64,000 nucleotides of DNA from the NCBI RefSeq assembly GCF_000786205.1, contig NZ_JROH01000010.1, forward strand, positions 1 to 64,000. The letters run 5' to 3'. Shown here piece by piece: positions 1 through 64,000 of this stretch (its first letter is position 1; each line of letters starts with the position of its first letter). Made by a program: the position numbers and the translations under genes. The DNA is from Sphingomonas sp. 37zxx. Its GTDB lineage: Bacteria > Pseudomonadota > Alphaproteobacteria > Sphingomonadales > Sphingomonadaceae. The notes under the pieces are model-generated. The model was not told the origin of the DNA. It searched no databases and saw only the letters and a list, made by a program, of their open reading frames with translations.

Positions 1-174
1 AACCGTGGGATTTTTCAGCAGCCTGTTAGGCGCGCCCGGTTTCGTGCATACGGCACCGGCAATGCGGCTGAAGTGCCGCACCGCCAGCACACCAACGCAA
101 GCCTCCGCCAAGCAAACGCCACAGCCCAATCGCACAACGCTACCTCGGGGCAACGGTGGCTGCTTCGCCCCCCC
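1..174. other. Left-edge stretch without a recognised gene
   Basis: This GC-rich segment lies downstream of the LacI-type gene, which ends at 175 on the minus strand. I see no convincing reading frame; the two frames that cross it on the plus strand are shadows of the regulator. The extreme left end has a short T-run followed by a CAGCAGCC-type word that reminds me of insertion-sequence ends, but no inverted partner is in the window, so I do not call an element. Confidence 0.3.
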
Positions 175-1230
175 TTACCCGCTTCGCGGCGGGCCTGTAG
201 ACGCTCGCACCGCCAGGCTGGCCGGGATGATCTCTGGGGCCAGATCGCTGTCGCGGCCGGCGCAGGCGTTGATGATCCGTTCGACTGCGCGCGATGCCAC
301 TTCGGCGATTGGCTGGACCACGGCGGTCAGTGGCGGGTGGGTGAAGCGAACGATGGGGGTGTCGTCGAAGCTGATGACCGACAGGTCATCGGGCACCGAC
401 AGCCCGCGTTGCCGCGCGACTTCGAGGACCGCCAGCGCCATGCGGTCGCTGCTGGCGATGATCGCGCTGGGCGGCTGATCGCGATCCAGCAAATGCCGCG
501 TCGCGACGATCCCCGAATCATAGCCGAAATCGCCCCGCGCCATCAGACCATCGGACCCGGTCTTCGCTGCGGCCATTGCCTGTTGCCAGCCAAGGATTCG
601 CCATTGGCTCAATTCATAGGCTTCCGGCCCCGCGATGAAGCCGACCCGCCGATGGCCAAGCCCAAGCAAATGCTCGGTCGCGATCCGGGCCGCGCGCTCA
701 TCGTCCATCGTCAACGCAAACCCGTAGCCCGGCCGCAGCGACCCGATCCGCGCGACGCTGATATGCTCATCCTCCAGCCGGCGCAGGATCGTCGGATTTT
801 CCGAATGCGGTGGCGTCAGGATCACGCCGTCGGGGCGCAGCGCGGCAAGCGCGGCGGCAAGCTCGCGATCGATATGGTCGCTATGCGTATCGACCAGTTC
901 GATGATCAGGCGATAGCCATGCTCGGCTGCCTTCACCATGCCGCCCAGCATCATCTGATCGACCCAATCGGCGCCCTGCCGCTCGCGCCAATCGGCGATG
1001 GTGCGCTCGCGATCGTTCAGGGCGAGGATGAGATAGGACCGCGACCCGCTCATGCGCTGCGCCGCGATCGACGGCACATAGCCCAGCCGGTCGATCGCTT
1101 CGCGCACGCGCTCGGCCATGTGCGGGCGGACATTTGGCTCCTTGTTGATCACGCGGCTGACGGTCTGCAATGAAACGCCGGCATCGGCCGCGACATGCTT
1201 GATCGTCACCGCCTGCCGGCGTCGTGCCAT
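175..1230 (-). CDS. LacI-family transcriptional regulator
   Basis: A 351-aa repressor of the LacI/GalR type. Residues 8-55 carry the helix-turn-helix and hinge (TIKHVAADAGVSLQTVSRV, then the NKEPNVRP wing), followed by a periplasmic-binding-protein-like sugar domain to the end. The frame can also open at a TTG one codon earlier; the ATG at 1230 is preferred although it has no clear Shine-Dalgarno. It is the last gene of the leftward halogenase/SapC/TonB-receptor operon, 3 nt after the halogenase stop, so it is probably co-transcribed with its own targets. The natural operator is the AACGTT-centred palindrome between the TonB receptor and MFS genes (9343-9356). Effector unknown; the neighbouring GH16 enzyme suggests a beta-glucan oligosaccharide. 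Confidence 0.93.
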   Translation of the reverse strand: MARRRQAVTIKHVAADAGVSLQTVSRVINKEPNVRPHMAERVREAIDRLGYVPSIAAQRMSGSRSYLILALNDRERTIADWRERQGADWVDQMMLGGMVKAAEHGYRLIIELVDTHSDHIDRELAAALAALRPDGVILTPPHSENPTILRRLEDEHISVARIGSLRPGYGFALTMDDERAARIATEHLLGLGHRRVGFIAGPEAYELSQWRILGWQQAMAAAKTGSDGLMARGDFGYDSGIVATRHLLDRDQPPSAIIASSDRMALAVLEVARQRGLSVPDDLSVISFDDTPIVRFTHPPLTAVVQPIAEVASRAVERIINACAGRDSDLAPEIIPASLAVRASTGPPRSG

Positions 1231-1233
1231 CAA

Positions 1234-2751
1234 TCAGGCTGCCTTGCCCGCAGCGACCGCACCGCAATAGCGCGCGACATACGCCCCGTGCGCGGGCAGC
1301 GACGCGGCGGTCTGAGTCACTTTCTGGCGAATGCCGTCCAGCAGCCGCGCCAGTTCCTCGTCGGTGAGGCGGGCGGCGATCGGGTGCCAACTGCGCGGCA
1401 CGATCCCCTGCCCCATCATCACCTGTACCCAGCTGTTTTCGGCGAACAGTTCCTCATTCTTGCGAAACACGCGCGCGGTTTCGGCGAACAGTGCCATTTT
1501 CTGGGCCAGGCTGTCGGGCACCGCCATCGCCGCGCATTGCCGCCAGAATGGCGAATCGCGCCGCTCGGTCGCCTTGTAGTGCAGGATCAAAAAGTCGCGG
1601 ATCTGCACCATGTCCTGCAATTGCTGCTCGTTGAACTCGGCGACGTCGCTCGGGTTGACCTCACCCAGCGGCAGCATCCGGATCAGCCGCAGGATCGCGC
1701 GCTGGATCAGGTGGATGCTGGTCGATTCGAGCGGCTCCATGAAGCCCCCCGACAGCCCGATCGCCACGCAATTGCGATGCCATTGCCGCCGCCGCACTCC
1801 GGTGACGAAGTGCAGATGGTTCGGCTCGGTCAGCACCTGCCCCTCGACATTGCCAAGCAGCCGCGACAGCGCCGCTTCACGATCGAGATAGCGGCTGCAC
1901 CAGATCAGGCCATTGCCGGTGCGATGCTGCAACGGAATCCGCCATTGCCAGCCGGCGTCGTGCGCCATCGCGCGGGTGTAGGGCAGCGGCGGCCCGACAT
2001 TGGCGGTCTGCACCGCAATCGCCGAATCGCAAGGCAGCCAGTGCGACCAATCGTCGAAGCCGGCGTGCAGCGCGCCTTCGATCAGCAGCGCGCGAAAGCC
2101 GGTGCAATCGATGAACAGATCGCCCTCGATCCGCTCGCCGCGCTCGAGCACCAGGGCGGCAATATCGCCGCGCTCGGCATCGAGCTCGACCCGCGCGATC
2201 TTGCCCTCGATCCGCTGCGCGCCGTCATCCTCGGCCATCCGCCGCAGGAACTGGGCATAGAGCGTCGAATCGAGATGATAGGCGTAGTTCAGCCCATTGT
2301 CGGGCAGGTGCGCGAACTTGCCCTGCAATGCCGCCACCAGCTCCAGGCAATAATCGTCATACGGCGCGTCGTGTCCGCGCGTGCGCCCGTTCAGCCAATA
2401 ATGCTGAAAGCCCGCCGCCCAATGATCGTTGCCGGTATTGCCGAACGAATGGAAATAGCGGTCGCGCCCGTCGCGCCAGCCGTCGAACAGGATGCCCAGC
2501 TTGAAGGTGGCATTGGTCGCGCGCATGAATTCGGCTTCGTTGATGCCGAGCAGCCGGTTGTAAGTGACGATCGGCGGGATCGTGGCCTCCCCCACCCCGA
2601 CGGTGCCGATCGCTTCGGATTCGACCAAGATCACCTGCGCCGCGCGGCCCATCGTGCGCGCGATCGCCGCCGCCGCCATCCATCCGGCGGTGCCGCCGCC
2701 CGCGACGATGATCCGCTTCACCTGTCGACCGTCCATATCCTGTCCCATCAT
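1234..2751 (-). CDS. Flavin-dependent tryptophan halogenase family protein (copy 1)
   Basis: A 505-aa member of the Trp_halogenase family. It opens with a Rossmann FAD motif (VAGGGTAGWMAA, about residues 13-24), has the conserved lysine region (TFKLGILFDGW) and keeps the family halogenase signature WxWxIP as GWQWRIP. The start at 2751 overlaps the stop of the cupin-like gene (ATGA), implying translational coupling; a longer frame upstream lies inside that gene and is rejected. Proteins of this type recur beside TonB receptors in sphingomonads and Caulobacter, with unknown substrates. Here it belongs to a LacI-controlled glycan locus. A flavin reductase partner is not encoded nearby. Family confident, real substrate unknown. 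Confidence 0.9.
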   Translation of the reverse strand: MMGQDMDGRQVKRIIVAGGGTAGWMAAAAIARTMGRAAQVILVESEAIGTVGVGEATIPPIVTYNRLLGINEAEFMRATNATFKLGILFDGWRDGRDRYFHSFGNTGNDHWAAGFQHYWLNGRTRGHDAPYDDYCLELVAALQGKFAHLPDNGLNYAYHLDSTLYAQFLRRMAEDDGAQRIEGKIARVELDAERGDIAALVLERGERIEGDLFIDCTGFRALLIEGALHAGFDDWSHWLPCDSAIAVQTANVGPPLPYTRAMAHDAGWQWRIPLQHRTGNGLIWCSRYLDREAALSRLLGNVEGQVLTEPNHLHFVTGVRRRQWHRNCVAIGLSGGFMEPLESTSIHLIQRAILRLIRMLPLGEVNPSDVAEFNEQQLQDMVQIRDFLILHYKATERRDSPFWRQCAAMAVPDSLAQKMALFAETARVFRKNEELFAENSWVQVMMGQGIVPRSWHPIAARLTDEELARLLDGIRQKVTQTAASLPAHGAYVARYCGAVAAGKAA

Positions 2752-3785
2752 CGGCTCAACTGGCGCAACAGATAGGCGCGCAGCCGCCCCGCCGTCTCTG
2801 GCGTCAGCCGATCGAGCACCCCGCGCGCGGGCGGCGGAATATGCGCCGCCGTCGTATCGTCCGCGTCGAACACATAATGATCGAACATCGTGCGCCAATG
2901 CGCCTTTTGGTCGGCGGGCAGGTCACGGATCGCCAGCAGCGCGTGGTTCAGCGCGTCCTGTGGGTGGCCCAGCCAGCGCGGCGTATCGCGCCACCAATAA
3001 TTCACCAGCACGTTGAACGCATCCAGCCCCTCGACATGGTGCCACCAGAGCGCGGGAATATGCAGCGCATCGCCCGGCGAAAGATCGGCAACCTGCGCGC
3101 TGGCCAGTGCATCGGCAAAGCCGGGATGCCTGCCCAGATCGGGGGCGTGAAAATCGACCATGCTCACCGCACGCCCAGCCGGGGTATGATCGATCGGCCC
3201 AAGGTATAGATTAGCGAATTGATCGCGCGGGAACAGCGTGAAGCGCCGCCGCCCCACCGCAACACAGGCCAGATTGTGCGGCACGTCGTTATGCGCGGCG
3301 ATCCGGGTCTGCGTGCCGATCCAGATGCTGGCCAGGCAATCGCGCTGCCCCAGATCGACCTGGTTGGCGGCGTGCAGGCCGTCGAAATATTCATGCACAT
3401 CGACCGAGCCGAGATAGATGGTCGGGGCGTCGACCTGCCCCTCTCCGTCGTCGATCCGCGTGAATATCTCGGGCAGGCCAGCCTTCATCATGCGGAAGTT
3501 CATCGCCATGCCGTCGTCGTAAAACAGCCGCCCGCCGGTGCCCGCCGCGCCAACCGATACCGCAAAGGCGCGGTCGCGGGCGTGCCGCAGCAGATAGGCG
3601 CGCGCCGCCACCGCCGATTCCAGTCCCGCCTGCACCAGTGGCCAATCGGCGACCAGCCCGCGGACGATGAAGGGTTCGGTCGCCTCGCGCAGCAGCGTAT
3701 CGAGCGCGGCGGCATCTTTTGCCTCGACCTCGCGCACCGCCGGCAACGCCGCGAACAGGCCGGGATCGGCGTCAGCCATTGCCAT
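2748..3785 (-). CDS. Cupin-like (JmjC-related) domain protein
   Basis: A 345-aa protein of the cupin-like/JmjC-fold group found in TonB-receptor/halogenase clusters. The N-terminal part reads FIVRGLVADWPLVQAG, typical of these proteins, and the middle has a likely metal-binding stretch with AAHNDVPHNLACV followed later by SPGDALHIPALWWHHVE, consistent with an Fe(II)-type double-stranded beta-helix. The start chosen (MAMADADPG, 3785) overlaps the SapC stop by 14 nt; longer frames run into SapC. It sits between SapC and halogenase copy 1 in a chain of overlapping genes, so the three are likely made together. It may be an oxygenase acting with the halogenases, but no substrate can be inferred from the sequence. 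Confidence 0.85.
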   Translation of the reverse strand: MAMADADPGLFAALPAVREVEAKDAAALDTLLREATEPFIVRGLVADWPLVQAGLESAVAARAYLLRHARDRAFAVSVGAAGTGGRLFYDDGMAMNFRMMKAGLPEIFTRIDDGEGQVDAPTIYLGSVDVHEYFDGLHAANQVDLGQRDCLASIWIGTQTRIAAHNDVPHNLACVAVGRRRFTLFPRDQFANLYLGPIDHTPAGRAVSMVDFHAPDLGRHPGFADALASAQVADLSPGDALHIPALWWHHVEGLDAFNVLVNYWWRDTPRWLGHPQDALNHALLAIRDLPADQKAHWRTMFDHYVFDADDTTAAHIPPPARGVLDRLTPETAGRLRAYLLRQLSR

Positions 3786-4482
3786 CGCGTCGGTTCTTGC
3801 GCGCCACCAGCCCCGACAAATTGGTGAGCGAGGCAAGCGCCATGAACGCCGGCATCAGATGGCCGGCGGCATGAAGTTCGCCCAGCGCAGCGGCATCGAG
3901 CGCGCGAAGCTTTTCCTCGTCGATCACATGATAGCCGACCAGCCGGTGGACCGCGCCATCGGCCAGCGTCACTTCGAGCGTGAAGGGTTCGAGCAGGTCG
4001 TGGCGACGCAATGCCGCAAAGAAATCGGGGGCCGCCTGATAGCCGGCATCGAGCGCACGCAGCTTTTCGATCGCCGCCTCCAGGAACGGCGTCGACCGGC
4101 CATCCTCGTCGAAAAGCCGCACCCCGGCGGCATCGATCCGGGGGTGGTCCAGGTCGATATGCACTTGCCGCAGATCGCCCTCGCGCGTCCTGCCGATCAG
4201 GAACGGCTGAATGTCGATCGCCAGCGGCAAGGCCCCGGCATCCCAGCGATCGCCGTCGAGATACAGATTCTCCCCCGGCTCGAACCCGAACATCGCATGC
4301 GCGTCGAACCGGTCGGTCGCCAGATCGAGCCGGAACAGGATCGCATAATCATTCTGCACCCGGCGAAACTCGCTGGGCACCGCGATCGCGCTCATCACCG
4401 CATCGCCCAGATGCGCGCCGCGCGCAAAGCTGACGCGCAGATCGCAATGCGTATCGGGGTCGAGCGTGGCGTGATTGGGCAT
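3772..4482 (-). CDS. SapC family protein
   Basis: A 236-aa protein of the SapC family (named after a Campylobacter surface-layer locus gene). The body is recognisable by the VPSEFRRVQNDYAILFR segment near residue 36, the GENLYLDGDRWDA segment and the LYDEDG-like VRLFDEDGRST segment. No signal peptide or membrane helix is evident, so it is probably cytoplasmic. The ATG at 4482 shares its first base with the TAA stop of the upstream halogenase, so it is almost certainly translated by coupling. SapC genes are regular partners of TonB receptors and halogenase-like genes in sphingomonads; their biochemical role is not known. Confidence 0.9.
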   Translation of the reverse strand: MPNHATLDPDTHCDLRVSFARGAHLGDAVMSAIAVPSEFRRVQNDYAILFRLDLATDRFDAHAMFGFEPGENLYLDGDRWDAGALPLAIDIQPFLIGRTREGDLRQVHIDLDHPRIDAAGVRLFDEDGRSTPFLEAAIEKLRALDAGYQAAPDFFAALRRHDLLEPFTLEVTLADGAVHRLVGYHVIDEEKLRALDAAALGELHAAGHLMPAFMALASLTNLSGLVARKNRRDGNG

Positions 4483-6041
4483 TAGTGACAGGTCTCCATC
4501 GCCGTTCGCGGCGCGACTTGGCGGTGCAGCGAATCGAGATAGGCGCGCACGGTGGGCAGGCTGGCGATCAGGCTGCGCGTCCGCGCCGCCGCCTGGGCGA
4601 TGCGCTGGGCGACATCGCCATGATCCTCGGCGCGCATCGCCGCGTGTCCGGGCAGCGGCCAGCCCATGCCGTACAGCACATATTGGTGGCTGGCCGCCGG
4701 GAATATCTCCTCCGCCGCGCCGAAATCCTGCGGCGATGGCGGCTGTTCGCGCCACAGCGCCAGCAGGTCGGCCAGCCGATCGGGGATCGACACGCCCGCG
4801 CGATGGTCGCGCCAATAGGGCTCATCGCGCATGCTCGGCACATAATGCAGCTTCAGAAACTCGACGATCCGGTCCCAGCGATAGCGTTGCAGCGTGTTGA
4901 AACGCCGTGCGTGCAGCGGCATCGATGCCCTGGCCACCGGGAAATTGTCGATCAGCGCGTCGATCGACAATTCGACCATCACGATCGCCGAAGCCTCCAG
5001 CGGCTCCAGAAACCCCGCCGACAAACCGACCGCGAGGCAATTGCGCTCCCAGAACCGCGCGCGGTGCCCCGATCGAAACGCGAGCTGCCGGAATGACAGC
5101 GCCGCCGGATCGACATCCGGCGCGGTCCGCTGCAGATACGCCGACAGGGTCTGCTCGGCCGCCGAATCGGTCAAATGCGCCGAGGAATAGACACACCCCA
5201 CCCCGCGCCGGCTGGGCAAGCCGATGTCCCAGATCCAGCCCGCGCCGTGCGCCGTCGCATCGGTCTGCGCCGCGATACGCGAGCCGGCAGCGACCGGCAC
5301 CTGCACCGCTAGCGCGCGATCGTTGAACAGCACGTCCGATCGATCGATGAAGGGAACGCCGCACCGGTCACCGATCAGCAGCGCCGCATGGCCGCTGCAA
5401 TCAAGGAACAAATCGCCCGGCACCGCTCCATTGGCCCGGGTGACCACCGCAGCGATGTCGCCGGTTTCGGCCATCTGCACGCTATCGACATGATCGCGCA
5501 CATGCCGAACGCCCAGCCGTTCGGTGCCATGCCGGCGCAGCAGATCGGCGAACTTGCCGGCATCGAGATGATAGCCGTAATTCACCGCCCCGGCATAATC
5601 GGGCATGCCCGGCTGGCGCGGAGCCAAGTCGCGCACCGCGACCTGCGGCTGTGCCGATACCGTGTCGGCAAAGGAGGCCGACGGCTCCTGCTGCCAGGCA
5701 GCCAACAGCGTCCGGCCAGTGCCCTCGACCGGGGCCATGAAGGGGTGGAAATAGGCATCCGACCCGTCGCGCCAGCCCAGGAATCGTGAGCCATGCTTGA
5801 ACGAGGCATCGCAGGCGCGCAGGAAATCGGCCTCGCCAATGCCGATCCGGGCCAGGGTGCGCCGCATGGTCGGCCACGTCCCCTCGCCCACGCCGATCGT
5901 CGGCACATCGGACGATTCCACCAGCGTCACCGACACCGGATCGGGACCGTCGCGATCGACCGCCGCGGCGATCCGGCAGGCGGCAAGCCATCCGGCGGTG
6001 CCCCCGCCGACGATCACCACATGCTGCACCCGATCCGTCAC
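4482..6041 (-). CDS. Flavin-dependent tryptophan halogenase family protein (copy 2)
   Basis: About 519 aa. It has the FAD motif (VIVGGGTAGWLAA, about residues 9-21), the SSDVPTIGVGEGTWP stretch and the lysine-bearing CDASFKHGSRFLGW. The WxWxIP signature is altered to GWIWDIGLP, i.e. the proline is displaced, so true halogenase chemistry is less certain than in copy 1. The best start is a GTG at 6041 with a weak AGGGA about 12 nt upstream; the longer frame would begin inside the hairpin at 6101-6137. The gene follows the TonB receptor and that structured intercistronic element, and is coupled to SapC downstream. The two halogenase copies are clearly diverged paralogues. Confidence 0.87.
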   Translation of the reverse strand: MTDRVQHVVIVGGGTAGWLAACRIAAAVDRDGPDPVSVTLVESSDVPTIGVGEGTWPTMRRTLARIGIGEADFLRACDASFKHGSRFLGWRDGSDAYFHPFMAPVEGTGRTLLAAWQQEPSASFADTVSAQPQVAVRDLAPRQPGMPDYAGAVNYGYHLDAGKFADLLRRHGTERLGVRHVRDHVDSVQMAETGDIAAVVTRANGAVPGDLFLDCSGHAALLIGDRCGVPFIDRSDVLFNDRALAVQVPVAAGSRIAAQTDATAHGAGWIWDIGLPSRRGVGCVYSSAHLTDSAAEQTLSAYLQRTAPDVDPAALSFRQLAFRSGHRARFWERNCLAVGLSAGFLEPLEASAIVMVELSIDALIDNFPVARASMPLHARRFNTLQRYRWDRIVEFLKLHYVPSMRDEPYWRDHRAGVSIPDRLADLLALWREQPPSPQDFGAAEEIFPAASHQYVLYGMGWPLPGHAAMRAEDHGDVAQRIAQAAARTRSLIASLPTVRAYLDSLHRQVAPRTAMETCH

Positions 6042-6100
6042 CTGAACCGCCCGTTCCCTGTCCTTGCGCGATCTTGCACCCCTACCGTGCCCGCCACCAC

Positions 6101-6137
6101 GGCATAACGCCACCCCCTGCTTATGCCGGGGGTGGCG
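6101..6137. repeat. Interleaved inverted repeats between TonB receptor and halogenase genes
   Basis: Two perfect inverted repeats are interlocked: arm A (GGCATAA, 6101-6107) pairs with 6121-6127, and arm B (CGCCACCCCC, 6108-6117) pairs with 6128-6137. Arms abut with no linker, and the centre is 3 nt. Both pairings cannot easily coexist, so in RNA the element would switch between a 10-bp GC-rich hairpin and a 7-bp hairpin. It lies 10 nt downstream of the TonB receptor stop and could act as an attenuator or 3'-end stabiliser that lowers expression of the following genes. Confidence 0.75.
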
Positions 6138-6146
6138 CGCCTGCGA

Positions 6147-9100
6147 TCAGAAGGTGAAGCGAAGCCCGCCCATGTAGCGGGCAAAGCCCGGCTGGGCGAA
6201 GGTCGCGAAATTATCCGATCGGCGATGCCCGCGCCGACTGGCGTTGGTTAGATTGATCGCCTCGGCGAACACCGTCAGGCCGCGCTTGAACTCCCAGCTC
6301 GCGCTGGCGTCGACCTGGCCATAGGCCTCGACATAGACCGGATCGAACGCGCCGCCGTTATAGAATTCGGCACGCCAGTTATACGCCACGCGCGCCTGAA
6401 TGCCGTTCTTGTCGTAATAAGCGACGGCGTTGGCGCTGTCGCTCAAGCCCGTCAGCGCGAATTGGCCCTCGCTGGGGTTCAGCTCGTTGTCATAGGTCGC
6501 ATCGCCATTGACCATCGTATAGTTGAGCTGAACGCCGATGCCGGTTTCCCAGAAACGGTGCTGGACCGCGAATTCCCAGCCATTGATGTTGGCGGTCTGG
6601 TCGCTGTTGAACGGTTGCGTCACCTGGAAGTTGAACAGGTCATCCTCGGGCAAGCCAAAGATGTTGCCGGTCAGGTAATTCACGCCGCCCGCCTCTGTCG
6701 TGCCGGTTACTTCGGACGATGTCGGGAAGTTGCGCAGGATATAGTCGCGGACGCGAACCGCATCCGATGTCCCCAGCGCAGCCACCGCCTGACGGAAACG
6801 CGGCCCCGATCCGGGATTGCGCAGGTTGAACGCCGATTGATCAACCTGCGTGTTGGCGATGAAATTCTCTACATCCTTGTTGAAATAGCCTACCGAGATA
6901 TAGCTTTCAGGCGTGTAATACCATTCGGCCGACAGATCGATGTTCATCGATTTGAACGGCACCAGATTGGGGTTGCCCAATCGCCCGGTACCGCCGCCGA
7001 TCCGCGGGTTTGCATCAAGCTCGAGGCCGCCTTGCAGGCTGCCATAGTCGGCGCGGGTGATGGTGTGGCTGTACGATGCGCGCAGCTTTACGTTGCGGAT
7101 CGGTTCGATGTCGAAATCGATCGCGGGCAACCAGTTCGCATATCGGCCCTTGAAGGTGGTGAAGTCCGCATCGGGCGCATAGGTCAGCGCAAACTCGTTC
7201 GCTCCGGTCCAGCGGGCGCCGGTTGGCACCGGCACCAGCGCCGACGAATTGACCTGCGTTTCGTCATAGCGCAGTCCGACGATGACGTTCGCGCGATTGC
7301 CGAACGCCTGGAAGCTGTTGTTGAACTGGACGAACGGCGAAATCGTCTGTTCCTGGATCCGCCGATCGACGATGTAATTGGCTAGGCAGGTGCCGGGAGC
7401 CACCACGCCGGTCTGTGCGCCTTCGCAGATATTATACTGCGCGCGAAGCAATTCGGCCATCTGCTCGAAGTTGAAGGTATAGATCGCGCTCGGCAGATTG
7501 CCGCTGCCGTCGAACCCCTTGAACTTGTCGGGCAAGCTCACCCGCGTGAAGAAATCATCGGGCACCGCGCCTGCACCGAACGACTGGCCGCGCGGATCGA
7601 CGCCGCCCCAGGTTTCGTTCTGGATAAAGCCATAGGCCGATCGCACCTCGTTGTTGATGAACGAGAAGCCGGCATCGATGCTGTCGAGGAAGCCGCCATC
7701 ATGCTCATACCGGCCCTTGAGCTGGATCTGGTCGAGGTCGTTGCGGAAATAGGCGTTGCGGAAGGCATTGCCCGTCGGCGTGATCAGCGCCGGGTTCAGC
7801 GGATCGACGCCCGGATACATGGTGTAATTGAACACCGGCAGGTCGCCGGTGAAATCGAGCCGCTGCGACTGGACGCCAAAGATCGCGCCGCCGATCGACG
7901 TGCTCGATCCATAATCGTTGGTCGGCTTGGATTCGGCGCTCGAGCTATGCGCGTCGAGCGTCATGGTAACCCCGCCGGGCGCTTCCCATGTCAGATTGCC
8001 GCCCAGCGACCGATTGATCGATTTATTGGCGGTCAGCGCGCTCGAATAGGACAGATCCTTGCCCGGATCGAACTGCTCCGAATAGAAAACCGGCCCGGCA
8101 TTGGGGCCGTCGGTCCACTCGCTCGACGTGTTGCCGAAGTTGAACCAGATGCCGACGGAGCTGTTGCGCGCCTCGATACGGTTGCTCGAATAAGTATAGT
8201 CGAGCGTCGCGGTCAGCGTATCGGTCAGGCGCGATTGCAGGACGAGCTGGCCGTTGATCCGCTCGCGATCGATGTCGACCAGGCCGTAGCTGGCGCTTTG
8301 CGGGATTTCGTACACGTCGGTCGGGCCGGGACGGTTGGTGATGCGATCCGCGCCAGGATTGCCCGGCTGCGGCAAGGTACCCCAGTTGTTTTCGGCACCC
8401 AGAAATCCGTCGCGAAAGCCGACATCGGCGGAGTTCACACTCGCCTTGCGCCGCTGATAGGTGCCGGTGAGCAGGATGCCGAAGCGATCGTCGCCAAAGG
8501 TGGTCGAGATGATGCCCGAAACCTCGGGCGTGATCTGTTCACCCGAGTTTTGCGAGGTATCGATCACGCCGCGCGCCGCCAGCGAGCCACGGGTTCCCGC
8601 CCGATCGAGCGGGCGCGGGGTGCGGATGTTGATCGTCGAACCGATACCGCCCGACGACACCGCCGCGCGACCGGTCTTGTAGACCTCGACCCCGGCGATA
8701 CCCTCGGACGCCAGGTTCGCGAAGTCGAACGATCGCGACGCCGGCGCGCTGGCACCGTCGCCAAGCGTTGAGGTCGGCATCTGGCGGCCATTGAGCGTCA
8801 CCAGATTATATTCGGGACCAAAGCCGCGCACGGTGACGGTGGAGCCTTCACCGTTCGACCGGTCGATCGAAACGCCGGTGATGCGCTGCAACGATTCAGC
8901 CAGGTTGGTGTCGGGGAATTTGCCGATGTCTTCGGAGGAAATCGCATCGACCACGCCCTGTGCGTTGCGCTTGATGTCGATTGCCTGACGAAGCGACGCG
9001 CGAATGCCGGTGACGACGATTTCGTCGTCAGTCGATTCGGGGGCCGATTCGGGGGCCGACTGGTCCTGGATTTCCGCCGCGCCACCTGTGTCGATCGTGG

Positions 9101-9203
9101 CTGCGGCATCCTGGCCCCAGGCGATGCCCGGCGCGCCGACCATCGCGATCGCCGAAACGCCCGCAACCAATCGTGACATCATGCGTGCTTGAGCGCTCAG
9201 CAT
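6147..9203 (-). CDS. TonB-dependent receptor (carbohydrate type)
   Basis: A 1018-aa outer-membrane transporter. The ATG at 9203 has a GGGGAGG Shine-Dalgarno 8 nt upstream; an in-frame TTG two codons earlier is rejected. Order: signal peptide (residues 1-31, ending AWGQ), TonB box and plug start (DDEIVVTGIRASLRQAIDIK), plug with IGKFPDTNLAESLQRITGV and GFGPEYNLVTLNGRQMP, then a long beta barrel ending in the terminal phenylalanine signature (GGLRFTF). The GIRASL/GKFPDTN style and large size are those of the Caulobacter/Xanthomonas carbohydrate receptors. It heads the leftward operon with the halogenases, SapC and LacI, and its promoter region faces the MFS gene across LacI-type operators. Likely substrate: a beta-glucan oligosaccharide such as a laminarin fragment, inferred from the GH16 neighbour. 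Confidence 0.95.
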   Translation of the reverse strand: MLSAQARMMSRLVAGVSAIAMVGAPGIAWGQDAAATIDTGGAAEIQDQSAPESAPESTDDEIVVTGIRASLRQAIDIKRNAQGVVDAISSEDIGKFPDTNLAESLQRITGVSIDRSNGEGSTVTVRGFGPEYNLVTLNGRQMPTSTLGDGASAPASRSFDFANLASEGIAGVEVYKTGRAAVSSGGIGSTINIRTPRPLDRAGTRGSLAARGVIDTSQNSGEQITPEVSGIISTTFGDDRFGILLTGTYQRRKASVNSADVGFRDGFLGAENNWGTLPQPGNPGADRITNRPGPTDVYEIPQSASYGLVDIDRERINGQLVLQSRLTDTLTATLDYTYSSNRIEARNSSVGIWFNFGNTSSEWTDGPNAGPVFYSEQFDPGKDLSYSSALTANKSINRSLGGNLTWEAPGGVTMTLDAHSSSAESKPTNDYGSSTSIGGAIFGVQSQRLDFTGDLPVFNYTMYPGVDPLNPALITPTGNAFRNAYFRNDLDQIQLKGRYEHDGGFLDSIDAGFSFINNEVRSAYGFIQNETWGGVDPRGQSFGAGAVPDDFFTRVSLPDKFKGFDGSGNLPSAIYTFNFEQMAELLRAQYNICEGAQTGVVAPGTCLANYIVDRRIQEQTISPFVQFNNSFQAFGNRANVIVGLRYDETQVNSSALVPVPTGARWTGANEFALTYAPDADFTTFKGRYANWLPAIDFDIEPIRNVKLRASYSHTITRADYGSLQGGLELDANPRIGGGTGRLGNPNLVPFKSMNIDLSAEWYYTPESYISVGYFNKDVENFIANTQVDQSAFNLRNPGSGPRFRQAVAALGTSDAVRVRDYILRNFPTSSEVTGTTEAGGVNYLTGNIFGLPEDDLFNFQVTQPFNSDQTANINGWEFAVQHRFWETGIGVQLNYTMVNGDATYDNELNPSEGQFALTGLSDSANAVAYYDKNGIQARVAYNWRAEFYNGGAFDPVYVEAYGQVDASASWEFKRGLTVFAEAINLTNASRRGHRRSDNFATFAQPGFARYMGGLRFTF

Positions 9204-9252
9204 CCCCAAATCCTCCCCTGCGGCGCATCGATCGGGCGCGCCATATTGTCGT

Positions 9253-9266
9253 TGATAACGTTCACT
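9253..9266. promoter_or_regulatory. Second, imperfect LacI-type operator candidate
   Basis: The word TGATAACGTTCACT is centred on the same AACGTT core as the perfect palindrome 90 bp away and lies about 50 bp upstream of the TonB receptor start. A second site at this distance would allow a repressor dimer or tetramer to cover both divergent promoters. Based on core similarity only. Confidence 0.5.
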
Positions 9267-9342
9267 TCACTGCATGCAAAAGAATGTCAATATCGGCCCG
9301 AACGGTATCATTCGCGCTGTTGCACGCCGGGCACACTCTGGT

Positions 9343-9356
9343 TGAGAACGTTCTCA
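9343..9356. promoter_or_regulatory. Perfect LacI-family operator-like palindrome
   Basis: TGAGAACGTTCTCA is a perfect 14-bp palindrome with a central CG, the architecture expected of LacI/GalR operators. It lies in the 233-bp divergent region between the TonB receptor (start 9203) and MFS transporter (start 9437). The regulator encoded at the far end of the same operon is the obvious candidate to bind it. Confidence 0.75.
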
Positions 9357-9374
9357 TCGATGTGATCGCTAACA

Positions 9375-9394
9375 CTGCTCTCACGAGAGAGCAG
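9375..9394. promoter_or_regulatory. Stem-loop/dyad upstream of the MFS gene
   Basis: CTGCTCTC and GAGAGCAG form a perfect 8-bp dyad around the loop ACGA. It ends 42 nt before the MFS start codon. It could be a stem-loop in the mRNA leader or a further protein-binding dyad; its sequence differs from the AACGTT operators. Confidence 0.5.
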
Positions 9395-9436
9395 CGCATT
9401 GCCTCCCGCGTCTCAGCCGCCGATACGTTGTCGGCG

Positions 9437-10645
9437 ATGGCGCTTGTCTACGATCCTTTTGCTGCACCGCGCCGCCCCGGCTGGTTCATCGCGTTCTATG
9501 CGCTGGCCAGCACCGGCGGGGTGATTGCCTATATGCCATTGCTGTCGCTGTTGCTGCCGCAGCGGATGGGCGAAGTCGCCGCCGGAGGCCGGCTCGGCTA
9601 TTTCACCCTCGCGGCGGTACTCGGTGCGCTGGTCGCCAGCGTCGCCAATATCCTGTTCGGCTGGGCAAGCGATCGTTCGGTCGAACGCGGGCGGGGTCGC
9701 CGCCAATGGGTGATGCTGGGCGCTGTGGCGCTGGTGCCCGCTTATGCCACCACCGCCTTTGCCACCACGCCGATGCTGGTCGTCGTGTCGGTGGTGCTGG
9801 TGCAGTTGGCGGGCAACATGCTGCTGGCACCGCTGCTGGCGATCATGGCCGATGAAATTCCCGACGCGCAAAAGGGGGTGGCGAGCGGCCTGCTCGCACT
9901 CGGCCCGCCGCTTGCCGCCGGGTTCGCCGCGCTGCTGGTCAACCTGCCGATGCTCGGCACCGCCGCGCGGCTGATCGCCATTCCGGTCATGGTCGCGATG
10001 TGCGTTGCACCGCTATTGGCGACGCGCAGCATCGCGATCGGCGATCCGCCCGCCCCGGCAACCTCGTCCTTGCCCGCAGCGCCGCCCGGTCGGCGTGACC
10101 TGGCCATCGCCTGGGCCGCCCGCCTGCTGGTGCAGTCCGCCGGCGTCGTCGTTTCGCTTTATGTCCTGTTCTATTTTCAGAGCCTTCGCGATCATCAGGG
10201 CACCGCTGCCGTGGGATCGCTGCTGGCTTTGGCATCGGTGGTGGCGCTGCCGGTGGCGGTTGGTTTCGGTCGCCTGTCGGATCGCTCCAGGCGCCGCAGG
10301 ACCATTTTATGCGCGGCGGCGGCGCTGGGGGCGGCGGGGCTGCTGGCGATGGCATCGGCCAGCGGCTGGCGGCAAGGCGCGGCGGGCTATATCGTCTATA
10401 TCGTCGGGTCGGCGGTGTTCCTGGCGCTGCATTCGGGGTTTGCGATGCTGCTGCTGCCCGATCGCCGGCATCGCGGACGCGATCTGGGGATCATCAACCT
10501 CACCAACACCCTGCCCGCGCTGATCGGGCCGATCATCGCCTGGTCACTGGCGACGACCCAGGATTTCAGCCACGTGCTGGTGACGCTATCACTGCTGACA
10601 CTGGCCGGCGGCCTCACCATCCTGGCGGCACCCCGCCGCCCCTGA
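9437..10645 (+). CDS. MFS transporter
   Basis: A roughly 402-aa major facilitator superfamily permease with about 12 hydrophobic segments. The sugar-transporter-like loop 2-3 element appears as GWASDRSVERGRGRRQWV near residue 76, and the second half repeats it as GRLSDRSRRRRTI. The ATG at 9437 (MALVYDPFAAPRRPGW) is taken as start because the longer frame reaches back across the operator region; no strong ribosome site is visible. It is divergent from the TonB receptor operon and shares its LacI-type operators, so it is probably the inner-membrane importer of the sugar taken up by that receptor. Confidence 0.88.
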   Translation: MALVYDPFAAPRRPGWFIAFYALASTGGVIAYMPLLSLLLPQRMGEVAAGGRLGYFTLAAVLGALVASVANILFGWASDRSVERGRGRRQWVMLGAVALVPAYATTAFATTPMLVVVSVVLVQLAGNMLLAPLLAIMADEIPDAQKGVASGLLALGPPLAAGFAALLVNLPMLGTAARLIAIPVMVAMCVAPLLATRSIAIGDPPAPATSSLPAAPPGRRDLAIAWAARLLVQSAGVVVSLYVLFYFQSLRDHQGTAAVGSLLALASVVALPVAVGFGRLSDRSRRRRTILCAAAALGAAGLLAMASASGWRQGAAGYIVYIVGSAVFLALHSGFAMLLLPDRRHRGRDLGIINLTNTLPALIGPIIAWSLATTQDFSHVLVTLSLLTLAGGLTILAAPRRP

Positions 10646-10657
10646 AACGGCGTTTGG

Positions 10658-11488
10658 CTAGTCGGCCTTCCAATAGCGGACATGGTCGATCGTCAACTGC
10701 ACCGGCATCGCCGCGTCGTCGACCCCCTCCTTGCCGCCCCAATCACCGCCCACCGCCAAGTTGAGGATCAGATGATAGGGCCGATCGAACGGCCATGCTC
10801 CCTTGTCGCCCGGAGCTTGATTGGTGACGCGCATATAGGCGCGTCCATCGACGCCGATGGTGATCGCTTCCGCCGACCATTCGAGCTGGTAATTATGGAA
10901 TGCCGTGCAGGCGGTATCGATCCGCCTCTGCGCGCCGCGCTGGGTGCCCTTGGCGTGGTTATAGCTGCCCGAATGCAGCGTGGCATGGACGACATTCGCG
11001 TCCCAGCCGACCATTTCCATGATGTCGATCTCGCCCATCTCGGGCCAGCTTCCGCCCTCGGGCAGCATCCAGATCGCCGGCCAGCCGCCGCGTCCGCATG
11101 GCAGCTTGGCGCGGATCTGGTAGAAGCCATGCCCGAGCGGCGCATTCGTCACCAGCTTGGCCGAGCTATAGTGCTGTCCGCCCCAATCGGGGAACATCGC
11201 CTTCGACATCGGCTCGCGCCGCGCCTCGATCACCAACGCGCCATTTTCGATCCGGGCATTTTCAGCGCGCGCCGCCGAATAATATTGCAGCTCGTTATTG
11301 TACCAGCCTTGCGCATTGCGATGGGTGTCGAACCGCCACAGATTCTGGTCGATCGCGGAAGCATCGAACTCATCGGCCAGCGTCGGCTGGCTTGCGGGCA
11401 CCTGCATCGGCGCATCGACGGTGTAGTTGGTCGCGCCGAGCGTGACCGCCTGCAACGCAATTGCGAACCATATCATTGGCGTTTCCAT
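10658..11488 (-). CDS. Glycoside hydrolase family 16 (laminarinase-like)
   Basis: A 276-aa secreted endo-glucanase of family GH16. Signal peptide at residues 1-19 or so; the jelly-roll follows with LADEFDASAIDQNLW and the substrate-cleft segment YNNELQYY. The catalytic motif ExDxxE is intact as GEIDIMEMVG (nucleophile and acid/base glutamates flanking the aspartate). The beta-bulge form EIDIME plus the GGWPAIWMLP stretch fit bacterial beta-1,3-glucanases best; agarase or carrageenase activity is less likely. The gene is convergent with the MFS gene, 12 nt from its stop, and gives the best clue to the substrate of the whole LacI locus. Confidence 0.92.
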   Translation of the reverse strand: METPMIWFAIALQAVTLGATNYTVDAPMQVPASQPTLADEFDASAIDQNLWRFDTHRNAQGWYNNELQYYSAARAENARIENGALVIEARREPMSKAMFPDWGGQHYSSAKLVTNAPLGHGFYQIRAKLPCGRGGWPAIWMLPEGGSWPEMGEIDIMEMVGWDANVVHATLHSGSYNHAKGTQRGAQRRIDTACTAFHNYQLEWSAEAITIGVDGRAYMRVTNQAPGDKGAWPFDRPYHLILNLAVGGDWGGKEGVDDAAMPVQLTIDHVRYWKAD

Positions 11489-11557
11489 CGATGTTGTGTC
11501 TGCCGCGCAGCATAGTCGAAACCGGGCATCACGCCATGGCGCTGTCGATTCGCTGCC

Positions 11558-12811
11558 TCACTCTCCCGATAGGATGAACAGAAACGGCAGAAACGCGAAG
11601 CCTGTCGCGATCAAGGCGACCGACAGCCAGCGCCACCGTCCCATGCCGGTCCATGACCCGCGCCAGAACGACGGCGCTGCCTCGCCCAATTCGCGCGCAA
11701 TTCGCTGCGTGAAGATCATCACCCCCGATACCGCCAGCCCGGTCAGCAGCAGCCCGCAGAAAAACCAGGGTATCTTGGTCCAATAGCCGCCGAAGGTGCC
11801 GAAATGCAGCGGGTCCGCCGCTTCGCTGATCCGCTGATGCAGGGTCATGTCGGTCGCGTCGGTCTGGAGCAACAGCTTGCCGCTGGCCATGTCGGTCCAT
11901 GCGGCGTTGGCGCGGGGGCGCACCAGCATGGCCCCTCGCTGGCCCTGAAAGGCGAAGGCACCAAGCTTGTCGGTAGGGAAGATCAGCATTTCGATCTGCA
12001 ACGAAGGATCGGTAGCGCGCACCGCCGCCAGCCCCGCCGCAACCTTGTCCCCCACCAGCGGCATCGGTGTTTCAACCGCAGGACTGGCGGGCGCAACCAC
12101 CGGGCGTGGCGGCGGCGGCGCGGCAAGGCCGACGCTTTCGGCGAAATACCAGATTCCGCTCACCGCGATCAGCGCCACGAACCACAGGCTCCATAGCCCC
12201 GACAGGCGGTGAATATCGCCCCATGCGGTGCGCGCATCGCGCCATCGGATCGGCTTGAAAAACCCCCGCCACCATTTCTTGTACACGACCAGGCTGGTGA
12301 CCAGGCTGACCAGCATCAGGAACGCCAGCGCGCCGACGATGGGCACGCCGATGGCGGTGGGCAAATTGAGGTGGCGATGCATGTTCCGCAGTACGCGCGC
12401 CGCACCGACGTAATGCCCCTCCCCCTGCAAGGCGCCGGTGGTGGGATGGGCATAAATCCACCCGTAATCGCCATTCGCGCGCAGGATCAACACTTGCGCG
12501 GCAAAGGCGCTGGCGACGGGTTTCTGGATGTCGAGGATTCGCTTCACATTGGGATGGCGGCTCGCCTGTTCGGCGATACGATCCCATGCGACCGGCCCTT
12601 CGACACTAGCCGGCGACACCCGCAGCGCTGGCTGCAACAGCCAGTCAATCTCGTGACTGACCGTTGCCAGCGTGCCGGTGAGGAAGATGAAGCTCAAAAA
12701 CAGCGACAACTTCAGCCCGGTCCATTGATGCACCCGCCACCAGATTCGACTGGTCTTGCGCCGCTTGACCGTGCCCCCGGTCGATGGACGCAGGCGCGTC
12801 AACGTCGCCAT
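11558..12811 (-). CDS. PepSY-associated transmembrane protein
   Basis: A 417-aa inner-membrane protein of the PepSY TM-helix family. Residues 24-50 give the typical WRVHQWTGLKLSLFLSFIFL opening, a periplasmic PepSY-type region follows, then MHRHLNLPTAIGVPIVGALA, a paired helix region with WGDIHRLSGLWSLWF, and a final helix pair at the C terminus. The gene starts 2 nt after the siderophore-receptor stop, so the two form an operon. Members next to siderophore receptors are thought to act in periplasmic reduction or handling of ferric chelates; this is inference from context. Confidence 0.9.
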   Translation of the reverse strand: MATLTRLRPSTGGTVKRRKTSRIWWRVHQWTGLKLSLFLSFIFLTGTLATVSHEIDWLLQPALRVSPASVEGPVAWDRIAEQASRHPNVKRILDIQKPVASAFAAQVLILRANGDYGWIYAHPTTGALQGEGHYVGAARVLRNMHRHLNLPTAIGVPIVGALAFLMLVSLVTSLVVYKKWWRGFFKPIRWRDARTAWGDIHRLSGLWSLWFVALIAVSGIWYFAESVGLAAPPPPRPVVAPASPAVETPMPLVGDKVAAGLAAVRATDPSLQIEMLIFPTDKLGAFAFQGQRGAMLVRPRANAAWTDMASGKLLLQTDATDMTLHQRISEAADPLHFGTFGGYWTKIPWFFCGLLLTGLAVSGVMIFTQRIARELGEAAPSFWRGSWTGMGRWRWLSVALIATGFAFLPFLFILSGE

Positions 12812-12813
12812 CG

Positions 12814-14919
12814 TCAGAGCCGATAGCCGGCCTCGAGGAAAAACGATCGTGGCTCACCGGGAAAATGCCCCCCGCGATCGTTGAATCCCGAAACCGCATA
12901 GGTCTTGTCGAAGATGTTATCGACGCGCAGCATCAGATTGACCGGCCCGCGCGCCAAGGTGACCGATCCATCGAACACAAAATAGGGCTGGATTCGCTGA
13001 TTGCTCAGACTGATGCGTTCGGAAACATAGTCACCGCCAAAGGCAAATGCCAACCCGGGCGCAGGCAATTGATAGCGCGTCCAAAAGCCAAGCTGATGCT
13101 CGGGCGCATTTGCGAACCTGTCGCCGACATTGTTGACGAAACCAGCCGAGCCGTTGGTGCGCGTGATCCGTGTATCGTTATACGCATAGGCAATCGTCGC
13201 CAGCCAATTGGGCGTGATGTCGGCAGCGATGTCGAGTTCGACGCCCTTGCTGACCACTTCGCCAAAGGACACGAAATCATCGATACCGTCGCCGGCAACA
13301 TCGCCGCGCGGATCGGGTTGCAGGATGTTCTGCCGCTTGATGCGATAAGCCGACAGGCTCGATTGCACCCGACCGTTCATCAGCGCGGTCTTCACGCCGC
13401 CTTCGATTATATCACCGGTCGTCGGCCCGAACGGGCCACCCGCCCGTACATCCTGAGAACCAATGCCCTGCGGCTCGAAGCTGGTGGCATATTGCCCGAA
13501 CAGCGAGATATCCTCGCGCACGCGCCAAACCGCGCCGCCGCGGTAGCTGATCGAATCATCGGCAAAGCTGGTGCCATCGCTGTCGTCTTCGAATTTGTCC
13601 TGACGAATGCCGCCGGTCAGGATCACCCGCCCGATCGTCACCTCATCGAGCAAATAGACCCCGCGACGATAGCCGCTGCCCACCGTCTGCGCATAGGCGG
13701 GCAGCGCATAGTTTTTCGGATCCGTCTGGCCATATACCGGATTATTCAGGGTCAGCGGCCCAGGCAGGCCGGGCCGCGGCGTCGCCGCACCGCGCAGCGC
13801 ACGGCCACCGAATACCGTATCGGCGGTGAAATAATCGAAGCCGGCGAGCACCCGGTTCGCGATGCTGCCCAAATTGGCCGACCAGACCAGATTGCCCCCC
13901 ACTGAATAGGTTTCCTGGGTCCGAAGCTGATCGCGAAATTCGCGGGTGATCAGGTCGATCACGCCATTGCCGTCGGTATCGACCAACAGACGCGGCTCGT
14001 GATAATTCTGCACCTCGCGGGCGTCATTATAGCGAAAGCCGATATCCAGCTTCAGATTGCGCGTCGGCTGAAACTCGCCGCGCACCTGTGCGACGGCGGA
14101 TTTCAAATCGAGAAAGTCGCTGGCCTCGTTGTGGTTCCACTGCCGATCCGCCAGAAAATTGCCGTCATTGTCGACCGGCACCCCGCGCAGCCGGTTGCCG
14201 CCCAGATTCTGCTCATAGCGCGTGCCCTGCACGATGATCCGCGCACCCGGCAGGTCCATCGCGACACTGCCATCGACAATAAGGGTTTCATTGTCGGCGT
14301 TCCAGCGCGGCAAATCGCGATTTTCATAAAATGCGCCGCCGCGAACCGACAATGTTTCGCTGATCGCGCCGGTGGCCTCGGCCTGGCCGCCGAAGCGATT
14401 GAAATTGCCACCCACGACGCGGACTTCGGCAAAGCCGGTGCGGCTGGGCTGTTTGGTGACATAGTTGAACAAGCCGCCCGGCGCGCCGGGGCCGTACAAC
14501 ATGCCCGCAGGCCCTTTTAGAAACTCGAGCTGCTGCACGTTGAACAATTGCGGCACCGAAAAGCCAGCATAGGGATCACCCCGCAGCCCGTCGTAAAAGA
14601 TTTCTTCCTGGCGAAATCCGCGCGCGGTCACCCCGGCATAGCTGAAAGCGCTGACGCCAGAGATGTTGCGATAAATGTCCTGCGCGTCGCGCGCGCCCTG
14701 ATCGCGGATCAACTGTTCGGTTAGGGTCGTCACCACCAGCGGGCTGGTCAGCGGATCGCCCGGCAATTTGCCGACCTGCACTTCGTCGGCACGATAGAGA
14801 TTCTCGACCCGGCCAGTGACGACGATATCGGCCTGCGCTTCTTCGTCGGCCACCTCCTGCGCCGTCGCGGGCGAACAGGCGAAACAAATCAGGCCGGCAA
14901 TCCAACAACGCTGCAACAT
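12814..14919 (-). CDS. TonB-dependent siderophore receptor
   Basis: A 701-aa outer-membrane receptor. The ATG has an AGGGGAGG ribosome site directly upstream. Signal peptide at residues 1-20 (ending ATAQ), TonB box region DIVVTGR, plug with QLIRDQGARDAQDIYRNISGV and VQQLEFLKGPAGMLYG, then a barrel ending FFLEAGYRL. The plug motifs and size match ferric-siderophore receptors (FhuA/FpvA-like group). A Fur-box-like site lies immediately upstream, supporting iron-repressed expression together with the PepSY gene. Confidence 0.94.
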   Translation of the reverse strand: MLQRCWIAGLICFACSPATAQEVADEEAQADIVVTGRVENLYRADEVQVGKLPGDPLTSPLVVTTLTEQLIRDQGARDAQDIYRNISGVSAFSYAGVTARGFRQEEIFYDGLRGDPYAGFSVPQLFNVQQLEFLKGPAGMLYGPGAPGGLFNYVTKQPSRTGFAEVRVVGGNFNRFGGQAEATGAISETLSVRGGAFYENRDLPRWNADNETLIVDGSVAMDLPGARIIVQGTRYEQNLGGNRLRGVPVDNDGNFLADRQWNHNEASDFLDLKSAVAQVRGEFQPTRNLKLDIGFRYNDAREVQNYHEPRLLVDTDGNGVIDLITREFRDQLRTQETYSVGGNLVWSANLGSIANRVLAGFDYFTADTVFGGRALRGAATPRPGLPGPLTLNNPVYGQTDPKNYALPAYAQTVGSGYRRGVYLLDEVTIGRVILTGGIRQDKFEDDSDGTSFADDSISYRGGAVWRVREDISLFGQYATSFEPQGIGSQDVRAGGPFGPTTGDIIEGGVKTALMNGRVQSSLSAYRIKRQNILQPDPRGDVAGDGIDDFVSFGEVVSKGVELDIAADITPNWLATIAYAYNDTRITRTNGSAGFVNNVGDRFANAPEHQLGFWTRYQLPAPGLAFAFGGDYVSERISLSNQRIQPYFVFDGSVTLARGPVNLMLRVDNIFDKTYAVSGFNDRGGHFPGEPRSFFLEAGYRL

Positions 14920-14929
14920 CGCCTCCCCT

Positions 14930-14944
14930 TGCGAATCATTCTCA
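14930..14944. promoter_or_regulatory. Fur-box-like site
   Basis: TGCGAATCATTCTCA differs by one base from the perfect palindrome TGAGAATCATTCTCA, a Fur-type sequence. It sits 11 nt upstream of the siderophore receptor start, next to its ribosome site. A weaker partner, TGAGAACGACTAGC, begins at 14960 and may be a second half of an extended operator. Confidence 0.6.
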
Positions 14945-15005
14945 GCCCCGTAGCCTTAGTGAGAACGACTAGCAATATCGGTAACGATGTTTGTCGAAAG
15001 TGGTG

Positions 15006-15052
15006 CGCCGGGCTGGCAAAGCGGCGCGATCTCGCCCTTCGCCAGCCCGGCG
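15006..15052 (-). terminator. Strong hairpin downstream of dnaJ
   Basis: CGCCGGGCTGGC (15006-15017) and GCCAGCCCGGCG (15041-15052) are perfect 12-bp arms, starting 10 nt after the dnaJ stop. There is no long T-tract, so it may be an RNA 3'-end stabiliser as well as a terminator for the dnaK-dnaJ unit. Confidence 0.7.
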
Positions 15053-15061
15053 GTCAGGCAA

Positions 15062-16183
15062 TCAGCCGCCCAGTGCGGCCTTCATCTTGGCAAAGAAGCC
15101 GCTGGTTTCGGGGCATTCCTCCCCGGTTTCGGTTTCGCGGAACATTTCGAGCAATTCGCGCTGGCGGGCGGTCAGGCGGGTCGGGGTTTCCACCTCGATC
15201 CGCACGACCAGGTCGCCGCGACCGCGCCCCTGCAACACCGGCATGCCGCTGCCGCGCTGGCGCACCTCGCGACCGCTCTGCGTGCCCGGGTTAATGCGGA
15301 TCGTGTGGCGGGTGCCGTCTGGCCCGGGGATGTGGATTTCACCGCCCAGCGCTGCAGTCGTGAAGCTGACCGGCGCGCGCGCGTGCAGCGTCGTGCCCTC
15401 GCGCGTGAAGATCGCATGCCGCGCGACATGCAGGAAGATATACAGATCGCCCGCCGGGCTGCCGCGCGGTCCCGCCTCACCCTCGCCGGTCAAGCGAATC
15501 CGCGTGCCTTCATCGACACCGGGGGGGACGTTGACGCTGAGTGTCTTGGTCTTGTCGGTACGCCCGTCGCCGCGACAGGTGTTGCACGGATCGGCGATCA
15601 CCTCGCCCGCGCCGTGGCAGGCGGGGCAAGTGCGCTCGACCACGAAAAAGCCCTGCTGCGCGCGCACTTTGCCGTGGCCGGCGCAAGTGGTGCAGCCGCG
15701 CGCGGCGGTGCCGGGCTTGGCCCCGCTGCCGCCGCAGGTGTCGCACAGTCCCGATACGTCGACGGTGATTTCGGTCTGTTTGCCGTTAAAGGCATCCTCG
15801 AGCGTGATTTCCATGTCGTAGCGAAGATCGGCGCCGCGCCGCGCCTGCCGCCGCGCGCCCTGGCCGCCGACGAACTCGCCGAACATGCTTTCGAAAATAT
15901 CGCTGAAGCCCGAGAAATCATTGGCACCGCCGCCGCCACCGCCCGCACCGCCATGCTGTTTGAACGCGGCATGGCCATAGCGATCATAAGCGGCGCGCTT
16001 CTGCGGATCCTTCAAAACCTCATAGGCTTCGCTGACCGACTTGAACTTGGCTTCGCTGTCCTTGCAGCCGCCATTCTTGTCGGGATGATACTGCATCGCC
16101 AGCTTGCGATAGGATGATTTGATCGTCGCGCCATCGGCGGTGCGCTCGCAGCCGAGCACTTCGTAATAATCTTCGGTGGTCAT
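15062..16183 (-). CDS. dnaJ: Chaperone protein DnaJ
   Basis: 373 aa, the usual length. J-domain at residues 4-68 with the HPD motif ([10 protein letters not shown]); a Gly-rich linker around residues 75-85 (GGAGGGGGG); a cysteine-rich zinc region with four CxxCxGxG-type repeats ([32 protein letters not shown]); then the C-terminal substrate-binding domain. It is the co-chaperone that stimulates DnaK ATPase. It lies 121 nt downstream of dnaK on the same strand, with a palindromic element in the gap and a strong hairpin after it. Confidence 0.98.
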
Positions 16184-16264
16184 ATCTGCCCCCTATGCCC
16201 CAAACCGTCGCCCCAGCGAACGCTGAAGCCTCGTGCGACCGGACCCGCTCGCCTGCCGCACGAG

Positions 16265-16284
16265 ATTCCAGCTTGCGCTGGAAT
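16265..16284. repeat. REP-like palindrome between dnaK and dnaJ
   Basis: ATTCCAGC and GCTGGAAT are perfect 8-bp arms around TTGC, within a 121-bp gap rich in related CCAGCG words. Sphingomonad genomes carry many short intergenic palindromes of this type, so I read it as a repetitive extragenic element that may also protect or trim the dnaK-dnaJ message. Confidence 0.5.
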
Positions 16285-16304
16285 GACGGTCTGGGATCAT
16301 AGTT

Positions 16305-18212
<1,908 letters not shown>

Positions 18213-18299
18213 ATTCCCTCGTAGGCCCCCAAAGGTCTGAACAGATTGATGAAAGCCCCATGCCCGTTCCCGCCGGCCATGGAACCAGATCCAGACCGC

Positions 18300-18328
18300 G
18301 ATATAGGTGGGGTTCGGCTTGCCGCAAG
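18300..18328 (-). promoter_or_regulatory. Candidate dnaK promoter (heat-shock-like)
   Basis: Read on the minus strand: CTTGCGG (revcomp of 18322-18328), a 16-nt spacer containing CCCCA, then TATATC (revcomp of 18300-18305). CTTG plus CCCCA resembles alphaproteobacterial sigma-32 promoters, while TTGCGG/TATATC could serve the housekeeping sigma factor. Sequence match only. Confidence 0.4.
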
Positions 18329-18385
18329 ATTGGCGCGTCGTTACACGAAATCGCGGATTCCCAAGCGTTCCCAGGAAGGCACAAA

Positions 18386-18826
18386 ATGCGCCGTTTTTCC
18401 CTTTCCATCATCATGATGGCTATGATGGCCGGCTGCGGCCCCTCCGATCAGATTAGCGTCGAGGAGGCATGGATTCGCCTGCCGGCGGTCGCGGGACGTC
18501 CGGGTGCCGCCTATTTCACGATCGAAGCCGCTGGCCGCGACGATGCACTGACCGCTGCATCAACGCCGGTCGCCAAGCGCGCCGAACTGCATGAAAGCAT
18601 GGCGGGCACCGGCGGCATGATGACGATGAACGCGCTTGAAACAGTGCCGCTGAAGGCAGGCCAGCCGGCCAACTTTGCGCCCGGTGGCCGCCATGTGATG
18701 CTGTATGACATGACCAGGGGGTTGCAGCCTGGCAACGAGACCCGGCTGAAGCTCAGCTTCGCCTCGGGCCGCGAAATCGATGTGCCCGCGCGCATCGTCG
18801 CAGCCGGCGAAAGCGCGCCAAAGTGA
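18386..18826 (+). CDS. Copper chaperone PCu(A)C family lipoprotein
   Basis: A 146-aa exported protein. The ATG at 18386 has AGGAAGG 6 nt upstream; the longer frame crosses the dnaK promoter and is rejected. Residues 1-17 form a lipoprotein signal with lipobox MAGC, so it is probably membrane-anchored in the periplasm. The copper motif is present as H(E)S..M..HVM: H-X11-M-X21-H-X-M, one residue longer in the first gap than the usual HX10M. Family members hand Cu(I) to the CuA centre of cytochrome oxidase. The vgr-related gene follows 43 nt later. Confidence 0.88.
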
Positions 18827-18869
18827 GCGGGCCGGTCGCCCGCGCGGCGACCGCCAGCCAATCCGCCGC

Positions 18870-19316
18870 ATGAAGCGACCCCTGACGCCGGGCGAGATCG
18901 CGCTCGCCAGCAGCATCTTCGGCAATGCGATCGATTATCGCCGGGCAGCGATCGCCAACCGCAAATGGGCGTTCTTCCAGCCGCGCCGGGTGACGATGGC
19001 CCCGATGGGCTGCATCCATTTCCATCCCGCAAGCGGCCTGTATGCTGAGGATTTCGGCGACAGCGACCGCGATTTGCAGGGGCTGTTCCTGCATGAAATG
19101 ACGCATATCTGGCAGCATCAGCAGGGCATTTTCCTGCCGCTCAAGCGCCATCCCTTCTGCCGCTATGATTACAGCCTCAAGCCCGGATGGCGGCTGGGGC
19201 GCTATGGCCTGGAGCAACAGGCCGAAATCGTCAGGCATGTGTTTCTGCTACGCCGGGGGGCGATATTGCCGGGTGCGCCACCACTCGAACAGTATCGCGG
19301 CATCCTGCCGTTCTGA
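18870..19316 (+). CDS. 'vgr-related' HEMTH-motif protein
   Basis: A 148-aa protein of a family annotated in sphingomonads as vgr-related. The middle carries LFLHEMTHIWQHQQG (about residues 75-89), a zincin-like HExxH motif, and the C terminus has LEQQAEIVRH where the glutamates could complete a metal site. No signal peptide is visible. The start ATG at 18870 is chosen because the upstream frame overlaps the PCu(A)C gene. Function unknown; no real relation to the VgrG spike proteins of type VI secretion is evident from length or context. Confidence 0.75.
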   Translation: MKRPLTPGEIALASSIFGNAIDYRRAAIANRKWAFFQPRRVTMAPMGCIHFHPASGLYAEDFGDSDRDLQGLFLHEMTHIWQHQQGIFLPLKRHPFCRYDYSLKPGWRLGRYGLEQQAEIVRHVFLLRRGAILPGAPPLEQYRGILPF

Positions 19317-19455
19317 TCGTTGCCGGGCGCGTTCGCTGTTTTAAGGCATACTGTCATCAATGCGTCACGCTTTGTAACGCATACGTCATGACAATGCAGC
19401 GCAGCGTTCACAAGTCGCGCGCAAACGCCCCCCAGAACACAAATGGGGGTTACCA

Positions 19456-21777
19456 ATGCAACATCGCCTTTCGCTGGCAGCCATGCTGCTCGCATCCACC
19501 ACCATCGCGGCACCGGCATTTGCACAAGCTGCACTGCAGGACACCAGTGACAGCGCGACCGACTCGTCGCGCGACACGAACGAGATCGTCGTCACCGCGC
19601 AAAAGATCGAACAGCGTCTGGTCGACGTGCCGATCACCATTTCGGCGGTGTCGGGCGCGCGCATGGCCGAACTGGGCGTCAGCGATCTCGACGAACTGTC
19701 GAACTATATTCCCGGCCTCAACGTCCAGGAGCAGAGCGCGAACAATCCCGGCATCGTGATCCGCGGCATCACCTCGGATTCGGGCTCGGCACAGCAAGGG
19801 CCGCGCGTCACCCTGTATTACAACGGCGTCGACATCGCGCGCTCGCGCGGTTCGTATCAGGCTATCTACGATCTGGAGCGGGTCGAGGTTATCAAGGGGC
19901 CGCAGGCAACGCTGTTCGGCACCGCATCGGCAGTCGGCGCGATCAGCATGACCTCGGCCCGCCCACGCGAAGGTTTTTCGGGCGCGCTGACCGCAGGCTA
20001 TGGCAATTACAACGCCAAATTGCTGTCGGGCTTCATCAATGGCGGGTCGGACGTGTTCGCAGGCCGTATCGCGTTTGAATATAAGAAGCGCGACGGGTTC
20101 GTCGAAAACCTCTCGCCCAATCAGGACGAGGAACTCTATGCGCAGGACCAGCTCGGCATCCGTGCTTCGGTTCGCTACGCCCCCACCGATCGCTTCACGC
20201 TCGACGTCATCGGCACCTATGACCGCCAGCGCAACGGCGGCACCCCGTTCGTCTCGCGCGCATTGCCGACGCAGGCGGGGCCGGGCAATCCGTTCGGTAA
20301 GGCCAATCTGGGCGGCTCGCCGGTGTCCGAAGCAGTGCTGGGCGCGGCGCAGCTTGGCCTTGATCGCGACGTCTATGACTTCAACCTGACCGCGAGCTAC
20401 GAATTGTCCGACAGCCTGACCTTCACCACGGTGAACGGCTATCGCGACTTCGACAGCCTAGAGATTTTCGACGCCGATGGATCGGCTGCCTGGTATCTCG
20501 AGTTCGCCGAACTGGCGAAGGGATGGCAGGTAAGCCACGAAGGCCGCTTTGCCTATAACAGCCAAAAGCTGCGTGCATCGTTCGGTTGGAATGTGTTCGT
20601 CGAGGACAGTTTCCAGAACATACCGTTCTCGACCGAAGAAGGTATTTTCCTGCAATGCGCGGCGCGGGTAATCCCTGGGCTTCCCTGCATCAACGCACAG
20701 GGCACGGTGACGGCGGCGCAGGCCACCGCGATCCTGTCGGGCGGGCGGCTGACGCAGGTGCCCTACAGCTCGGTGTTCGAGAACCAGGGTCAGAACGACA
20801 CCTATTCGGTGTTTGCCGATTCGACCTGGATTCCTATTCCAGCGCTTGAGCTTACCGCTGGCGTGCGCGTGCTGATCGAGCAGCGCAAATCGGGCTATTT
20901 CGCCCGCGTCCCCCGCGTCACCCTCACCGGTGCCGCATCGCTGATCGGCCAGGTCGATACCGGTGGTCAGACCTTCACGGCGCAGGACAGCTTTGCCGCG
21001 ATCCTGCCGCGCTTCAACGCGCTGCTTCGCCTTTCCGACGATATCAACATCTATGGCACGGTATCGAAGGGCCGTCGCTCGCCGGTGGTGCAGCTCGACG
21101 CCCGCAGCACGCCGACCGGCCCGGCGGCAAACCTCCAGTCGGTGCCCGAGGAAATTGTTTGGAACTATGAAGGCGGCATCAAGGGGACCGTTGGCCCGGT
21201 CTCGGGGACGCTCGGCGTCTATTACCAGAAATATGACGGCTTCCAGGTCAGCGTCCTGCTGCCCAACGGCATGACCCAGACCCAAAGCGCCGGCACCGCC
21301 AGCAACCTGGGTGTCGAAGCCGAAGTAAGCATCCGGCCGACGTCGTGGTTCAACGTCTTCGCCAACGGATCGTACATCGACGGCGGCATCGACGAGGGCA
21401 ACAACTTTGCGCCCCAATTCTCGGGTGCACGCTTCCGGCTTCAGCCCGAATGGCAGGCGGCGGCTGGCTTCACCGTCAATGCGCCGGTCGGCAACGGCAT
21501 GCGCTTCTTTGCGACGCCGACAGTCACCTATCGCAGCCGCATCTTCTTTGAAGTGCCGAACAACCGGGCGATCTCGCAAGGGCCGGTCACGCTGGTCAAT
21601 GCGCGCGCCGGCCTTAGCTTCATGGACGAACAGTTCGAACTGGCAGGCTTCATCCGCAACGCGACCAACGAGGAATATCTGCTCGACGCCGGCAACACCG
21701 GCGGTTTCTTTGGCATCCCGACGTTCATCCGTGCCGAACCGCGCTTCTATGGCGCGCAGTTGACCGCGCGCTTCTAA
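19456..21777 (+). CDS. TonB-dependent receptor
   Basis: A 773-aa receptor. Signal peptide to about residue 23 (PAFAQ), TonB box NEIVVTAQKIEQRLVDVPIT, plug with LSNYIPGLNVQEQS, VIRGITSDSG and VEVIKGPQATLFG, barrel ending GAQLTARF. The plug style (VTAQKxEQxLxDVPIS, GxASAVGAIS) is that of the abundant sphingomonad receptors of unassigned substrate. A secreted M19 dipeptidase starts 113 nt after its stop, hinting at peptide-linked or amino-acid substrates. The 139-bp region upstream has no gene and presumably holds the promoter. Confidence 0.95.
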   Translation: MQHRLSLAAMLLASTTIAAPAFAQAALQDTSDSATDSSRDTNEIVVTAQKIEQRLVDVPITISAVSGARMAELGVSDLDELSNYIPGLNVQEQSANNPGIVIRGITSDSGSAQQGPRVTLYYNGVDIARSRGSYQAIYDLERVEVIKGPQATLFGTASAVGAISMTSARPREGFSGALTAGYGNYNAKLLSGFINGGSDVFAGRIAFEYKKRDGFVENLSPNQDEELYAQDQLGIRASVRYAPTDRFTLDVIGTYDRQRNGGTPFVSRALPTQAGPGNPFGKANLGGSPVSEAVLGAAQLGLDRDVYDFNLTASYELSDSLTFTTVNGYRDFDSLEIFDADGSAAWYLEFAELAKGWQVSHEGRFAYNSQKLRASFGWNVFVEDSFQNIPFSTEEGIFLQCAARVIPGLPCINAQGTVTAAQATAILSGGRLTQVPYSSVFENQGQNDTYSVFADSTWIPIPALELTAGVRVLIEQRKSGYFARVPRVTLTGAASLIGQVDTGGQTFTAQDSFAAILPRFNALLRLSDDINIYGTVSKGRRSPVVQLDARSTPTGPAANLQSVPEEIVWNYEGGIKGTVGPVSGTLGVYYQKYDGFQVSVLLPNGMTQTQSAGTASNLGVEAEVSIRPTSWFNVFANGSYIDGGIDEGNNFAPQFSGARFRLQPEWQAAAGFTVNAPVGNGMRFFATPTVTYRSRIFFEVPNNRAISQGPVTLVNARAGLSFMDEQFELAGFIRNATNEEYLLDAGNTGGFFGIPTFIRAEPRFYGAQLTARF

Positions 21778-21889
21778 GGCAAGCGAGGTGCCCCTGCCCT
21801 TTTCGGGCCGGGGCAGTTCGGGTCTATCCATCGCGCTCGCCCCGCGACATGATGCGTGCTTTACGCGACATGGCCGGGGTGAGCACGAT

Positions 21890-23125
21890 ATGACGAACAT
21901 GCTTGGGATTTCGCTGGCCCTGCTGCTCGCCGCGCCGGCGCTGGGCCAGGCCACCAGCCCCCCGCAAGATGCCGCCGCCCGTCTCGAGCGCTTTCTCGCC
22001 ACCCGCCCGGTGGTCGACGGTCACAACGACCTGCCCTGGGAATTGCGCGAACGGCATGGCAGCCGGGTCGAAACCACCGACCTGTCAGCCAATGGCGACA
22101 AGCTGGTGCCTCCCGTCCAGACCGACATCGCCCGGCTTCGCGCCGGCGGCTATGGCGGGCAGTTCTGGTCGCTTTGGATTCCTGCGACCATCACCGGGGC
22201 CGAAGCGGTCAAGACCACGCGCGAGCAGATCGCGCTCGTGCGCCGGCTGGTCGCGCGCTATCCCGATGATCTGGCGCTCGCCACCACCAGCGCCGAAGTC
22301 CGCGCCGCGCAGCAAGCCGGGCGGATCGCATCGCTGATGGGGATCGAGGGCGCGCACCAGATCGCCGACAACGACCTGTCGGTGCTGCGCGACTATCGCC
22401 GGGCGGGCGTGCTTTACATGACGCTGACGCACACGAAGAACGTCTCCTGGGCCGACAGCGCCACCGACACCCCCAATGTGCGCGGCCTGACCCCGTTCGG
22501 GCGCGAGGTGATTGCCGAGATGAACCGGATCGGCATGCTGGTCGACCTGAGCCACGTATCCGCCGACACCGCCAAGGCCGCGCTCGCCGCCACCCGCGCG
22601 CCGGTAATCTTCTCACATTCCAATGCCTTCGCGCTGAACCCGCACCCACGCAACGTGCCCGACGACGTGCTGCGGCTGACCGCGGCGAATGGCGGCGTGG
22701 TGATGGTCAATGTCTATCCGGTGTTCGTGTCGGCGGCCTATGCCGACTGGAACGCGCGGCGCGGTGCCGAGGCGAAGCGGCTGGGCATCGCTACCAACGA
22801 TGCCGGCATGGCCCAGTGGACAGCTGCGAACCCCGCCCCGCGCGTGACCGCCGCCGATGTCGCGAACCATGTCGAACACATCGCGCGGATCGCCGGGCGC
22901 GATCATGTCGGCCTGGGCGGCGATTATGACGGCATCGGCGGCACCGGGCCGGAGGGGATGGCGGGCGTCGATGGCTGGCGACTGCTGTTCGCCGAGCTGA
23001 TCCAGCGCGGCTGGTCCGATGCCGATCTGGCGAAGCTGGCGGGCGGCAACGTCCTGCGCGTACTCGCGAAGGCCGAAGCGGTCGCGTCCCCTGCCCGCGA
23101 CATCGCGAACGACACGATGGGTTGA
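21890..23125 (+). CDS. Membrane dipeptidase (M19 family), exported
   Basis: A 411-aa zinc dipeptidase. Signal peptide to about residue 20 (ALGQ). The metal-binding residues are visible in order: DGHNDLPW (HxD), GIEGAHQI (bridging glutamate), LTHTKN, DLSHVS and FSHSNA (histidines), and HVGLGGDYDG near the C terminus. It removes an amino acid from dipeptides with broad specificity. The ATG at 21890 is preferred since upstream codons give no signal peptide. Located downstream of a TonB receptor, it could process imported peptides in the periplasm. Confidence 0.92.
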   Translation: MTNMLGISLALLLAAPALGQATSPPQDAAARLERFLATRPVVDGHNDLPWELRERHGSRVETTDLSANGDKLVPPVQTDIARLRAGGYGGQFWSLWIPATITGAEAVKTTREQIALVRRLVARYPDDLALATTSAEVRAAQQAGRIASLMGIEGAHQIADNDLSVLRDYRRAGVLYMTLTHTKNVSWADSATDTPNVRGLTPFGREVIAEMNRIGMLVDLSHVSADTAKAALAATRAPVIFSHSNAFALNPHPRNVPDDVLRLTAANGGVVMVNVYPVFVSAAYADWNARRGAEAKRLGIATNDAGMAQWTAANPAPRVTAADVANHVEHIARIAGRDHVGLGGDYDGIGGTGPEGMAGVDGWRLLFAELIQRGWSDADLAKLAGGNVLRVLAKAEAVASPARDIANDTMG

Positions 23126-23271
23126 GCGATAGCATCGACAAGACGATGCAATGGTTTTTCTGGTCGCGGCCAAGCACCGATCCACCGCGATACGGTTGCC
23201 CTTAGCAAATCAAGCGGCGATCGTCATGGTGTATCTGGAGCATAGTCTCTCGTTTACCCTGGAGAACCCTG

Positions 23272-23652
23272 ATGAATATCCGACATTTCACGATCGTCGC
23301 TGCCGGACTGTTGACCGTGAACAGCCCCGCCTTTGCCCAAGCGATGGCGAGCGGTCAGGCCGCGCCCGAAGCCCAGGCGCAGACCGCGCCCGCCACCAGC
23401 ACCGGCCCGATCAGTGACGCGGACGTTACCCGGTTCGCAAAAGCAGTCGTCGCGGTCGAAGCAGTGCAAAAGGATACCGCGATCGCGCCCGCCGAAAAAC
23501 AGGCACAAATGGCGGCAAAGGTGCAAGCCACCGGGCTGGAACCCGCAAAGTTCAACCAGATCGCGCAGACCATGCAAAGCGACCCGGCCTTGCAGGCGAA
23601 GGTTTCCGCTGCGGTGCTGGCCGAAAGCAGCGGTGCTGCCCCGGCTCGATAG
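23272..23652 (+). CDS. DUF4168-like exported protein
   Basis: A 126-aa small exported protein. Signal peptide to about residue 23 (PAFAQ); an Ala/Gln/Thr-rich linker; then a helical domain with ISDADVTRFAKAVVAVE and a C-terminal LEPAKFNQIAQTMQSDPAL, the pattern of DUF4168 proteins. The ATG has CTGGAGA 8 nt upstream. No function is established for the family. It is convergent with the rlpA-like gene. Confidence 0.8.
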   Translation: MNIRHFTIVAAGLLTVNSPAFAQAMASGQAAPEAQAQTAPATSTGPISDADVTRFAKAVVAVEAVQKDTAIAPAEKQAQMAAKVQATGLEPAKFNQIAQTMQSDPALQAKVSAAVLAESSGAAPAR

Positions 23653-23675
23653 GGTTCGGGTGGGGGTCGGGGCGG

Positions 23676-24287
23676 CTAGCGCTGCACCAGCCCCGCCCGC
23701 TCCCCCGCCGCCAATTGTGCCTGTAGGCTTTCCAGCACGCGGCCCGAAGCGGCAGGGCGATCCTGGGCGGGCTTGCCGGCGCGCAAACGGGCAGCGTCGC
23801 GCGCGGACGGATCGACCCGGCGGACCCGTACTGCCGCCGCCCCCGCAGAGCGCATGCCGAGCAGGTCCGCTGCCCCGCGCGACAGATCGATCACCCTGCC
23901 GCGCGCAAACGGGCCGCGATCATTGACCCGCACCAGGATCGTCCTGCCAGTCTCCAGCGACGTCACCTCGACATAGCTTGGCAATGGCAGGGTCTTGTGC
24001 GCGGCGCTGATGCCCTTGGGGCGAAACCGCTCGCCATTGGCGGTCTGCTTGCCCGATTCATTGCCATACCAGCTGGCATAGCCAAGCTCGTCATAGCGCG
24101 GGTCGGCGGCGGGCACATAGGTCGTGCCGCGCACCGTATAGGGACGCCCGATCTTGACCGGCGTATCGGCGACCGGGCGATAGTCACGCCCCGCACACCC
24201 CGCCAGCGCGAGCGTGCCGGCAGCGATCGCCATCCCCCGACCGACCGATCCGCGCCTCAACGCAACCCTGCACCAATACCCTGCCAT
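23676..24287 (-). CDS. rlpA: RlpA-family septal ring lytic transglycosylase (lipoprotein)
   Basis: A 203-aa lipoprotein with lipobox LAGC at residues 27-30, so likely outer-membrane anchored. The double-psi beta-barrel spans about residues 60-150: YASWYGNESGKQTANGE and LPLPSYVEVTSLETGRTILVRVNDRGPFARGRVIDLS contain the conserved residues of RlpA. No SPOR domain follows, so it is a short form. RlpA cleaves peptide-free glycan strands at the septum. An in-frame ATG 18 codons downstream (MAIAAGTLALAGC) is an equally good start. Confidence 0.9.
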   Translation of the reverse strand: MAGYWCRVALRRGSVGRGMAIAAGTLALAGCAGRDYRPVADTPVKIGRPYTVRGTTYVPAADPRYDELGYASWYGNESGKQTANGERFRPKGISAAHKTLPLPSYVEVTSLETGRTILVRVNDRGPFARGRVIDLSRGAADLLGMRSAGAAAVRVRRVDPSARDAARLRAGKPAQDRPAASGRVLESLQAQLAAGERAGLVQR

Positions 24288-24348
24288 CGCCGCCGATTAT
24301 ACCGCGTGCCCCGGCAAAACCTATGGCGGTGTGCGTGCCGCCACGCCG

Positions 24349-24597
24349 TCAATCGACGAACACCGAGGTGACCGCGATTTCGATCTGCGCTTCGGCACGC
24401 GGGGCGATCAGATGCCGGAGCATCTCGACATCATTTTGCAGCGCGATCGGATCGAGCCCGTCCGCCGAACGAAGCGCCTGTTTCACCCAGTCGCTCATGT
24501 GCGGATGATTGAGCACCCACGCGATCCGGGCATCGGCGATCGAAAGCTTGACCTCGGGCTCCTGCCGCACACTGGTTACCCGCTCGTCCGCCCTCAT
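24349..24597 (-). CDS. Small conserved-looking protein of unknown function (dab operon)
   Basis: An 82-aa protein whose ATG overlaps the stop of the DUF6671 gene (ATGA), so it is translated as the last gene of the dab operon. It has no signal peptide or membrane helix; the core reads ARIAWVLNHPHMSDWVKQALRSADGLDPIALQNDVEML and the end IEIAVTSVFVD. I do not recognise the family. The longer frame starting at 24786 lies inside DUF6671 and is rejected. Confidence 0.65.
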   Translation of the reverse strand: MRADERVTSVRQEPEVKLSIADARIAWVLNHPHMSDWVKQALRSADGLDPIALQNDVEMLRHLIAPRAEAQIEIAVTSVFVD

Positions 24598-25499
24598 GGG
24601 TTGCACTCCGCGCATTGGCCGGGGTCGGCCTTGTCGGCATCGCCCCTGCGCTCCTCGCGCCGCCCGCATCCGGCGCACGACCATAGCGCTGCCCGCGCCA
24701 ACAGCGTCGGCTCGCCGCACCAGCCGCAGGGCAGTCCCGGCAGACGTTCGGTCACGGCAAAGCCCGGACGGCGGCAATCGGGGCATTGGCTGCGGCCACG
24801 CCGCGCCAGATCAATTGTCGCGCGCCGGATCGCGCGCATGCGGCGCGGATTGCGATGCGCGCGCATGTCGGTTTCGACAAAGGCACCGCCGCCCCCGGCA
24901 AGACATGCCTCGATCGCGGCGGTCAGCGCCGGCCAGGTGACGGCATCCTTGACCAGGCCAAGCTCATGCGCCGGCTGACCGTCGCGGCAGCCCATGACGA
25001 TGACGCCATGATCGGGAAAGCCGATCCGCTGGGCAAAGGCCAGCCCCTGCTCGATCGAGGTGATTACCGCGTGCGAAAAATTGGTGTCGGGCGTGGCATA
25101 TTGCCCGACAAGCTCGATACCCGCCACGCGATCGACCAGCACGACGATCTCCTGCTGTAGCGGGCAAAAGGGAAGATAGGGATGCGGGCCGAAGCTGCCT
25201 TCGCTCGCCAGCGCGATATGGGCATCGGGCATCGCGGCAAAGGCGGCGTCGATCTTGGCGCGCGCTGCGGCCAGGGCCGACCCGGTGCGCGGCACCTCGC
25301 GGCTGAACGTGCCAAAGGCATCGGTGTCGATCCCGCTGGCAACCTCGACGCGCAGGCCCAGGAAACGCGCGGCGATCGGCGCGATTGCCCGCTCCTTGGC
25401 GTGCATCGTCGCCAGGATCGCGCGTTCGCCGGCATAGGGTGTCACTGAAAGGCCCGCCGCTACGGAACCCGGCGGGATGGCAATCGCCTGAATGGCCAT
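24594..25499 (-). CDS. DUF6671 family protein with zinc-ribbon tail
   Basis: A 301-aa soluble protein. N-terminal segments YAGERAILATMHAKERAIAP and IDTDAFGTFSREVPRTGSAL are those of DUF6671. The C terminus has three CxxC pairs (CPDC, CGWC, CAGC), ending CAEC, indicating zinc ribbons. It starts 3 nt after dabA ends and overlaps the next small gene, so it belongs to the dab operon. Its role is unknown; co-transcription with the carbon transporter suggests an accessory or regulatory part. Confidence 0.78.
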   Translation of the reverse strand: MAIQAIAIPPGSVAAGLSVTPYAGERAILATMHAKERAIAPIAARFLGLRVEVASGIDTDAFGTFSREVPRTGSALAAARAKIDAAFAAMPDAHIALASEGSFGPHPYLPFCPLQQEIVVLVDRVAGIELVGQYATPDTNFSHAVITSIEQGLAFAQRIGFPDHGVIVMGCRDGQPAHELGLVKDAVTWPALTAAIEACLAGGGGAFVETDMRAHRNPRRMRAIRRATIDLARRGRSQCPDCRRPGFAVTERLPGLPCGWCGEPTLLARAALWSCAGCGRREERRGDADKADPGQCAECNP

Positions 25500-25502
25500 C
25501 GT

Positions 25503-27923
25503 TCAGGCCGCCATGTCGGCGACAGCGGCAGATGGCGCATCCTGAAGCACCGGGGTCCAGTCCAGATCCCCGGCATAGCGCCACGCCATCCGCCCGGCAT
25601 CGTCCAGCGCGAACAAGTGAAGCCAGCGATTGTCGAACAGCGCGCGCACCCCCGGATGGCGCGCCAATATCTCGCTCATCGCCTCGCGCGGTGCTTCGAT
25701 GCAAACCGACAGCCGCAGCGGTTCATGGACATAGCGCTCGCCGTCATGAACCGATTGCCACGGCAGCCCGGCACGCAGCGGGCCGCCATTGCCCTCGACC
25801 ACGCCGATGCCGCCAACGACATTGTGCAACAGCTTGTTGCCGCCGCCGAACACCGCCGGGGCTACGGTCGATCCATAATATTGCAGGCTGATCCAGCTTG
25901 CGACGACCACCGGCGCGGTCAGGATCAGCTCGAGCACGCCGAAGCCGGCATCGCCTCGCCAGTCATAATCATGCAGGAACGCGCGCCCTTCCAGGCTTTT
26001 GCCCGCCGTCCGGCGGCGCGGCGCGGCAATGAACGCCTTGCACCCCGCCAGCGCCCATTCGGGCCGAACCTCGGCCCAATCGCGGCTGCGCTTGACCAAT
26101 TCGGCCCCGGTCGTCGCGCGCGGCAAATGCAGCGCGCGCTCGCCGCGCGCGATCTTTCCTGCGGCGGCAAGCCAGGTCCGCACCGCCGTCAGGTCGGGAT
26201 GCGGTGCCGCGCCGCCGTCCTGTGCGTACAGCGTCACCGCGTCGGTGGTCGTATCATGCAAAGCGGCAATGAACCGCGTGTCCGCCGGTATCTCGATCCC
26301 CTCCGGCATCAGCCCCTGCCGGACATCGGCATCGTTGAGCAGCGCAGCCAGCAGCCGCGCATTCACCTCGCCCGAATAGCCGCCACACGCGCCGCAATGC
26401 AGGCCGCTGGCATGCGGATTGTTGACGACATTGGCCCCATGCCCCGCCAGCAGCACCAACGGCGCGAAATTGCTGGTCAGCGACATGGCGCGCAGCACCG
26501 CCGCTGCCGCCTTGGTCCGCGCGGCCAGATCGAGCGAGGGATCGAGGCGCGGCATCGGATCGTTGGGTGCCAGCTTGGCGCGCAGCCCCAGCGCGTCGCT
26601 CACCAGCTTGCCAGCATAGACCGGCCCCATCGCCTCGACAAAGGCAAAGGACGAGATCGCCGCCAGCCGAAACCGGCCCCAGGCGCGCTCTGCCCGCGCC
26701 TTGAAACGCGCAGCGAGATCCGCCGCAGCCTCCTCAGGCCCGCCCGACCGGCTGGTCAGGCCCGGATTGAGCAGCACCGGCAGGCGATGCTCGGCCACAT
26801 CCGAAGCAAAGCGGCGATGCGAGGCGGTGATCCCGAAAAATCCGGCAAAGCCCAGCGTCTGGATCGCCGGGTTGACCGATTCGAGCGCGCGCCGGAACAC
26901 CTCCGATCGCACGTCGATGCAAAACGCGGCCTGCAATGCCGCACGGTCAGCCGAAGGAGCGATGCCGGGTGCCGCCAGCGTTTCGGCCAATAGCCGCTGC
27001 GCCGCGCGCTCCGCCGCCTCTTGCAGGATCGAATCGATGGCCTGATCGGCAGTCGGCGTCACCGGCGCGGCATGCAGCACCATTGCCGATTGCCACCGTA
27101 GTTCGATCTGGTCGGCATAACGCTCGAACAGCGCGGCTTCCCAGATCAGGCGAATGGCCAGAAACGCCTCGATCGTCGTGTCGGTGCCACCGCCAAGCTC
27201 GGCCTGCCAAAGCTGATAGCGGGCATATTGCGCCCAGCCGCCCAGCGTCATCAGCATCTGGTGGAAATAGGTTTCGGTCGCCGCCGCCGGCAAGCCGATC
27301 GTCTCGACGACGCGGGCAATCGCATCCGCCGCCGCTTCGGGTGCTTTTGCCACATAGGCGGCAAAGCCCGGCAACCCGGCGATTTCGGGAGTGATGTCGT
27401 GAGTCGCCATCGCCCGCCAGACGCCGTAAGCACCGCCGTCGCGCGGGGCGGCCCATAGCGCCTGCCCTTCGTCGAAATATCCCGCCGCCCAGGCACCGAA
27501 GCGCTCGGCGATGAGGCCGGGCCAATCGATGCCCGACACCGCCGCCGCCAGATTGGCGATCGTCGGCAGTGCGCCGGTAGCATCGGCCGAAGCGCGCCGG
27601 GCGGCCAGTTTCAATGCAAAGAGGTTGGCGGGTCGCGTCGACACGGGGGCGCTGGCCAGCGCGTCGGCAAGATCGGCATCGGTAATGCCCCCATCGGCGA
27701 TTCGCGCCTGATACCAGTCGCGCGGCATGGTGACGGCGGCACCCGCCACGCGCCCAAGCCGGGCCGCGACCATCGCCAGGCTTTCGCCAGCCTGCCCCAG
27801 GAAAGGGTTTACCGCGACGCTGGACGCCAGCGGCCAGACCGGCGGGACTGCCCTGGCCGCGCGATCGACGGCTGCGCCAAGGGAGACACCATCCTTCGAC
27901 GATGCAGATTGTGCGTTCATCAT
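25503..27923 (-). CDS. dabA: DabA-type inorganic carbon transporter subunit (DUF2309/UPF0753)
   Basis: An 806-aa carbonic-anhydrase-like subunit. The zinc ligands of DabA can be placed: C335 and D337 in FCIDVRSE, H495 in LLAGHGANV, and C510 in [10 protein letters not shown]; the spacings (2 and 15 residues) equal those of the characterised Halothiobacillus protein. With DabB it drives CO2 hydration to bicarbonate energised by cation flow. The ATG at 27923 has GGAAA 6 nt upstream; a second ATG follows immediately. It starts 17 nt after dabB. Confidence 0.93.
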
Positions 27924-27940
27924 GATCGTTTCCGTTCGGA

Positions 27941-29491
27941 TCAGGGGTGGTTACGCAGCCGCCAGCCGCCCAGCAGCCGGTCGAACACCGCATTGGCGTA
28001 AAAGCCGTTCGAGAGATGCACCCGCAGCCCGGCGGCGGCGGGGTGATAGGCCCATAGCGGGAACATCGCCTGCACCACCGCGACCAGCCCGAAACTGAGC
28101 ACCGCCAGCGCGATCAGCCCCCATTGCAGCGGCCCGGGTGCGGGCGGCGCGGGCAGCACTCCCGCCGTCAGCCACATCGCAAAGACTTGGAGCGCGAAAT
28201 AGCCGGTCGAGGTGGCGAGGGCATATCCCAGGGTGCGCTGCGTCAACGCCTTGGGCGCGGCATCGGCCAGCCCCTGCGCCAGCATATAGGCGACGCCAAA
28301 GATCAGGATCGCCCCCAGCGCGATGGCCTGGGGCGATTTATGCTGAAACCCGAAGCCAAAGCCGACGACGCCGTAAATGACCAGCGCCAGCACAAAGGCC
28401 CGCCCGACCGCCCCCACCTTTGGGATCGCGACGGGTCCGGGGCGGCGATTGGCGGCGATCTGCTCGACCGCGCCGCCCGATGAGAGAAACGCATGCGCCT
28501 TGTACAGCGAATGCGCGACGATGTGCAGCAGCGCCAGCGGGAACAGCGCCAGCCCGCATTCGAGGATCATGAAGCCCATCTGCGCCACGGTCGACCATGC
28601 CAGCGCGGTCTTCACCGCGGGCTGGGTCAGCATCACCAGCCCGGCGAACAAGGCGGTAAAGCCGCCGACCATCACCAGCACCGCCAGCACGCCGGGCGCG
28701 AGCAGCATGACATCGGCGAAGCGGATTAGCAGAAAGCCGCCGGCGTTGATGACGCCCGCGTGGAGCAGCGCCGACACCGGCGTCGGCGCTTCCATCACTT
28801 CGGTCAGCCAGCCGTGCATCGGGAATTGCGCCGATTTCAGCAGCGCCGCCATCGCCAGGAAACCCGCCGCCGCCATCGCCAGCCCGCCGCCGGTGCCCGC
28901 GCGCGCGGCTCCCAGGATCGCGGCGATGTCGGTGGTACCATAGGCCAGCGCCAGCAGCACTGCGGCGATGACCAGTGCCGTGTCCCCCATGCGGGACGTC
29001 ACATATTTCTTGGCCGCCGCCCGCTGCGCCGCTACTCGCCCCGGATAGAAGAGCAGCAGCCGATGCAGGAACAGGCTGGTGCCGATCCAGGCAAGGACAA
29101 GCTGCACCAGATTGCCCGCCAGCACCAGCAGCAGCACCGCCGCCAGCGTCAGGCACAGCCAACCAGTAAAGGCGCCTTGCCGCGCTTCGCCGTCGAGATA
29201 GGTCGCGGTGTAGCGCACCACGACCCAACCGATGAACGATACCAGCAGCAGCATCACGATGTTCAGCGTGTCGAGGCTGTGCGAGCGCTCCAGCCCCATC
29301 GCCGCGATCGCGCCAGCATTGCCGGTCGCGGTGAATGCGGGCAGCAGCGCCGAAAACACGGCAATGCCGAGCGCGAAGAGCGCCGCCACTTCGGCCAAGC
29401 GCGAAACGCGGCGGGTGCCCTGTCGGAAGCAAGCCCCGGCAGCGAGCGCCAGCACCAAGGGTGCAGCATGCGGTAGATAATCGATCGGCAA
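27941..29491 (-). CDS. dabB: DabB-type proton-conducting membrane subunit (NuoL/MrpA-like)
   Basis: About 516 aa with a dozen or more membrane helices. The antiporter core motifs of NuoL-like proteins are seen in [24 protein letters not shown] and in [20 protein letters not shown]. Cation flow through it powers DabA. No ATG is available upstream of the first helix except one lying inside the divergent lysR gene; I choose TTG at 29491, because AAGGAG sits exactly 6 nt before it (a GTG 3 nt upstream is the alternative). Confidence 0.9.
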
Positions 29492-29574
29492 CACCGGCTC
29501 CTTCGCAGCCCATAAAACGGTGCGGCCCGAGTATCGGCTAAATAATTCGCTGAAAAATTCATTGTTCCTTACAG

Positions 29575-29597
29575 ATCGTTCTGTTTTATAGAACGAT
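29575..29597. promoter_or_regulatory. Perfect inverted repeat abutting lysR start (LysR operator)
   Basis: ATCGTTCT and AGAACGAT are perfect 8-bp arms separated by 7 nt, ending exactly at the base before the lysR ATG. This gives a TTCT-N7-AGAA core, the dyad spacing of LysR-type sites. It lies in the 106-bp gap between the divergent dabB and lysR, so it probably mediates autoregulation and control of the dab operon. It leaves no room for a ribosome site, suggesting a leaderless lysR message. Confidence 0.7.
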
Positions 29598-30488
29598 ATG
29601 AAGACGCTCAATTTCAACCATCTGCGCTATTTCTGGGCGGTGGCGCATGCGGGCAACCTCACCAAGGCAGCCGAGCGGCTGAACCTGTCGCAATCGGCTT
29701 TATCGGTTCAGATTCAAAAGCTTGAGCATCAGATGGGGCATCAATTGTTCGAGCGGGTCGGCAAACGACTGGTGCTGACCGAGGCGGGGCAGATCGCGCT
29801 CGATTATGCCGACACCGTGTTTCACGCCGGCAACGAACTGATGAGCACGCTCGTCGGCATGCCGGTGGCAAGCCGCCAGGTGCTGCGCGTCGGTGCGCTG
29901 ACCACCTTGTCGCGCAATTTCCAGCTCGAATTCCTGCACCCGCTGGTGGGGCGAACCGATGTCGAACTGATCGTGCGATCGGGCACCATCCGCGACTTGC
30001 TGGCGCAACTCGAAGCGCATGCGATCGACGTTGTTCTATCCAATAGAGCAGCCCCGCGCGATGCCCACGCGCCCTTCCGCAACCATCTGCTCAATGAACA
30101 GCCAGTCAGTCTGGTCGGGCGGCCAAGGCCGGGGAGGCCCCCCTTCCGCTTTCCCGACGATCTGCGCGTCGAGCCGATCCTGCTGCCCAGCCTCGACAGC
30201 GACATCCGGATCGGCTTCGATCGGCTGCTCGAACTGGACGGAATCCGCCCGATCATCCTGGCCGAGGTCGACGACATGGCGATGTTGCGCCTGCTGGCGC
30301 GCGAGCGCGACGCCCTGACGCTGGTGCCGCCGATCGTCGTCCGCGACGAGCTCGAATCCGGGATATTGGTCGAACACTGCCGCATCCCGCGCCTGGCCGA
30401 ACGCTTCTATGCGATCACCCTAAACCGCCGGTTTCCCAACCAATTGCTCGGCGATCTGCTGCCCAGGTTCAGGCAACCCGACGATTAG
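29598..30488 (+). CDS. LysR-family regulator divergent from dab operon
   Basis: 296 aa. The winged helix-turn-helix is at residues 5-64 (NHLRYFWAVAHAGNLTKAAERL, then SQSALSVQIQKLE), followed by the effector domain. The N terminus resembles NhaR-like members (NFNHLRYFW). Divergent orientation from dabB and the inverted repeat at its start make it the likely activator or repressor of the carbon-transporter operon. The ATG directly follows the operator with no Shine-Dalgarno. The gene ends 18 bp before the island boundary. Confidence 0.92.
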   Translation: MKTLNFNHLRYFWAVAHAGNLTKAAERLNLSQSALSVQIQKLEHQMGHQLFERVGKRLVLTEAGQIALDYADTVFHAGNELMSTLVGMPVASRQVLRVGALTTLSRNFQLEFLHPLVGRTDVELIVRSGTIRDLLAQLEAHAIDVVLSNRAAPRDAHAPFRNHLLNEQPVSLVGRPRPGRPPFRFPDDLRVEPILLPSLDSDIRIGFDRLLELDGIRPIILAEVDDMAMLRLLARERDALTLVPPIVVRDELESGILVEHCRIPRLAERFYAITLNRRFPNQLLGDLLPRFRQPDD

Positions 30489-30506
30489 CAGGGGTTAGCG
30501 AGCACG

Positions 30507-30525
30507 CTCATTCCCACTCGATTGT
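30507..30525 (-). repeat. att core 1: guaA 3'-end repeat
   Basis: CTCATTCCCACTCGATTGT. On the minus strand it reads ACA ATC GAG TGG GAA TGA, i.e. Thr-Ile-Glu-Trp-Glu-stop, the conserved C terminus of GMP synthase (GuaA). The preceding codons are not guaA. An identical 19-bp copy lies at 46085 in the same orientation. The 3' end of guaA is a known target of tyrosine-recombinase islands. Confidence 0.8.
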
Positions 30526-31055
30526 GCGCCACCATCATAACTATCTGATTTTCCTAATCAAAATATTTTTGCATTTCAGGATGCCGCTACCCACGCCGTC
30601 AAAAAGTCGGACTATTGATTTTATTGACGAATTTTCCGCTCTTCTCGAAATCGGCGTGTCGAGATCATTCGCTATCATTCGCCCCGTTGGTCGCATTCCT
30701 GCGAAGATCTGATGCGTACCAGTCTCACAAATTGCCTCTCAAAAATACCGTCAATCCACCCTTTTTCTCCCAAAAATCACGTCAGGAAATACCGTCAGCA
30801 CGTCGCTCATCCTGTTAACACCGTAGGATTATCGCGCATGTCAAATGCGCGATAATTCCGGCCACCTACCAACCTGCCCGCTCAGAACGTCACCCCATCA
30901 AGCGCGCTCTCGACGTCGCAGTTCAATAATCGTGATCAAAATGCGCGGGAGGCGACCGAGTGTGCGCCTGTAGCTCATATCGCGCGCAATTAGAAAGCAA
31001 GTGCGATAAGATTCCAGCCATATCAATGCCTTGGCTCAGCGCGCCTCAGTTGTTG
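30526..31055. other. AT-rich left arm of island A, no gene
   Basis: This 530-bp stretch has no convincing reading frame. Its first 250 bp resemble, at near-identical offsets, the sequence following the second guaA repeat: shared words include CATCATA, TGATTTT, CCGTCAAAAA and GAATTTT. The octamer TACCGTCA occurs at 30746 and 30790, with CCGTCA at 30596. These repeats could be arm-type integrase sites. A large palindrome lies at 30828-30856, and the promoter of the copper operon is presumably to its right. Confidence 0.6.
30828..30856. repeat. 12-bp-arm palindrome in island arm
   Basis: ATTATCGCGCAT and ATGCGCGATAAT are perfect arms around GTCAA; a G-T and a G-C pair extend the stem by two. 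It lies between the att arm and the DUF2946 gene. It could be a terminator for the lysR side, a recombinase or regulator site, or a transfer-related structure; no T-tract follows. Confidence 0.65.
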
Positions 31056-31496
31056 ATGACAAGGACAAAGGTCGCCGCTATCAGCACGGTCATGTTCGGG
31101 GCCATTCGACAAAAGGGAAGCGCGCGCAGCCTGTTTGCTGCGCTTTTTGCATTGGCCCTGGCCCTCCGAGTCGTCGTTCCTTCCGGCTTCATGCCGGTTC
31201 AGACCGCTCAGGGCATCGTCGTCACCATCTGCGACGGCATGGCCAGCGGCAAGACGATGGTCATCGATCTGCAGCGGTCCGATGACAGCGAGCATCCGTC
31301 CGACCATCATAAGCAACCGGCTCCCTGCGCCTTTGCAGGGCTGTCAGCACCGGTTTTGGCGGGCGGTCTTCCGCCCGTCCTCGCACTGCCTGCCCTGCCG
31401 CTGCGCGAGATTGCGCTGCCGCCGCCCGTCAGTCGCGCACCGGTCTCGGCCGATTTCCTGACCCCGCCCTTGCGCGGGCCGCCCGCTCTGGCTTGA
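31056..31496 (+). CDS. DUF2946-like exported protein with His/Cys motif
   Basis: About 146 aa from the ATG at 31056 (an ATG at 31026 and a GTG at 30960 are upstream alternatives). A hydrophobic segment, LFAALFALALALRVVVPSGF, is followed by a metal-type cluster EHPSDHHKQPAPCAFAG with three histidines and a cysteine; a further cysteine lies in VVTICDGM. This is the layout of DUF2946 proteins, which are often found beside copper-linked TonB receptors. It opens the rightward copper run, 106 nt before the first receptor. Confidence 0.75.
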   Translation: MTRTKVAAISTVMFGAIRQKGSARSLFAALFALALALRVVVPSGFMPVQTAQGIVVTICDGMASGKTMVIDLQRSDDSEHPSDHHKQPAPCAFAGLSAPVLAGGLPPVLALPALPLREIALPPPVSRAPVSADFLTPPLRGPPALA

Positions 31497-31602
31497 TCGC
31501 CGGAGTCGCATGATCTGACTGGGCCGCCTATCTGCGGCATCGGTCCACTTCTCCGGCAACGACGCGCGCAAAGGCGCGCTCCTGATCTTGCCGGAGTTTC
31601 CA

Positions 31603-33699
31603 ATGACCAAGACCTGCCTGCTGGCGTCCGTCGCCGCATTTTGCCTGCCCGCCATCGCCCATGCCCAGGATGCGCCGCCCGAGCGCTGGACGCCGGATGA
31701 TATCGTCGTCACCGGCGAGCGCGAAACCTATCGCACTGATGAAGCCAGCGTCACCCGCACGCCCGTGCCGCTGATCGAGACGCCGCAGTCTATCCAGGTG
31801 CTGACCCGTGCTTTCATCCGCGACCAGGAACTGAACACACTGGACGAGGCGCTGCGCAACGTGTCGGGCGTAGTGCCGACGCTCCCGTCTGAAGCCGTGC
31901 TGGCGAACCCGATCGTCCGCGGGTTCGAGGCCGAAATCTTTACCGATGGCCTAATTGGCTATGGTGACACCGCCGTCATCGATCCCGCGTCTTTGTGGAA
32001 TGCAGAACGGGTGGAGGTCGCCAAAGGCCCCACTTCTACCTTGTTCGGCGGCGGCACCGGATCGCCACTCGGCGGGCTGATCAACATCGTGTCGAAGACC
32101 GCCAATGACACCCGAGCCTTTGCCTTCCGCGTGCGTGCCGGGAGCTTCGACGAGTATTCGGCGGCGGCCGATGCCAATGTGCCGCTCTCCTCGACGCTCG
32201 CCATCCGTCTGGTCGGCGAGGCGCAGACCAACGGCGACTATATCGACGCCGTGAAGGTCGATCGCACCTTGATCGCGCCATCGATCCGCTTTGCCCCCTC
32301 GGACGGCACCGACATTGTCGCGCGGCTGACGCATACCCGTGTCGAGCAGCTCGAATATGCCGGTCTTCCCGCCCAGTTTCGCGACGACCCGCGTGTGGAT
32401 CGTGCCCGCTTCACCGGCGCGGTCGATGCGCCCCGCACGACGATCGATAATCTGACCTATCAATTGGAGCTGAAGCAGCAACTGACCGAGGGCCTGACGC
32501 TGAATGCGCGCCTGCGTCGCTATGAGAGCGCGTTCGACGAGCGGGCGACCACGCCGTTCTTCGGCTTCTACCCCTGCGGTGCGGCCTCGTTCCTGAACGA
32601 CACCTCCTGCCCGCAGGTCAGCGCACGCCTGCCCGCCGATATCGGCGAATGGACCGGTGACCTTTCGCTGACCGGCGAATTCACAACAGGCGCAATCGAG
32701 CATGTCGTGCTCGCAGGCGTGCAAGCCGACCGCACCGATTATGACGCCGCGATCGGCTTCACCCTCTTCACGCCTTTCGCGTTGGACTATGCCGGACCTG
32801 CGCGGGTTGGCGGCTTCACCGAGCCGACGCTGAACCAGTTCATTACCAACCGCTACAAGACCAATGCCGCCTATCTTCAGGATCAGGTGACGATCGGTCC
32901 GGTCCATCTGCTTGGGTCGATCCGTTATAGCGAGCTGCGGCTGGAGGAAGTGGCGGGCGGCGCGGGCAACAACCGCAGCTATCATGAGTGGGACCCCCGG
33001 ATCGGCGCGACCCTCGATCTAACCGAGGGGATTTCGCTGTTCGCGGGCTATGCGACCGGCTCGCGTCTCGCGATCTTCTTCAGCGGCGCGGAACCACCAG
33101 TTCCCGAACGATCGGAAAGCTTCGAGGGCGGTTTCAAGTTCGCGCTGGCAAGCGTCGGCCTGTCGGGCACGATCGCCGCCTATCGCATCGATCGCAGCAA
33201 CGTGCCAACGCCGGACCCCAATACGTTCGGCAGTTCCGTGCAGGTCGGCAAGCAGCGGAGCGAAGGCGTCGAGGCGGACCTGATCTTCGAGCCGACGCCT
33301 GCCTTCTCGTTGCTGGCGAGCTATGCCTATACCGATGCGCGCGTGCTGGCAGACAACGCCATTCCGGCGGGCAGTCGCCTGCCGCGCGTGCCCAAGCATA
33401 GCGGACGCCTTGCGGCGCGCTATCGCGTTCAGGACGGCGGTCTGAAAGGCCTTGAGCTGGGTGCGGGCGTCACCGCCAATTCGGGCGCGGTCATGACCCT
33501 GCCGACCGGTGCCAAGACGGACGGCTATGCGGTCGTCGACGCGCTCGCCAGCTATCGGATTGGGCAGGCGCGGATCGGCCTTCGCGTCGATAACCTGCTC
33601 AACACCGATTATTTCATCCCGTACCAGTATCTTGCGCAGGACGTCGTGCGGCCAGGCAATCCGCGCTCTGCTTTCGTCACCGTGGGGTTCGACCTGTGA
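31603..33699 (+). CDS. TonB-dependent siderophore-type receptor (island A, receptor 1)
   Basis: 698 aa. The ATG at 31603 follows GCCGGAG at a normal distance; an in-frame TTG five codons upstream is rejected. A GCGCGC/GCGCGC hairpin (31564-31579) precedes the ribosome site. Signal peptide to about residue 19, TonB box DDIVVTGERETYRTD, plug with IETPQSIQVLTRAFIRDQ, TLDEALRNVSGV and VEVAKGPTSTLFGGGTGS, barrel ending AFVTVGFDL. Receptor family for metal chelates; the copper-related neighbours suggest a copper chelate. Its stop overlaps the GTG of the DJ-1/PfpI gene. Confidence 0.93.
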   Translation: MTKTCLLASVAAFCLPAIAHAQDAPPERWTPDDIVVTGERETYRTDEASVTRTPVPLIETPQSIQVLTRAFIRDQELNTLDEALRNVSGVVPTLPSEAVLANPIVRGFEAEIFTDGLIGYGDTAVIDPASLWNAERVEVAKGPTSTLFGGGTGSPLGGLINIVSKTANDTRAFAFRVRAGSFDEYSAAADANVPLSSTLAIRLVGEAQTNGDYIDAVKVDRTLIAPSIRFAPSDGTDIVARLTHTRVEQLEYAGLPAQFRDDPRVDRARFTGAVDAPRTTIDNLTYQLELKQQLTEGLTLNARLRRYESAFDERATTPFFGFYPCGAASFLNDTSCPQVSARLPADIGEWTGDLSLTGEFTTGAIEHVVLAGVQADRTDYDAAIGFTLFTPFALDYAGPARVGGFTEPTLNQFITNRYKTNAAYLQDQVTIGPVHLLGSIRYSELRLEEVAGGAGNNRSYHEWDPRIGATLDLTEGISLFAGYATGSRLAIFFSGAEPPVPERSESFEGGFKFALASVGLSGTIAAYRIDRSNVPTPDPNTFGSSVQVGKQRSEGVEADLIFEPTPAFSLLASYAYTDARVLADNAIPAGSRLPRVPKHSGRLAARYRVQDGGLKGLELGAGVTANSGAVMTLPTGAKTDGYAVVDALASYRIGQARIGLRVDNLLNTDYFIPYQYLAQDVVRPGNPRSAFVTVGFDL

Positions 33700-34562
33700 T
33701 CGCCCGTGATCCGCGCGGCCCCGTCGCATCCGCCCTCAACGCGCCGATCGATCGGCGCGCTGCCTTGATGACCGCACTTCTCGGTGCGCTTGCCGCCAGT
33801 GGGGCCAGCGCGCAGGACAAACCGGCTGCTGACCCGCACGCCGGGAATGCAATGGACGCGATGCCGCCGGGCTGGGTGAAGCCCGACCAGATCGCAATGC
33901 TCTGCTATCCCGGCATGACGATCCTCGACCTAATCGGTCCGCAATATATGTTCGCGGCTCTGATGGGGGCGACGGTACATCTCGTCGGCAAGACGCGCGA
34001 TCCGATGACCAGCGACACCGGCGTCACGATGATCCCGACCACGACATTCGAGCAGTGCCCGAAGGACCTGACCGTCCTGTTCGTGCCGGGCGGCACCGCC
34101 GGCACGCTGGCGGCGATGCGCGATGACACGACGCGCAACTTCGTCGCCGATCGCGGTGCGCGCGCGCAATATGTGACGTCGGTCTGCACCGGCGCACTCG
34201 TGCTGGGTGCCGCCGGGCTGCTCAAAGGCTATCGCGCCACCACGCACTGGGCGGCGCTTGAAACGCTCACCGACTGTGGCGCGACGCCGGTGTCCGAGCG
34301 CATCGTGCGCGATCGCAATCGCATCACCGGCGCGGGCGTCACCGCAGGTCTCGATTTTGGGCTGACCATGGTCGCAGAACTGCGCGACGCGACCTACGCG
34401 CAAGGCGTCCAGCTCGGCTGCGAATATGATCCGCAGCCGCCGTTCAACGCAGGCTCGACCCGCACTGCGCCGGCCGAGGTGAAGTCGATCATGGCATCGA
34501 TGTACTCCGCATTCCCCGGTCAGGTGCGCGACGCCCTGCGCGCCACAGGAGCCGCCAAGTGA
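33696..34562 (+). CDS. Exported DJ-1/PfpI family protein (isonitrile-hydratase-like), copy 1
   Basis: 288 aa, GTG start overlapping the receptor stop. The first 40 residues look like a twin-arginine signal (DRRAALMTALLGALAASGASA). The mature part is a DJ-1/PfpI glutamine-amidotransferase-like fold: IAMLCYPGMTILDLIGPQ, VLFVPGGTAGTL, and the nucleophile elbow VTSVCTGALVLGAAGLL with the predicted catalytic cysteine, then GYRATTHWA. Isonitrile hydratase InhA belongs to this subfamily, as do the sensor domains of GlxA-type regulators, but no DNA-binding domain is present here. Export and linkage to metal receptors are unusual; function is inferred, not shown. Confidence 0.82.
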   Translation: MIARDPRGPVASALNAPIDRRAALMTALLGALAASGASAQDKPAADPHAGNAMDAMPPGWVKPDQIAMLCYPGMTILDLIGPQYMFAALMGATVHLVGKTRDPMTSDTGVTMIPTTTFEQCPKDLTVLFVPGGTAGTLAAMRDDTTRNFVADRGARAQYVTSVCTGALVLGAAGLLKGYRATTHWAALETLTDCGATPVSERIVRDRNRITGAGVTAGLDFGLTMVAELRDATYAQGVQLGCEYDPQPPFNAGSTRTAPAEVKSIMASMYSAFPGQVRDALRATGAAK

Positions 34563-34723
34563 CCCGCGCTCCGAATGGGTTCATCGCCTGGCTTCGGCAG
34601 ACACGCCGATCGGCTTGGCTGCTGATCGGGATCTGCGTGGTGGGCCGCGTAGGCGATGCGGTGATCGGCGACATGCTCTCGATCAACGTCGGCAATCCCG
34701 CCGTCGCAGCGGTGACGCAATGA
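34559..34723 (+). CDS. Small 54-aa protein, single hydrophobic segment
   Basis: GTG start overlapping the DJ-1/PfpI stop (GTGA), and its own stop overlaps the next ATG (ATGA), so the frame is locked between two coupled genes; this is the main evidence that it is real. The protein has an Arg-rich front (WLRQTRRSAW), a hydrophobic stretch LLIGICVVGRVGDAVIG and a polar end. I do not recognise it; it may be a small membrane subunit or a decayed remnant. Confidence 0.55.
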   Translation: MTRAPNGFIAWLRQTRRSAWLLIGICVVGRVGDAVIGDMLSINVGNPAVAAVTQ

Positions 34724-35250
34724 GTTCCGATGCCATGCCCGCGCAAGAGCGGGACTTGCGCGCTGGCCCGTGGAACCCAATTCTAGCGTCCGATCGCGAA
34801 ATCCGGATGACCGCGCCCCGCTCCGCATTGCCCGTTCAGGGCAAGTATCTGCTGGGGGCGCTCGGCATCGTGGCCACGCTGCTGTCGCTACGATTCGTGG
34901 TACTCGGCGCCTGGCCCGTGCTCATCTTCATGGTGCTCGATATGGGCGCGCTGGCGGTAGCGTTGCATATCTTCGGCAAGGCAGCGGTGCCTGAGGAGCG
35001 ATTGCGCGTCGCGGACGGCAAGGTCGAGCTTTTCCGGCTTGACGGGCGCGGTCGCCAGTCGCGGATCTCGCTGCCGGCTTTCTGGACCAGGCTTGAGGTA
35101 TCGAGCTACTCCGAATGCGACTGCAACCTGTGGCTGGTGTTCCGCCACGAGCGCCATGCTGTCGGGTCATGCGTTTCGGCTGCCGAACGGCGGGTGTTGA
35201 TCCCGCGCATCAGCGCCGCGCTCGCCAGCGCACGCAGCCGCGACGCATGA
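34720..35250 (+). CDS. DUF2244 domain membrane protein
   Basis: 176 aa. After a polar N terminus there are two adjacent hydrophobic segments (KYLLGALGIVATLLSLRFVV and WPVLIFMVLDMGALAVALHI), then a soluble beta-rich tail with FWTRLEVSSYSECDCNLWLV, fitting DUF2244. Start and stop both overlap neighbours by 4 nt (ATGA). DUF2244 proteins have no defined function. In this operon it precedes a PepSY protein and may assist membrane metal or redox steps. Confidence 0.78.
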   Translation: MSSDAMPAQERDLRAGPWNPILASDREIRMTAPRSALPVQGKYLLGALGIVATLLSLRFVVLGAWPVLIFMVLDMGALAVALHIFGKAAVPEERLRVADGKVELFRLDGRGRQSRISLPAFWTRLEVSSYSECDCNLWLVFRHERHAVGSCVSAAERRVLIPRISAALASARSRDA

Positions 35251-36389
35251 GAACGCGCACACGCATCGTGCTGCGACAATTCCACCTTTGGCTAGGGTTG
35301 TCGCTTGGCGGACTATTCGCGTTGCTGGGTGCGACCGGCTCAGCCTTGGTGTTTTACATCGAAATCGACAGTGCGCTAAATCCAGCCGTCGAGGAGCGAG
35401 TGAGCACGGCAGCACCGGGCTGGACCTCGCCGGTCTGGGATCGTGCGCTCGCCACCGGGCGAGCACGCTGGCACGATCCGCATGGCAGCTGGTCGCTCGA
35501 AGCCACCGGACAAGGCGGCGCGATCCCTGCGCGCTATTACCCATCAGATCATCACAGTCATCACGCCGAGCGCGAGATGGTCTGGTTTTCGGCCGACGGC
35601 GCCCGCGTGCTGCGTGCCGAACCGTGGGGCGGCTATCTGATGAGCTGGCTTTATGAGCTGCACATGCACCTGCTCGCCGGCGAAATCGGCAGCCAGATCG
35701 TCGGTTGGGCGGGCTTCGCGATGCTGGTGCTGCTGGTCAGCGGCATCATCGTGTGGTGGCCACGAGGCAGCTGGCGCAAAGCGCTTGCGTTCAAGCGAAG
35801 GGCTCCGCCGATCCGCCGCCTGCGCGATCTTCACAAGCTCGCGGGTGTTTGGAGCATGGCATTGCTCTTCATCCTTGTCGGCACCGGGGCTCTATTGGCG
35901 TTGCCAGCGGTCAAGACCCAGGTGCTGACCGCCGCAATCACCGCGCCCGACGAGGTGCCGGACCCGCAATCGAAGGCATCGAGCGGTCGGCAGATCGCGG
36001 TATCGCAAGCGCTGGCCGCTGCGCACCGTGCTGTTCCCGAGGCGCGGCTCGCCTTCATCGACGTGCCCGGCATGGGGTCCGAGCCATTTCGCATGCGCGT
36101 CCAGTTTCCCGGCGACCCGCATTACCGCTTCCCGAGCAGCTTCGTCTTCGTCGATCAGTATTCCGGTGCCGTGCTTGCCGTCCACGACGTCCGGCGCGGC
36201 AATGCCGGGACAACCACTGCCAAATGGATCCGCGTCCTCCACGACGGATCGGTCGCGGGTCTTGGCACCCGCATCCTCGCCATCATCCTCGGTCTCGTGC
36301 CCCTCGCGCTCTTCGTGACCGGGTTCCTCCACTGGCGCCGGCACCTTGCTGCCCGCGCCCAATCACATGCAACAGGGAATTTCTCGTGA
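35247..36389 (+). CDS. PepSY-associated transmembrane protein with His cluster
   Basis: 380 aa. Membrane helix near the N terminus (RQFHLWLGLSLGGLFALLG), a periplasmic PepSY region, paired helices around LYELHMHLLAGEIGSQIVGW and LRDLHKLAGVWSMALLFI, and a final helix. The periplasmic loop contains YPSDHHSHHAER, four histidines in five positions, a plausible copper or iron site absent from the copy at 11558-12811. It overlaps DUF2244 (ATGA) and the following receptor (GTGA). Likely a membrane partner of the receptors, possibly a metal reductase; that role is inferred. Confidence 0.88.
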   Translation: MRTRTRIVLRQFHLWLGLSLGGLFALLGATGSALVFYIEIDSALNPAVEERVSTAAPGWTSPVWDRALATGRARWHDPHGSWSLEATGQGGAIPARYYPSDHHSHHAEREMVWFSADGARVLRAEPWGGYLMSWLYELHMHLLAGEIGSQIVGWAGFAMLVLLVSGIIVWWPRGSWRKALAFKRRAPPIRRLRDLHKLAGVWSMALLFILVGTGALLALPAVKTQVLTAAITAPDEVPDPQSKASSGRQIAVSQALAAAHRAVPEARLAFIDVPGMGSEPFRMRVQFPGDPHYRFPSSFVFVDQYSGAVLAVHDVRRGNAGTTTAKWIRVLHDGSVAGLGTRILAIILGLVPLALFVTGFLHWRRHLAARAQSHATGNFS

Positions 36390-38533
36390 AGTCATCGTTC
36401 ATCGCCATCGCCACCTGCCTTGTCGCGTCGCCTGCGCTAGCTCAGACCGCAGATGGCTCAGCCGACCGCGCTGATCGTGACATCATCGTCACCGGCCAGC
36501 AACTCGAGAAGGAGACGGAAGTGTCGGGTCGCCTTGGCTTGACCATCCGCGAGACCCCGGCCGTGGTCGATGTCGTCACGCAGCAGGACTTCCAGATCCA
36601 GGGTGTCCGCAACGCGATCGAGGCGATGAACGCAGCACCCGGCGTCGCCTCCGGTAACCTGCCGGGCTCGATCGGCTCGGTCTCGATACGCGGCTTCCAC
36701 CGCGCGGTTAACTATCTCTATGACGGCGTTCGCATGGCCAATTCCGACGTCGGCCTACGCAACTGGGATGCGTGGTCGTTCGAGCGGATCGAGGTCATCA
36801 AGGGGCCGGCCTCGGTAACCTCGGGCGAAGGCGCACTTGCCGGCGCGATCAACTTCGTGCCCCGCCGCCCCAATCTCGACGGGCCGAGCGGCGAAATGCT
36901 GGCCAACTACGGCAGCTTCGACACCGGACGGCTCGCCGCGGACGTAAACCTGCCTTTGGGCAAGACCGTGGCCGTGCGCGGCGACGTCTCGTTCTCGCGG
37001 TCTTCCGGCTGGATCGACGATACCGACAGCCACACCTTCGCCGCAACGGGGTCGCTGCTATTCAAGCCTAGCGACCGCTTCTCGCTCGTGGTTTCGGTCG
37101 CCCATTTCGAGGACCGGTTCAAGACGGCCTATTATGGTACGCCGGTCATTGCACGGGCGCTGGCGCGCGATCCATCGTCGGCGGTGTCGGGCAGCTCCGG
37201 GCTGGTGCTCGACAAGGCGATGCGCAAGACGAATTTCGGCTATACAGACGGCAGCGACGGATCGACAACGACCTGGCTGCGCGCGCGCGGCGAATACGCA
37301 CTCACCGACACGCTGAAGATCGTCAGCGACACCAGCTATTACGACAGCTTCCGGGACTACAAGAATGCCGATGAGTATAGCTTCAACGCGGGTACCGGAC
37401 GGATCGGCCGCGGTGCGACGTTCATCAGCCACGATCACCGATATTGGAACCAGCGCCTGCATCTCGCCTTTGACGGCCAGATCGCCGGGCTTCGCAATCG
37501 GTTCACGATCGGTGCCGAATATGGCGAGACCGACTTCTTCACTGTGCGCCGCTTTGGCACCGGCACCCCGCTCGACCCGTTCAACCCGGTCCGCGGCACC
37601 TTCCCCGCCGACACGCCCGCCAATTTCGCGACCCGCCAAGACGTCACCGCGAAGGTCGATGCGGTCGCGATCTTCGCCGAGAACGCACTCAACCTGACCG
37701 ACGAGTGGCTGGTCGTCGGCGGCCTTCGCTATGACTATGTGAAGCTCGACCGCCGCGTTCTCAACGCTACCAACGGCGCGGTCCAGACCTACGGCCAGAG
37801 CTATCACCCGATCTCATGGCGGGCGGGCACGGTCTATAGCATCACACCGCGGACCCAATTGTTCGCGCAATACACATATGCGGTGACGCCGGTCAGCGGC
37901 CTGCTGTTCCTGAGCGCGACCAACGCCAGCTACAAACTGACCACCGGCCGTTCTTACGAGGCCGGAATTAAGACCTCGCTGACCGGTAGCGGCGTTGAGT
38001 TGACCGCCTCGGTCTACAACATCGAGCAGGACGATATCCTCACCCGCGATCCGATCAACCCTGCGGTAGTGTTGCAAGGTGGTTCCCAGCGATCGCGCGG
38101 GGCGGAACTTTCGCTGAACCTGCCAGTCACGCCAGAACTGAACGTAACGGCGAGCGGCACGTTGCTCGACGCCAAATATCTGCAGCTGATCGAAGCCGGG
38201 GGCCTCAACCGTGCCGGCAACCGGCCGCAAAACGTGCCCGAGCAGCTCGCCGATCTTGTCGTGACCTATTCGCCCAAGGCGTTGCCGATTACGCTGGTCG
38301 GCAGCGTTCGCCACAATGGCGATTTCTACACCGAGACCGCGAACGTCACGAAGGTCAACGGCTTCACGACGGTCGATGCGGCGGTGTCGTCGAACGCGTC
38401 ATTCGGCACGCTGACGCTGCGCGGTCGCAATCTCACCGACGAATTCTACGCCGACTGGTCGGGCTACGCCTCAGGTCTCGTCTTCATCGGCGCGCCGCGC
38501 AGCGTCGAGCTGTCGTTCACCCGGAAATTCTGA
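36386..38533 (+). CDS. TonB-dependent siderophore-type receptor (island A, receptor 2)
   Basis: 715 aa, GTG start overlapping the PepSY stop. Signal peptide VKSSFIAIATCLVASPALAQ, TonB box RDIIVTGQQLEKETE, plug with IRETPAVVDVVTQQDFQIQG, NAIEAMNAAPGV and IEVIKGPASVTSGEGALAG, barrel ending SVELSFTRKF. Translational coupling with the PepSY gene suggests the two work together. The longer upstream frame within the PepSY gene is a shadow. Confidence 0.93.
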   Translation: MKSSFIAIATCLVASPALAQTADGSADRADRDIIVTGQQLEKETEVSGRLGLTIRETPAVVDVVTQQDFQIQGVRNAIEAMNAAPGVASGNLPGSIGSVSIRGFHRAVNYLYDGVRMANSDVGLRNWDAWSFERIEVIKGPASVTSGEGALAGAINFVPRRPNLDGPSGEMLANYGSFDTGRLAADVNLPLGKTVAVRGDVSFSRSSGWIDDTDSHTFAATGSLLFKPSDRFSLVVSVAHFEDRFKTAYYGTPVIARALARDPSSAVSGSSGLVLDKAMRKTNFGYTDGSDGSTTTWLRARGEYALTDTLKIVSDTSYYDSFRDYKNADEYSFNAGTGRIGRGATFISHDHRYWNQRLHLAFDGQIAGLRNRFTIGAEYGETDFFTVRRFGTGTPLDPFNPVRGTFPADTPANFATRQDVTAKVDAVAIFAENALNLTDEWLVVGGLRYDYVKLDRRVLNATNGAVQTYGQSYHPISWRAGTVYSITPRTQLFAQYTYAVTPVSGLLFLSATNASYKLTTGRSYEAGIKTSLTGSGVELTASVYNIEQDDILTRDPINPAVVLQGGSQRSRGAELSLNLPVTPELNVTASGTLLDAKYLQLIEAGGLNRAGNRPQNVPEQLADLVVTYSPKALPITLVGSVRHNGDFYTETANVTKVNGFTTVDAAVSSNASFGTLTLRGRNLTDEFYADWSGYASGLVFIGAPRSVELSFTRKF

Positions 38534-38557
38534 TCCTCGGCAAAAGGAACCTATCTC

Positions 38558-39277
38558 ATGCGTATCTTTCCCACGGTCCTGGCCACTGCCGCTGCGCTGC
38601 TGACCCCAACCATCGCATCGGCCCAGCAGGCGGCACCGGCAGCGTCACCGCAACCGGCAGCGTTCAACCTGCCGCCATTACCCTACGCCGCGAACGCGCT
38701 CGAGCCCGCAATCGATGCTGACACGATGACCATCCATCATGATAGGCATCACAAGGCCTATGTCGATGCGCTCAACAAGGCTGTGAGCGAGACCCCGACG
38801 CTGGTTGGCCAGACGCTCGAACAGATCGTCGCGCGTGCAGGCACGCTTCCGACCATCGTGCGCAACAACGCCGGTGGGCATTGGAACCACAGTTTCTTCT
38901 GGAAGACGATGGCACCGCCCGCCGAGACCGGCCAGCCTTCGCCCGCGCTACGGTCGGCGATCGAAAAAGGCTTCGGTTCGCTCGATGCCTTCAAGACGGC
39001 GTTTAAGGCCAGCGGCACAGGCCGCTTCGGCTCGGGCTGGGTGTGGCTGATCGTCGGCAAGGACGGCAAGCTCGCGATCACCTCGACACCCAATCAGGAC
39101 AATCCGCTGATGGACGTGGCCGAGGTGAAGGGCACGCCCATCCTGGGCAACGACGTCTGGGAGCATGCCTACTACCTCAAATATCAAAACCGTCGCGCCG
39201 ACTATCTGGATGGCTGGTGGCAGGTGGTCAACTGGAAGGCGGTCTCCGATCGCTTTGCTGCCGCGACCAAGCGCTGA
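38558..39277 (+). CDS. Exported Fe/Mn superoxide dismutase
   Basis: 239 aa with a signal peptide (residues 1-23, ending SAQ), hence periplasmic. The family hallmarks are present: LPPLPYAANALEPAIDADTM, the first ligands in MTIHHDRHHKAYVDAL, GGHWNHSFFW, and DVWEHAYYLKYQNRRADY holding the last Asp and His ligands. Ribosome site AAAAGGAAC. Periplasmic SODs of the Fe/Mn type are uncommon; it lies between two receptors in a copper-handling operon and may counter superoxide formed during metal reduction. Confidence 0.93.
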   Translation: MRIFPTVLATAAALLTPTIASAQQAAPAASPQPAAFNLPPLPYAANALEPAIDADTMTIHHDRHHKAYVDALNKAVSETPTLVGQTLEQIVARAGTLPTIVRNNAGGHWNHSFFWKTMAPPAETGQPSPALRSAIEKGFGSLDAFKTAFKASGTGRFGSGWVWLIVGKDGKLAITSTPNQDNPLMDVAEVKGTPILGNDVWEHAYYLKYQNRRADYLDGWWQVVNWKAVSDRFAAATKR

Positions 39278-39330
39278 GTTTTCCGCTGATACTCCTCAAC
39301 CCATCTGCGCTTGACCAAACTGGACCGTTC

Positions 39331-41468
39331 ATGACCTTTTCCCGACGATTGCTGTTGCTCACGACCTGTCTTGCCACACCGGCGTTCGCGCAAACGACGC
39401 CTTCCGAAGATGCAACGCGTCGCGACGACATCGTCGTCATCGGCCAGAACTTTGTGGTCGCAGACAGCAGCGCCGCCACAAAGTCCGACGCCCCGATCCT
39501 GACGACGCCGCAAGCAATCTCGGTGGTCAACAGCGACTTCATCGATGCGCTCAACCTGCGCACGGTGGCGGAAGCGCTCAACTATACCTCCGGCGTGCGT
39601 GCTCAGGCATTTGGCAGCGACACGCGGATCGAATATTATCAGCTGCGCGGCTTCGCGAGCTCAAACTTCTACAAGGACGGTCTGGTTCTCTACAATTCGG
39701 GCGCGTTCCTGTCGTGGACTACGCCCGCCGAAGGGATCCGCCGATTGGAGGTGCTGAAGGGTCCGTCATCGGTCCTCTACGGCGGCGGCAGCGCCGGCGG
39801 AATCGTCAACATCGTCTCAAAAGCACCGACGCGCCGCACGATCGCAAACGTTGAGGCTGGCATCGACGAATATGGCAGCGTCTATGGCTCGGCAGACGTT
39901 GGCGGCGCGATTTTCGACACACTTGCCGTCCGCGCGAACGCGCTCGTCCGGCGTGGCGACACCCAAGTCGAACTAGCGGAGGACAACCGCACTTTTGGCG
40001 CTCTGGCGCTCGGCTGGACGCCGACCAGCGACACGACCCTGACGCTACGCACCAGCTATACGCGCGACCGGTCGCAACGGCCGACCGGGTTCGTGCCCTA
40101 TGCCGGCTTCGTCACCCCGCTGCCAGACGGCCGGCGCATCCCGATCGACCTGTTCGTCAGCGATCCTTCGGTCGATGCCTACGACCGTGACCAGTTCGAG
40201 GCGGGGTATACGCTCGAAACGAAGCTCGGAGAAAATCTGCGCTTCGTATCCAACGGCCGCTATGCCGAGATTGACCTCTATTATGCGGGGCTGTTCGGAT
40301 CATTCACTGGCAACCCGGCGCTGGTCGATGGCCGCTATGTCCTTAACCGCGGCAATTCGACGCTGGATGCCGAACTCGACAACATTACGGTCGATAACCA
40401 CCTCGACGCGACGTTCGCGACGGGGCCTTTGAAACATCAGATCCTCGGCGGCATCGACTACAGTTACTCTCGCGCGCGCAACACCAACCGGATGGGGACC
40501 GCGCCACAGCTCGACATCTTAGCACCGGTCTACAATGTGGTCATTCCGGCGTTGGGTGCAGCCGGCACGACACGACAGAATCTCGACCAGACTGGGCTAT
40601 ATCTGCAGGACCGGATCACTATTGGCGGTCTGAATGCCCTGCTTTCAGCCCGTCACGACTGGGTCGGCATCACCGCGATCGCCGCGAGCGGCGCGGCGAC
40701 ACGCGGCGAGCCTGCGAAAACGACGTATCGTGCCGGTCTGAGCTATGCGACGTCGTTCGGTCTCGCACCGTTCGTCAGCTATGCGACCTCGTTTACGCCG
40801 GTCATCGGCGTCGAGCTGGCGACGCGGCAGTATTTCCGTCCCGAGACGGGTGAGGCGTGGGAAGCGGGCCTGAAATATCAGGCCAGTGGCTTCCCGCTGC
40901 TCGCCACCGCTTCCCTGTTCTCGATCGAACGCGACGGGGTCGTCGTGTCCAATCCGATAGCCGGCTTCCCCACCAACCAGAGTCAGCTTGGCCTCGTCCG
41001 TTCGCGCGGCGGCGAGATCGAGGTTCAGGCGCGCCCGGTGCCTACGCTCAATATAACCGCCGCCTTGACCCGGTTCGAGATCAGAAACCGTGCATCGTCC
41101 AACACTCTCGCCGGGACAGTGGGCAAGACGCCAACCGCGACGCCCGAATTCACGGCCTCTGCCTTCGTGGATTACACATTGCCCGACGGCAGTTTCCTGC
41201 CTGGCTTCGGGCTCGGCGCTGGCGTGCGTCATGTCGGCCGGAGTTGGGCCGACACCGCGAACACGTTGCCGGTGCCCGCCGCAACGGTATTCGATGCGGA
41301 ATTCACTACGACCTCGGTGGATTTCGCATCGCGGGCAACGTCTCCAACCTGTTCGACAAGGCCTATGTGGGTGCCTGCCCCTCGGCCGGCACCTGCTACT
41401 CAGCCAACCTGCGCCGCGCGACGTTCAGCCTCGCCTATCGCTTTGGAGACGCCCGATTACCGAACTAG
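39331..41468 (+). pseudogene. TonB-dependent siderophore-type receptor (island A, receptor 3), frameshifted near C terminus
   Basis: From ATG 39331 the frame codes signal peptide, TonB box DDIVVIGQNF, plug (LTTPQAISVVNSDFIDALN, LEVLKGPSSVLYGGGSAGG) and most of the barrel. At about 41302-41305 the reading frame is lost: in the present frame translation continues as nonsense to 41940, while the -1 frame resumes a perfect barrel end (HYDLGGFRIAGNVSNLF, then FSLAYRFGDARLPN, stop 41468). A single missing C after GAATTC would explain it. Either a recent loss or a sequence error; the rest is intact. The true C terminus overlaps the next gene. Confidence 0.85.
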
Positions 41469-42277
41469 ATCGTCGCACTTTGCTTGCGCTCGCCGGAGTC
41501 GCGGGCATCGGCCTGCCGGCGCTTGCCGATGCGCAGACGCCGCCCGCCGTTTCGCCGGGTGCCCGCGATCCGATGGCGACCCCGCCGGACGCGCCGGTGG
41601 TCGCCATCCTGATCCACCCACGCATGGTGATGCTCGACCTGATCGGGCCGATGACCGCGCTCAACATTCTGCGCTGCCGGATCAACCTCGTCTGGAAGGA
41701 CAAGGTACCCGTCGTGACAGAGCTTGGTTTGCCGATCACTGCCACGCAGACCTTCGTCGAGTGTCCCCGCGATCTCGACGTGCTGATGGTGCCAGGCGGC
41801 ATGCTGGGTTCGGTGGCGTGCATGAACGATCCCGAGGTGATGACCTTCCTCGCCGATCGCGGATCGCGCGCGAAGTGGGTGACGAGCATCTGCACTGGTG
41901 GACTGACGATTGCTGCGGCCGGGCTGCTCAAGAGCTATGACGCCAATGCCACCTGGACGATCTCGCACCTGCTGCCGTTGATGGGCGCGCGCCATGTCGA
42001 CAAGCGCGTGGTGATCGACCGCAACCGCATGACCTGCGGCGGCGTCACCGCCGGCATCGACCTTGGCCTGACGCTTGCCGCGAAACTGCGCGGCGAAGAC
42101 GCGGCTAAGCGCGTCCAGCTCATCATGGAATACGCCCCAGAGCCGCCGTTCCAGAGCGGCACGCCCGCGCAGGCACCGCAAATCGCGGCTGCCATTCGCG
42201 AAGCGACGCCGTGGATGCAGTCGCAGGCCCGCGGCGCGGCTGAGGCAGCGGGCAAGCGGCTCGGGATATCATTGTGA
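41456..42277 (+). CDS. Exported DJ-1/PfpI family protein (isonitrile-hydratase-like), copy 2
   Basis: About 273 aa. The Tat-like signal (ELDRRTLLALAGVAGIGLPA) begins right at the end of receptor 3, but no ATG, GTG or TTG lies in frame before the twin arginine; the best candidate is ATT at 41456, six nt after GGAGA. The mature part has VAILIHPRMVMLDLIGPM, VLMVPGGMLGSV, and the nucleophile elbow VTSICTGGLTIAAAGLL. It pairs with copy 1, each following a TonB receptor, so the pair probably arose by duplication of a receptor/DJ-1 unit. Alternative: a start needing repair of the upstream frameshift region. Confidence 0.8.
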   Translation: MTELDRRTLLALAGVAGIGLPALADAQTPPAVSPGARDPMATPPDAPVVAILIHPRMVMLDLIGPMTALNILRCRINLVWKDKVPVVTELGLPITATQTFVECPRDLDVLMVPGGMLGSVACMNDPEVMTFLADRGSRAKWVTSICTGGLTIAAAGLLKSYDANATWTISHLLPLMGARHVDKRVVIDRNRMTCGGVTAGIDLGLTLAAKLRGEDAAKRVQLIMEYAPEPPFQSGTPAQAPQIAAAIREATPWMQSQARGAAEAAGKRLGISL

Positions 42278-42306
42278 CCAGCCTCAACAACTTCAGGAGA
42301 CTTCAA

Positions 42307-43164
42307 ATGCGACCTGTCCTCATGGCCGCTATGACAGCGGTGAGCCTGGGCCTCGCTGCCCCTGCACTGGCGCAGCAGGCCCAGCCTGTTGAAATCCGCT
42401 TCGATGCGCGAGTCGGCGCCGCGTCGGCACGCTGCGGACAGGCCTATGCCGGCGTTGGCACGTCCAAGGCGGGGCTGCGGTTTCAGGACATCCGCTTCTA
42501 TGTGTCGGCGGTGCGGCTGATCGACGCGCGCGGGGGAGAGGTGCCGGTCACCCTGATCCCCGATGACCAGTGGCAGAACGATCAAGTGACGCTCCTGGAC
42601 TTCGAGGACCGCACCGGCAACTGCAACGGCAGCGCGGGCACCAACATGGCGGTCCGCGGAACCGTGCCCAAGGGCGATTATCGCGGCGTTGTATTCGAAA
42701 TTGGCGTACCGCAAGCGATCAATCATCAGGATCCGACGCTCGCGGCATCGCCGCTCAACGTCACCGGCATGACCTGGCCGTGGCGGATCGGCTACAAGTT
42801 CACCGGCGTCGATATGGAAACCAGCGGCGGTGCGGGCGGACCCAGTGCCGCGACCGGCTTTTCCATTCATCTGGGGAGCACCGAATGCGCCGACGGTCCG
42901 CCCATGGCCGCACCGAAGATCGCTTGTGCCAACGCCAATCGCCCGACCTACCGGCTAAGCGGGTTCGATCCGGCAAGATCCGTGGTCGTTCTTGACATCG
43001 GCGCGCTGCTGGCGGGCACCGACATCACCGTGAACGCGCCGAAATCGGCATCGGGCTGCATGTCGTTTCCCGGCGATGGCGATTGCGGCGCAATCTTTGA
43101 CCGACTGGGGCTTGCCTGGGAAGGAAAGGCCTCGGGCGGACAGAAGTGGGTGCGGGCCGATTAA
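42307..43164 (+). CDS. mbnP: MbnP-family copper-binding protein (four-Cys metallo-mystery pair)
   Basis: 285 aa. The ATG at 42307 has AGGAG 7 nt upstream; a GTG at 42274 overlapping the previous stop is the other option. Signal peptide to about residue 23 (PALAQ). Cysteines occur in ARCGQAY, GNCNGS, TECADG, KIACAN, SGCMSF and GDCGA; the signature segments RFQDIRFYVSAVRLID, MTWPWRIGYKFTGVD and GFSIHLGSTEC identify the TIGR04052-type family. In methanotrophs the partner MbnH oxidises a tryptophan of MbnP to kynurenine, creating a high-affinity Cu(I) site. The partner follows directly. Confidence 0.9.
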   Translation: MRPVLMAAMTAVSLGLAAPALAQQAQPVEIRFDARVGAASARCGQAYAGVGTSKAGLRFQDIRFYVSAVRLIDARGGEVPVTLIPDDQWQNDQVTLLDFEDRTGNCNGSAGTNMAVRGTVPKGDYRGVVFEIGVPQAINHQDPTLAASPLNVTGMTWPWRIGYKFTGVDMETSGGAGGPSAATGFSIHLGSTECADGPPMAAPKIACANANRPTYRLSGFDPARSVVVLDIGALLAGTDITVNAPKSASGCMSFPGDGDCGAIFDRLGLAWEGKASGGQKWVRAD

Positions 43165-43166
43165 CG

Positions 43167-44357
43167 ATGCGACGGATATCGCATCTTGCCCTGCTGGTGT
43201 CGGCACTGATTCTGGCGTTCAGCGTCTCCCACGCCCAGCAGCGCGCGACCGGTCTGGGGCCGATCGATGCGCTGGTCGCCAGCGCCTATGATTTCGGACT
43301 GCCCGGCTGGGCACCAAAGCCTTTGGAGCCCGCTGCCAACCGGACAACGGTGGCGAAGGTCGAGCTTGGTCGGCACCTGTTCTACGACAAGCGACTGTCG
43401 CTCGACGGATCGATGGCGTGTGCAAGCTGCCATCAACAGGCATTGGCCTTTACCGATGGCCGCGCGACATCACCCGGCGTCACCGGCCAGATGACGCCCC
43501 GCAACGCTATGTCGCTTGCCAATGTCGCCTATTTCCCGGTCCTGACCTGGGGTAATCCGCTGCTAAAACATCTCGAGCAGCAGGCGCTCGTTCCGCTGAT
43601 CGGGCAGGAACCGGTCGAACTGGGCCTGGCCGGCAAGGAAGGCGAGATGATCCGCCGGCTCGCCGCAGAGCCGGTCTACGGCAAGCTGTTCGTCGAAGCC
43701 TTCCCCGAAGCGAGGGGCGAGATTTCACTAGCAACGGTGGTGCGCGCACTGGCGGCGTTCCAGCGATCGCTGATCTCGCTGCGCTCGCCCAATGACCGAT
43801 ATCGCTATGAAGGCGATGTCGATGCGATCCCGGAAAGCGCGATCCGTGGTGAGGCGCTGTTCTTCTCCGAGCGGCTCGAATGCCATCACTGCCACAACGG
43901 TATCAATTTCGCCGACACGGTGCTGCACGAACGCAACAAGGCTGGCGAGGTCGCCTTCCACAACACGGGCCTCTACAATATCGACGGCAAGGGCGGCTAT
44001 CCCGCCCCCAATTTCGGCATCGCCGAGATCACCGGACGGCCCGAGGACATGGGTCGTTTCCGAACGCCCAGCCTGCGAAACGTCACGGTCACGGCACCTT
44101 ATATGCATGACGGATCGATCGCCACGCTGGATGAGGTCATCGACCATTACGCAGCGGGTGGGCGCACGATCGCGTCCGGCCCTAATGCCGGTGTCGGCCG
44201 AACCAATCCGCTCAAAAGCTCGTTCGTGCCGGGGTTCAGCATTACCAAAGCGGAACGCGCGGACTTGATCGCTTTCCTGACCTCGCTGACCGACGAGCGG
44301 TTCCTGACCGATCCGCGGTTCAGCGATCCTTGGCTCAAGACGGAGAAACCCAAATGA
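43167..44357 (+). CDS. mbnH: MbnH-type di-heme cytochrome c peroxidase/MauG family protein
   Basis: 396 aa, ATG 43167 just after the MbnP stop. Signal peptide ends about residue 24 (SHAQ). Two c-type heme sites: CASCH (about residue 90) and CHHCH (about residue 240), plus LGRHLFYDKRLSLDGS and APYMHDGS typical of MauG/CcpA-like di-heme proteins. Paired with MbnP it would carry out tryptophan oxidation on its partner. The stop overlaps the copC ATG (ATGA). Confidence 0.92.
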   Translation: MRRISHLALLVSALILAFSVSHAQQRATGLGPIDALVASAYDFGLPGWAPKPLEPAANRTTVAKVELGRHLFYDKRLSLDGSMACASCHQQALAFTDGRATSPGVTGQMTPRNAMSLANVAYFPVLTWGNPLLKHLEQQALVPLIGQEPVELGLAGKEGEMIRRLAAEPVYGKLFVEAFPEARGEISLATVVRALAAFQRSLISLRSPNDRYRYEGDVDAIPESAIRGEALFFSERLECHHCHNGINFADTVLHERNKAGEVAFHNTGLYNIDGKGGYPAPNFGIAEITGRPEDMGRFRTPSLRNVTVTAPYMHDGSIATLDEVIDHYAAGGRTIASGPNAGVGRTNPLKSSFVPGFSITKAERADLIAFLTSLTDERFLTDPRFSDPWLKTEKPK

Positions 44358-44710
44358 CCGGTGCACGCTACGCAATCGCCGCCATGTTGATGCTGTCGAC
44401 GCCGTTTTCATCGGCGTTCGCCCATACGGCGCTCAAGAGTTCCAATCCGGCCAGCGGAAGTGTCCTGACGCAATCGCCGCCGACGCTCGTGCTGAACTTT
44501 ATCGAGCCATCGCGGCTGACATCGCTTGTCGTCGTCACGGCGACGGGCGAACGACGCTTGCCATTCGGGCCAACTGGCAGCGGAGTGACCTTTACTGCGC
44601 AAAAGCCCGGCTTCGTGCGCGGTCGCAACGAGATACGCTGGCGAGCCCTATCCCGCGATGGCCACGTGATCGAAGGCAGCATCATCGTCGTGCTGCACGC
44701 ACCGGCATAA
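44354..44710 (+). CDS. copC: CopC-family periplasmic copper protein
   Basis: 118 aa. Signal peptide ends ...SSAFA, and the mature N terminus is HTALKSSNPASGS, with the copper-ligand histidine at its first position as in CopC. The cupredoxin-like fold continues with LNFIEPSRLTSLVVV and ends RALSRDGHVIEGSIIVVL, where the DGH motif supplies further ligands. ATGA overlap with the mbnH-like gene and 3 nt to copD. Confidence 0.92.
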   Translation: MTGARYAIAAMLMLSTPFSSAFAHTALKSSNPASGSVLTQSPPTLVLNFIEPSRLTSLVVVTATGERRLPFGPTGSGVTFTAQKPGFVRGRNEIRWRALSRDGHVIEGSIIVVLHAPA

Positions 44711-44713
44711 CGC

Positions 44714-45967
44714 ATGTTAGAAGCCCTTGCGGCCGTCATCAAGGGCTTGGGCTATGCGGCCGCGCTGACCGCGGCCGGGACCACGCTTGCGCGGTCGACG
44801 CTGGCGCGCGGCTTGCCCATGCCCATACCCTCCCTGGACCGGTTGATCCGCTGGGCCGGCTTGCCGCTTGCAACTGCGATTTCAGGCACTGCGCTGCTCT
44901 TTTTCCTGCGGCTCGGCGGCGATGCAGATACCGAAACGCTAGGTGCGATCTTCCTATCTCCACTCGGGCTCGCCCTCGCGATGCAATTTGCGGGCGGGCT
45001 TTGGCTAGCCTTCACCGCCCATCGCCCGATCGCAATCGTCGGCGCGCTGCTTGTCATAATCGCATTCGGCGTGGTCGGTCATTCAGCGACACGCGGCGTC
45101 GTATCCTCCGCCACGGTGGTACTTCATGTCGCTGCCGCTGCATGGTGGCTCGGCGGTCTGTGGGCACTGCTGCTCGCAAAGCGAAGACTGCCGGAAAGAT
45201 CTTTGCCGCAACTGGTCGTCCTATTCAGCCGCCAGGCCGTGTGGATCGTCGCTGTTCTGCTACTCGCTGCACTGACCACCGCAGCGTTGATCCTCGACTT
45301 CCAGTTCGATCTTGCACGCGACTATGATCGGGCACTGCTGACCAAGCTGGGCCTGACACTCGCACTGCTCGCACTGGCGGGCTTCAACAAGCTGATCGTC
45401 GCGCCGCGTCTTGTCTCGCAGCCGGCGGCCGGTTCATGGTTGCGACGCACGGTCCTGTTGGAGCTTTTGCTGTTTTCGGCAATCATGGCGACCACCGCTT
45501 TCGTCACGACCTATCTGTCGCCGCACGATGCGAACGAGCAGCCCGTGCATCACGAAGGTCAGCCGGGCGCGCGCGGACCTGTTGCCATCATCCAGCCGTG
45601 GGCACCCGCCATGCCAAGCGGTGCGAGTACAGGTGCCGGCTATATGACCATTCTGAACAACCAGCCGGTCGAGGATCGTCTGATTTCGGCCAGCAGCCCG
45701 TGGGCGGAGCAGGTGACGCTGCATCGTTCCTCCACGATCGACAGTGTATCGCGCATGCGCGAGGTGGACAGACTCAGCATTTCCGCGAAGACCGAAATTG
45801 TGATGGCACCCGGCGGACTGCACCTGATGTTCACCGGCTTGTACGCACCATTCGTCGCAGGAGACGTCGTCCCGCTGACATTGGTGTTTGAACGCGCCGG
45901 ATCAGTTGCGGTCCAGCTGAGCGTTCAGCAGCTCGGCAGCCGGCCTGTTGCAGAACACAACCATTAG
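44714..45967 (+). CDS. copD: CopD membrane protein fused to a PCu(A)C copper-chaperone domain
   Basis: 417 aa. Residues 1-270 are an eight-or-so-helix CopD module (VVGHSATRG and HVAAAAWWLGGLWAL, with the conserved histidines). After a linker with HDANEQPVHHEGQ, residues 290-410 form a complete PCu(A)C domain whose copper motif is exact: H(RSSTIDSVSR)M, then 21 residues, then HLM, i.e. HX10MX21HXM. Thus an inner-membrane copper importer carries its own periplasmic chaperone. It closes the copper run; the att repeat is 117 bp downstream. Confidence 0.9.
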   Translation: MLEALAAVIKGLGYAAALTAAGTTLARSTLARGLPMPIPSLDRLIRWAGLPLATAISGTALLFFLRLGGDADTETLGAIFLSPLGLALAMQFAGGLWLAFTAHRPIAIVGALLVIIAFGVVGHSATRGVVSSATVVLHVAAAAWWLGGLWALLLAKRRLPERSLPQLVVLFSRQAVWIVAVLLLAALTTAALILDFQFDLARDYDRALLTKLGLTLALLALAGFNKLIVAPRLVSQPAAGSWLRRTVLLELLLFSAIMATTAFVTTYLSPHDANEQPVHHEGQPGARGPVAIIQPWAPAMPSGASTGAGYMTILNNQPVEDRLISASSPWAEQVTLHRSSTIDSVSRMREVDRLSISAKTEIVMAPGGLHLMFTGLYAPFVAGDVVPLTLVFERAGSVAVQLSVQQLGSRPVAEHNH

Positions 45968-46084
45968 CGGCAAGGCTCGGACACGGCAGCTATCAGGGTC
46001 GCCCATTTCCTATCGGCATCTATCCCTCCGAAGTTGGATGTCGAGCCCGCCGTTTACCACCGAACGCCCCCGTTTCTACTACCC

Positions 46085-46103
46085 CTCATTCCCACTCGAT
46101 TGT
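46085..46103 (-). repeat. att core 2: guaA 3'-end repeat
   Basis: An identical 19-bp copy of the repeat at 30507, same orientation, again reading Thr-Ile-Glu-Trp-Glu-stop on the minus strand with non-guaA sequence before it. It separates the copper cargo from the defence genes. Because both copies lack the rest of guaA, the intact gene is expected to the right of the window. Confidence 0.8.
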
Positions 46104-46335
46104 TCGGACGCATCATAGCGCGTTGATTTTACAGGACAAATTATTTTTCACCTGTCCCGTTTACCGGCGGCTGGACCGTCAAAAACTTACGCTGCTGATT
46201 TCATTGAAGAATTTTGGCTGATCGAAAATTCCTCGATTTCGAGGACTATCGACAGCGATCGGTCGATTTTCGAATCGTGAACGACCAAAGAGGCTTCACG
46301 CCGGCCCTTGATTATACCGTCAACCACGCCAGCGT
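46104..46335. other. Arm region after att core 2, no gene
   Basis: 232 bp with short homology to the arm after core 1: CATCATA and TGATTTT at the same offsets, ACCGTCAAAAAC at 46175 and TACCGTCAA at 46315. A short plus-strand frame (46214-46465) overlaps the sbcC end and looks spurious. Probably integrase-binding arm sequence. Confidence 0.55.
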
Positions 46336-49300
46336 CTATTGCACGGTGCCGATCGCAGGCCACGCCGTTCCGGTCCCGGCAGAAATTCGGATCTCCGAGC
46401 GTCCCGCGCCGCGCTTTTCTACGCGAACCTGGACGGCGATCCGCTCGATCATGGCGGCGACATGAGTGATGACACCAACCTTTTGACCTCGGCCCTGTAA
46501 GGTTTCCAGCGCATCTACCGCCAAATCGAGCGTGTCGGCATCGAGCGATCCGAAGCCCTCGTCGATGAACAGGGTATCGACAAAGGACGACCGGCCTTCG
46601 AGGCCCGACAGAGCTAGCGCGAGCGCCAACGAGACCAGGAAACGTTCTCCGCCTGAAAGGCTTCGGGTCCCACGGACCTCGTCGCCCATGTCGCGATCGA
46701 TGATATACAATGTGAGATCGGACGCTGTCCCCCGCGCGAGCCTATAGCGGGGACTCAACGCATTGAGGTGATCATTCGCCAGTTGGATCATGTGATCGAG
46801 CGTGATGCCCTGTACAAAGCGACGGAAACGATCGCCGCTGGCAGAGCCGACAGCGTCATCGACCGCCTGCCAAATTGCGAGTTCCACCCTTGCTGTGTCG
46901 ATTTCAGCAGATAGGTTTGCGGCTGCGCGGCGCGCGCCGTCGTCTCGCGCGAGCGCGGCGGAGAGAACACCGGTTCGTTGATGCAAGTCGCCGATTTCAG
47001 TTGCCAGCACAGCAACGATGGCGGTCAACGCCTCCGCGTCGGTCGCCTCGTCGAATCCTTCGAGCGCCCGGCCTAAGTCATTCTGGCGCGTCAGCACCGC
47101 GGCGTCCGCATCGTTCACAGTCCGCTCGATCTCTTGAATTCGCGTCCGCAGCGCTCTGCACACGGCCGGGTCGGTGGCAATCAGCGCAGAAACCTGATCC
47201 GGCGACCGAGCAACATCCTGACAGGCCGCGTTTAATGCCACCTCGGCTGAAGCGCGACGGCTCTTTGCGGTCTCCAACCCAGAGGCGGCTTCCTCGCAAC
47301 GAGCGCCGGCCGACTGGAACGCGGCGGCGGAAGCCGATTTCGCCTCGCGCGCCTTGGCAAGCGTTTCGCGGGCCGTCCGGCGAGCTTCATTGATCCTTGT
47401 CCGGTGAGTGGCCGTCGCCTCGCCGTCAAGGAGTTCGGCTCGGACGCGCGCCTTCTCATCGACGACCAAACGACGTTGATTGAGACGGGTCGAGGTTTCT
47501 TTCATCTGCGCCTGCACATGCGCAAGCGAGGCGGCAGCCGCCGCGCGGTCAGGTGCCAGCCGCTGCAGCGTCATTTCAAGCTCGCCAACCTGCTTACGCA
47601 GGGCATCGTACTCTTGTCCGACCACTGCGAGCCTGACGGCAACGCCGGCGGGGTCGGCATCGAGTACGTCGACGGTTTGACCTGCCGCAGCGAGAAACGG
47701 CATGATCTCACGGTCGATGGAACCGAGGCTCTCAGCAAGAGCAGCTTCCCGAACCGTGTGTTCCTTTGCTTTCAATTGCGCCGCGTGCAGCTCAGAACGT
47801 CGTTGATCGATGGCCTGGGTGGTCGACTCGATTGCTCCACCGAGCCCGTCATGCTCCCGCTGCAAACCATCAGTCTCTGCCCGAAGACGCTGGGCGTCTG
47901 AAAGTGGACCAGCGATAGTGATCCGTTCCGCCTTCGCGGCCGAGGCAAGCGCCGCCAATTCGGACGCGCCTTGGCTATCAGGCGCGAAGGGCACACTCCC
48001 CTCCACTCTCGCCTTCGAACAGAGATCGCTCAATATCGGCCTCTGTTCGATATAGGCACTCTCCGCAGCCGAAACTTGGCCGCGCGCGACATCGATTCCG
48101 CGGTTCGCCTCTGCCCGGCGCACCTCTGCGGCGGCGAGTGCGCGCGTGGCGACGCCTAGACGCTCGCTTATCGCAGCCAGCGCCGTATCCAGTTCTTCGC
48201 GACGGCGGCGAACCGTAGCGACCATCTCGTTCAGCGCACTGGGGTGCGCAAGATGGGGATGGTCTGTGCTGCCGCATACCGGGCAGGCCGAATTCGGGGT
48301 CAGCAGGCTGCGCAGATGAACGGCCTCAGACGAGACAGTTTCATCGACGAGTTCCGCGAGAGGCACGATTTCTGCGCGCGCAGTCCGTTCGCGGAGTTGA
48401 TCGAATTCGGCTCCGGCGATTTGGCTAGTCGCCGTCGTCACCTCCTGCGCCGCGATGGCGAGTTCCGATTCCCCGCGCGTTAGGTCCGCCGATGCGCGGA
48501 TATGCCGTTCGCAGATGGCGCTCGCCTCACGCAGAGCCTCAAGCGCGCGCTGGAGATCTGTGTCACGTTCATGGAGCGTCGGCTCGTCGATTGCGGCAAG
48601 ACTGCTTCGACGTTCACTGACGTCGCGACTAAGGCTGCCTCTCCGATCACGATCCGCCGATAGCTTCTCCGACAGCTCGGCTATTTCACCTTCCAAACGC
48701 GCCGTTACTTCCGCGGACTCAGCCGCCCCGGATACCGCCGTGCCGCGGCTCTGTTTGAGATTGACCCGCTTCTCCAGCAGAACCGTCGCGTCATCGAGGC
48801 GATCGGCAAGGAGACCGCGACCCGATTGATCTCTCAATTGGGCGGCTGTTGTGCCGAGCGACTCTGTGGCCTGGCCAAGAGTCTGATCAAGCGCGGCCAG
48901 CGCGTCCACGCTAGATCGCAACGTCGTTTCCGCCTGCTGCGATTTCTCCGTCGCATCAATGAACTCGATTCGGGCCGTTGCCAGCTCCGCGTCGAGCTTT
49001 TCGGCCTCGCTCCAGAGAGGCCCACAGCGCTTGAAGAGGTCTTCCGCGGCCTCGTCGGCCGTTGTCGCATCCGTCAGTTGAGTGGCAGCCGTTTCGTCGA
49101 TCGTCCGCGCTTCTTCACGGGCAACAAGCAAATCACCGAGGCGTGATTCGGCCTCCGCCGCAGCCCGCAGCGCATTGTCCATATCGACCGATAGTGGGCG
49201 TAGCGGTTCGACCAGATCGAACTCGGCAAGCGACCGGTACTCATCGGCGGCCGCCTCACGCGCTGAACGCGCCGTCGCCGCTCGAGCCGCCGCCTGAGCG

Positions 49301-50121
49301 AGATCGCTTCTGGCGGTAGCGACACGCTTGTAATGATCGAGCCGCCTATTGTGTTGATCGCGCTCGGCGGCTTTCTGGGCGATGGTAGCAGCAAGCTGGC
49401 TTTGTTCGTTCAGCAGCTCCTGCTTGGCGTCGTCATCGAGAAGGCCGATGTCGTTCCGGCGCTGCTCCAACTGCTCGACGGCCCTTCGTCGAACCTCTGT
49501 GCCTTCATGGACGCGGATCGAGATTATTGCGTAGATTTCCGTACCTGTGATCTTCTCAAGCAATTCCGCGCGCTCGCTCTCGGCAGCGAGAAGGAAGGCA
49601 TCGAATTCGCCCTGAGCGAGGAGAACCGTTCGCCGGAACTGATCGAATGTAAGGTCGGTTCTCGCTTCTACCGCGTCGCGAACCTGAGTCTTGCCTGTCG
49701 CCACGGCGCTCCCGTCGTCAAGCCGGTACAGCGCGCGTTGTTCATTCTGGAGCCGCCCATTTGCCCGGCCGCGCGCGCGATTGGCCTCCCAGCGGACGCG
49801 GTAGCGCTCGCCATCCTGCCCGACGAAATCTACTTCGGCATATCCACCGCCGGCGCCTCGGCGCAGGATCGCGCGGCCATCATGAATCGACATCGCTTCG
49901 CCGCTGGGATCGGGAGCATTCTCGCGCCGACCGACGGAGACGCGCGGATATTCGCCGTAGAGCGCGAGGCATAGCGCATCGAGAATGGTGGATTTCCCGG
50001 CACCGGTCTCGCCTGTGATGGCAAAGAGGCCGGAACCCGCAAGCGGCTCTGCCGCAAGATCGATTTCGAATGGTGCCGCAAGACTGGCCAGATTTTCGCC
50101 GCGGATGGCCAGGATGCGCAT
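46336..50121 (-). CDS. sbcC: SbcC (Rad50-like) ATPase
   Basis: 1261 aa. N-terminal ATPase half with Walker A GETGAGKST (about residue 37), Q-loop region FRRTVLLAQGEFDAFL, long coiled coils, a zinc hook CPVCGSTDHPHL near residue 611, second coiled coil, then signature LSGGERFLVSLALALAL and Walker B VDTLFIDEGFGSLD. With SbcD it forms a DNA-end-processing nuclease that opens hairpins and blocked ends. It is the last gene of the SIR2-HerA-SbcD-SbcC operon, starting 3 nt after sbcD. Many Arg/Glu-rich heptads confirm the coiled coil. Confidence 0.95.
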   Translation of the reverse strand: MRILAIRGENLASLAAPFEIDLAAEPLAGSGLFAITGETGAGKSTILDALCLALYGEYPRVSVGRRENAPDPSGEAMSIHDGRAILRRGAGGGYAEVDFVGQDGERYRVRWEANRARGRANGRLQNEQRALYRLDDGSAVATGKTQVRDAVEARTDLTFDQFRRTVLLAQGEFDAFLLAAESERAELLEKITGTEIYAIISIRVHEGTEVRRRAVEQLEQRRNDIGLLDDDAKQELLNEQSQLAATIAQKAAERDQHNRRLDHYKRVATARSDLAQAAARAATARSAREAAADEYRSLAEFDLVEPLRPLSVDMDNALRAAAEAESRLGDLLVAREEARTIDETAATQLTDATTADEAAEDLFKRCGPLWSEAEKLDAELATARIEFIDATEKSQQAETTLRSSVDALAALDQTLGQATESLGTTAAQLRDQSGRGLLADRLDDATVLLEKRVNLKQSRGTAVSGAAESAEVTARLEGEIAELSEKLSADRDRRGSLSRDVSERRSSLAAIDEPTLHERDTDLQRALEALREASAICERHIRASADLTRGESELAIAAQEVTTATSQIAGAEFDQLRERTARAEIVPLAELVDETVSSEAVHLRSLLTPNSACPVCGSTDHPHLAHPSALNEMVATVRRRREELDTALAAISERLGVATRALAAAEVRRAEANRGIDVARGQVSAAESAYIEQRPILSDLCSKARVEGSVPFAPDSQGASELAALASAAKAERITIAGPLSDAQRLRAETDGLQREHDGLGGAIESTTQAIDQRRSELHAAQLKAKEHTVREAALAESLGSIDREIMPFLAAAGQTVDVLDADPAGVAVRLAVVGQEYDALRKQVGELEMTLQRLAPDRAAAAASLAHVQAQMKETSTRLNQRRLVVDEKARVRAELLDGEATATHRTRINEARRTARETLAKAREAKSASAAAFQSAGARCEEAASGLETAKSRRASAEVALNAACQDVARSPDQVSALIATDPAVCRALRTRIQEIERTVNDADAAVLTRQNDLGRALEGFDEATDAEALTAIVAVLATEIGDLHQRTGVLSAALARDDGARRAAANLSAEIDTARVELAIWQAVDDAVGSASGDRFRRFVQGITLDHMIQLANDHLNALSPRYRLARGTASDLTLYIIDRDMGDEVRGTRSLSGGERFLVSLALALALSGLEGRSSFVDTLFIDEGFGSLDADTLDLAVDALETLQGRGQKVGVITHVAAMIERIAVQVRVEKRGAGRSEIRISAGTGTAWPAIGTVQ

Positions 50122-50124
50122 GGG

Positions 50125-51357
50125 TCAAGCCTCCGCCCGCGCGCGGTGGAAAACATCCAAATGCGCAGCATTCGGCGCCGCGCCAAACTCGCGCTCGAAC
50201 GCAAGCTTGAACAAGTCCTCTGGATCTCGTTCCGCCAACCGGATCAAAGGATCGGTGAGGACCGCCTCATTCAGCGCGCCGGGGATCGCGGCGACACGGG
50301 CATCGACGATGCGCACAGGAAAGTTCCCGGCGATGCGGTCGATCTCCTCCCTGAATCCGGGCGGCAGCCCGTCGCGGGCAAGCCTGATCTGGACAAATGG
50401 CCGCTCGGTGATCGGCAAATCCGGCTGGAGACCCAATGCCGTCAGGTAATCGCCAAGTTCCGTCAAACGCATATCGCCGGCCTCTGGGAGGCGCAGGAAA
50501 GGAACTGGCCGATCAACCGGGATATGCTCAGACGTGACCTGCGCGCCGTCGAGGGTCACAAGCGTGACCCCATGAGCGTATGGCTGCTCCGTCGCCGACA
50601 AGGGGATCAATGATCCCGAATAGCGAACGTTGTCGCGGCCTATGGCCTGAGCCTTGTGCAGATGACCAAGCGCCACGTAGCTCGCTTCCGTTGGGAATAC
50701 GTCATGCGGCACGGCGTGTTGACCGCCGACCAAGATTCTCCGCTCGGCACCCTCCGACTCGATACCGCCCGCGACATGGAGATGCCCTGTAAGGACAAAC
50801 GGCAAACTGTCCATCTGCCCCCGCAACGTGTCGAGCAATTCCGCGTAGAGACTGCGCACCCCGGCGATGACGGGCGAGCCGGACTCGCCATCCAGCCGGG
50901 TCAAATTTGGAAGGCACGCGGCAGTCGGGTAGGAAACCGCCAAAACGTGCGCGGCCACCGCACCGCTGGCGTCAGCGATCGGCACGAGGTGACGTGCCGC
51001 CTCGATCACCCCTTCATGCCGCCGCACATTTCCCACGACGCGGATCTTGAATGCCTCCAACAAAGGCCGTGGCGCTTCCAACCGACCAGCGGCATCATGA
51101 TTACCGGCGACGATCACGGTTGTCATTCGTGGCTGCGCGCGGCTCAGCCGCACAAGCGCATTGTAGAAAAGCTGTTGCGCTTCTCCGGAAGGGTTCTGAC
51201 TGTCAAACACGTCGCCGGCGATTATGAGTGCGTCGACATTCCGCTCAACGACGATCTCCTCGAGACGCTCAAAAACTTTACGGTGCTCATACTCGCGCGA
51301 AAACCCGCGCAGTGTTTGACCGACGTGCCAATCAGCCGTGTGCAGAACACGAATCAT
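50125..51357 (-). CDS. sbcD: SbcD (Mre11-like) exonuclease subunit
   Basis: 410 aa from the ATG at 51357 (MIRVLHTADWHVGQTLRG). Phosphoesterase motifs in order: HTADWH (first Asp/His), AGDVFDSQNP, VAGNHDAAGR, TGHLHVAGG and ALGHLHKAQ, giving the two-manganese active site. The C-terminal part (FVQIRLARDGLP onward) is the capping/SbcC-binding region. The longer upstream frame overlaps herA and is rejected. It starts 5 nt after herA ends. Confidence 0.95.
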   Translation of the reverse strand: MIRVLHTADWHVGQTLRGFSREYEHRKVFERLEEIVVERNVDALIIAGDVFDSQNPSGEAQQLFYNALVRLSRAQPRMTTVIVAGNHDAAGRLEAPRPLLEAFKIRVVGNVRRHEGVIEAARHLVPIADASGAVAAHVLAVSYPTAACLPNLTRLDGESGSPVIAGVRSLYAELLDTLRGQMDSLPFVLTGHLHVAGGIESEGAERRILVGGQHAVPHDVFPTEASYVALGHLHKAQAIGRDNVRYSGSLIPLSATEQPYAHGVTLVTLDGAQVTSEHIPVDRPVPFLRLPEAGDMRLTELGDYLTALGLQPDLPITERPFVQIRLARDGLPPGFREEIDRIAGNFPVRIVDARVAAIPGALNEAVLTDPLIRLAERDPEDLFKLAFEREFGAAPNAAHLDVFHRARAEA

Positions 51358-51362
51358 TGCCC

Positions 51363-53471
51363 TTACCCCTCCGGCTCTTGCACCGGAGGAGCGCCCGACC
51401 ACGCTTTCGAGATTGCGTCCCAATCGACGCCGCGCTCCTCAGCCAGCGTCCACACCTTCCAGAAATCCGGGTCCGCAGACTGCGGCCGCTGCGCATCGGG
51501 CAATTCATCTACCTCCACCAGAACCGGGATCGGTGCGGCCCAGCCGAGGAGGATAGCCTGCCTGGACGGCAAACTTGGCAATTCGCGCAGCAACCCGCCT
51601 ACATTATCGGGAACCAGGCGCGCGACGAGATTCTGGTCTGCATCATTGACGATGCGGTGCAATAGAAACGTGTTGCATTGGGCGAGCACCGTCGGAGAAA
51701 GCTCCGATGGGCGCTGTGACGAAAGCACTAGCCCAAGCCCGAACTTGCGTCCCTCGCGGGCTATACGCTCGAACACTTCGCGGCAGAGCTGAGTCGGAGA
51801 TGAGGCAGGGCCGTCATCGTCCTTGCCGCGCCGAACGAATGTGTGCGCTTCCTCAAGAACGAGGACGGTCGGCAAGGTCTGGCCCTTCGGGTGACTGCGG
51901 CGATACCTCTGAAGAGATTCGAAGATCAGCCGCGCTAAAACGGAAACAACGATGTGGACGATTTCGGATGGGACGAGAGATAGGTCGACAACCGCGATCT
52001 GTCCGTTGCTTGCGCCATCGTCGCCCACGTAGTCCTTTAGCCAAGTTTCGAAGGAAGTCGGCGGATCACGGCCAATTACGGCGCCAAGTCTCTGGTCGGC
52101 GAGCATTCCGCGAATGCGGAGTCCCAGTGTTGAGATAAACCCCGCAAGATTCCCCCCTTGCTCGGTTGCCACCTGGTCGAGGTGTTCGGCAAGAATGTTG
52201 ACGTCAAAAAACTGCGGGGCGTCCTCGCTGATGGGCGCTGCGTGGCCGATATCCGGTAGAGTCTGAGCTAACGTGTCCAGCGCGCTGCGGATCGTTTCCA
52301 GGTCGGAAATCGCAAAATCGTTGAAGTAGCTTCCTGATCGCCGGCTATCGACAATTCCCGTGATTGTGGTTGCAATTGTAGCAAGGGCCTCACTCGCCGT
52401 ATCCAAAGCCTCTCCGCCAAACTGGGAGCAATCTGAAGCAATCGTTTCAAGGAGCCGCGCACATTCGAATCTCGCTCTTGCAGCACCCGCGAAGGCCTGT
52501 GTGCCGGTGTTCAACATCGCCGATATTCGGATCGAATAGGAACCGAGGTAGCGGCGGATCATCGCCTCTCTCGGCACACCCTCCGTCTGGCCGGCCTTCA
52601 ACTCTCGCAGCCCCTGCATCAGCAGCGGCCGTTGCGCGCCGGGCTGAGCATGCGCGACTGCGGTCCATTCGTGCCCGCTCCAGAGCCACGCGGGGACGTC
52701 GAGCGGTCGCTCCCCTTCTGCCACGGGTGGAACGCGAAACAATCGCAGTTCGTCTCCCCGATCAGCGAAGGCCCTGGCGTATTCACCATTGGGATCGAGA
52801 ACAATGAACCGCGCATTGGGCACGCCGGTCTTGCCGGCGTCCTGGATGGCTTTCTCGGCCGCCGCTATAGACCATCGGATTAGACCCGCCACGGTGCATG
52901 ATTTGCCGCTGCCGGTGTTCCCCAACACCGCCAAGTGTCGACCGAAGAGCTTGTCGGGATCGACCATGATGGCAGCATTCGATGCCATCGGAGAGGAGCC
53001 AATTCTGACTCTCTTATCGTCGTCCCTCGCGCCTACGATGGCTTCGACCTGGGAGGGCGTCGGAATGAGAACCTGGTCTCCCACTGACGGAAATGCGACT
53101 ACACCACGGGAGAGTTCGTATATGGTCGCTCCCGAAGCACGGTCGCGCCGGGATGTCAGCGTTCCGACCGGGGATAGCGACATTTTCCGCAGCGGAAACG
53201 GCAGATCGATCAGGCCGAAATCTTTGAGCCCAGCGCGCTTTGGATAAGGCGAGCGCTCGATCCCAATCCAGGTGATGTAGGCAACCGTCGCACCGGCTTC
53301 ATTGGGTATGAGCACATACCCATTGAGGCGCGGAAACCCGGCCGGCACCCCGGTGTTCAACGCCGTGGAGTGCGGAGCGTCCAGCTCAAGAAGCACCCTA
53401 ACTTCGTCAGGCGCGACCGACTCGACGACACCGACCACAAGACCCGACAAACGTTCGATTGGAGTCGTCAT
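51363..53471 (-). CDS. HerA-like ATPase/translocase
   Basis: 702 aa. N-terminal HAS-type barrel (about residues 1-150), then Walker A LGNTGSGKSC near residue 183, a long insertion, Walker B TVLVLEEAHTFV, and the arginine-bearing LSSQRPSELSPTVLAQCNTFLLHR. HerA forms hexameric DNA-translocating rings. The ATG at 53471 has GAGG 6 nt upstream; an ATG six codons earlier lies inside the SIR2 gene. It follows the SIR2-like gene by 7 nt, the order of the SIR2-HerA antiphage systems. Confidence 0.92.
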   Translation of the reverse strand: MTTPIERLSGLVVGVVESVAPDEVRVLLELDAPHSTALNTGVPAGFPRLNGYVLIPNEAGATVAYITWIGIERSPYPKRAGLKDFGLIDLPFPLRKMSLSPVGTLTSRRDRASGATIYELSRGVVAFPSVGDQVLIPTPSQVEAIVGARDDDKRVRIGSSPMASNAAIMVDPDKLFGRHLAVLGNTGSGKSCTVAGLIRWSIAAAEKAIQDAGKTGVPNARFIVLDPNGEYARAFADRGDELRLFRVPPVAEGERPLDVPAWLWSGHEWTAVAHAQPGAQRPLLMQGLRELKAGQTEGVPREAMIRRYLGSYSIRISAMLNTGTQAFAGAARARFECARLLETIASDCSQFGGEALDTASEALATIATTITGIVDSRRSGSYFNDFAISDLETIRSALDTLAQTLPDIGHAAPISEDAPQFFDVNILAEHLDQVATEQGGNLAGFISTLGLRIRGMLADQRLGAVIGRDPPTSFETWLKDYVGDDGASNGQIAVVDLSLVPSEIVHIVVSVLARLIFESLQRYRRSHPKGQTLPTVLVLEEAHTFVRRGKDDDGPASSPTQLCREVFERIAREGRKFGLGLVLSSQRPSELSPTVLAQCNTFLLHRIVNDADQNLVARLVPDNVGGLLRELPSLPSRQAILLGWAAPIPVLVEVDELPDAQRPQSADPDFWKVWTLAEERGVDWDAISKAWSGAPPVQEPEG

Positions 53472-53478
53472 GATCGCC

Positions 53479-54783
53479 TCATACCGCACCGGTTGAGGAC
53501 GCTGGAGGCGGCGCCGCAGGTGGGTCGCCGGCTTTAGGGTCGCCCGGACGATGCTTCAACAGTTCGGTCATTCGGCCGGATATGTAATCGAGCGCCGGCT
53601 TTGGCAGGTAGTTCGCGACCAATGTTTCAAGATCCGCAAAATGCGAACCGATCAACAGAGAGACCTGTGCATCTCGCGTCTTTTCCACGAAGGCTTTGAG
53701 GCGATCATCAGCCTCATAGGCCATGATCACCAAATGGGTTGACGGGATGGTGAGCATATCGAGCAGTACTCGATTCACATGATCGTCACCGAAGCCATAG
53801 CCGTAGGTCACGACAACCGCGTTGGGTCGGCAGGCCCCGGCTGCGAAATCGCGGAACAGCTCCGCATAAGGATATTGTGTTGTTTCGACGTCCTTCGCGG
53901 GATTGGGATAGATCATCACCGTATCGACGGGCTTTTTGGGAATGTCGGTATGATCCGCAGGGGCCCCGAATGGGATACCCTTGCGATATATCCGCCGTTC
54001 GTCCTTATCGAAAAACCAGTCCAGTGAGCCGTGGAGCTTGGTCAGGCGAATGACCCCCTCCATGAACCGAGGCTCTCCTCGAATGCCGGGTGGATTATAG
54101 TGGACGTCAACTTCAACGCGCGATGCCCGAAAGACCGGATTCAGAGCGCCGACAAATCTGTCGATGATCCGAAGACCCGCAAAATCGCAACCATGTTCGA
54201 TCAAGCGGTCGTAGTTGGTTGTGAAGACGTGCAAACGCTCGCGAGACGCAGCACGGCTCGCAAAACTCAGTAGGAATGATTGCAGAGCTCCTTGGGCAGC
54301 ATCCTTCGATGTCGGACCCTTTCCAACGACGATCCCGCTTTCCGTCTTCAACAATGAAGTGAGAAAGCCGGACATCTGAGCATCAATGCCGTCCTTGAGG
54401 GTTTGCTCTGCCGCCTTGTCGATGACTCCGAGGCCGTCCAGCAGAGCAAGCGCACTTCGAAACTGATCTTCGATGTTTGCCACACCTCTTTTCATGGCCG
54501 TCGCTCCGGCCTGGGCGTGCGCGTCGATGGCGGCGTCATACGTCGTGCCAAATGTAACCTTGGCCATTCCGGTGGCCCCTACACCCGCGATGTAACCGAC
54601 CGCGGTGGTGAACCCACTGCCAAGAAGCAGATTGAGGTGCTCGGCTTGGAAAACAGCGGAGAGCCATGGCTCGATGTGCTTTCGAGCACTATTGATCAGG
54701 GTGTCCAGTTTATCGGGGTCTGTAGGCAGATCGTCCCAGGCGCTTGAATGGCTGCCCACGCGATAAAAGTGCTTCTTATCCAT
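53479..54783 (-). CDS. SIR2-like protein (predicted NADase effector)
   Basis: 434 aa. SIR2 Rossmann motifs: LNLLLGSGFTTAVGY near residue 55, TTNYDRLIEHG with the NAD-contacting asparagine, IRLTKLHGSLDWFF with the catalytic histidine, and TYGYGFGDDHVNRVLL near residue 350. The C terminus is a proline-rich tail. The ATG at 54783 has a GGGGGA ribosome site; upstream codons are not needed. SIR2 proteins paired with HerA deplete NAD+ on phage infection. It heads the four-gene leftward operon. Confidence 0.88.
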   Translation of the reverse strand: MDKKHFYRVGSHSSAWDDLPTDPDKLDTLINSARKHIEPWLSAVFQAEHLNLLLGSGFTTAVGYIAGVGATGMAKVTFGTTYDAAIDAHAQAGATAMKRGVANIEDQFRSALALLDGLGVIDKAAEQTLKDGIDAQMSGFLTSLLKTESGIVVGKGPTSKDAAQGALQSFLLSFASRAASRERLHVFTTNYDRLIEHGCDFAGLRIIDRFVGALNPVFRASRVEVDVHYNPPGIRGEPRFMEGVIRLTKLHGSLDWFFDKDERRIYRKGIPFGAPADHTDIPKKPVDTVMIYPNPAKDVETTQYPYAELFRDFAAGACRPNAVVVTYGYGFGDDHVNRVLLDMLTIPSTHLVIMAYEADDRLKAFVEKTRDAQVSLLIGSHFADLETLVANYLPKPALDYISGRMTELLKHRPGDPKAGDPPAAPPPASSTGAV

Positions 54784-54860
54784 GCTTTCCCCCGAGACCG
54801 CGATCACGGCCCTTTTCTTCATCAATTGCAGCACTCGGGACGGAGTAATTTGTCATCCCG

Positions 54861-55781
54861 CTATGCCTCTTCGATTGCTGCTCCCGGCGACCACGGCCCG
54901 CTCGGCGACCAAATTCGTTCTTCCTTCAATCCGACGACCAGCGGCATCAAGAAGACGCGAAGATCGGCGATGGTAACGGCGAAAGCATCTGGTGCTGCCG
55001 CCATCCGATCGCGGCTGAGGAAGGCGCGCCATTGAGCGCCCCATGCCTCCGCGAATTCATCGGTCAGGCCAGCCGGAATTTCGGACGGAAGGGCCGTTCC
55101 GCGTCGTTCGAAAGTCCGCTGAACGGCCTCGACAAGGGCGGCCTGGCGAAGCTCGAATGTTCGGGAAATCACCCAGAGATCATAGAAGTCCTTGAGCCTG
55201 CTATTGGCCACGCCGAGCGTGACCAGGGCCTCGAATTTCTCGGCCACTACCGTTTCGACGGGATAGGCCCGAAGATGCGGCGCCGGGGCGTCCAGCAGGA
55301 CGGGATAGTCGATCTCGACAGCCGCAGGGGTGATGGCGTCGCCAAAACCAATGTCGACCTGGATCGAAATACGCGCCCCGGCGATGGTTGCTATCGTGCG
55401 GACACGCACGCCACCATATTCCACCTCCTCGCGGATCGGCGCCGCCGTCAACGCGGCGACGTCAAACGTCACACCATCTTCGGCGACCGGCTGCGCACAG
55501 ATGGCCCGGAAGGTCTCCGCGAGGGCCTCGGCGTCGTTGTCGCCGTGGCCAAGCAGGTCGAGATCGCGAGTGGGCCGAAACGGGTCGGCGACCCACGTCA
55601 CGAAAAGCATCGCACCTTTGAGGATGAATCGGTCGCGATGCGGCGACACGCTCAGCCGGTAGAGCAGACGTTCGAGCGCATAGCGCGTGAGGAGAATCTG
55701 GAAATCCGATCGTTCGGCACGTGCCCGGTCGAGGAGCCGCGCCCGCACTGATGCGCCGATGTTGCGGGGCTCACGCGGCAT
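54861..55781 (-). CDS. abiEii: AbiEii/AbiGii-type nucleotidyltransferase toxin
   Basis: 306 aa. The nucleotidyltransferase core is visible as FILKGAMLFVTW and PTRDLDLLGHGD (the DxD-type metal site), with the later segment VVAEKFEALVTLGVANSRLKDFYDLW typical of the family, including the conserved lysine and aspartate. Such toxins transfer nucleotides to targets such as tRNA. It overlaps the antitoxin gene by 11 nt and is followed, 77 bp on, by the SIR2 operon on the same strand. Confidence 0.93.
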   Translation of the reverse strand: MPREPRNIGASVRARLLDRARAERSDFQILLTRYALERLLYRLSVSPHRDRFILKGAMLFVTWVADPFRPTRDLDLLGHGDNDAEALAETFRAICAQPVAEDGVTFDVAALTAAPIREEVEYGGVRVRTIATIAGARISIQVDIGFGDAITPAAVEIDYPVLLDAPAPHLRAYPVETVVAEKFEALVTLGVANSRLKDFYDLWVISRTFELRQAALVEAVQRTFERRGTALPSEIPAGLTDEFAEAWGAQWRAFLSRDRMAAAPDAFAVTIADLRVFLMPLVVGLKEERIWSPSGPWSPGAAIEEA

Positions 55782-56415
55782 CGGACACCATTGCTTCGAC
55801 GTAAGGGCGCATGATCGACCAGACCCGCGCCTTGCGCGCGTAACGCCAGAGCTGATCCGGCTTGCATCGGCGGCGGCGGAGGCCTTCGCGCAGTCCCTCC
55901 ATCGCTACATCGAGACCGACCTTGGTCCGGTAGCGGAAGCAATCGACGATTGTCCTGGCCGGATCCGTGATCGGAACGTCGATAGTCTCGATGCGGTGGC
56001 GTTCGACCCCTTCGGTCAGCGCCGACCCAGTGAAGCGCACGAATCGGATAGGTGGATAGTCGATCTTGGGACGCCAGGCGGTACGGTCGATCGCCATCCA
56101 CACAACCGAGGGCATCTGCAGCGTCAGTTCGTGGTATTGGAGCGCCGAGGTCAGGCAGACCACGCCCTTTGGGACTAAAACAGCCGCTTCGGCGAGCGCA
56201 TGGGCAGCGTCAACCTGGGTGTCCGGCAGTTGATAGAGGCCGCGTGCCGGGCGGACGACCGCTTCCTCCCGAACGAGACGAGCGAGCGTCTCCGGTCCAA
56301 TGCCTTCGGCAACGAACTCCTTCAGCCGGAGCATGCCCCGGGCCTTCAGGAGGTCGAGCGCACGAAGTCTCTGGGCGGTGGCGGATGTCATTGTCGGTGA
56401 CGTTTCCTCTGTCAT
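55771..56415 (-). CDS. abiEi: AbiEi-family antitoxin/transcriptional regulator
   Basis: About 214 aa from the ATG at 56415 (MTEETSPTMTSATAQ); a GTG nine codons earlier and an ATG eight codons later are alternatives. An N-terminal winged helix (RALDLLKARGMLRLKEFVAEGIGPETLARLVREEAVVRPARGLYQL) is followed by the C-terminal AbiEi antitoxin domain (VCLTSALQYHELTLQMPSVVWMAID and PARTIVDCFRYR). Antitoxins of this group repress their own promoter through inverted repeats, one of which overlaps this start. Confidence 0.92.
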   Translation of the reverse strand: MTEETSPTMTSATAQRLRALDLLKARGMLRLKEFVAEGIGPETLARLVREEAVVRPARGLYQLPDTQVDAAHALAEAAVLVPKGVVCLTSALQYHELTLQMPSVVWMAIDRTAWRPKIDYPPIRFVRFTGSALTEGVERHRIETIDVPITDPARTIVDCFRYRTKVGLDVAMEGLREGLRRRRCKPDQLWRYARKARVWSIMRPYVEAMVSDAA

Positions 56416-56433
56416 AGAAATATATAGCAGAGG
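56406..56433. promoter_or_regulatory. Inverted repeat at the abiE promoter
   Basis: CCTCTG (56406-56411) and CAGAGG (56428-56433) flank a 16-nt AT-rich centre containing TATATA, which reads as a -10 element on the minus strand. The repeat spans the antitoxin start, so antitoxin binding here would shut down transcription. Confidence 0.6.
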
Positions 56434-56494
56434 TTTTATCACAACATCGCCTACTCGGAAATCCTAATTTCGGGAGGATGGCGGGGTCTTTTCG

Positions 56495-56580
56495 GCCGGC
56501 CAGCCATTTGGTGGGGAAAGCCTTCCCCCTGGCCGGCACCAAGGTCGCCGGCGCACCCCCTTCTGCGGGGAGACCCCGCA
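56495..56580. other. Hairpin-rich segment between abiE and ardC
   Basis: Two strong structures: GCCGGCCAG (56495-56503) with CTGGCCGGC (56529-56537) enclosing GGGGAA/TTCCCC (56513-56528), and TGCGGGG/CCCCGCA (56564-56580) with a 3-nt loop. They may insulate the divergent abiE and ardC transcription units or be part of the ardC mRNA leader. No coding frame is supported here. Confidence 0.55.
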
Positions 56581-56590
56581 ACGCCCCCTT

Positions 56591-56670
56591 TAGAGGGAGA
56601 GTGCGGACCGGGTTTGCCGTGACGGGTTGAAAGTCGGGAGAGAGGCTTCCGGCGCCCGTCGCGGAGAACC
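56591..56670 (+). ncRNA. Structured leader, copy 1 (upstream of ardC-like gene)
   Basis: Begins with a purine block GAGGGAGAGTG and CCGGG, then a nested hairpin: outer stem GACGGG (56621) with CCCGTC (56655), inner stem GTCGGGAG (56633) with CTTCCGGC (56646) closed by two G-U pairs, loop AGAGG. The same architecture is found in copy 2 with a compensatory change. It ends 3 nt before the ATG, so it can mask or expose the ribosome site. Confidence 0.65.
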
Positions 56671-56673
56671 GCG

Positions 56674-57627
56674 ATGTCCAGAAACACCGCTCGCGCCCGT
56701 TCCGGCAATGACCGGACGGGCCTCTATCAGGAAATCACCGACAAGATCATCGCTGAGCTGGAAGCCGGACGTATCCCCTGGGTGCAACCCTGGGGGACGG
56801 CCGCGGCGAAGGCGCCGCTCGCCATGCCGCAGAATGCGTCAACGCACCGTCGCTACTCCGGGATCAACGTCCTGATCCTGTGGGGCGCGGTCATCGAGCA
56901 CGGCTTCGCCGGTCAGAGCTGGCTCACATTCCGCCAAGCGCTCGGCCTCGGTGGCAATGTCAGAAAGGGCGAGCGCGGCACCACCGTCGTCTATGCCGAC
57001 CGCTTCGTGCCCGATGATGAACGCAAGCGGGCCGCCGAGCATGGCGAGGAGGCACAGGCAATTCCGTTCCTCAAGCGCTTTACCGTCTTCAATACCGACC
57101 AGTGTGAGAACCTACCGGAGGACATCGCCGCTGTCGTGCCGCCGCCTCCGCCGGGCATGATCGAGCCGCAAGCCGAGGCGCTGATCCGGGCCACAGGCGC
57201 GGATTTCCGCATCGGCGGCGGCCGCGCCTTCTACAACCCGTCGCACGACTTCGTGCAGGTCCCGCCGCCGGCCGCCTATTTCGAACCGATCAACTGGCAC
57301 CGCACCGCATTCCACGAGCTGGGGCATTGGTCGGGTCATCCCTCCCGGCTTGGCCGTGACATGGCCGGTTCCTTCGGCTCCAAATCCTACGCACGCGAGG
57401 AGCTGGTGGCGGAAATCGCGGGCGCTTTCATCTGCGCCTCGCTCTCCATCGCGCCGACTGTGCGCCATGCCGACTACATCGGCTCGTGGCTGGAGGTTCT
57501 GCGCGAGGACAATCGCGCCATTGTCCGCGCCGCCAGCGCCGCGTCGAAGGCCGCCGAGTTCATCCTCGGTTTCCAGCCGGGCATCGACCAGCACGCGGTG
57601 GCGGATGACGAGCGGGCGGCGGCGTGA
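56674..57627 (+). CDS. ArdC-family antirestriction protein with zincin-like domain
   Basis: 317 aa. N-terminal ssDNA-binding ArdC domain: TGLYQEITDKIIAELEAGRIPW, RRYSGINVLILW, FRQALGLGGNVRKGERGTTVVY and FTVFNTDQCENLP. C-terminal zincin-like domain with HELGHWSGH (HExxH, zinc metallopeptidase motif) and the third ligand region YAREELVAEIAGAFI. ArdC proteins on plasmids and integrative elements shield incoming DNA from restriction. Preceded by the structured leader. Confidence 0.92.
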   Translation: MSRNTARARSGNDRTGLYQEITDKIIAELEAGRIPWVQPWGTAAAKAPLAMPQNASTHRRYSGINVLILWGAVIEHGFAGQSWLTFRQALGLGGNVRKGERGTTVVYADRFVPDDERKRAAEHGEEAQAIPFLKRFTVFNTDQCENLPEDIAAVVPPPPPGMIEPQAEALIRATGADFRIGGGRAFYNPSHDFVQVPPPAAYFEPINWHRTAFHELGHWSGHPSRLGRDMAGSFGSKSYAREELVAEIAGAFICASLSIAPTVRHADYIGSWLEVLREDNRAIVRAASAASKAAEFILGFQPGIDQHAVADDERAAA

Positions 57628-57688
57628 CAGGCCACGCCGAAACGTGGAGCCGGAAATACGCTTCTCCGGCATCCCGGTTCGGCGGCTG

Positions 57689-57765
57689 GAAGAGTGAGAG
57701 GAGTGCCGGGTTTTCGTGACGGGTTGAAGGTCGAGAGAGAGGCTCTCGACGCCCGTCGCGGAGAC
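57689..57765 (+). ncRNA. Structured leader, copy 2 (upstream of parB-like gene)
   Basis: Same layout as copy 1: purine block, CCGGG, outer stem GACGGG (57718) with CCCGTC (57752), inner stem GTCGAGAG (57730) perfectly paired with CTCTCGAC (57743), loop AGAGG. Versus copy 1 one inner pair changes from G-C to A-T and two wobble pairs become Watson-Crick, so pairing is conserved while sequence changes. It ends 7 nt before the ATG. Confidence 0.7.
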
Positions 57766-57772
57766 TACCCCC

Positions 57773-59905
57773 ATGGCTACTGCCGTTCAGAAAATCACCC
57801 TCAGCGCCTCGCGCGACATCCCCTTCAACAAGCTGGTGCTCAGCCAGTCCAACGTCCGGCGCGTGAAGGCCGGCATCTCGATCGAGGAGCTGTCCGAGGA
57901 CATCGCACGGCGCGGTCTGCTTCAGGGCCTCAACGTCCGGCCGGTGCTCGATGCCGAAGGCGCCGAGACCGGCATGTTCGAGGTCCCGGCCGGCGGTCGC
58001 CGCTACCGGGCGCTCGAACGCCTCGTCAAGCAGAAGCGCCTCGCCAAGACCGCGCCCGTGCCGTGCATCCCGAAATCTGCCGACGCCGCTACCTCGGCCG
58101 AGGAGGATTCCTTGGCGGAAAACGTCCAGCGTGTTGCGCTGCATCCGCTCGACCAGTTCCGCGCCTTCCTGGCGATGCGCGAGAAGGGGCAGCCCGAGGA
58201 GGACATCGCCGCGGCCTTCTTCGTCCCGGTCAATGTCGTGAAGCAGCGCCTCCGCCTGGCCGCGGTGGCTCCCAGCCTGCTCGACCTCTACGCAGAGGAC
58301 GGCATCACGCTGGAGCAGCTCATGGCGTTCACCGTCACCCATGACCACGCCCGTCAGGCGCAGGTCTGGGAGGTGATCCAGCGCTCCTACAGCAAGGAGG
58401 CCTACCAGATCCGCCGCATGCTGACGGAGACGACGGTGCGCGCCTCCGACAAGCGCGCGCAGTTCGTCGGCCTGGACGCCTACTCCGAGGCCGGGGGCGT
58501 CGTCATGCGCGACCTGTTCCAGAACGACGACGGCGGCTGGCTGGAGGACGTCGCTCTCCTCGATCGCCTGGTCGCCGACAAGCTCAAGGTGGAGGCCGAA
58601 ACCATCGCCGCCGAGGGCTGGAAGTGGATCTCGGTCGCGGTCGAGACGCCCTACGGATACGACCACGGCCTGCGCCAGCTATCCGGCACGACTGCCGATC
58701 TAAGCGCTGAGGAGCAGGCGACGATCGAGGCGCTGAACGCCAAATACGCCAAGCTCGAAGCCGACTATGAAGGCGCCGACGAACTGCCGGACGAGGTCGA
58801 TGAACGGCTCGGCGAGATCGAGACGGCGCTCGCCGCCTTTGACAACCGTCCCGTCGTCTACGACCCGAGCGAAATCACCCGTGCCGGCGCGTTCGTCAGC
58901 ATCGACAGCGAAGGCAAGCTGTCGGTCGATCGCGGCTATGTTCGCCCCGAGGACGAGGCGCCGGTCACAGTGGATGGCGAAGGCGATACCGGAGCCGAGG
59001 GCGCGACGCCCGAAGCATCCGACCCCACCGCCCCGGTCGTCCAGCGCGCGATCATCACGATCGGCGGCCAGGCCGAGCCGGAGGACGAGGAAGACGGCGT
59101 CATCAAGCCGCTACCGGAACGTTTGGTCACCGAGCTGACCGCGCATCGGACGCTGGCCTTGCGTGACGCCCTCGCCACCAATCCGCACGTCGCTCTCACG
59201 ACGCTGCTGCACAAGCTGGTGCTCGACACCTTCCAGCGCACGGCGGCGTCGGGCGGATGCCTAGAAGCCTCGGTGCGGCATGTCTTCTTCCCCGTCCAGG
59301 CGGCCGACCTGAAGGACAGCCAGTCCGCCAAGGCCATCGCCGCGCGGCAGGAGGAATGGAAGGCCGATCTGCCCACGGACGAGGATGCACTGTGGGATTG
59401 GCTGGACGGCCTCGACGACGCCAGCCGTTCAGCGTTGCTTGCCCATTGCGTCTCCTACGGCGTGAACGCCCTCTATGAGAAGGTCGATCGCTATGGCGGA
59501 GCCGGGCTTTCGCAGCACGGCCTCGAACGCCGCATGAAGCACGCGGATCGCCTGGCCCGCGCCGTGGGACTCGACATGGTCGATGCCGGGTGGCGGCCTA
59601 CCGTTGACAACTACCTCGGCCGCGTCACCAAGCCACGCATCCTCGAAGCGGTGCGCGAGGCCAAGGGCGAGCAGTCAACCCAGCTCATCGACCACCTCAA
59701 GAAGGCCGACATGGCCCGGGAGGCCGAGCGGTTACTCGACGGCACCGGCTGGCTGCCCGAGCCGCTGCGCCTGGTCGATATCGAGACCGCTACGGATGCG
59801 CCGACTGGCGAGGCCGAGACTCTGCCCGACTTCCTCGCCGACGACGACGAGGACGCTGCTGTCGAGACCGAAGACGATCCGGCCCGCATGATCGCGGCCG
59901 AATAG
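57773..59905 (+). CDS. ParB/RepB/Spo0J-like partition protein, long form
   Basis: 710 aa, about twice a usual ParB. The N-terminal ParB nuclease-like domain covers residues 10-110 (DIPFNKLVLSQSNVRRVKAG, EVPAGGRRYRALERLV, EEDSLAENVQRVALHPLDQ), followed by the helix-turn-helix (IAAAFFVPVNVVKQRLRLAAVAP). The rest is a long tail with an acidic region (EPEDEEDGVIKPLPE) and a C-terminal domain of unknown role ending DEDAAVETEDDPARMI. Such extended ParB proteins are standard in alphaproteobacterial plasmids and integrative elements. No ParA is visible nearby. Confidence 0.9.
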   Translation: MATAVQKITLSASRDIPFNKLVLSQSNVRRVKAGISIEELSEDIARRGLLQGLNVRPVLDAEGAETGMFEVPAGGRRYRALERLVKQKRLAKTAPVPCIPKSADAATSAEEDSLAENVQRVALHPLDQFRAFLAMREKGQPEEDIAAAFFVPVNVVKQRLRLAAVAPSLLDLYAEDGITLEQLMAFTVTHDHARQAQVWEVIQRSYSKEAYQIRRMLTETTVRASDKRAQFVGLDAYSEAGGVVMRDLFQNDDGGWLEDVALLDRLVADKLKVEAETIAAEGWKWISVAVETPYGYDHGLRQLSGTTADLSAEEQATIEALNAKYAKLEADYEGADELPDEVDERLGEIETALAAFDNRPVVYDPSEITRAGAFVSIDSEGKLSVDRGYVRPEDEAPVTVDGEGDTGAEGATPEASDPTAPVVQRAIITIGGQAEPEDEEDGVIKPLPERLVTELTAHRTLALRDALATNPHVALTTLLHKLVLDTFQRTAASGGCLEASVRHVFFPVQAADLKDSQSAKAIAARQEEWKADLPTDEDALWDWLDGLDDASRSALLAHCVSYGVNALYEKVDRYGGAGLSQHGLERRMKHADRLARAVGLDMVDAGWRPTVDNYLGRVTKPRILEAVREAKGEQSTQLIDHLKKADMAREAERLLDGTGWLPEPLRLVDIETATDAPTGEAETLPDFLADDDEDAAVETEDDPARMIAAE

Positions 59906-59913
59906 CCTCCGCC

Positions 59914-59933
59914 GGGGCGGCTCCGGCCGCCCC
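59914..59933 (+). repeat. Hairpin just after the parB-like stop
   Basis: GGGGCGGC and GCCGCCCC are perfect 8-bp arms around TCCG, 8 nt after the TAG. No T-tract follows. It may stabilise the 3' end ahead of the main terminator at 59961. Confidence 0.55.
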
Positions 59934-59960
59934 GCATCCGCTTCCACTATCAAATCCAAC

Positions 59961-60004
59961 CGAAAGCCCGGCCCCCTGCATCACAGGGATCAGCCGGGCT
60001 TTCG
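59961..60004 (+). terminator. Strong terminator after parB-like gene
   Basis: CGAAAGCCCGGC (59961-59972) and GCCGGGCTTTCG (59993-60004) are perfect 12-bp arms with an inner CCCTG/CAGGG stem, followed by a T-rich stretch (GTCGTTT). A classical intrinsic terminator, palindromic enough to work in both directions. Confidence 0.8.
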
Positions 60005-60258
60005 TCGTTTCAGGAGTCCTTGCCGGCTGATTTCTTCACCCACTTCTCGTGCCTTCTCGATGGCGGCACGCCGCCCGTCGTTCTCGCCCTGCCGCTCACC
60101 TCCCTTTCGAACCCATGACGGCTCTCTTGTCTGGGCGCGGCGCAACGCCGGTCAACGGACAAGCCGTTGCCGCATCGACCATCCGGTCTCGCGTGACCGG
60201 CGCCGCCTGACCGCGCCCGGCCGACGGGTCGCCGCAATGGGATCAGGAGGTGACAGCG
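60005..60258. other. Spacer before the DUF4326 gene
   Basis: 254 bp of GC-rich sequence between the terminator and the DUF4326 gene. No reading frame is supported; a minus-strand frame of 254 codons (60010-60774) crosses DUF4326 and the next leader and looks like a shadow. The ribosome site AGGAGG at 60245 belongs to the DUF4326 gene, and its promoter must lie here. Confidence 0.4.
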
Positions 60259-60567
60259 ATGTGCAGGGTTTTGAACAAACGCGAGGTCGGCGTGCCTGCC
60301 GGGGCCCTCTACATCGGCCGGGGCAGCAAGTGGGGCAATCCACTCCGCATCGGCCTCGACGGCGACCGCGCCGCCGTCATCGTCAAGCACGAGCGTTGGC
60401 TGGCCGATGAGCATCATCTGCTGCGGGCGCTCGACGAACTGCGCGGCCGCGACCTCGTATGCTTTTGCGCACCACTCGCTTGCCACGGCGACCTGCTGCG
60501 CCGGCTCGCCAATGCCAGCCGCGACCAGCGCATCGCGTGGTGGCGCAGCGTCAAGGCTTCGGCTTGA
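60259..60567 (+). CDS. DUF4326 domain protein
   Basis: 102 aa from the ATG at 60259, with AGGAGG 8 nt upstream (a GTG three codons earlier overlaps that site). The family signature is clear: YIGRGSKWGNPLRIG near residue 18 and LVCFCAPLACHGDLLRRLAN near the end. DUF4326 proteins are small, common in phages and mobile elements, and of unknown biochemical role. The stop lies at the start of the next structured leader. Confidence 0.88.
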   Translation: MCRVLNKREVGVPAGALYIGRGSKWGNPLRIGLDGDRAAVIVKHERWLADEHHLLRALDELRGRDLVCFCAPLACHGDLLRRLANASRDQRIAWWRSVKASA

Positions 60568-60640
60568 GAGGGAGAGTGGGGCCGGGACGGGTTTGAGCCG
60601 ATGCGGTCGAGAGAGAGCGCCGGTCGGCTCGGTCCTTCCC
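60566..60640 (+). ncRNA. Structured leader, copy 3 (upstream of strawberry-notch gene)
   Basis: Shares the purine block GAGAGGGAGAGTG, GGGACGGGTTTGA and GGTCGAGAGAGAG with the other copies, but the stem is rebuilt: GAGCCGA (60595-60601) pairs perfectly with TCGGCTC (60624-60630), extended by GGAC/GTCC (60585/60632). The purine loop is kept. It ends about 20 nt before the ATG. Confidence 0.55.
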
Positions 60641-60660
60641 GCTCTCCCGAGGTTTCCCCC

Positions 60661-63600
60661 ATGACGAGTGCTTCTGCTTTCGCGGCCGACCCTGCGCCCG
60701 CGTCCCTCCCCTTCGCCTCTGTTGCCGATCCGGCCGCCGCCGTTGCCGAGGCTGCGCGGCTTCTCCTTCCCCATCTCGAACGCGGCCAGCGTGTGGACGC
60801 GACCGACCTCCGCGCTGCGATGGAGGCGGCTTTTGGGTCGTCAGACGCCTCCGGCGCCTGGGACTGGAAGGCCGCCTATGACGCCTGCGAAGTGGCGACA
60901 GTGCTCTTCCTGCGCAAGTTCGGCCCGGCCATCCGCGCCAAGGCCGCATCGCCCGCCGCCATGCTGCCGATGCTGGCCAAGATCGCGGGCCTTCTCCCCA
61001 CCCATACGCGCCGATCCGAGGAGAGCCAGACGCTCCAGCAATTCTCGACGCCGATTGTCTTGGGACTTGCCGCTAGCACGGCCGCCGCGATCACGCCGAC
61101 AGACCGCGTGCTCGAACCTTCGGCCGGGACCGGCCTGCTCGCCATTCTGGCCGAGCTTGCGGGCGGATCGCTCATCCTCAACGAGTTGGCCGAGACCCGC
61201 GCCGGGCTGCTCGACCGACTGTTCCCGAACATCGCCATCACCCGCTTCGACGCGGCGCAGATCGACGATCACCTCGACGATGGCATAGTTCCGAGCGTCG
61301 TGCTGATGAACCCGCCGTTCTCGGCATTGGCCCGCGTCGATGGTCGCATGGCGGACGCCGCGCTGCGCCATATCGCCTCCAGCTTGTCGCGTCTTGCCGA
61401 CGGCGGCCGTTTGGTCGCCATCACCGGCGCGAGCTTCGCGCCCGACACCCCAGCTTGGCGCGACGCCTTCGCACGGCTGCAGGAACGCGGGCGCGTGGTG
61501 TTCTCGGCCGCGATCGACGGCTCCGTCTACGCCAAACACGGCACCACCATCGACACCCGGCTGACGGTGATCGACAAGGCTCCGGCCGTTGATCCGACCG
61601 CCTTTCCGGCTTCGCCCGGGATCGCACCCGACGCCGCCACGCTGCTCGGCTGGATCACGGATCATGTCCCGGCGCGTCTGCCTGTCGTGGCGTCCGTTGC
61701 CGTCCCCCTGATCGCACGCCCGGCGCTCCCGCGAACGGTGCGCGCCTATACGGTGCGCCCGTCATCGGCGCCCGCGAACACGATCGAGCCCGAGGCCAGG
61801 GAACTGGCCTATGAGACGGTCGATTGGACGCCGGCCGAGGGCGACCGCATCACCGAGGCGCTTTATGAAGAATACGGTTTGCAGGCGATCCGTATTTCCG
61901 GCTCTCAGGCCCATCCGACCAAGCTGGTGCAGTCGGCGGCCATGGCCTCCATCGCCCCGCCCAAGCCGAGCTATCGGCCGCATCTGTCCTGCAACGTCGT
62001 CACCGACGGCCTGCTGTCCGACGCCCAGCTCGAAAGCGTCATCTACGCCGGCGAAGCCCATGCCGGTCATCTCGCCGGATCATGGACGGTGGATGAGACG
62101 TTCGATCTCGTCTCGGCCGCCCGCGATGACGCCGAGAACGCCGTCCGCTTTCGCCGTGGCTGGTTCCTGGGCGATGGCACCGGCGCCGGCAAGGGCCGCC
62201 AGGTCGCCGGCATCCTGCTCGATAACTGGCTGAAGGGCCGCCGCCGCGCCGTCTGGGTGTCGAAGTCCGACAAGCTGATCGAGGACGCGCAGCGCGATTG
62301 GTCGGCCCTCGGCATGGAGCGCCTGCTGGTCACGCCGCTCTCGCGCTTCCGCCAGGGCACCGCGATCCGGCTGGCGGAGGGCGTCCTTTTCACCACCTAC
62401 GCCACGCTGCGCTCCGACGCGCGCGAGGAGAAGGTTTCGCGCGTCCGGCAGATCGTCGAATGGTTGGGCTCCGACTTCGACGGAGTGATCATTTTCGACG
62501 AGAGCCACGCCATGCAGAACGCCGCTGGCGGCAAGGGAGAACGCGGCGACCATGCCGCCTCGCAACAGGGTCGTGCCGGCCTCCGGCTCCAGCACGCACT
62601 CCCGAATGCGCGCATCGTCTATGTCTCGGCGACCGGCGCCACCACGGTCCAAAATCTCGCCTATGCCCAGCGCCTCGGCCTCTGGGGCGGCGAGGACTTT
62701 CCCTTCGCCACACAGGCCGAGTTCGTCGAGGCGATCGAGGCCGGCGGCGTGGCGGCCATGGAAGTGCTCGCCCGCGACCTACGCGCGCTCGGCCTCTATG
62801 CGGCCCGTTCGCTCTCCTACGAGGGTGTCCAATACGAGCTGGTTGAGCACACGCTTACGCCCGAGCAGATCCGCATCTACGACGCCTATGCCGACGCCTT
62901 CGCGATCATCCACAACAATCTCGACGCGGCGATGCAGGCCGCCAACATCACCGGCTCGACTGGCACGCTGAATGCGCAGGCCAAGTCCGCCGCCCGATCC
63001 GCCTTCGAGAGCGCCAAGCAGCGGTTCTTCTCGCACCTGATCACCAGCATGAAGACGCCGTCCCTGATCCGCTCCATCGAGCGCGATCTGGAAGACGGCC
63101 ACGCCGCCGTCATCCAGATCGTCTCGACCGGCGAAGCGCTGATGGAACGCAGGCTGGCGGAGATCCCGACCGACGAATGGGACGACGTGCGGGTCGACAT
63201 CACGCCGCGGGAGTACGTGCTGGACTATCTTGCCCATTCCTTTCCGGTGCAGCTCTACGAGCCCTTCACCGATAGCGAGGGCAACCTGTCGTCGCGTCCG
63301 GTCTATCGCGATGGCCAGCCGGTCGAAAGCCGCGAAGCCGTCGCCCGCAGGGACCGGCTGATCGAAAAGCTCGCCTCCCTGCCGCCGGTGCATGGCGCGC
63401 TCGACCAGATCGTCCAGCGCTTCGGCGCGGACACAGTGGCCGAGGTGACGGGCCGCTCGCGTCGGATCGTGCGCAAGGGCGATCGACTGGTTGTCGAGAA
63501 CCGCGCCGGTTCCGCCAGCCTCGCCGAGACGCAAGCGTTCATGGATGACAACAAGCGTATCCTCGTGTTCTCGGAAGCAGGCGGCACCGGGCGCTCCTAT

Positions 63601-64000
63601 CACGCCGAACTGTCGGCTCGGAACCGGCGGCTGCGGGTCCATTATCTGCTCGAGGCTGGATGGAAGGCGGACGCCGCCATCCAGGGTCTCGGTCGCACCA
63701 ACCGGACGAACCAGCAGCAGCCGCCGCTGTTCCGGCCGATCGCGACCAACGTCAAAGCCGAGAAGCGTTTCCTCTCCACGATCGCCCGCCGTCTCGACAC
63801 GCTCGGCGCGATCACCAAGGGCCAGCGCCAGACCGGCGGCCAGGGCCTGTTCCGCCCCGAGGACAATCTGGAGAGCCACTACGCCCGCGACGCCCTGCGC
63901 CAGCTCTATCTATTGCTGGTCCGGGGCAAGGTCGATGGATGCTCGCTCCAGGTGTTCGAGGACGCCACCGGCCTCTCGCTGATGGATGCGGGCGGCATCA
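60661..64000 (+). CDS. Strawberry-notch family methylase/helicase (partial, no stop in window)
   Basis: At least 1113 codons, open to the window edge. The ATG follows leader 3. The N-terminal third has an adenine-methylase-like fold: VLEPSAGTGLLA near residue 149 and NPPF near residue 217. The middle is a superfamily-2 helicase core: GDGTGAGKGRQ (Walker A, about residue 504), IIFDESHAMQN (DExH-type, about residue 612), VYVSATGAT (motif III), then QGLGRTNRTNQQQPP (motif VI) near residue 1015. This is the strawberry-notch type protein found in plasmids and integrative elements, thought to work on DNA modification or conflict with restriction. Because it lacks a stop here, it is easily missed in an ORF search. 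Confidence 0.92.
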   Translation, partial: MTSASAFAADPAPASLPFASVADPAAAVAEAARLLLPHLERGQRVDATDLRAAMEAAFGSSDASGAWDWKAAYDACEVATVLFLRKFGPAIRAKAASPAAMLPMLAKIAGLLPTHTRRSEESQTLQQFSTPIVLGLAASTAAAITPTDRVLEPSAGTGLLAILAELAGGSLILNELAETRAGLLDRLFPNIAITRFDAAQIDDHLDDGIVPSVVLMNPPFSALARVDGRMADAALRHIASSLSRLADGGRLVAITGASFAPDTPAWRDAFARLQERGRVVFSAAIDGSVYAKHGTTIDTRLTVIDKAPAVDPTAFPASPGIAPDAATLLGWITDHVPARLPVVASVAVPLIARPALPRTVRAYTVRPSSAPANTIEPEARELAYETVDWTPAEGDRITEALYEEYGLQAIRISGSQAHPTKLVQSAAMASIAPPKPSYRPHLSCNVVTDGLLSDAQLESVIYAGEAHAGHLAGSWTVDETFDLVSAARDDAENAVRFRRGWFLGDGTGAGKGRQVAGILLDNWLKGRRRAVWVSKSDKLIEDAQRDWSALGMERLLVTPLSRFRQGTAIRLAEGVLFTTYATLRSDAREEKVSRVRQIVEWLGSDFDGVIIFDESHAMQNAAGGKGERGDHAASQQGRAGLRLQHALPNARIVYVSATGATTVQNLAYAQRLGLWGGEDFPFATQAEFVEAIEAGGVAAMEVLARDLRALGLYAARSLSYEGVQYELVEHTLTPEQIRIYDAYADAFAIIHNNLDAAMQAANITGSTGTLNAQAKSAARSAFESAKQRFFSHLITSMKTPSLIRSIERDLEDGHAAVIQIVSTGEALMERRLAEIPTDEWDDVRVDITPREYVLDYLAHSFPVQLYEPFTDSEGNLSSRPVYRDGQPVESREAVARRDRLIEKLASLPPVHGALDQIVQRFGADTVAEVTGRSRRIVRKGDRLVVENRAGSASLAETQAFMDDNKRILVFSEAGGTGRSYHAELSARNRRLRVHYLLEAGWKADAAIQGLGRTNRTNQQQPPLFRPIATNVKAEKRFLSTIARRLDTLGAITKGQRQTGGQGLFRPEDNLESHYARDALRQLYLLLVRGKVDGCSLQVFEDATGLSLMDAGGI

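Follow-up and report, generated by a model that had tools for sequence, protein, structure and literature searches.

A CopD membrane protein fused to a PCu(A)C domain in a putative copper acquisition cluster of Sphingomonas sp. 37zxx

Results

Gene Cluster and Fusion Protein

The window, a stretch of 64,000 nucleotides from Sphingomonas sp. 37zxx, carries a gene cluster whose final gene encodes a CopD protein fused to a PCu(A)C domain (Table 1). The reading frame of the fusion opens with an ATG at 44714, its stop codon ends at 45967, and no internal stop codons were found. Scanning the deduced protein against Pfam identified CopD (PF05425) at residues 167–263 with E 5.5e-11 and 43.2 bits (cut-off 32.1), as well as PCuAC (PF04314) at residues 294–400, covering profile positions 3–109 of 109, with E 1.3e-32 and 112.4 bits (cut-off 29.4). 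Both matches are far above chance level, and open reading frame and Pfam domains thus agree with the original prediction that one chain unites a CopD protein with a PCu(A)C domain of full length. PCu(A)C proteins as a class bind Cu(I) and deliver it to CuA. The copper motif HRSSTIDSVSRMREVDRLSISAKTEIVMAPGGLHLM begins at residue 337 and reads exactly HX10MX21HXM, as had been claimed for the C-terminal domain; the HX11M spacing ascribed to the free-standing lipoprotein was likewise recovered. In a family search of the 3.69-Mb host assembly (E up to 0.01), the fusion and this lipoprotein were the only PCuAC matches.

Table 1: Features of the copper-related cluster and of the free-standing PCu(A)C gene, in positions of the window.
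Feature	Position	Strand	Remarks
Free-standing PCu(A)C lipoprotein	18386..18826	+	HX11MX21HXM; outside the cluster
TonB-dependent receptor 1	31603..33699	+	
InhA1, DJ-1/PfpI, isocyanide hydratase relative	33696..34562	+	Twin-arginine N-terminus
PepSY_TM membrane protein	35115..36389	+	Pfam E 5.3e-53
TonB-dependent receptor 2	36386..38533	+	
Fe/Mn superoxide dismutase	38558..39277	+	Pfam Sod_Fe_N, Sod_Fe_C; signal-like N-terminus by eye
TonB-dependent receptor 3	39331..41468	+	Frameshift near 41295-41325
InhA2, DJ-1/PfpI, isocyanide hydratase relative	41456..42277	+	Twin-arginine N-terminus; start codon uncertain
MbnP-family copper-binding protein	42274..43164	+	TIGR04052, 277.4 bits (cut-off 140)
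MbnH-family di-heme enzyme	43146..44357	+	TIGR04039, 504.1 bits (cut-off 362.85)
CopC	44354..44710	+	Pfam CopC, E 2.5e-15 (scanned from 44366)
CopD::PCuAC fusion	44714..45967	+	417 aa; final gene of the cluster
CopD membrane part	44714..45505	+	Residues 1-264; eight hydrophobic segments; from Pfam, hydropathy, conservation and a low-confidence model
Variable His-bearing linker	45506..45574	+	Residues 265-287; from identity between carriers
PCu(A)C domain	45593..45913	+	Residues 294-400; Pfam; exact HX10MX21HXM

Pfam found CopD and PCuAC alone in the fusion chain; CopC and YtkA domains were absent, so that the architecture is not that of YcnJ. Against the NCBIfam CopD equivalog model NF033808 the fusion scored 68.5 bits, below the cut-off of 195, and it is therefore addressed here as a CopD-domain protein rather than as an equivalog of that CopD. 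It may nevertheless work in the manner of YcnJ. Hydropathy analysis demonstrated eight hydrophobic segments ahead of the PCuAC domain, in agreement with the eight helices of CopD. A ninth, weaker stretch at residues 373–391 (mean 1.43) lies within the Pfam PCuAC domain and is for this reason read as a strand of that domain. With summed lysine and arginine counts of 4, 1, 5 and 3 for the odd loops and of 0, 1, 1 and 3 for the even loops, the charge pattern places both protein ends outside the cytoplasm and the PCuAC domain in the periplasm. Most of 11 other CopD frames retain residues H123, H138, W145, K211, N225 and E250, which are also found in both enterobacterial CopDs aligned. In an AlphaFold model built from a four-row alignment (mean pLDDT 54.9) long helices were visible; a usable placement of the PCuAC part, with pLDDT below 50, was not obtained.

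Upstream of the fusion, the CopC stop codon ends 3 bases ahead of the CopD start, the MbnH stop overlaps the CopC ATG, and the InhA1 gene overlaps that of receptor 1 in GTGA. Judged by eye, mature CopC would begin with a histidine. The genes for MbnP and MbnH are adjacent and both products score above their NCBIfam cut-offs, as is expected of an MbnP/MbnH pair. Neither MbnB nor MbnC was detected among the 12 window proteins scanned (29.6–46 kb), nor was any efflux ATPase, RND pump, CopA oxidase or CopB. Receptor 3 is interrupted near its C-terminus by the frameshift listed in Table 1, which is either an assembly error or a recent loss; an uninterrupted relative with 67% identity adjoins the InhA2 relative in genome G033 (L132). 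In four of five records viewed (L133, L134, L135 and L136), genes annotated as "methanobactin export MATE transporter MbnM" directly follow MbnP and turned out to be MbnH homologues with 47–58% identity to MbnH of the window, so that the label looks wrong there.

Orthologues of the Fusion

A search of 295 genomes of the genus (E up to 1e-15) yielded one full-length orthologue, G231, with 60% identity, and two relatives in which the match ends early, namely, G141 (residues 1–367) and G172 (residues 1–339), the latter identified as Sphingomonas pokkalii L3B27 by the same match position. Extending the search to 397 genomes of the family (E up to 1e-28) added G605 (50%, residues 1–417) and G635 (49%, residues 1–410), which belong to another genus. 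No stop codon separates CopD from PCuAC in G231, G605 and G635, which thus carry intact fusions; together with that of the window, all four intact fusions exceed both Pfam cut-offs, and the HX10MX21HXM motif is present in these three orthologues and absent from G141 and G172. A frameshift joining two genes, for which related strains were to be checked, is not what they show, and in none of the six carriers does a stop codon divide the two domains into separate genes; in more distant genomes PCuAC and CopD are separate neighbours.

An artefact, in which a sequencing error or a recent in-frame deletion has run two genes together, might be suspected from the fact that only six carriers emerged among the genomes searched and that two of them are broken. 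The join is intact, however, in four separate assemblies from two genera at 49–60% identity, and the four fused PCuAC domains form one clade (100/96), which renders this explanation next to negligible. Read-through or assembly error was rejected on account of the intact orthologues in three other genomes from two genera.

Compared to the window, the three intact orthologues are 55–65% identical in PCuAC and 47–59% in CopD but only 14–24% in the linker; over linker residues 271–287, identity between carriers ranges from 14 to 35%. This pattern, with PCuAC better kept than CopD and the linker not kept, matches the expectation for a tethered domain that is functional. Even in G141 and G172, the frame continues from CopD into PCuAC, though similarity to that domain ends after residue 367 and residues 338-339, respectively. 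The first histidine ligand is replaced by glutamine in G141, where the domain end adjoins an opposite-strand frame that is integrase-like by eye; in G172, PCuAC ends ahead of a frame resembling, again by eye, a toxin-type repeat protein. Judged from these sequences, PCuAC has decayed in two carriers whereas CopD and its neighbours are retained, so that the domain looks dispensable there.

The order MbnP-MbnH-CopC-CopD::PCuAC was found in all six carriers, and in each of them TonB receptors lie upstream of this block. Matches to superoxide dismutase were obtained in five of the six, as a fragment in G172 and in two frames in G605; G141 gave none. In G605 (L064), both MbnH (11398–11410) and the dismutase (9000–9144) match as two overlapping pieces, which suggests frameshifts or assembly errors in this genome. 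In S. pokkalii, the frame with the dismutase fragment (L005, 3242–3562) closes with residues that look, by eye, like the C-terminus of InhA2, a junction suggesting a deletion that removed an InhA gene. Among 121 sampled genomes of the genus, MbnP (E up to 1e-20) was detected in two, both of them fusion carriers. In Paracoccus seriniphilus, PCuAC and SCO are encoded by genes of their own downstream of MbnP and MbnH.

Rarity of the Fusion

Within 100 relatives, the window genome included, the only two-domain match was the window's own gene. Among the matches listed from 398 genomes of the phylum, 20 loci with long PCuAC frames (325–626 aa) had either no or one hydrophobic segment in that frame, which means that CopD is absent from these 20 frames; several of them show a DUF1775-like N-terminus by eye. 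A single-sequence search for CopD was weak, detecting two of 20 loci known to contain it. In a profile search of loci L008–L061 and L066–L137, read together with the hydropathy result, CopD occurred in a PCuAC frame solely in the known carriers. Conversely, for 20 loci with long CopD frames among the matches listed from 299 genomes of the phylum, a single PCuAC match was obtained, located in a separate frame, and Pfam detected no PCuAC in the 10 of these loci scanned. None of 296 matching plasmid records spans 80% of the fusion query. A common but overlooked architecture was rejected, since among the matches listed none of the 20 long PCuAC frames and none of the 20 long CopD frames combines both domains. 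Separate PCuAC and CopD frames on the same strand and within 2 kb were seen by eye in at least 12 genomes (e.g., G753, G773 and G873), indicating that the partnership is common and the fusion rare. The fusion is not described in the literature searched, mostly freely accessible papers; all of its parts belong to known families.

Other partners of CopD were encountered in the course of these searches. CopC is present at the N-terminus of the CopD frame in L097, L100 and L103. A frame of L104 (569–2596, minus strand) contains CopD, a cytochrome c domain and then a weak AhpC/TSA match just under the cut-off (25.1 of 26 bits); the frame at 770–2758 of L107 (minus strand) resembles the L104 CopD frame by eye.

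Exported Relatives of Isocyanide Hydratase

InhA1 and InhA2, which are 44% identical, form two receptor/enzyme pairs within one island (31603–34562 and 39331–42277). Solved isocyanide hydratases were matched by InhA1 at E 9e-61 and by InhA2 at E 1.6e-49; for both, a structure labelled only ThiJ/PfpI (3ewn) is a closer match than InhA. The two proteins pass the Pfam model DJ-1_PfpI, whereas their NCBIfam matches are all below cut-off and include no hydratase model. A twin-arginine relative of isocyanide hydratase adjoining a receptor is present in four of the six carriers.

Fourteen copies picked for an apparent export signal were compared: two from the window, one each from G141, G605, G635 and G1129, two from Methylosinus plasmids, one from a Methylocystis plasmid, two from G110 and three from G033. 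A second copy from G1129 and one from G1242, whose matches likewise begin close to the N-terminus, lie outside this set. All 14 have two arginines followed by a hydrophobic stretch, which was in part the criterion of selection, and all retain residues equivalent to Cys101 and Asp17, a feature that played no part in the selection; a D-x-x-G-P pattern plus the cysteine also occurs in non-exported members of the superfamily and is thus weak as a mark of InhA. In the Pseudomonas enzyme, according to the accessible text of PMC10971408, Cys101 is the nucleophile and Asp17 the essential acid/base, and the exchanges G150A and G150T are reported to make the enzyme about sixfold slower. The Gly150 equivalent is alanine, glutamate or glycine among the 14 copies (alanine in InhA1), and that of Ile152 is valine throughout. 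In 11 copies the receptor gene or match ends at most 24 bases from the enzyme start or overlaps it, the exceptions being one copy from G110 and two from G033. At 11 loci chosen from 61 matches, with homologues that lack an export N-terminus by eye, the receptor and copper-gene queries found no match within approximately 7 kb. Five of 79 matching plasmid records were viewed; in two of them (L129 and L130) homologues without an export N-terminus are annotated without a receptor, and the annotation of L129 includes an RND pump as well as a P-type cation ATPase whose substrate is not given.

Pairs of this kind also occur outside the fusion carriers. G1129, from a different family of the same class, has on one strand a receptor-like frame, PCuAC, a receptor, exported InhA, a second receptor-like frame and a PepSY-like frame, the resemblances being partly by eye. 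A separate PCuAC gene of G110 lies beside a dismutase with 70% identity to that of the window, and two exported InhA copies are located nearby. The same PCuAC/InhA/receptor island of G110 (L131) contains a DUF2946 protein (8995–9423) and what by eye resembles a cytochrome bd operon (10658–13293). Three pairs on methanotroph plasmids (L126, L127 and L128) consist of a receptor and a twin-arginine DJ-1/PfpI protein beside two-component regulators; in the stretches viewed no copper gene is annotated, and one pair is close to methanol oxidation genes. These methanotroph pairs appear to count against a purely copper reading of the receptor/InhA pairs, as does the fusion block of G231, for which no InhA match was found in the 12 kb examined. 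For G172 the stretch examined begins inside the PepSY gene, and an InhA gene may lie further upstream. The Methylocystis iwaonis plasmid carries a methanobactin operon elsewhere (L137). A pair of receptor and isocyanide hydratase is not described in the literature covered, again mostly papers in open access.

Discussion

Bacterial copper import is poorly understood, the mechanism of CopD is unsettled, and so is the role of MbnP/MbnH outside methanobactin producers. Fusions that occur naturally hint at proteins that act jointly. We propose, with about even confidence, that in an operon for copper acquisition of the chelate type CopD::PCuAC makes up the inner-membrane end and that its PCu(A)C domain serves as a periplasmic hand-over arm. 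The TonB receptors would let chelated copper pass the outer membrane, and the copper would be released in the periplasm. There, MbnP/MbnH and CopC, whose genes and order are read from the sequence, may hold or pass the copper. Cu(II) would proceed from CopC to the eight-helix CopD, in which the conserved histidines of the family are kept, and CopD might move it inward by analogy with YcnJ. Tethered by the variable linker to the last helix and thus kept at the periplasmic side of the membrane, as sequence and charge pattern indicate, the PCu(A)C domain would act as a local relay, most likely from CopC/CopD to periplasmic copper enzymes, for example, the CuA of cytochrome c oxidase; capture for import is a less likely function. 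The domain would thus be an accessory arm outside the import path, and its loss in G141 and G172, which keep the rest, fits such a role. As partners of CopD include PCu(A)C, YtkA, CtaG and, in one frame found here, cytochrome c, CopD may represent a hub at which import meets the copper loading of oxidases; the oxidase assembly factor and the cytochrome c domain among these partners also count in favour of hand-over. The host genome has one strong Sco match over the cut-off. Owing to the free-standing PCuAC gene of the same genome, a CuA role of the fused domain may be redundant. Which way copper passes through CopD proteins is in general not a settled matter.

The original prediction went further in supposing that capture and passage are coupled in one chain, with the PCu(A)C domain catching periplasmic copper and feeding the CopD channel; the operon was overlooked in it. 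Much of its basis was confirmed: the single chain, the expected residues including the exact copper motif and the periplasmic placement all agree with it, as do the acquisition-type cluster and the good conservation of the fused domain where it is intact. Nevertheless, the domain is broken in two of the six carriers while CopD and its neighbours are kept, so that in these two coupled capture seems dispensable, and CopC, the usual donor of CopD, is encoded next door. YcnJ of Bacillus subtilis, composed of CopC, CopD and YtkA, offers the closest parallel that has been studied. According to the part of PMC13344008 that is accessible, its CopC and CopD sites are essential for Qox function, for which the C-terminal YtkA domain is not required; that domain supports the function of the Cta oxidase in a ctaK mutant, so that hand-over is no less likely a task for the arm than capture. 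Taken together, we regard a capture arm as possible but rather doubtful. Copper resistance, in which CopC, CopD and PCuAC would serve to store surplus copper or to tolerate it, with the receptors as unrelated neighbours, finds a precedent in a survey of beta-proteobacteria, which in its accessible text treats CopC/CopD as copper defence (PMC6769254). Such a role is improbable here, as none of the efflux and resistance proteins looked for turned up among the 12 proteins scanned, MbnP/MbnH and receptors accompany the block in every carrier, and the Bacillus work on CopD, as far as its accessible text goes, points to uptake (PMC13344008).

Besides the hand-over role of the fusion, the cluster invites a speculation on its substrate that we consider unlikely: the operon might import copper-isonitrile chalkophores of other microbes and break them. 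A TonB receptor would import the copper-isonitrile complex, the isocyanide hydratase exported by the twin-arginine route would turn the isonitrile ligands into formamides, thereby freeing copper in the periplasm, and MbnP/MbnH and CopC would take up this copper, which CopD::PCuAC would import or hand on. A search of the host genome for isonitrile synthase (PF05141) gave no match, and neither did the control genomes. In its accessible portion, PMC10792529 states that some isocyanide natural products bind copper and that isocyanide hydratase is thought to act in defence or self-protection. That putative exported InhA relatives may free copper for nutrition is our own idea. If it were true, isocyanide hydratases would gain a nutritional role, and we know of no earlier periplasmic copper release pathway that destroys the ligand. 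The cluster provides a testable idea of the way in which copper chelates delivered by a receptor might be opened once in the periplasm, and of what exported isocyanide hydratase relatives might do there.

Comparison with Known Systems

InhA1 and InhA2 resemble Pseudomonas InhA in strong matches and in the retained Cys101 and Asp17 equivalents; unlike that enzyme they have a twin-arginine N-terminus and adjoin receptors, and InhA1 has Ala in place of Gly150. In the proximity of a TonB receptor to MbnP and MbnH, the cluster is similar to the MbnT/MbnP/MbnH modules of methanobactin users. The pair MbnPH is known far beyond producers, as stated in the accessible part of PMC3621798, and receptors near MbnP were also found on plasmids of Trichormus, Methylocystis parvus and Ideonella. 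Unlike in those modules, CopC and CopD::PCuAC follow, isocyanide-hydratase-like enzymes accompany the genes, and MbnB/MbnC are absent among the 12 proteins scanned. CtiP of Corynebacterium glutamicum (CtaG plus CopD) also joins CopD to a copper-assembly factor of an oxidase, by the accessible account in PMC9145763, but its partner is the membrane domain CtaG. The YcnI-like DUF1775-PCuAC fusions, described in the available text of PMC8424229, likewise join PCuAC to another copper protein, although a DUF1775 domain rather than a membrane channel is the partner. With YcnJ, the fusion shares a CopD core followed by an extracytoplasmic C-terminal domain, which in YcnJ is tied to cytochrome c oxidase function (PMC13344008, accessible part), CopC as partner and a CopD histidine that is required in YcnJ (PMC13344008 and PMC12362106, both as far as accessible). 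It differs in that PCuAC takes the C-terminal place of YtkA, CopC is a separate gene instead of a fused domain, and MbnP/MbnH and TonB receptors, which the ycnKJI operon lacks, belong to the cluster.
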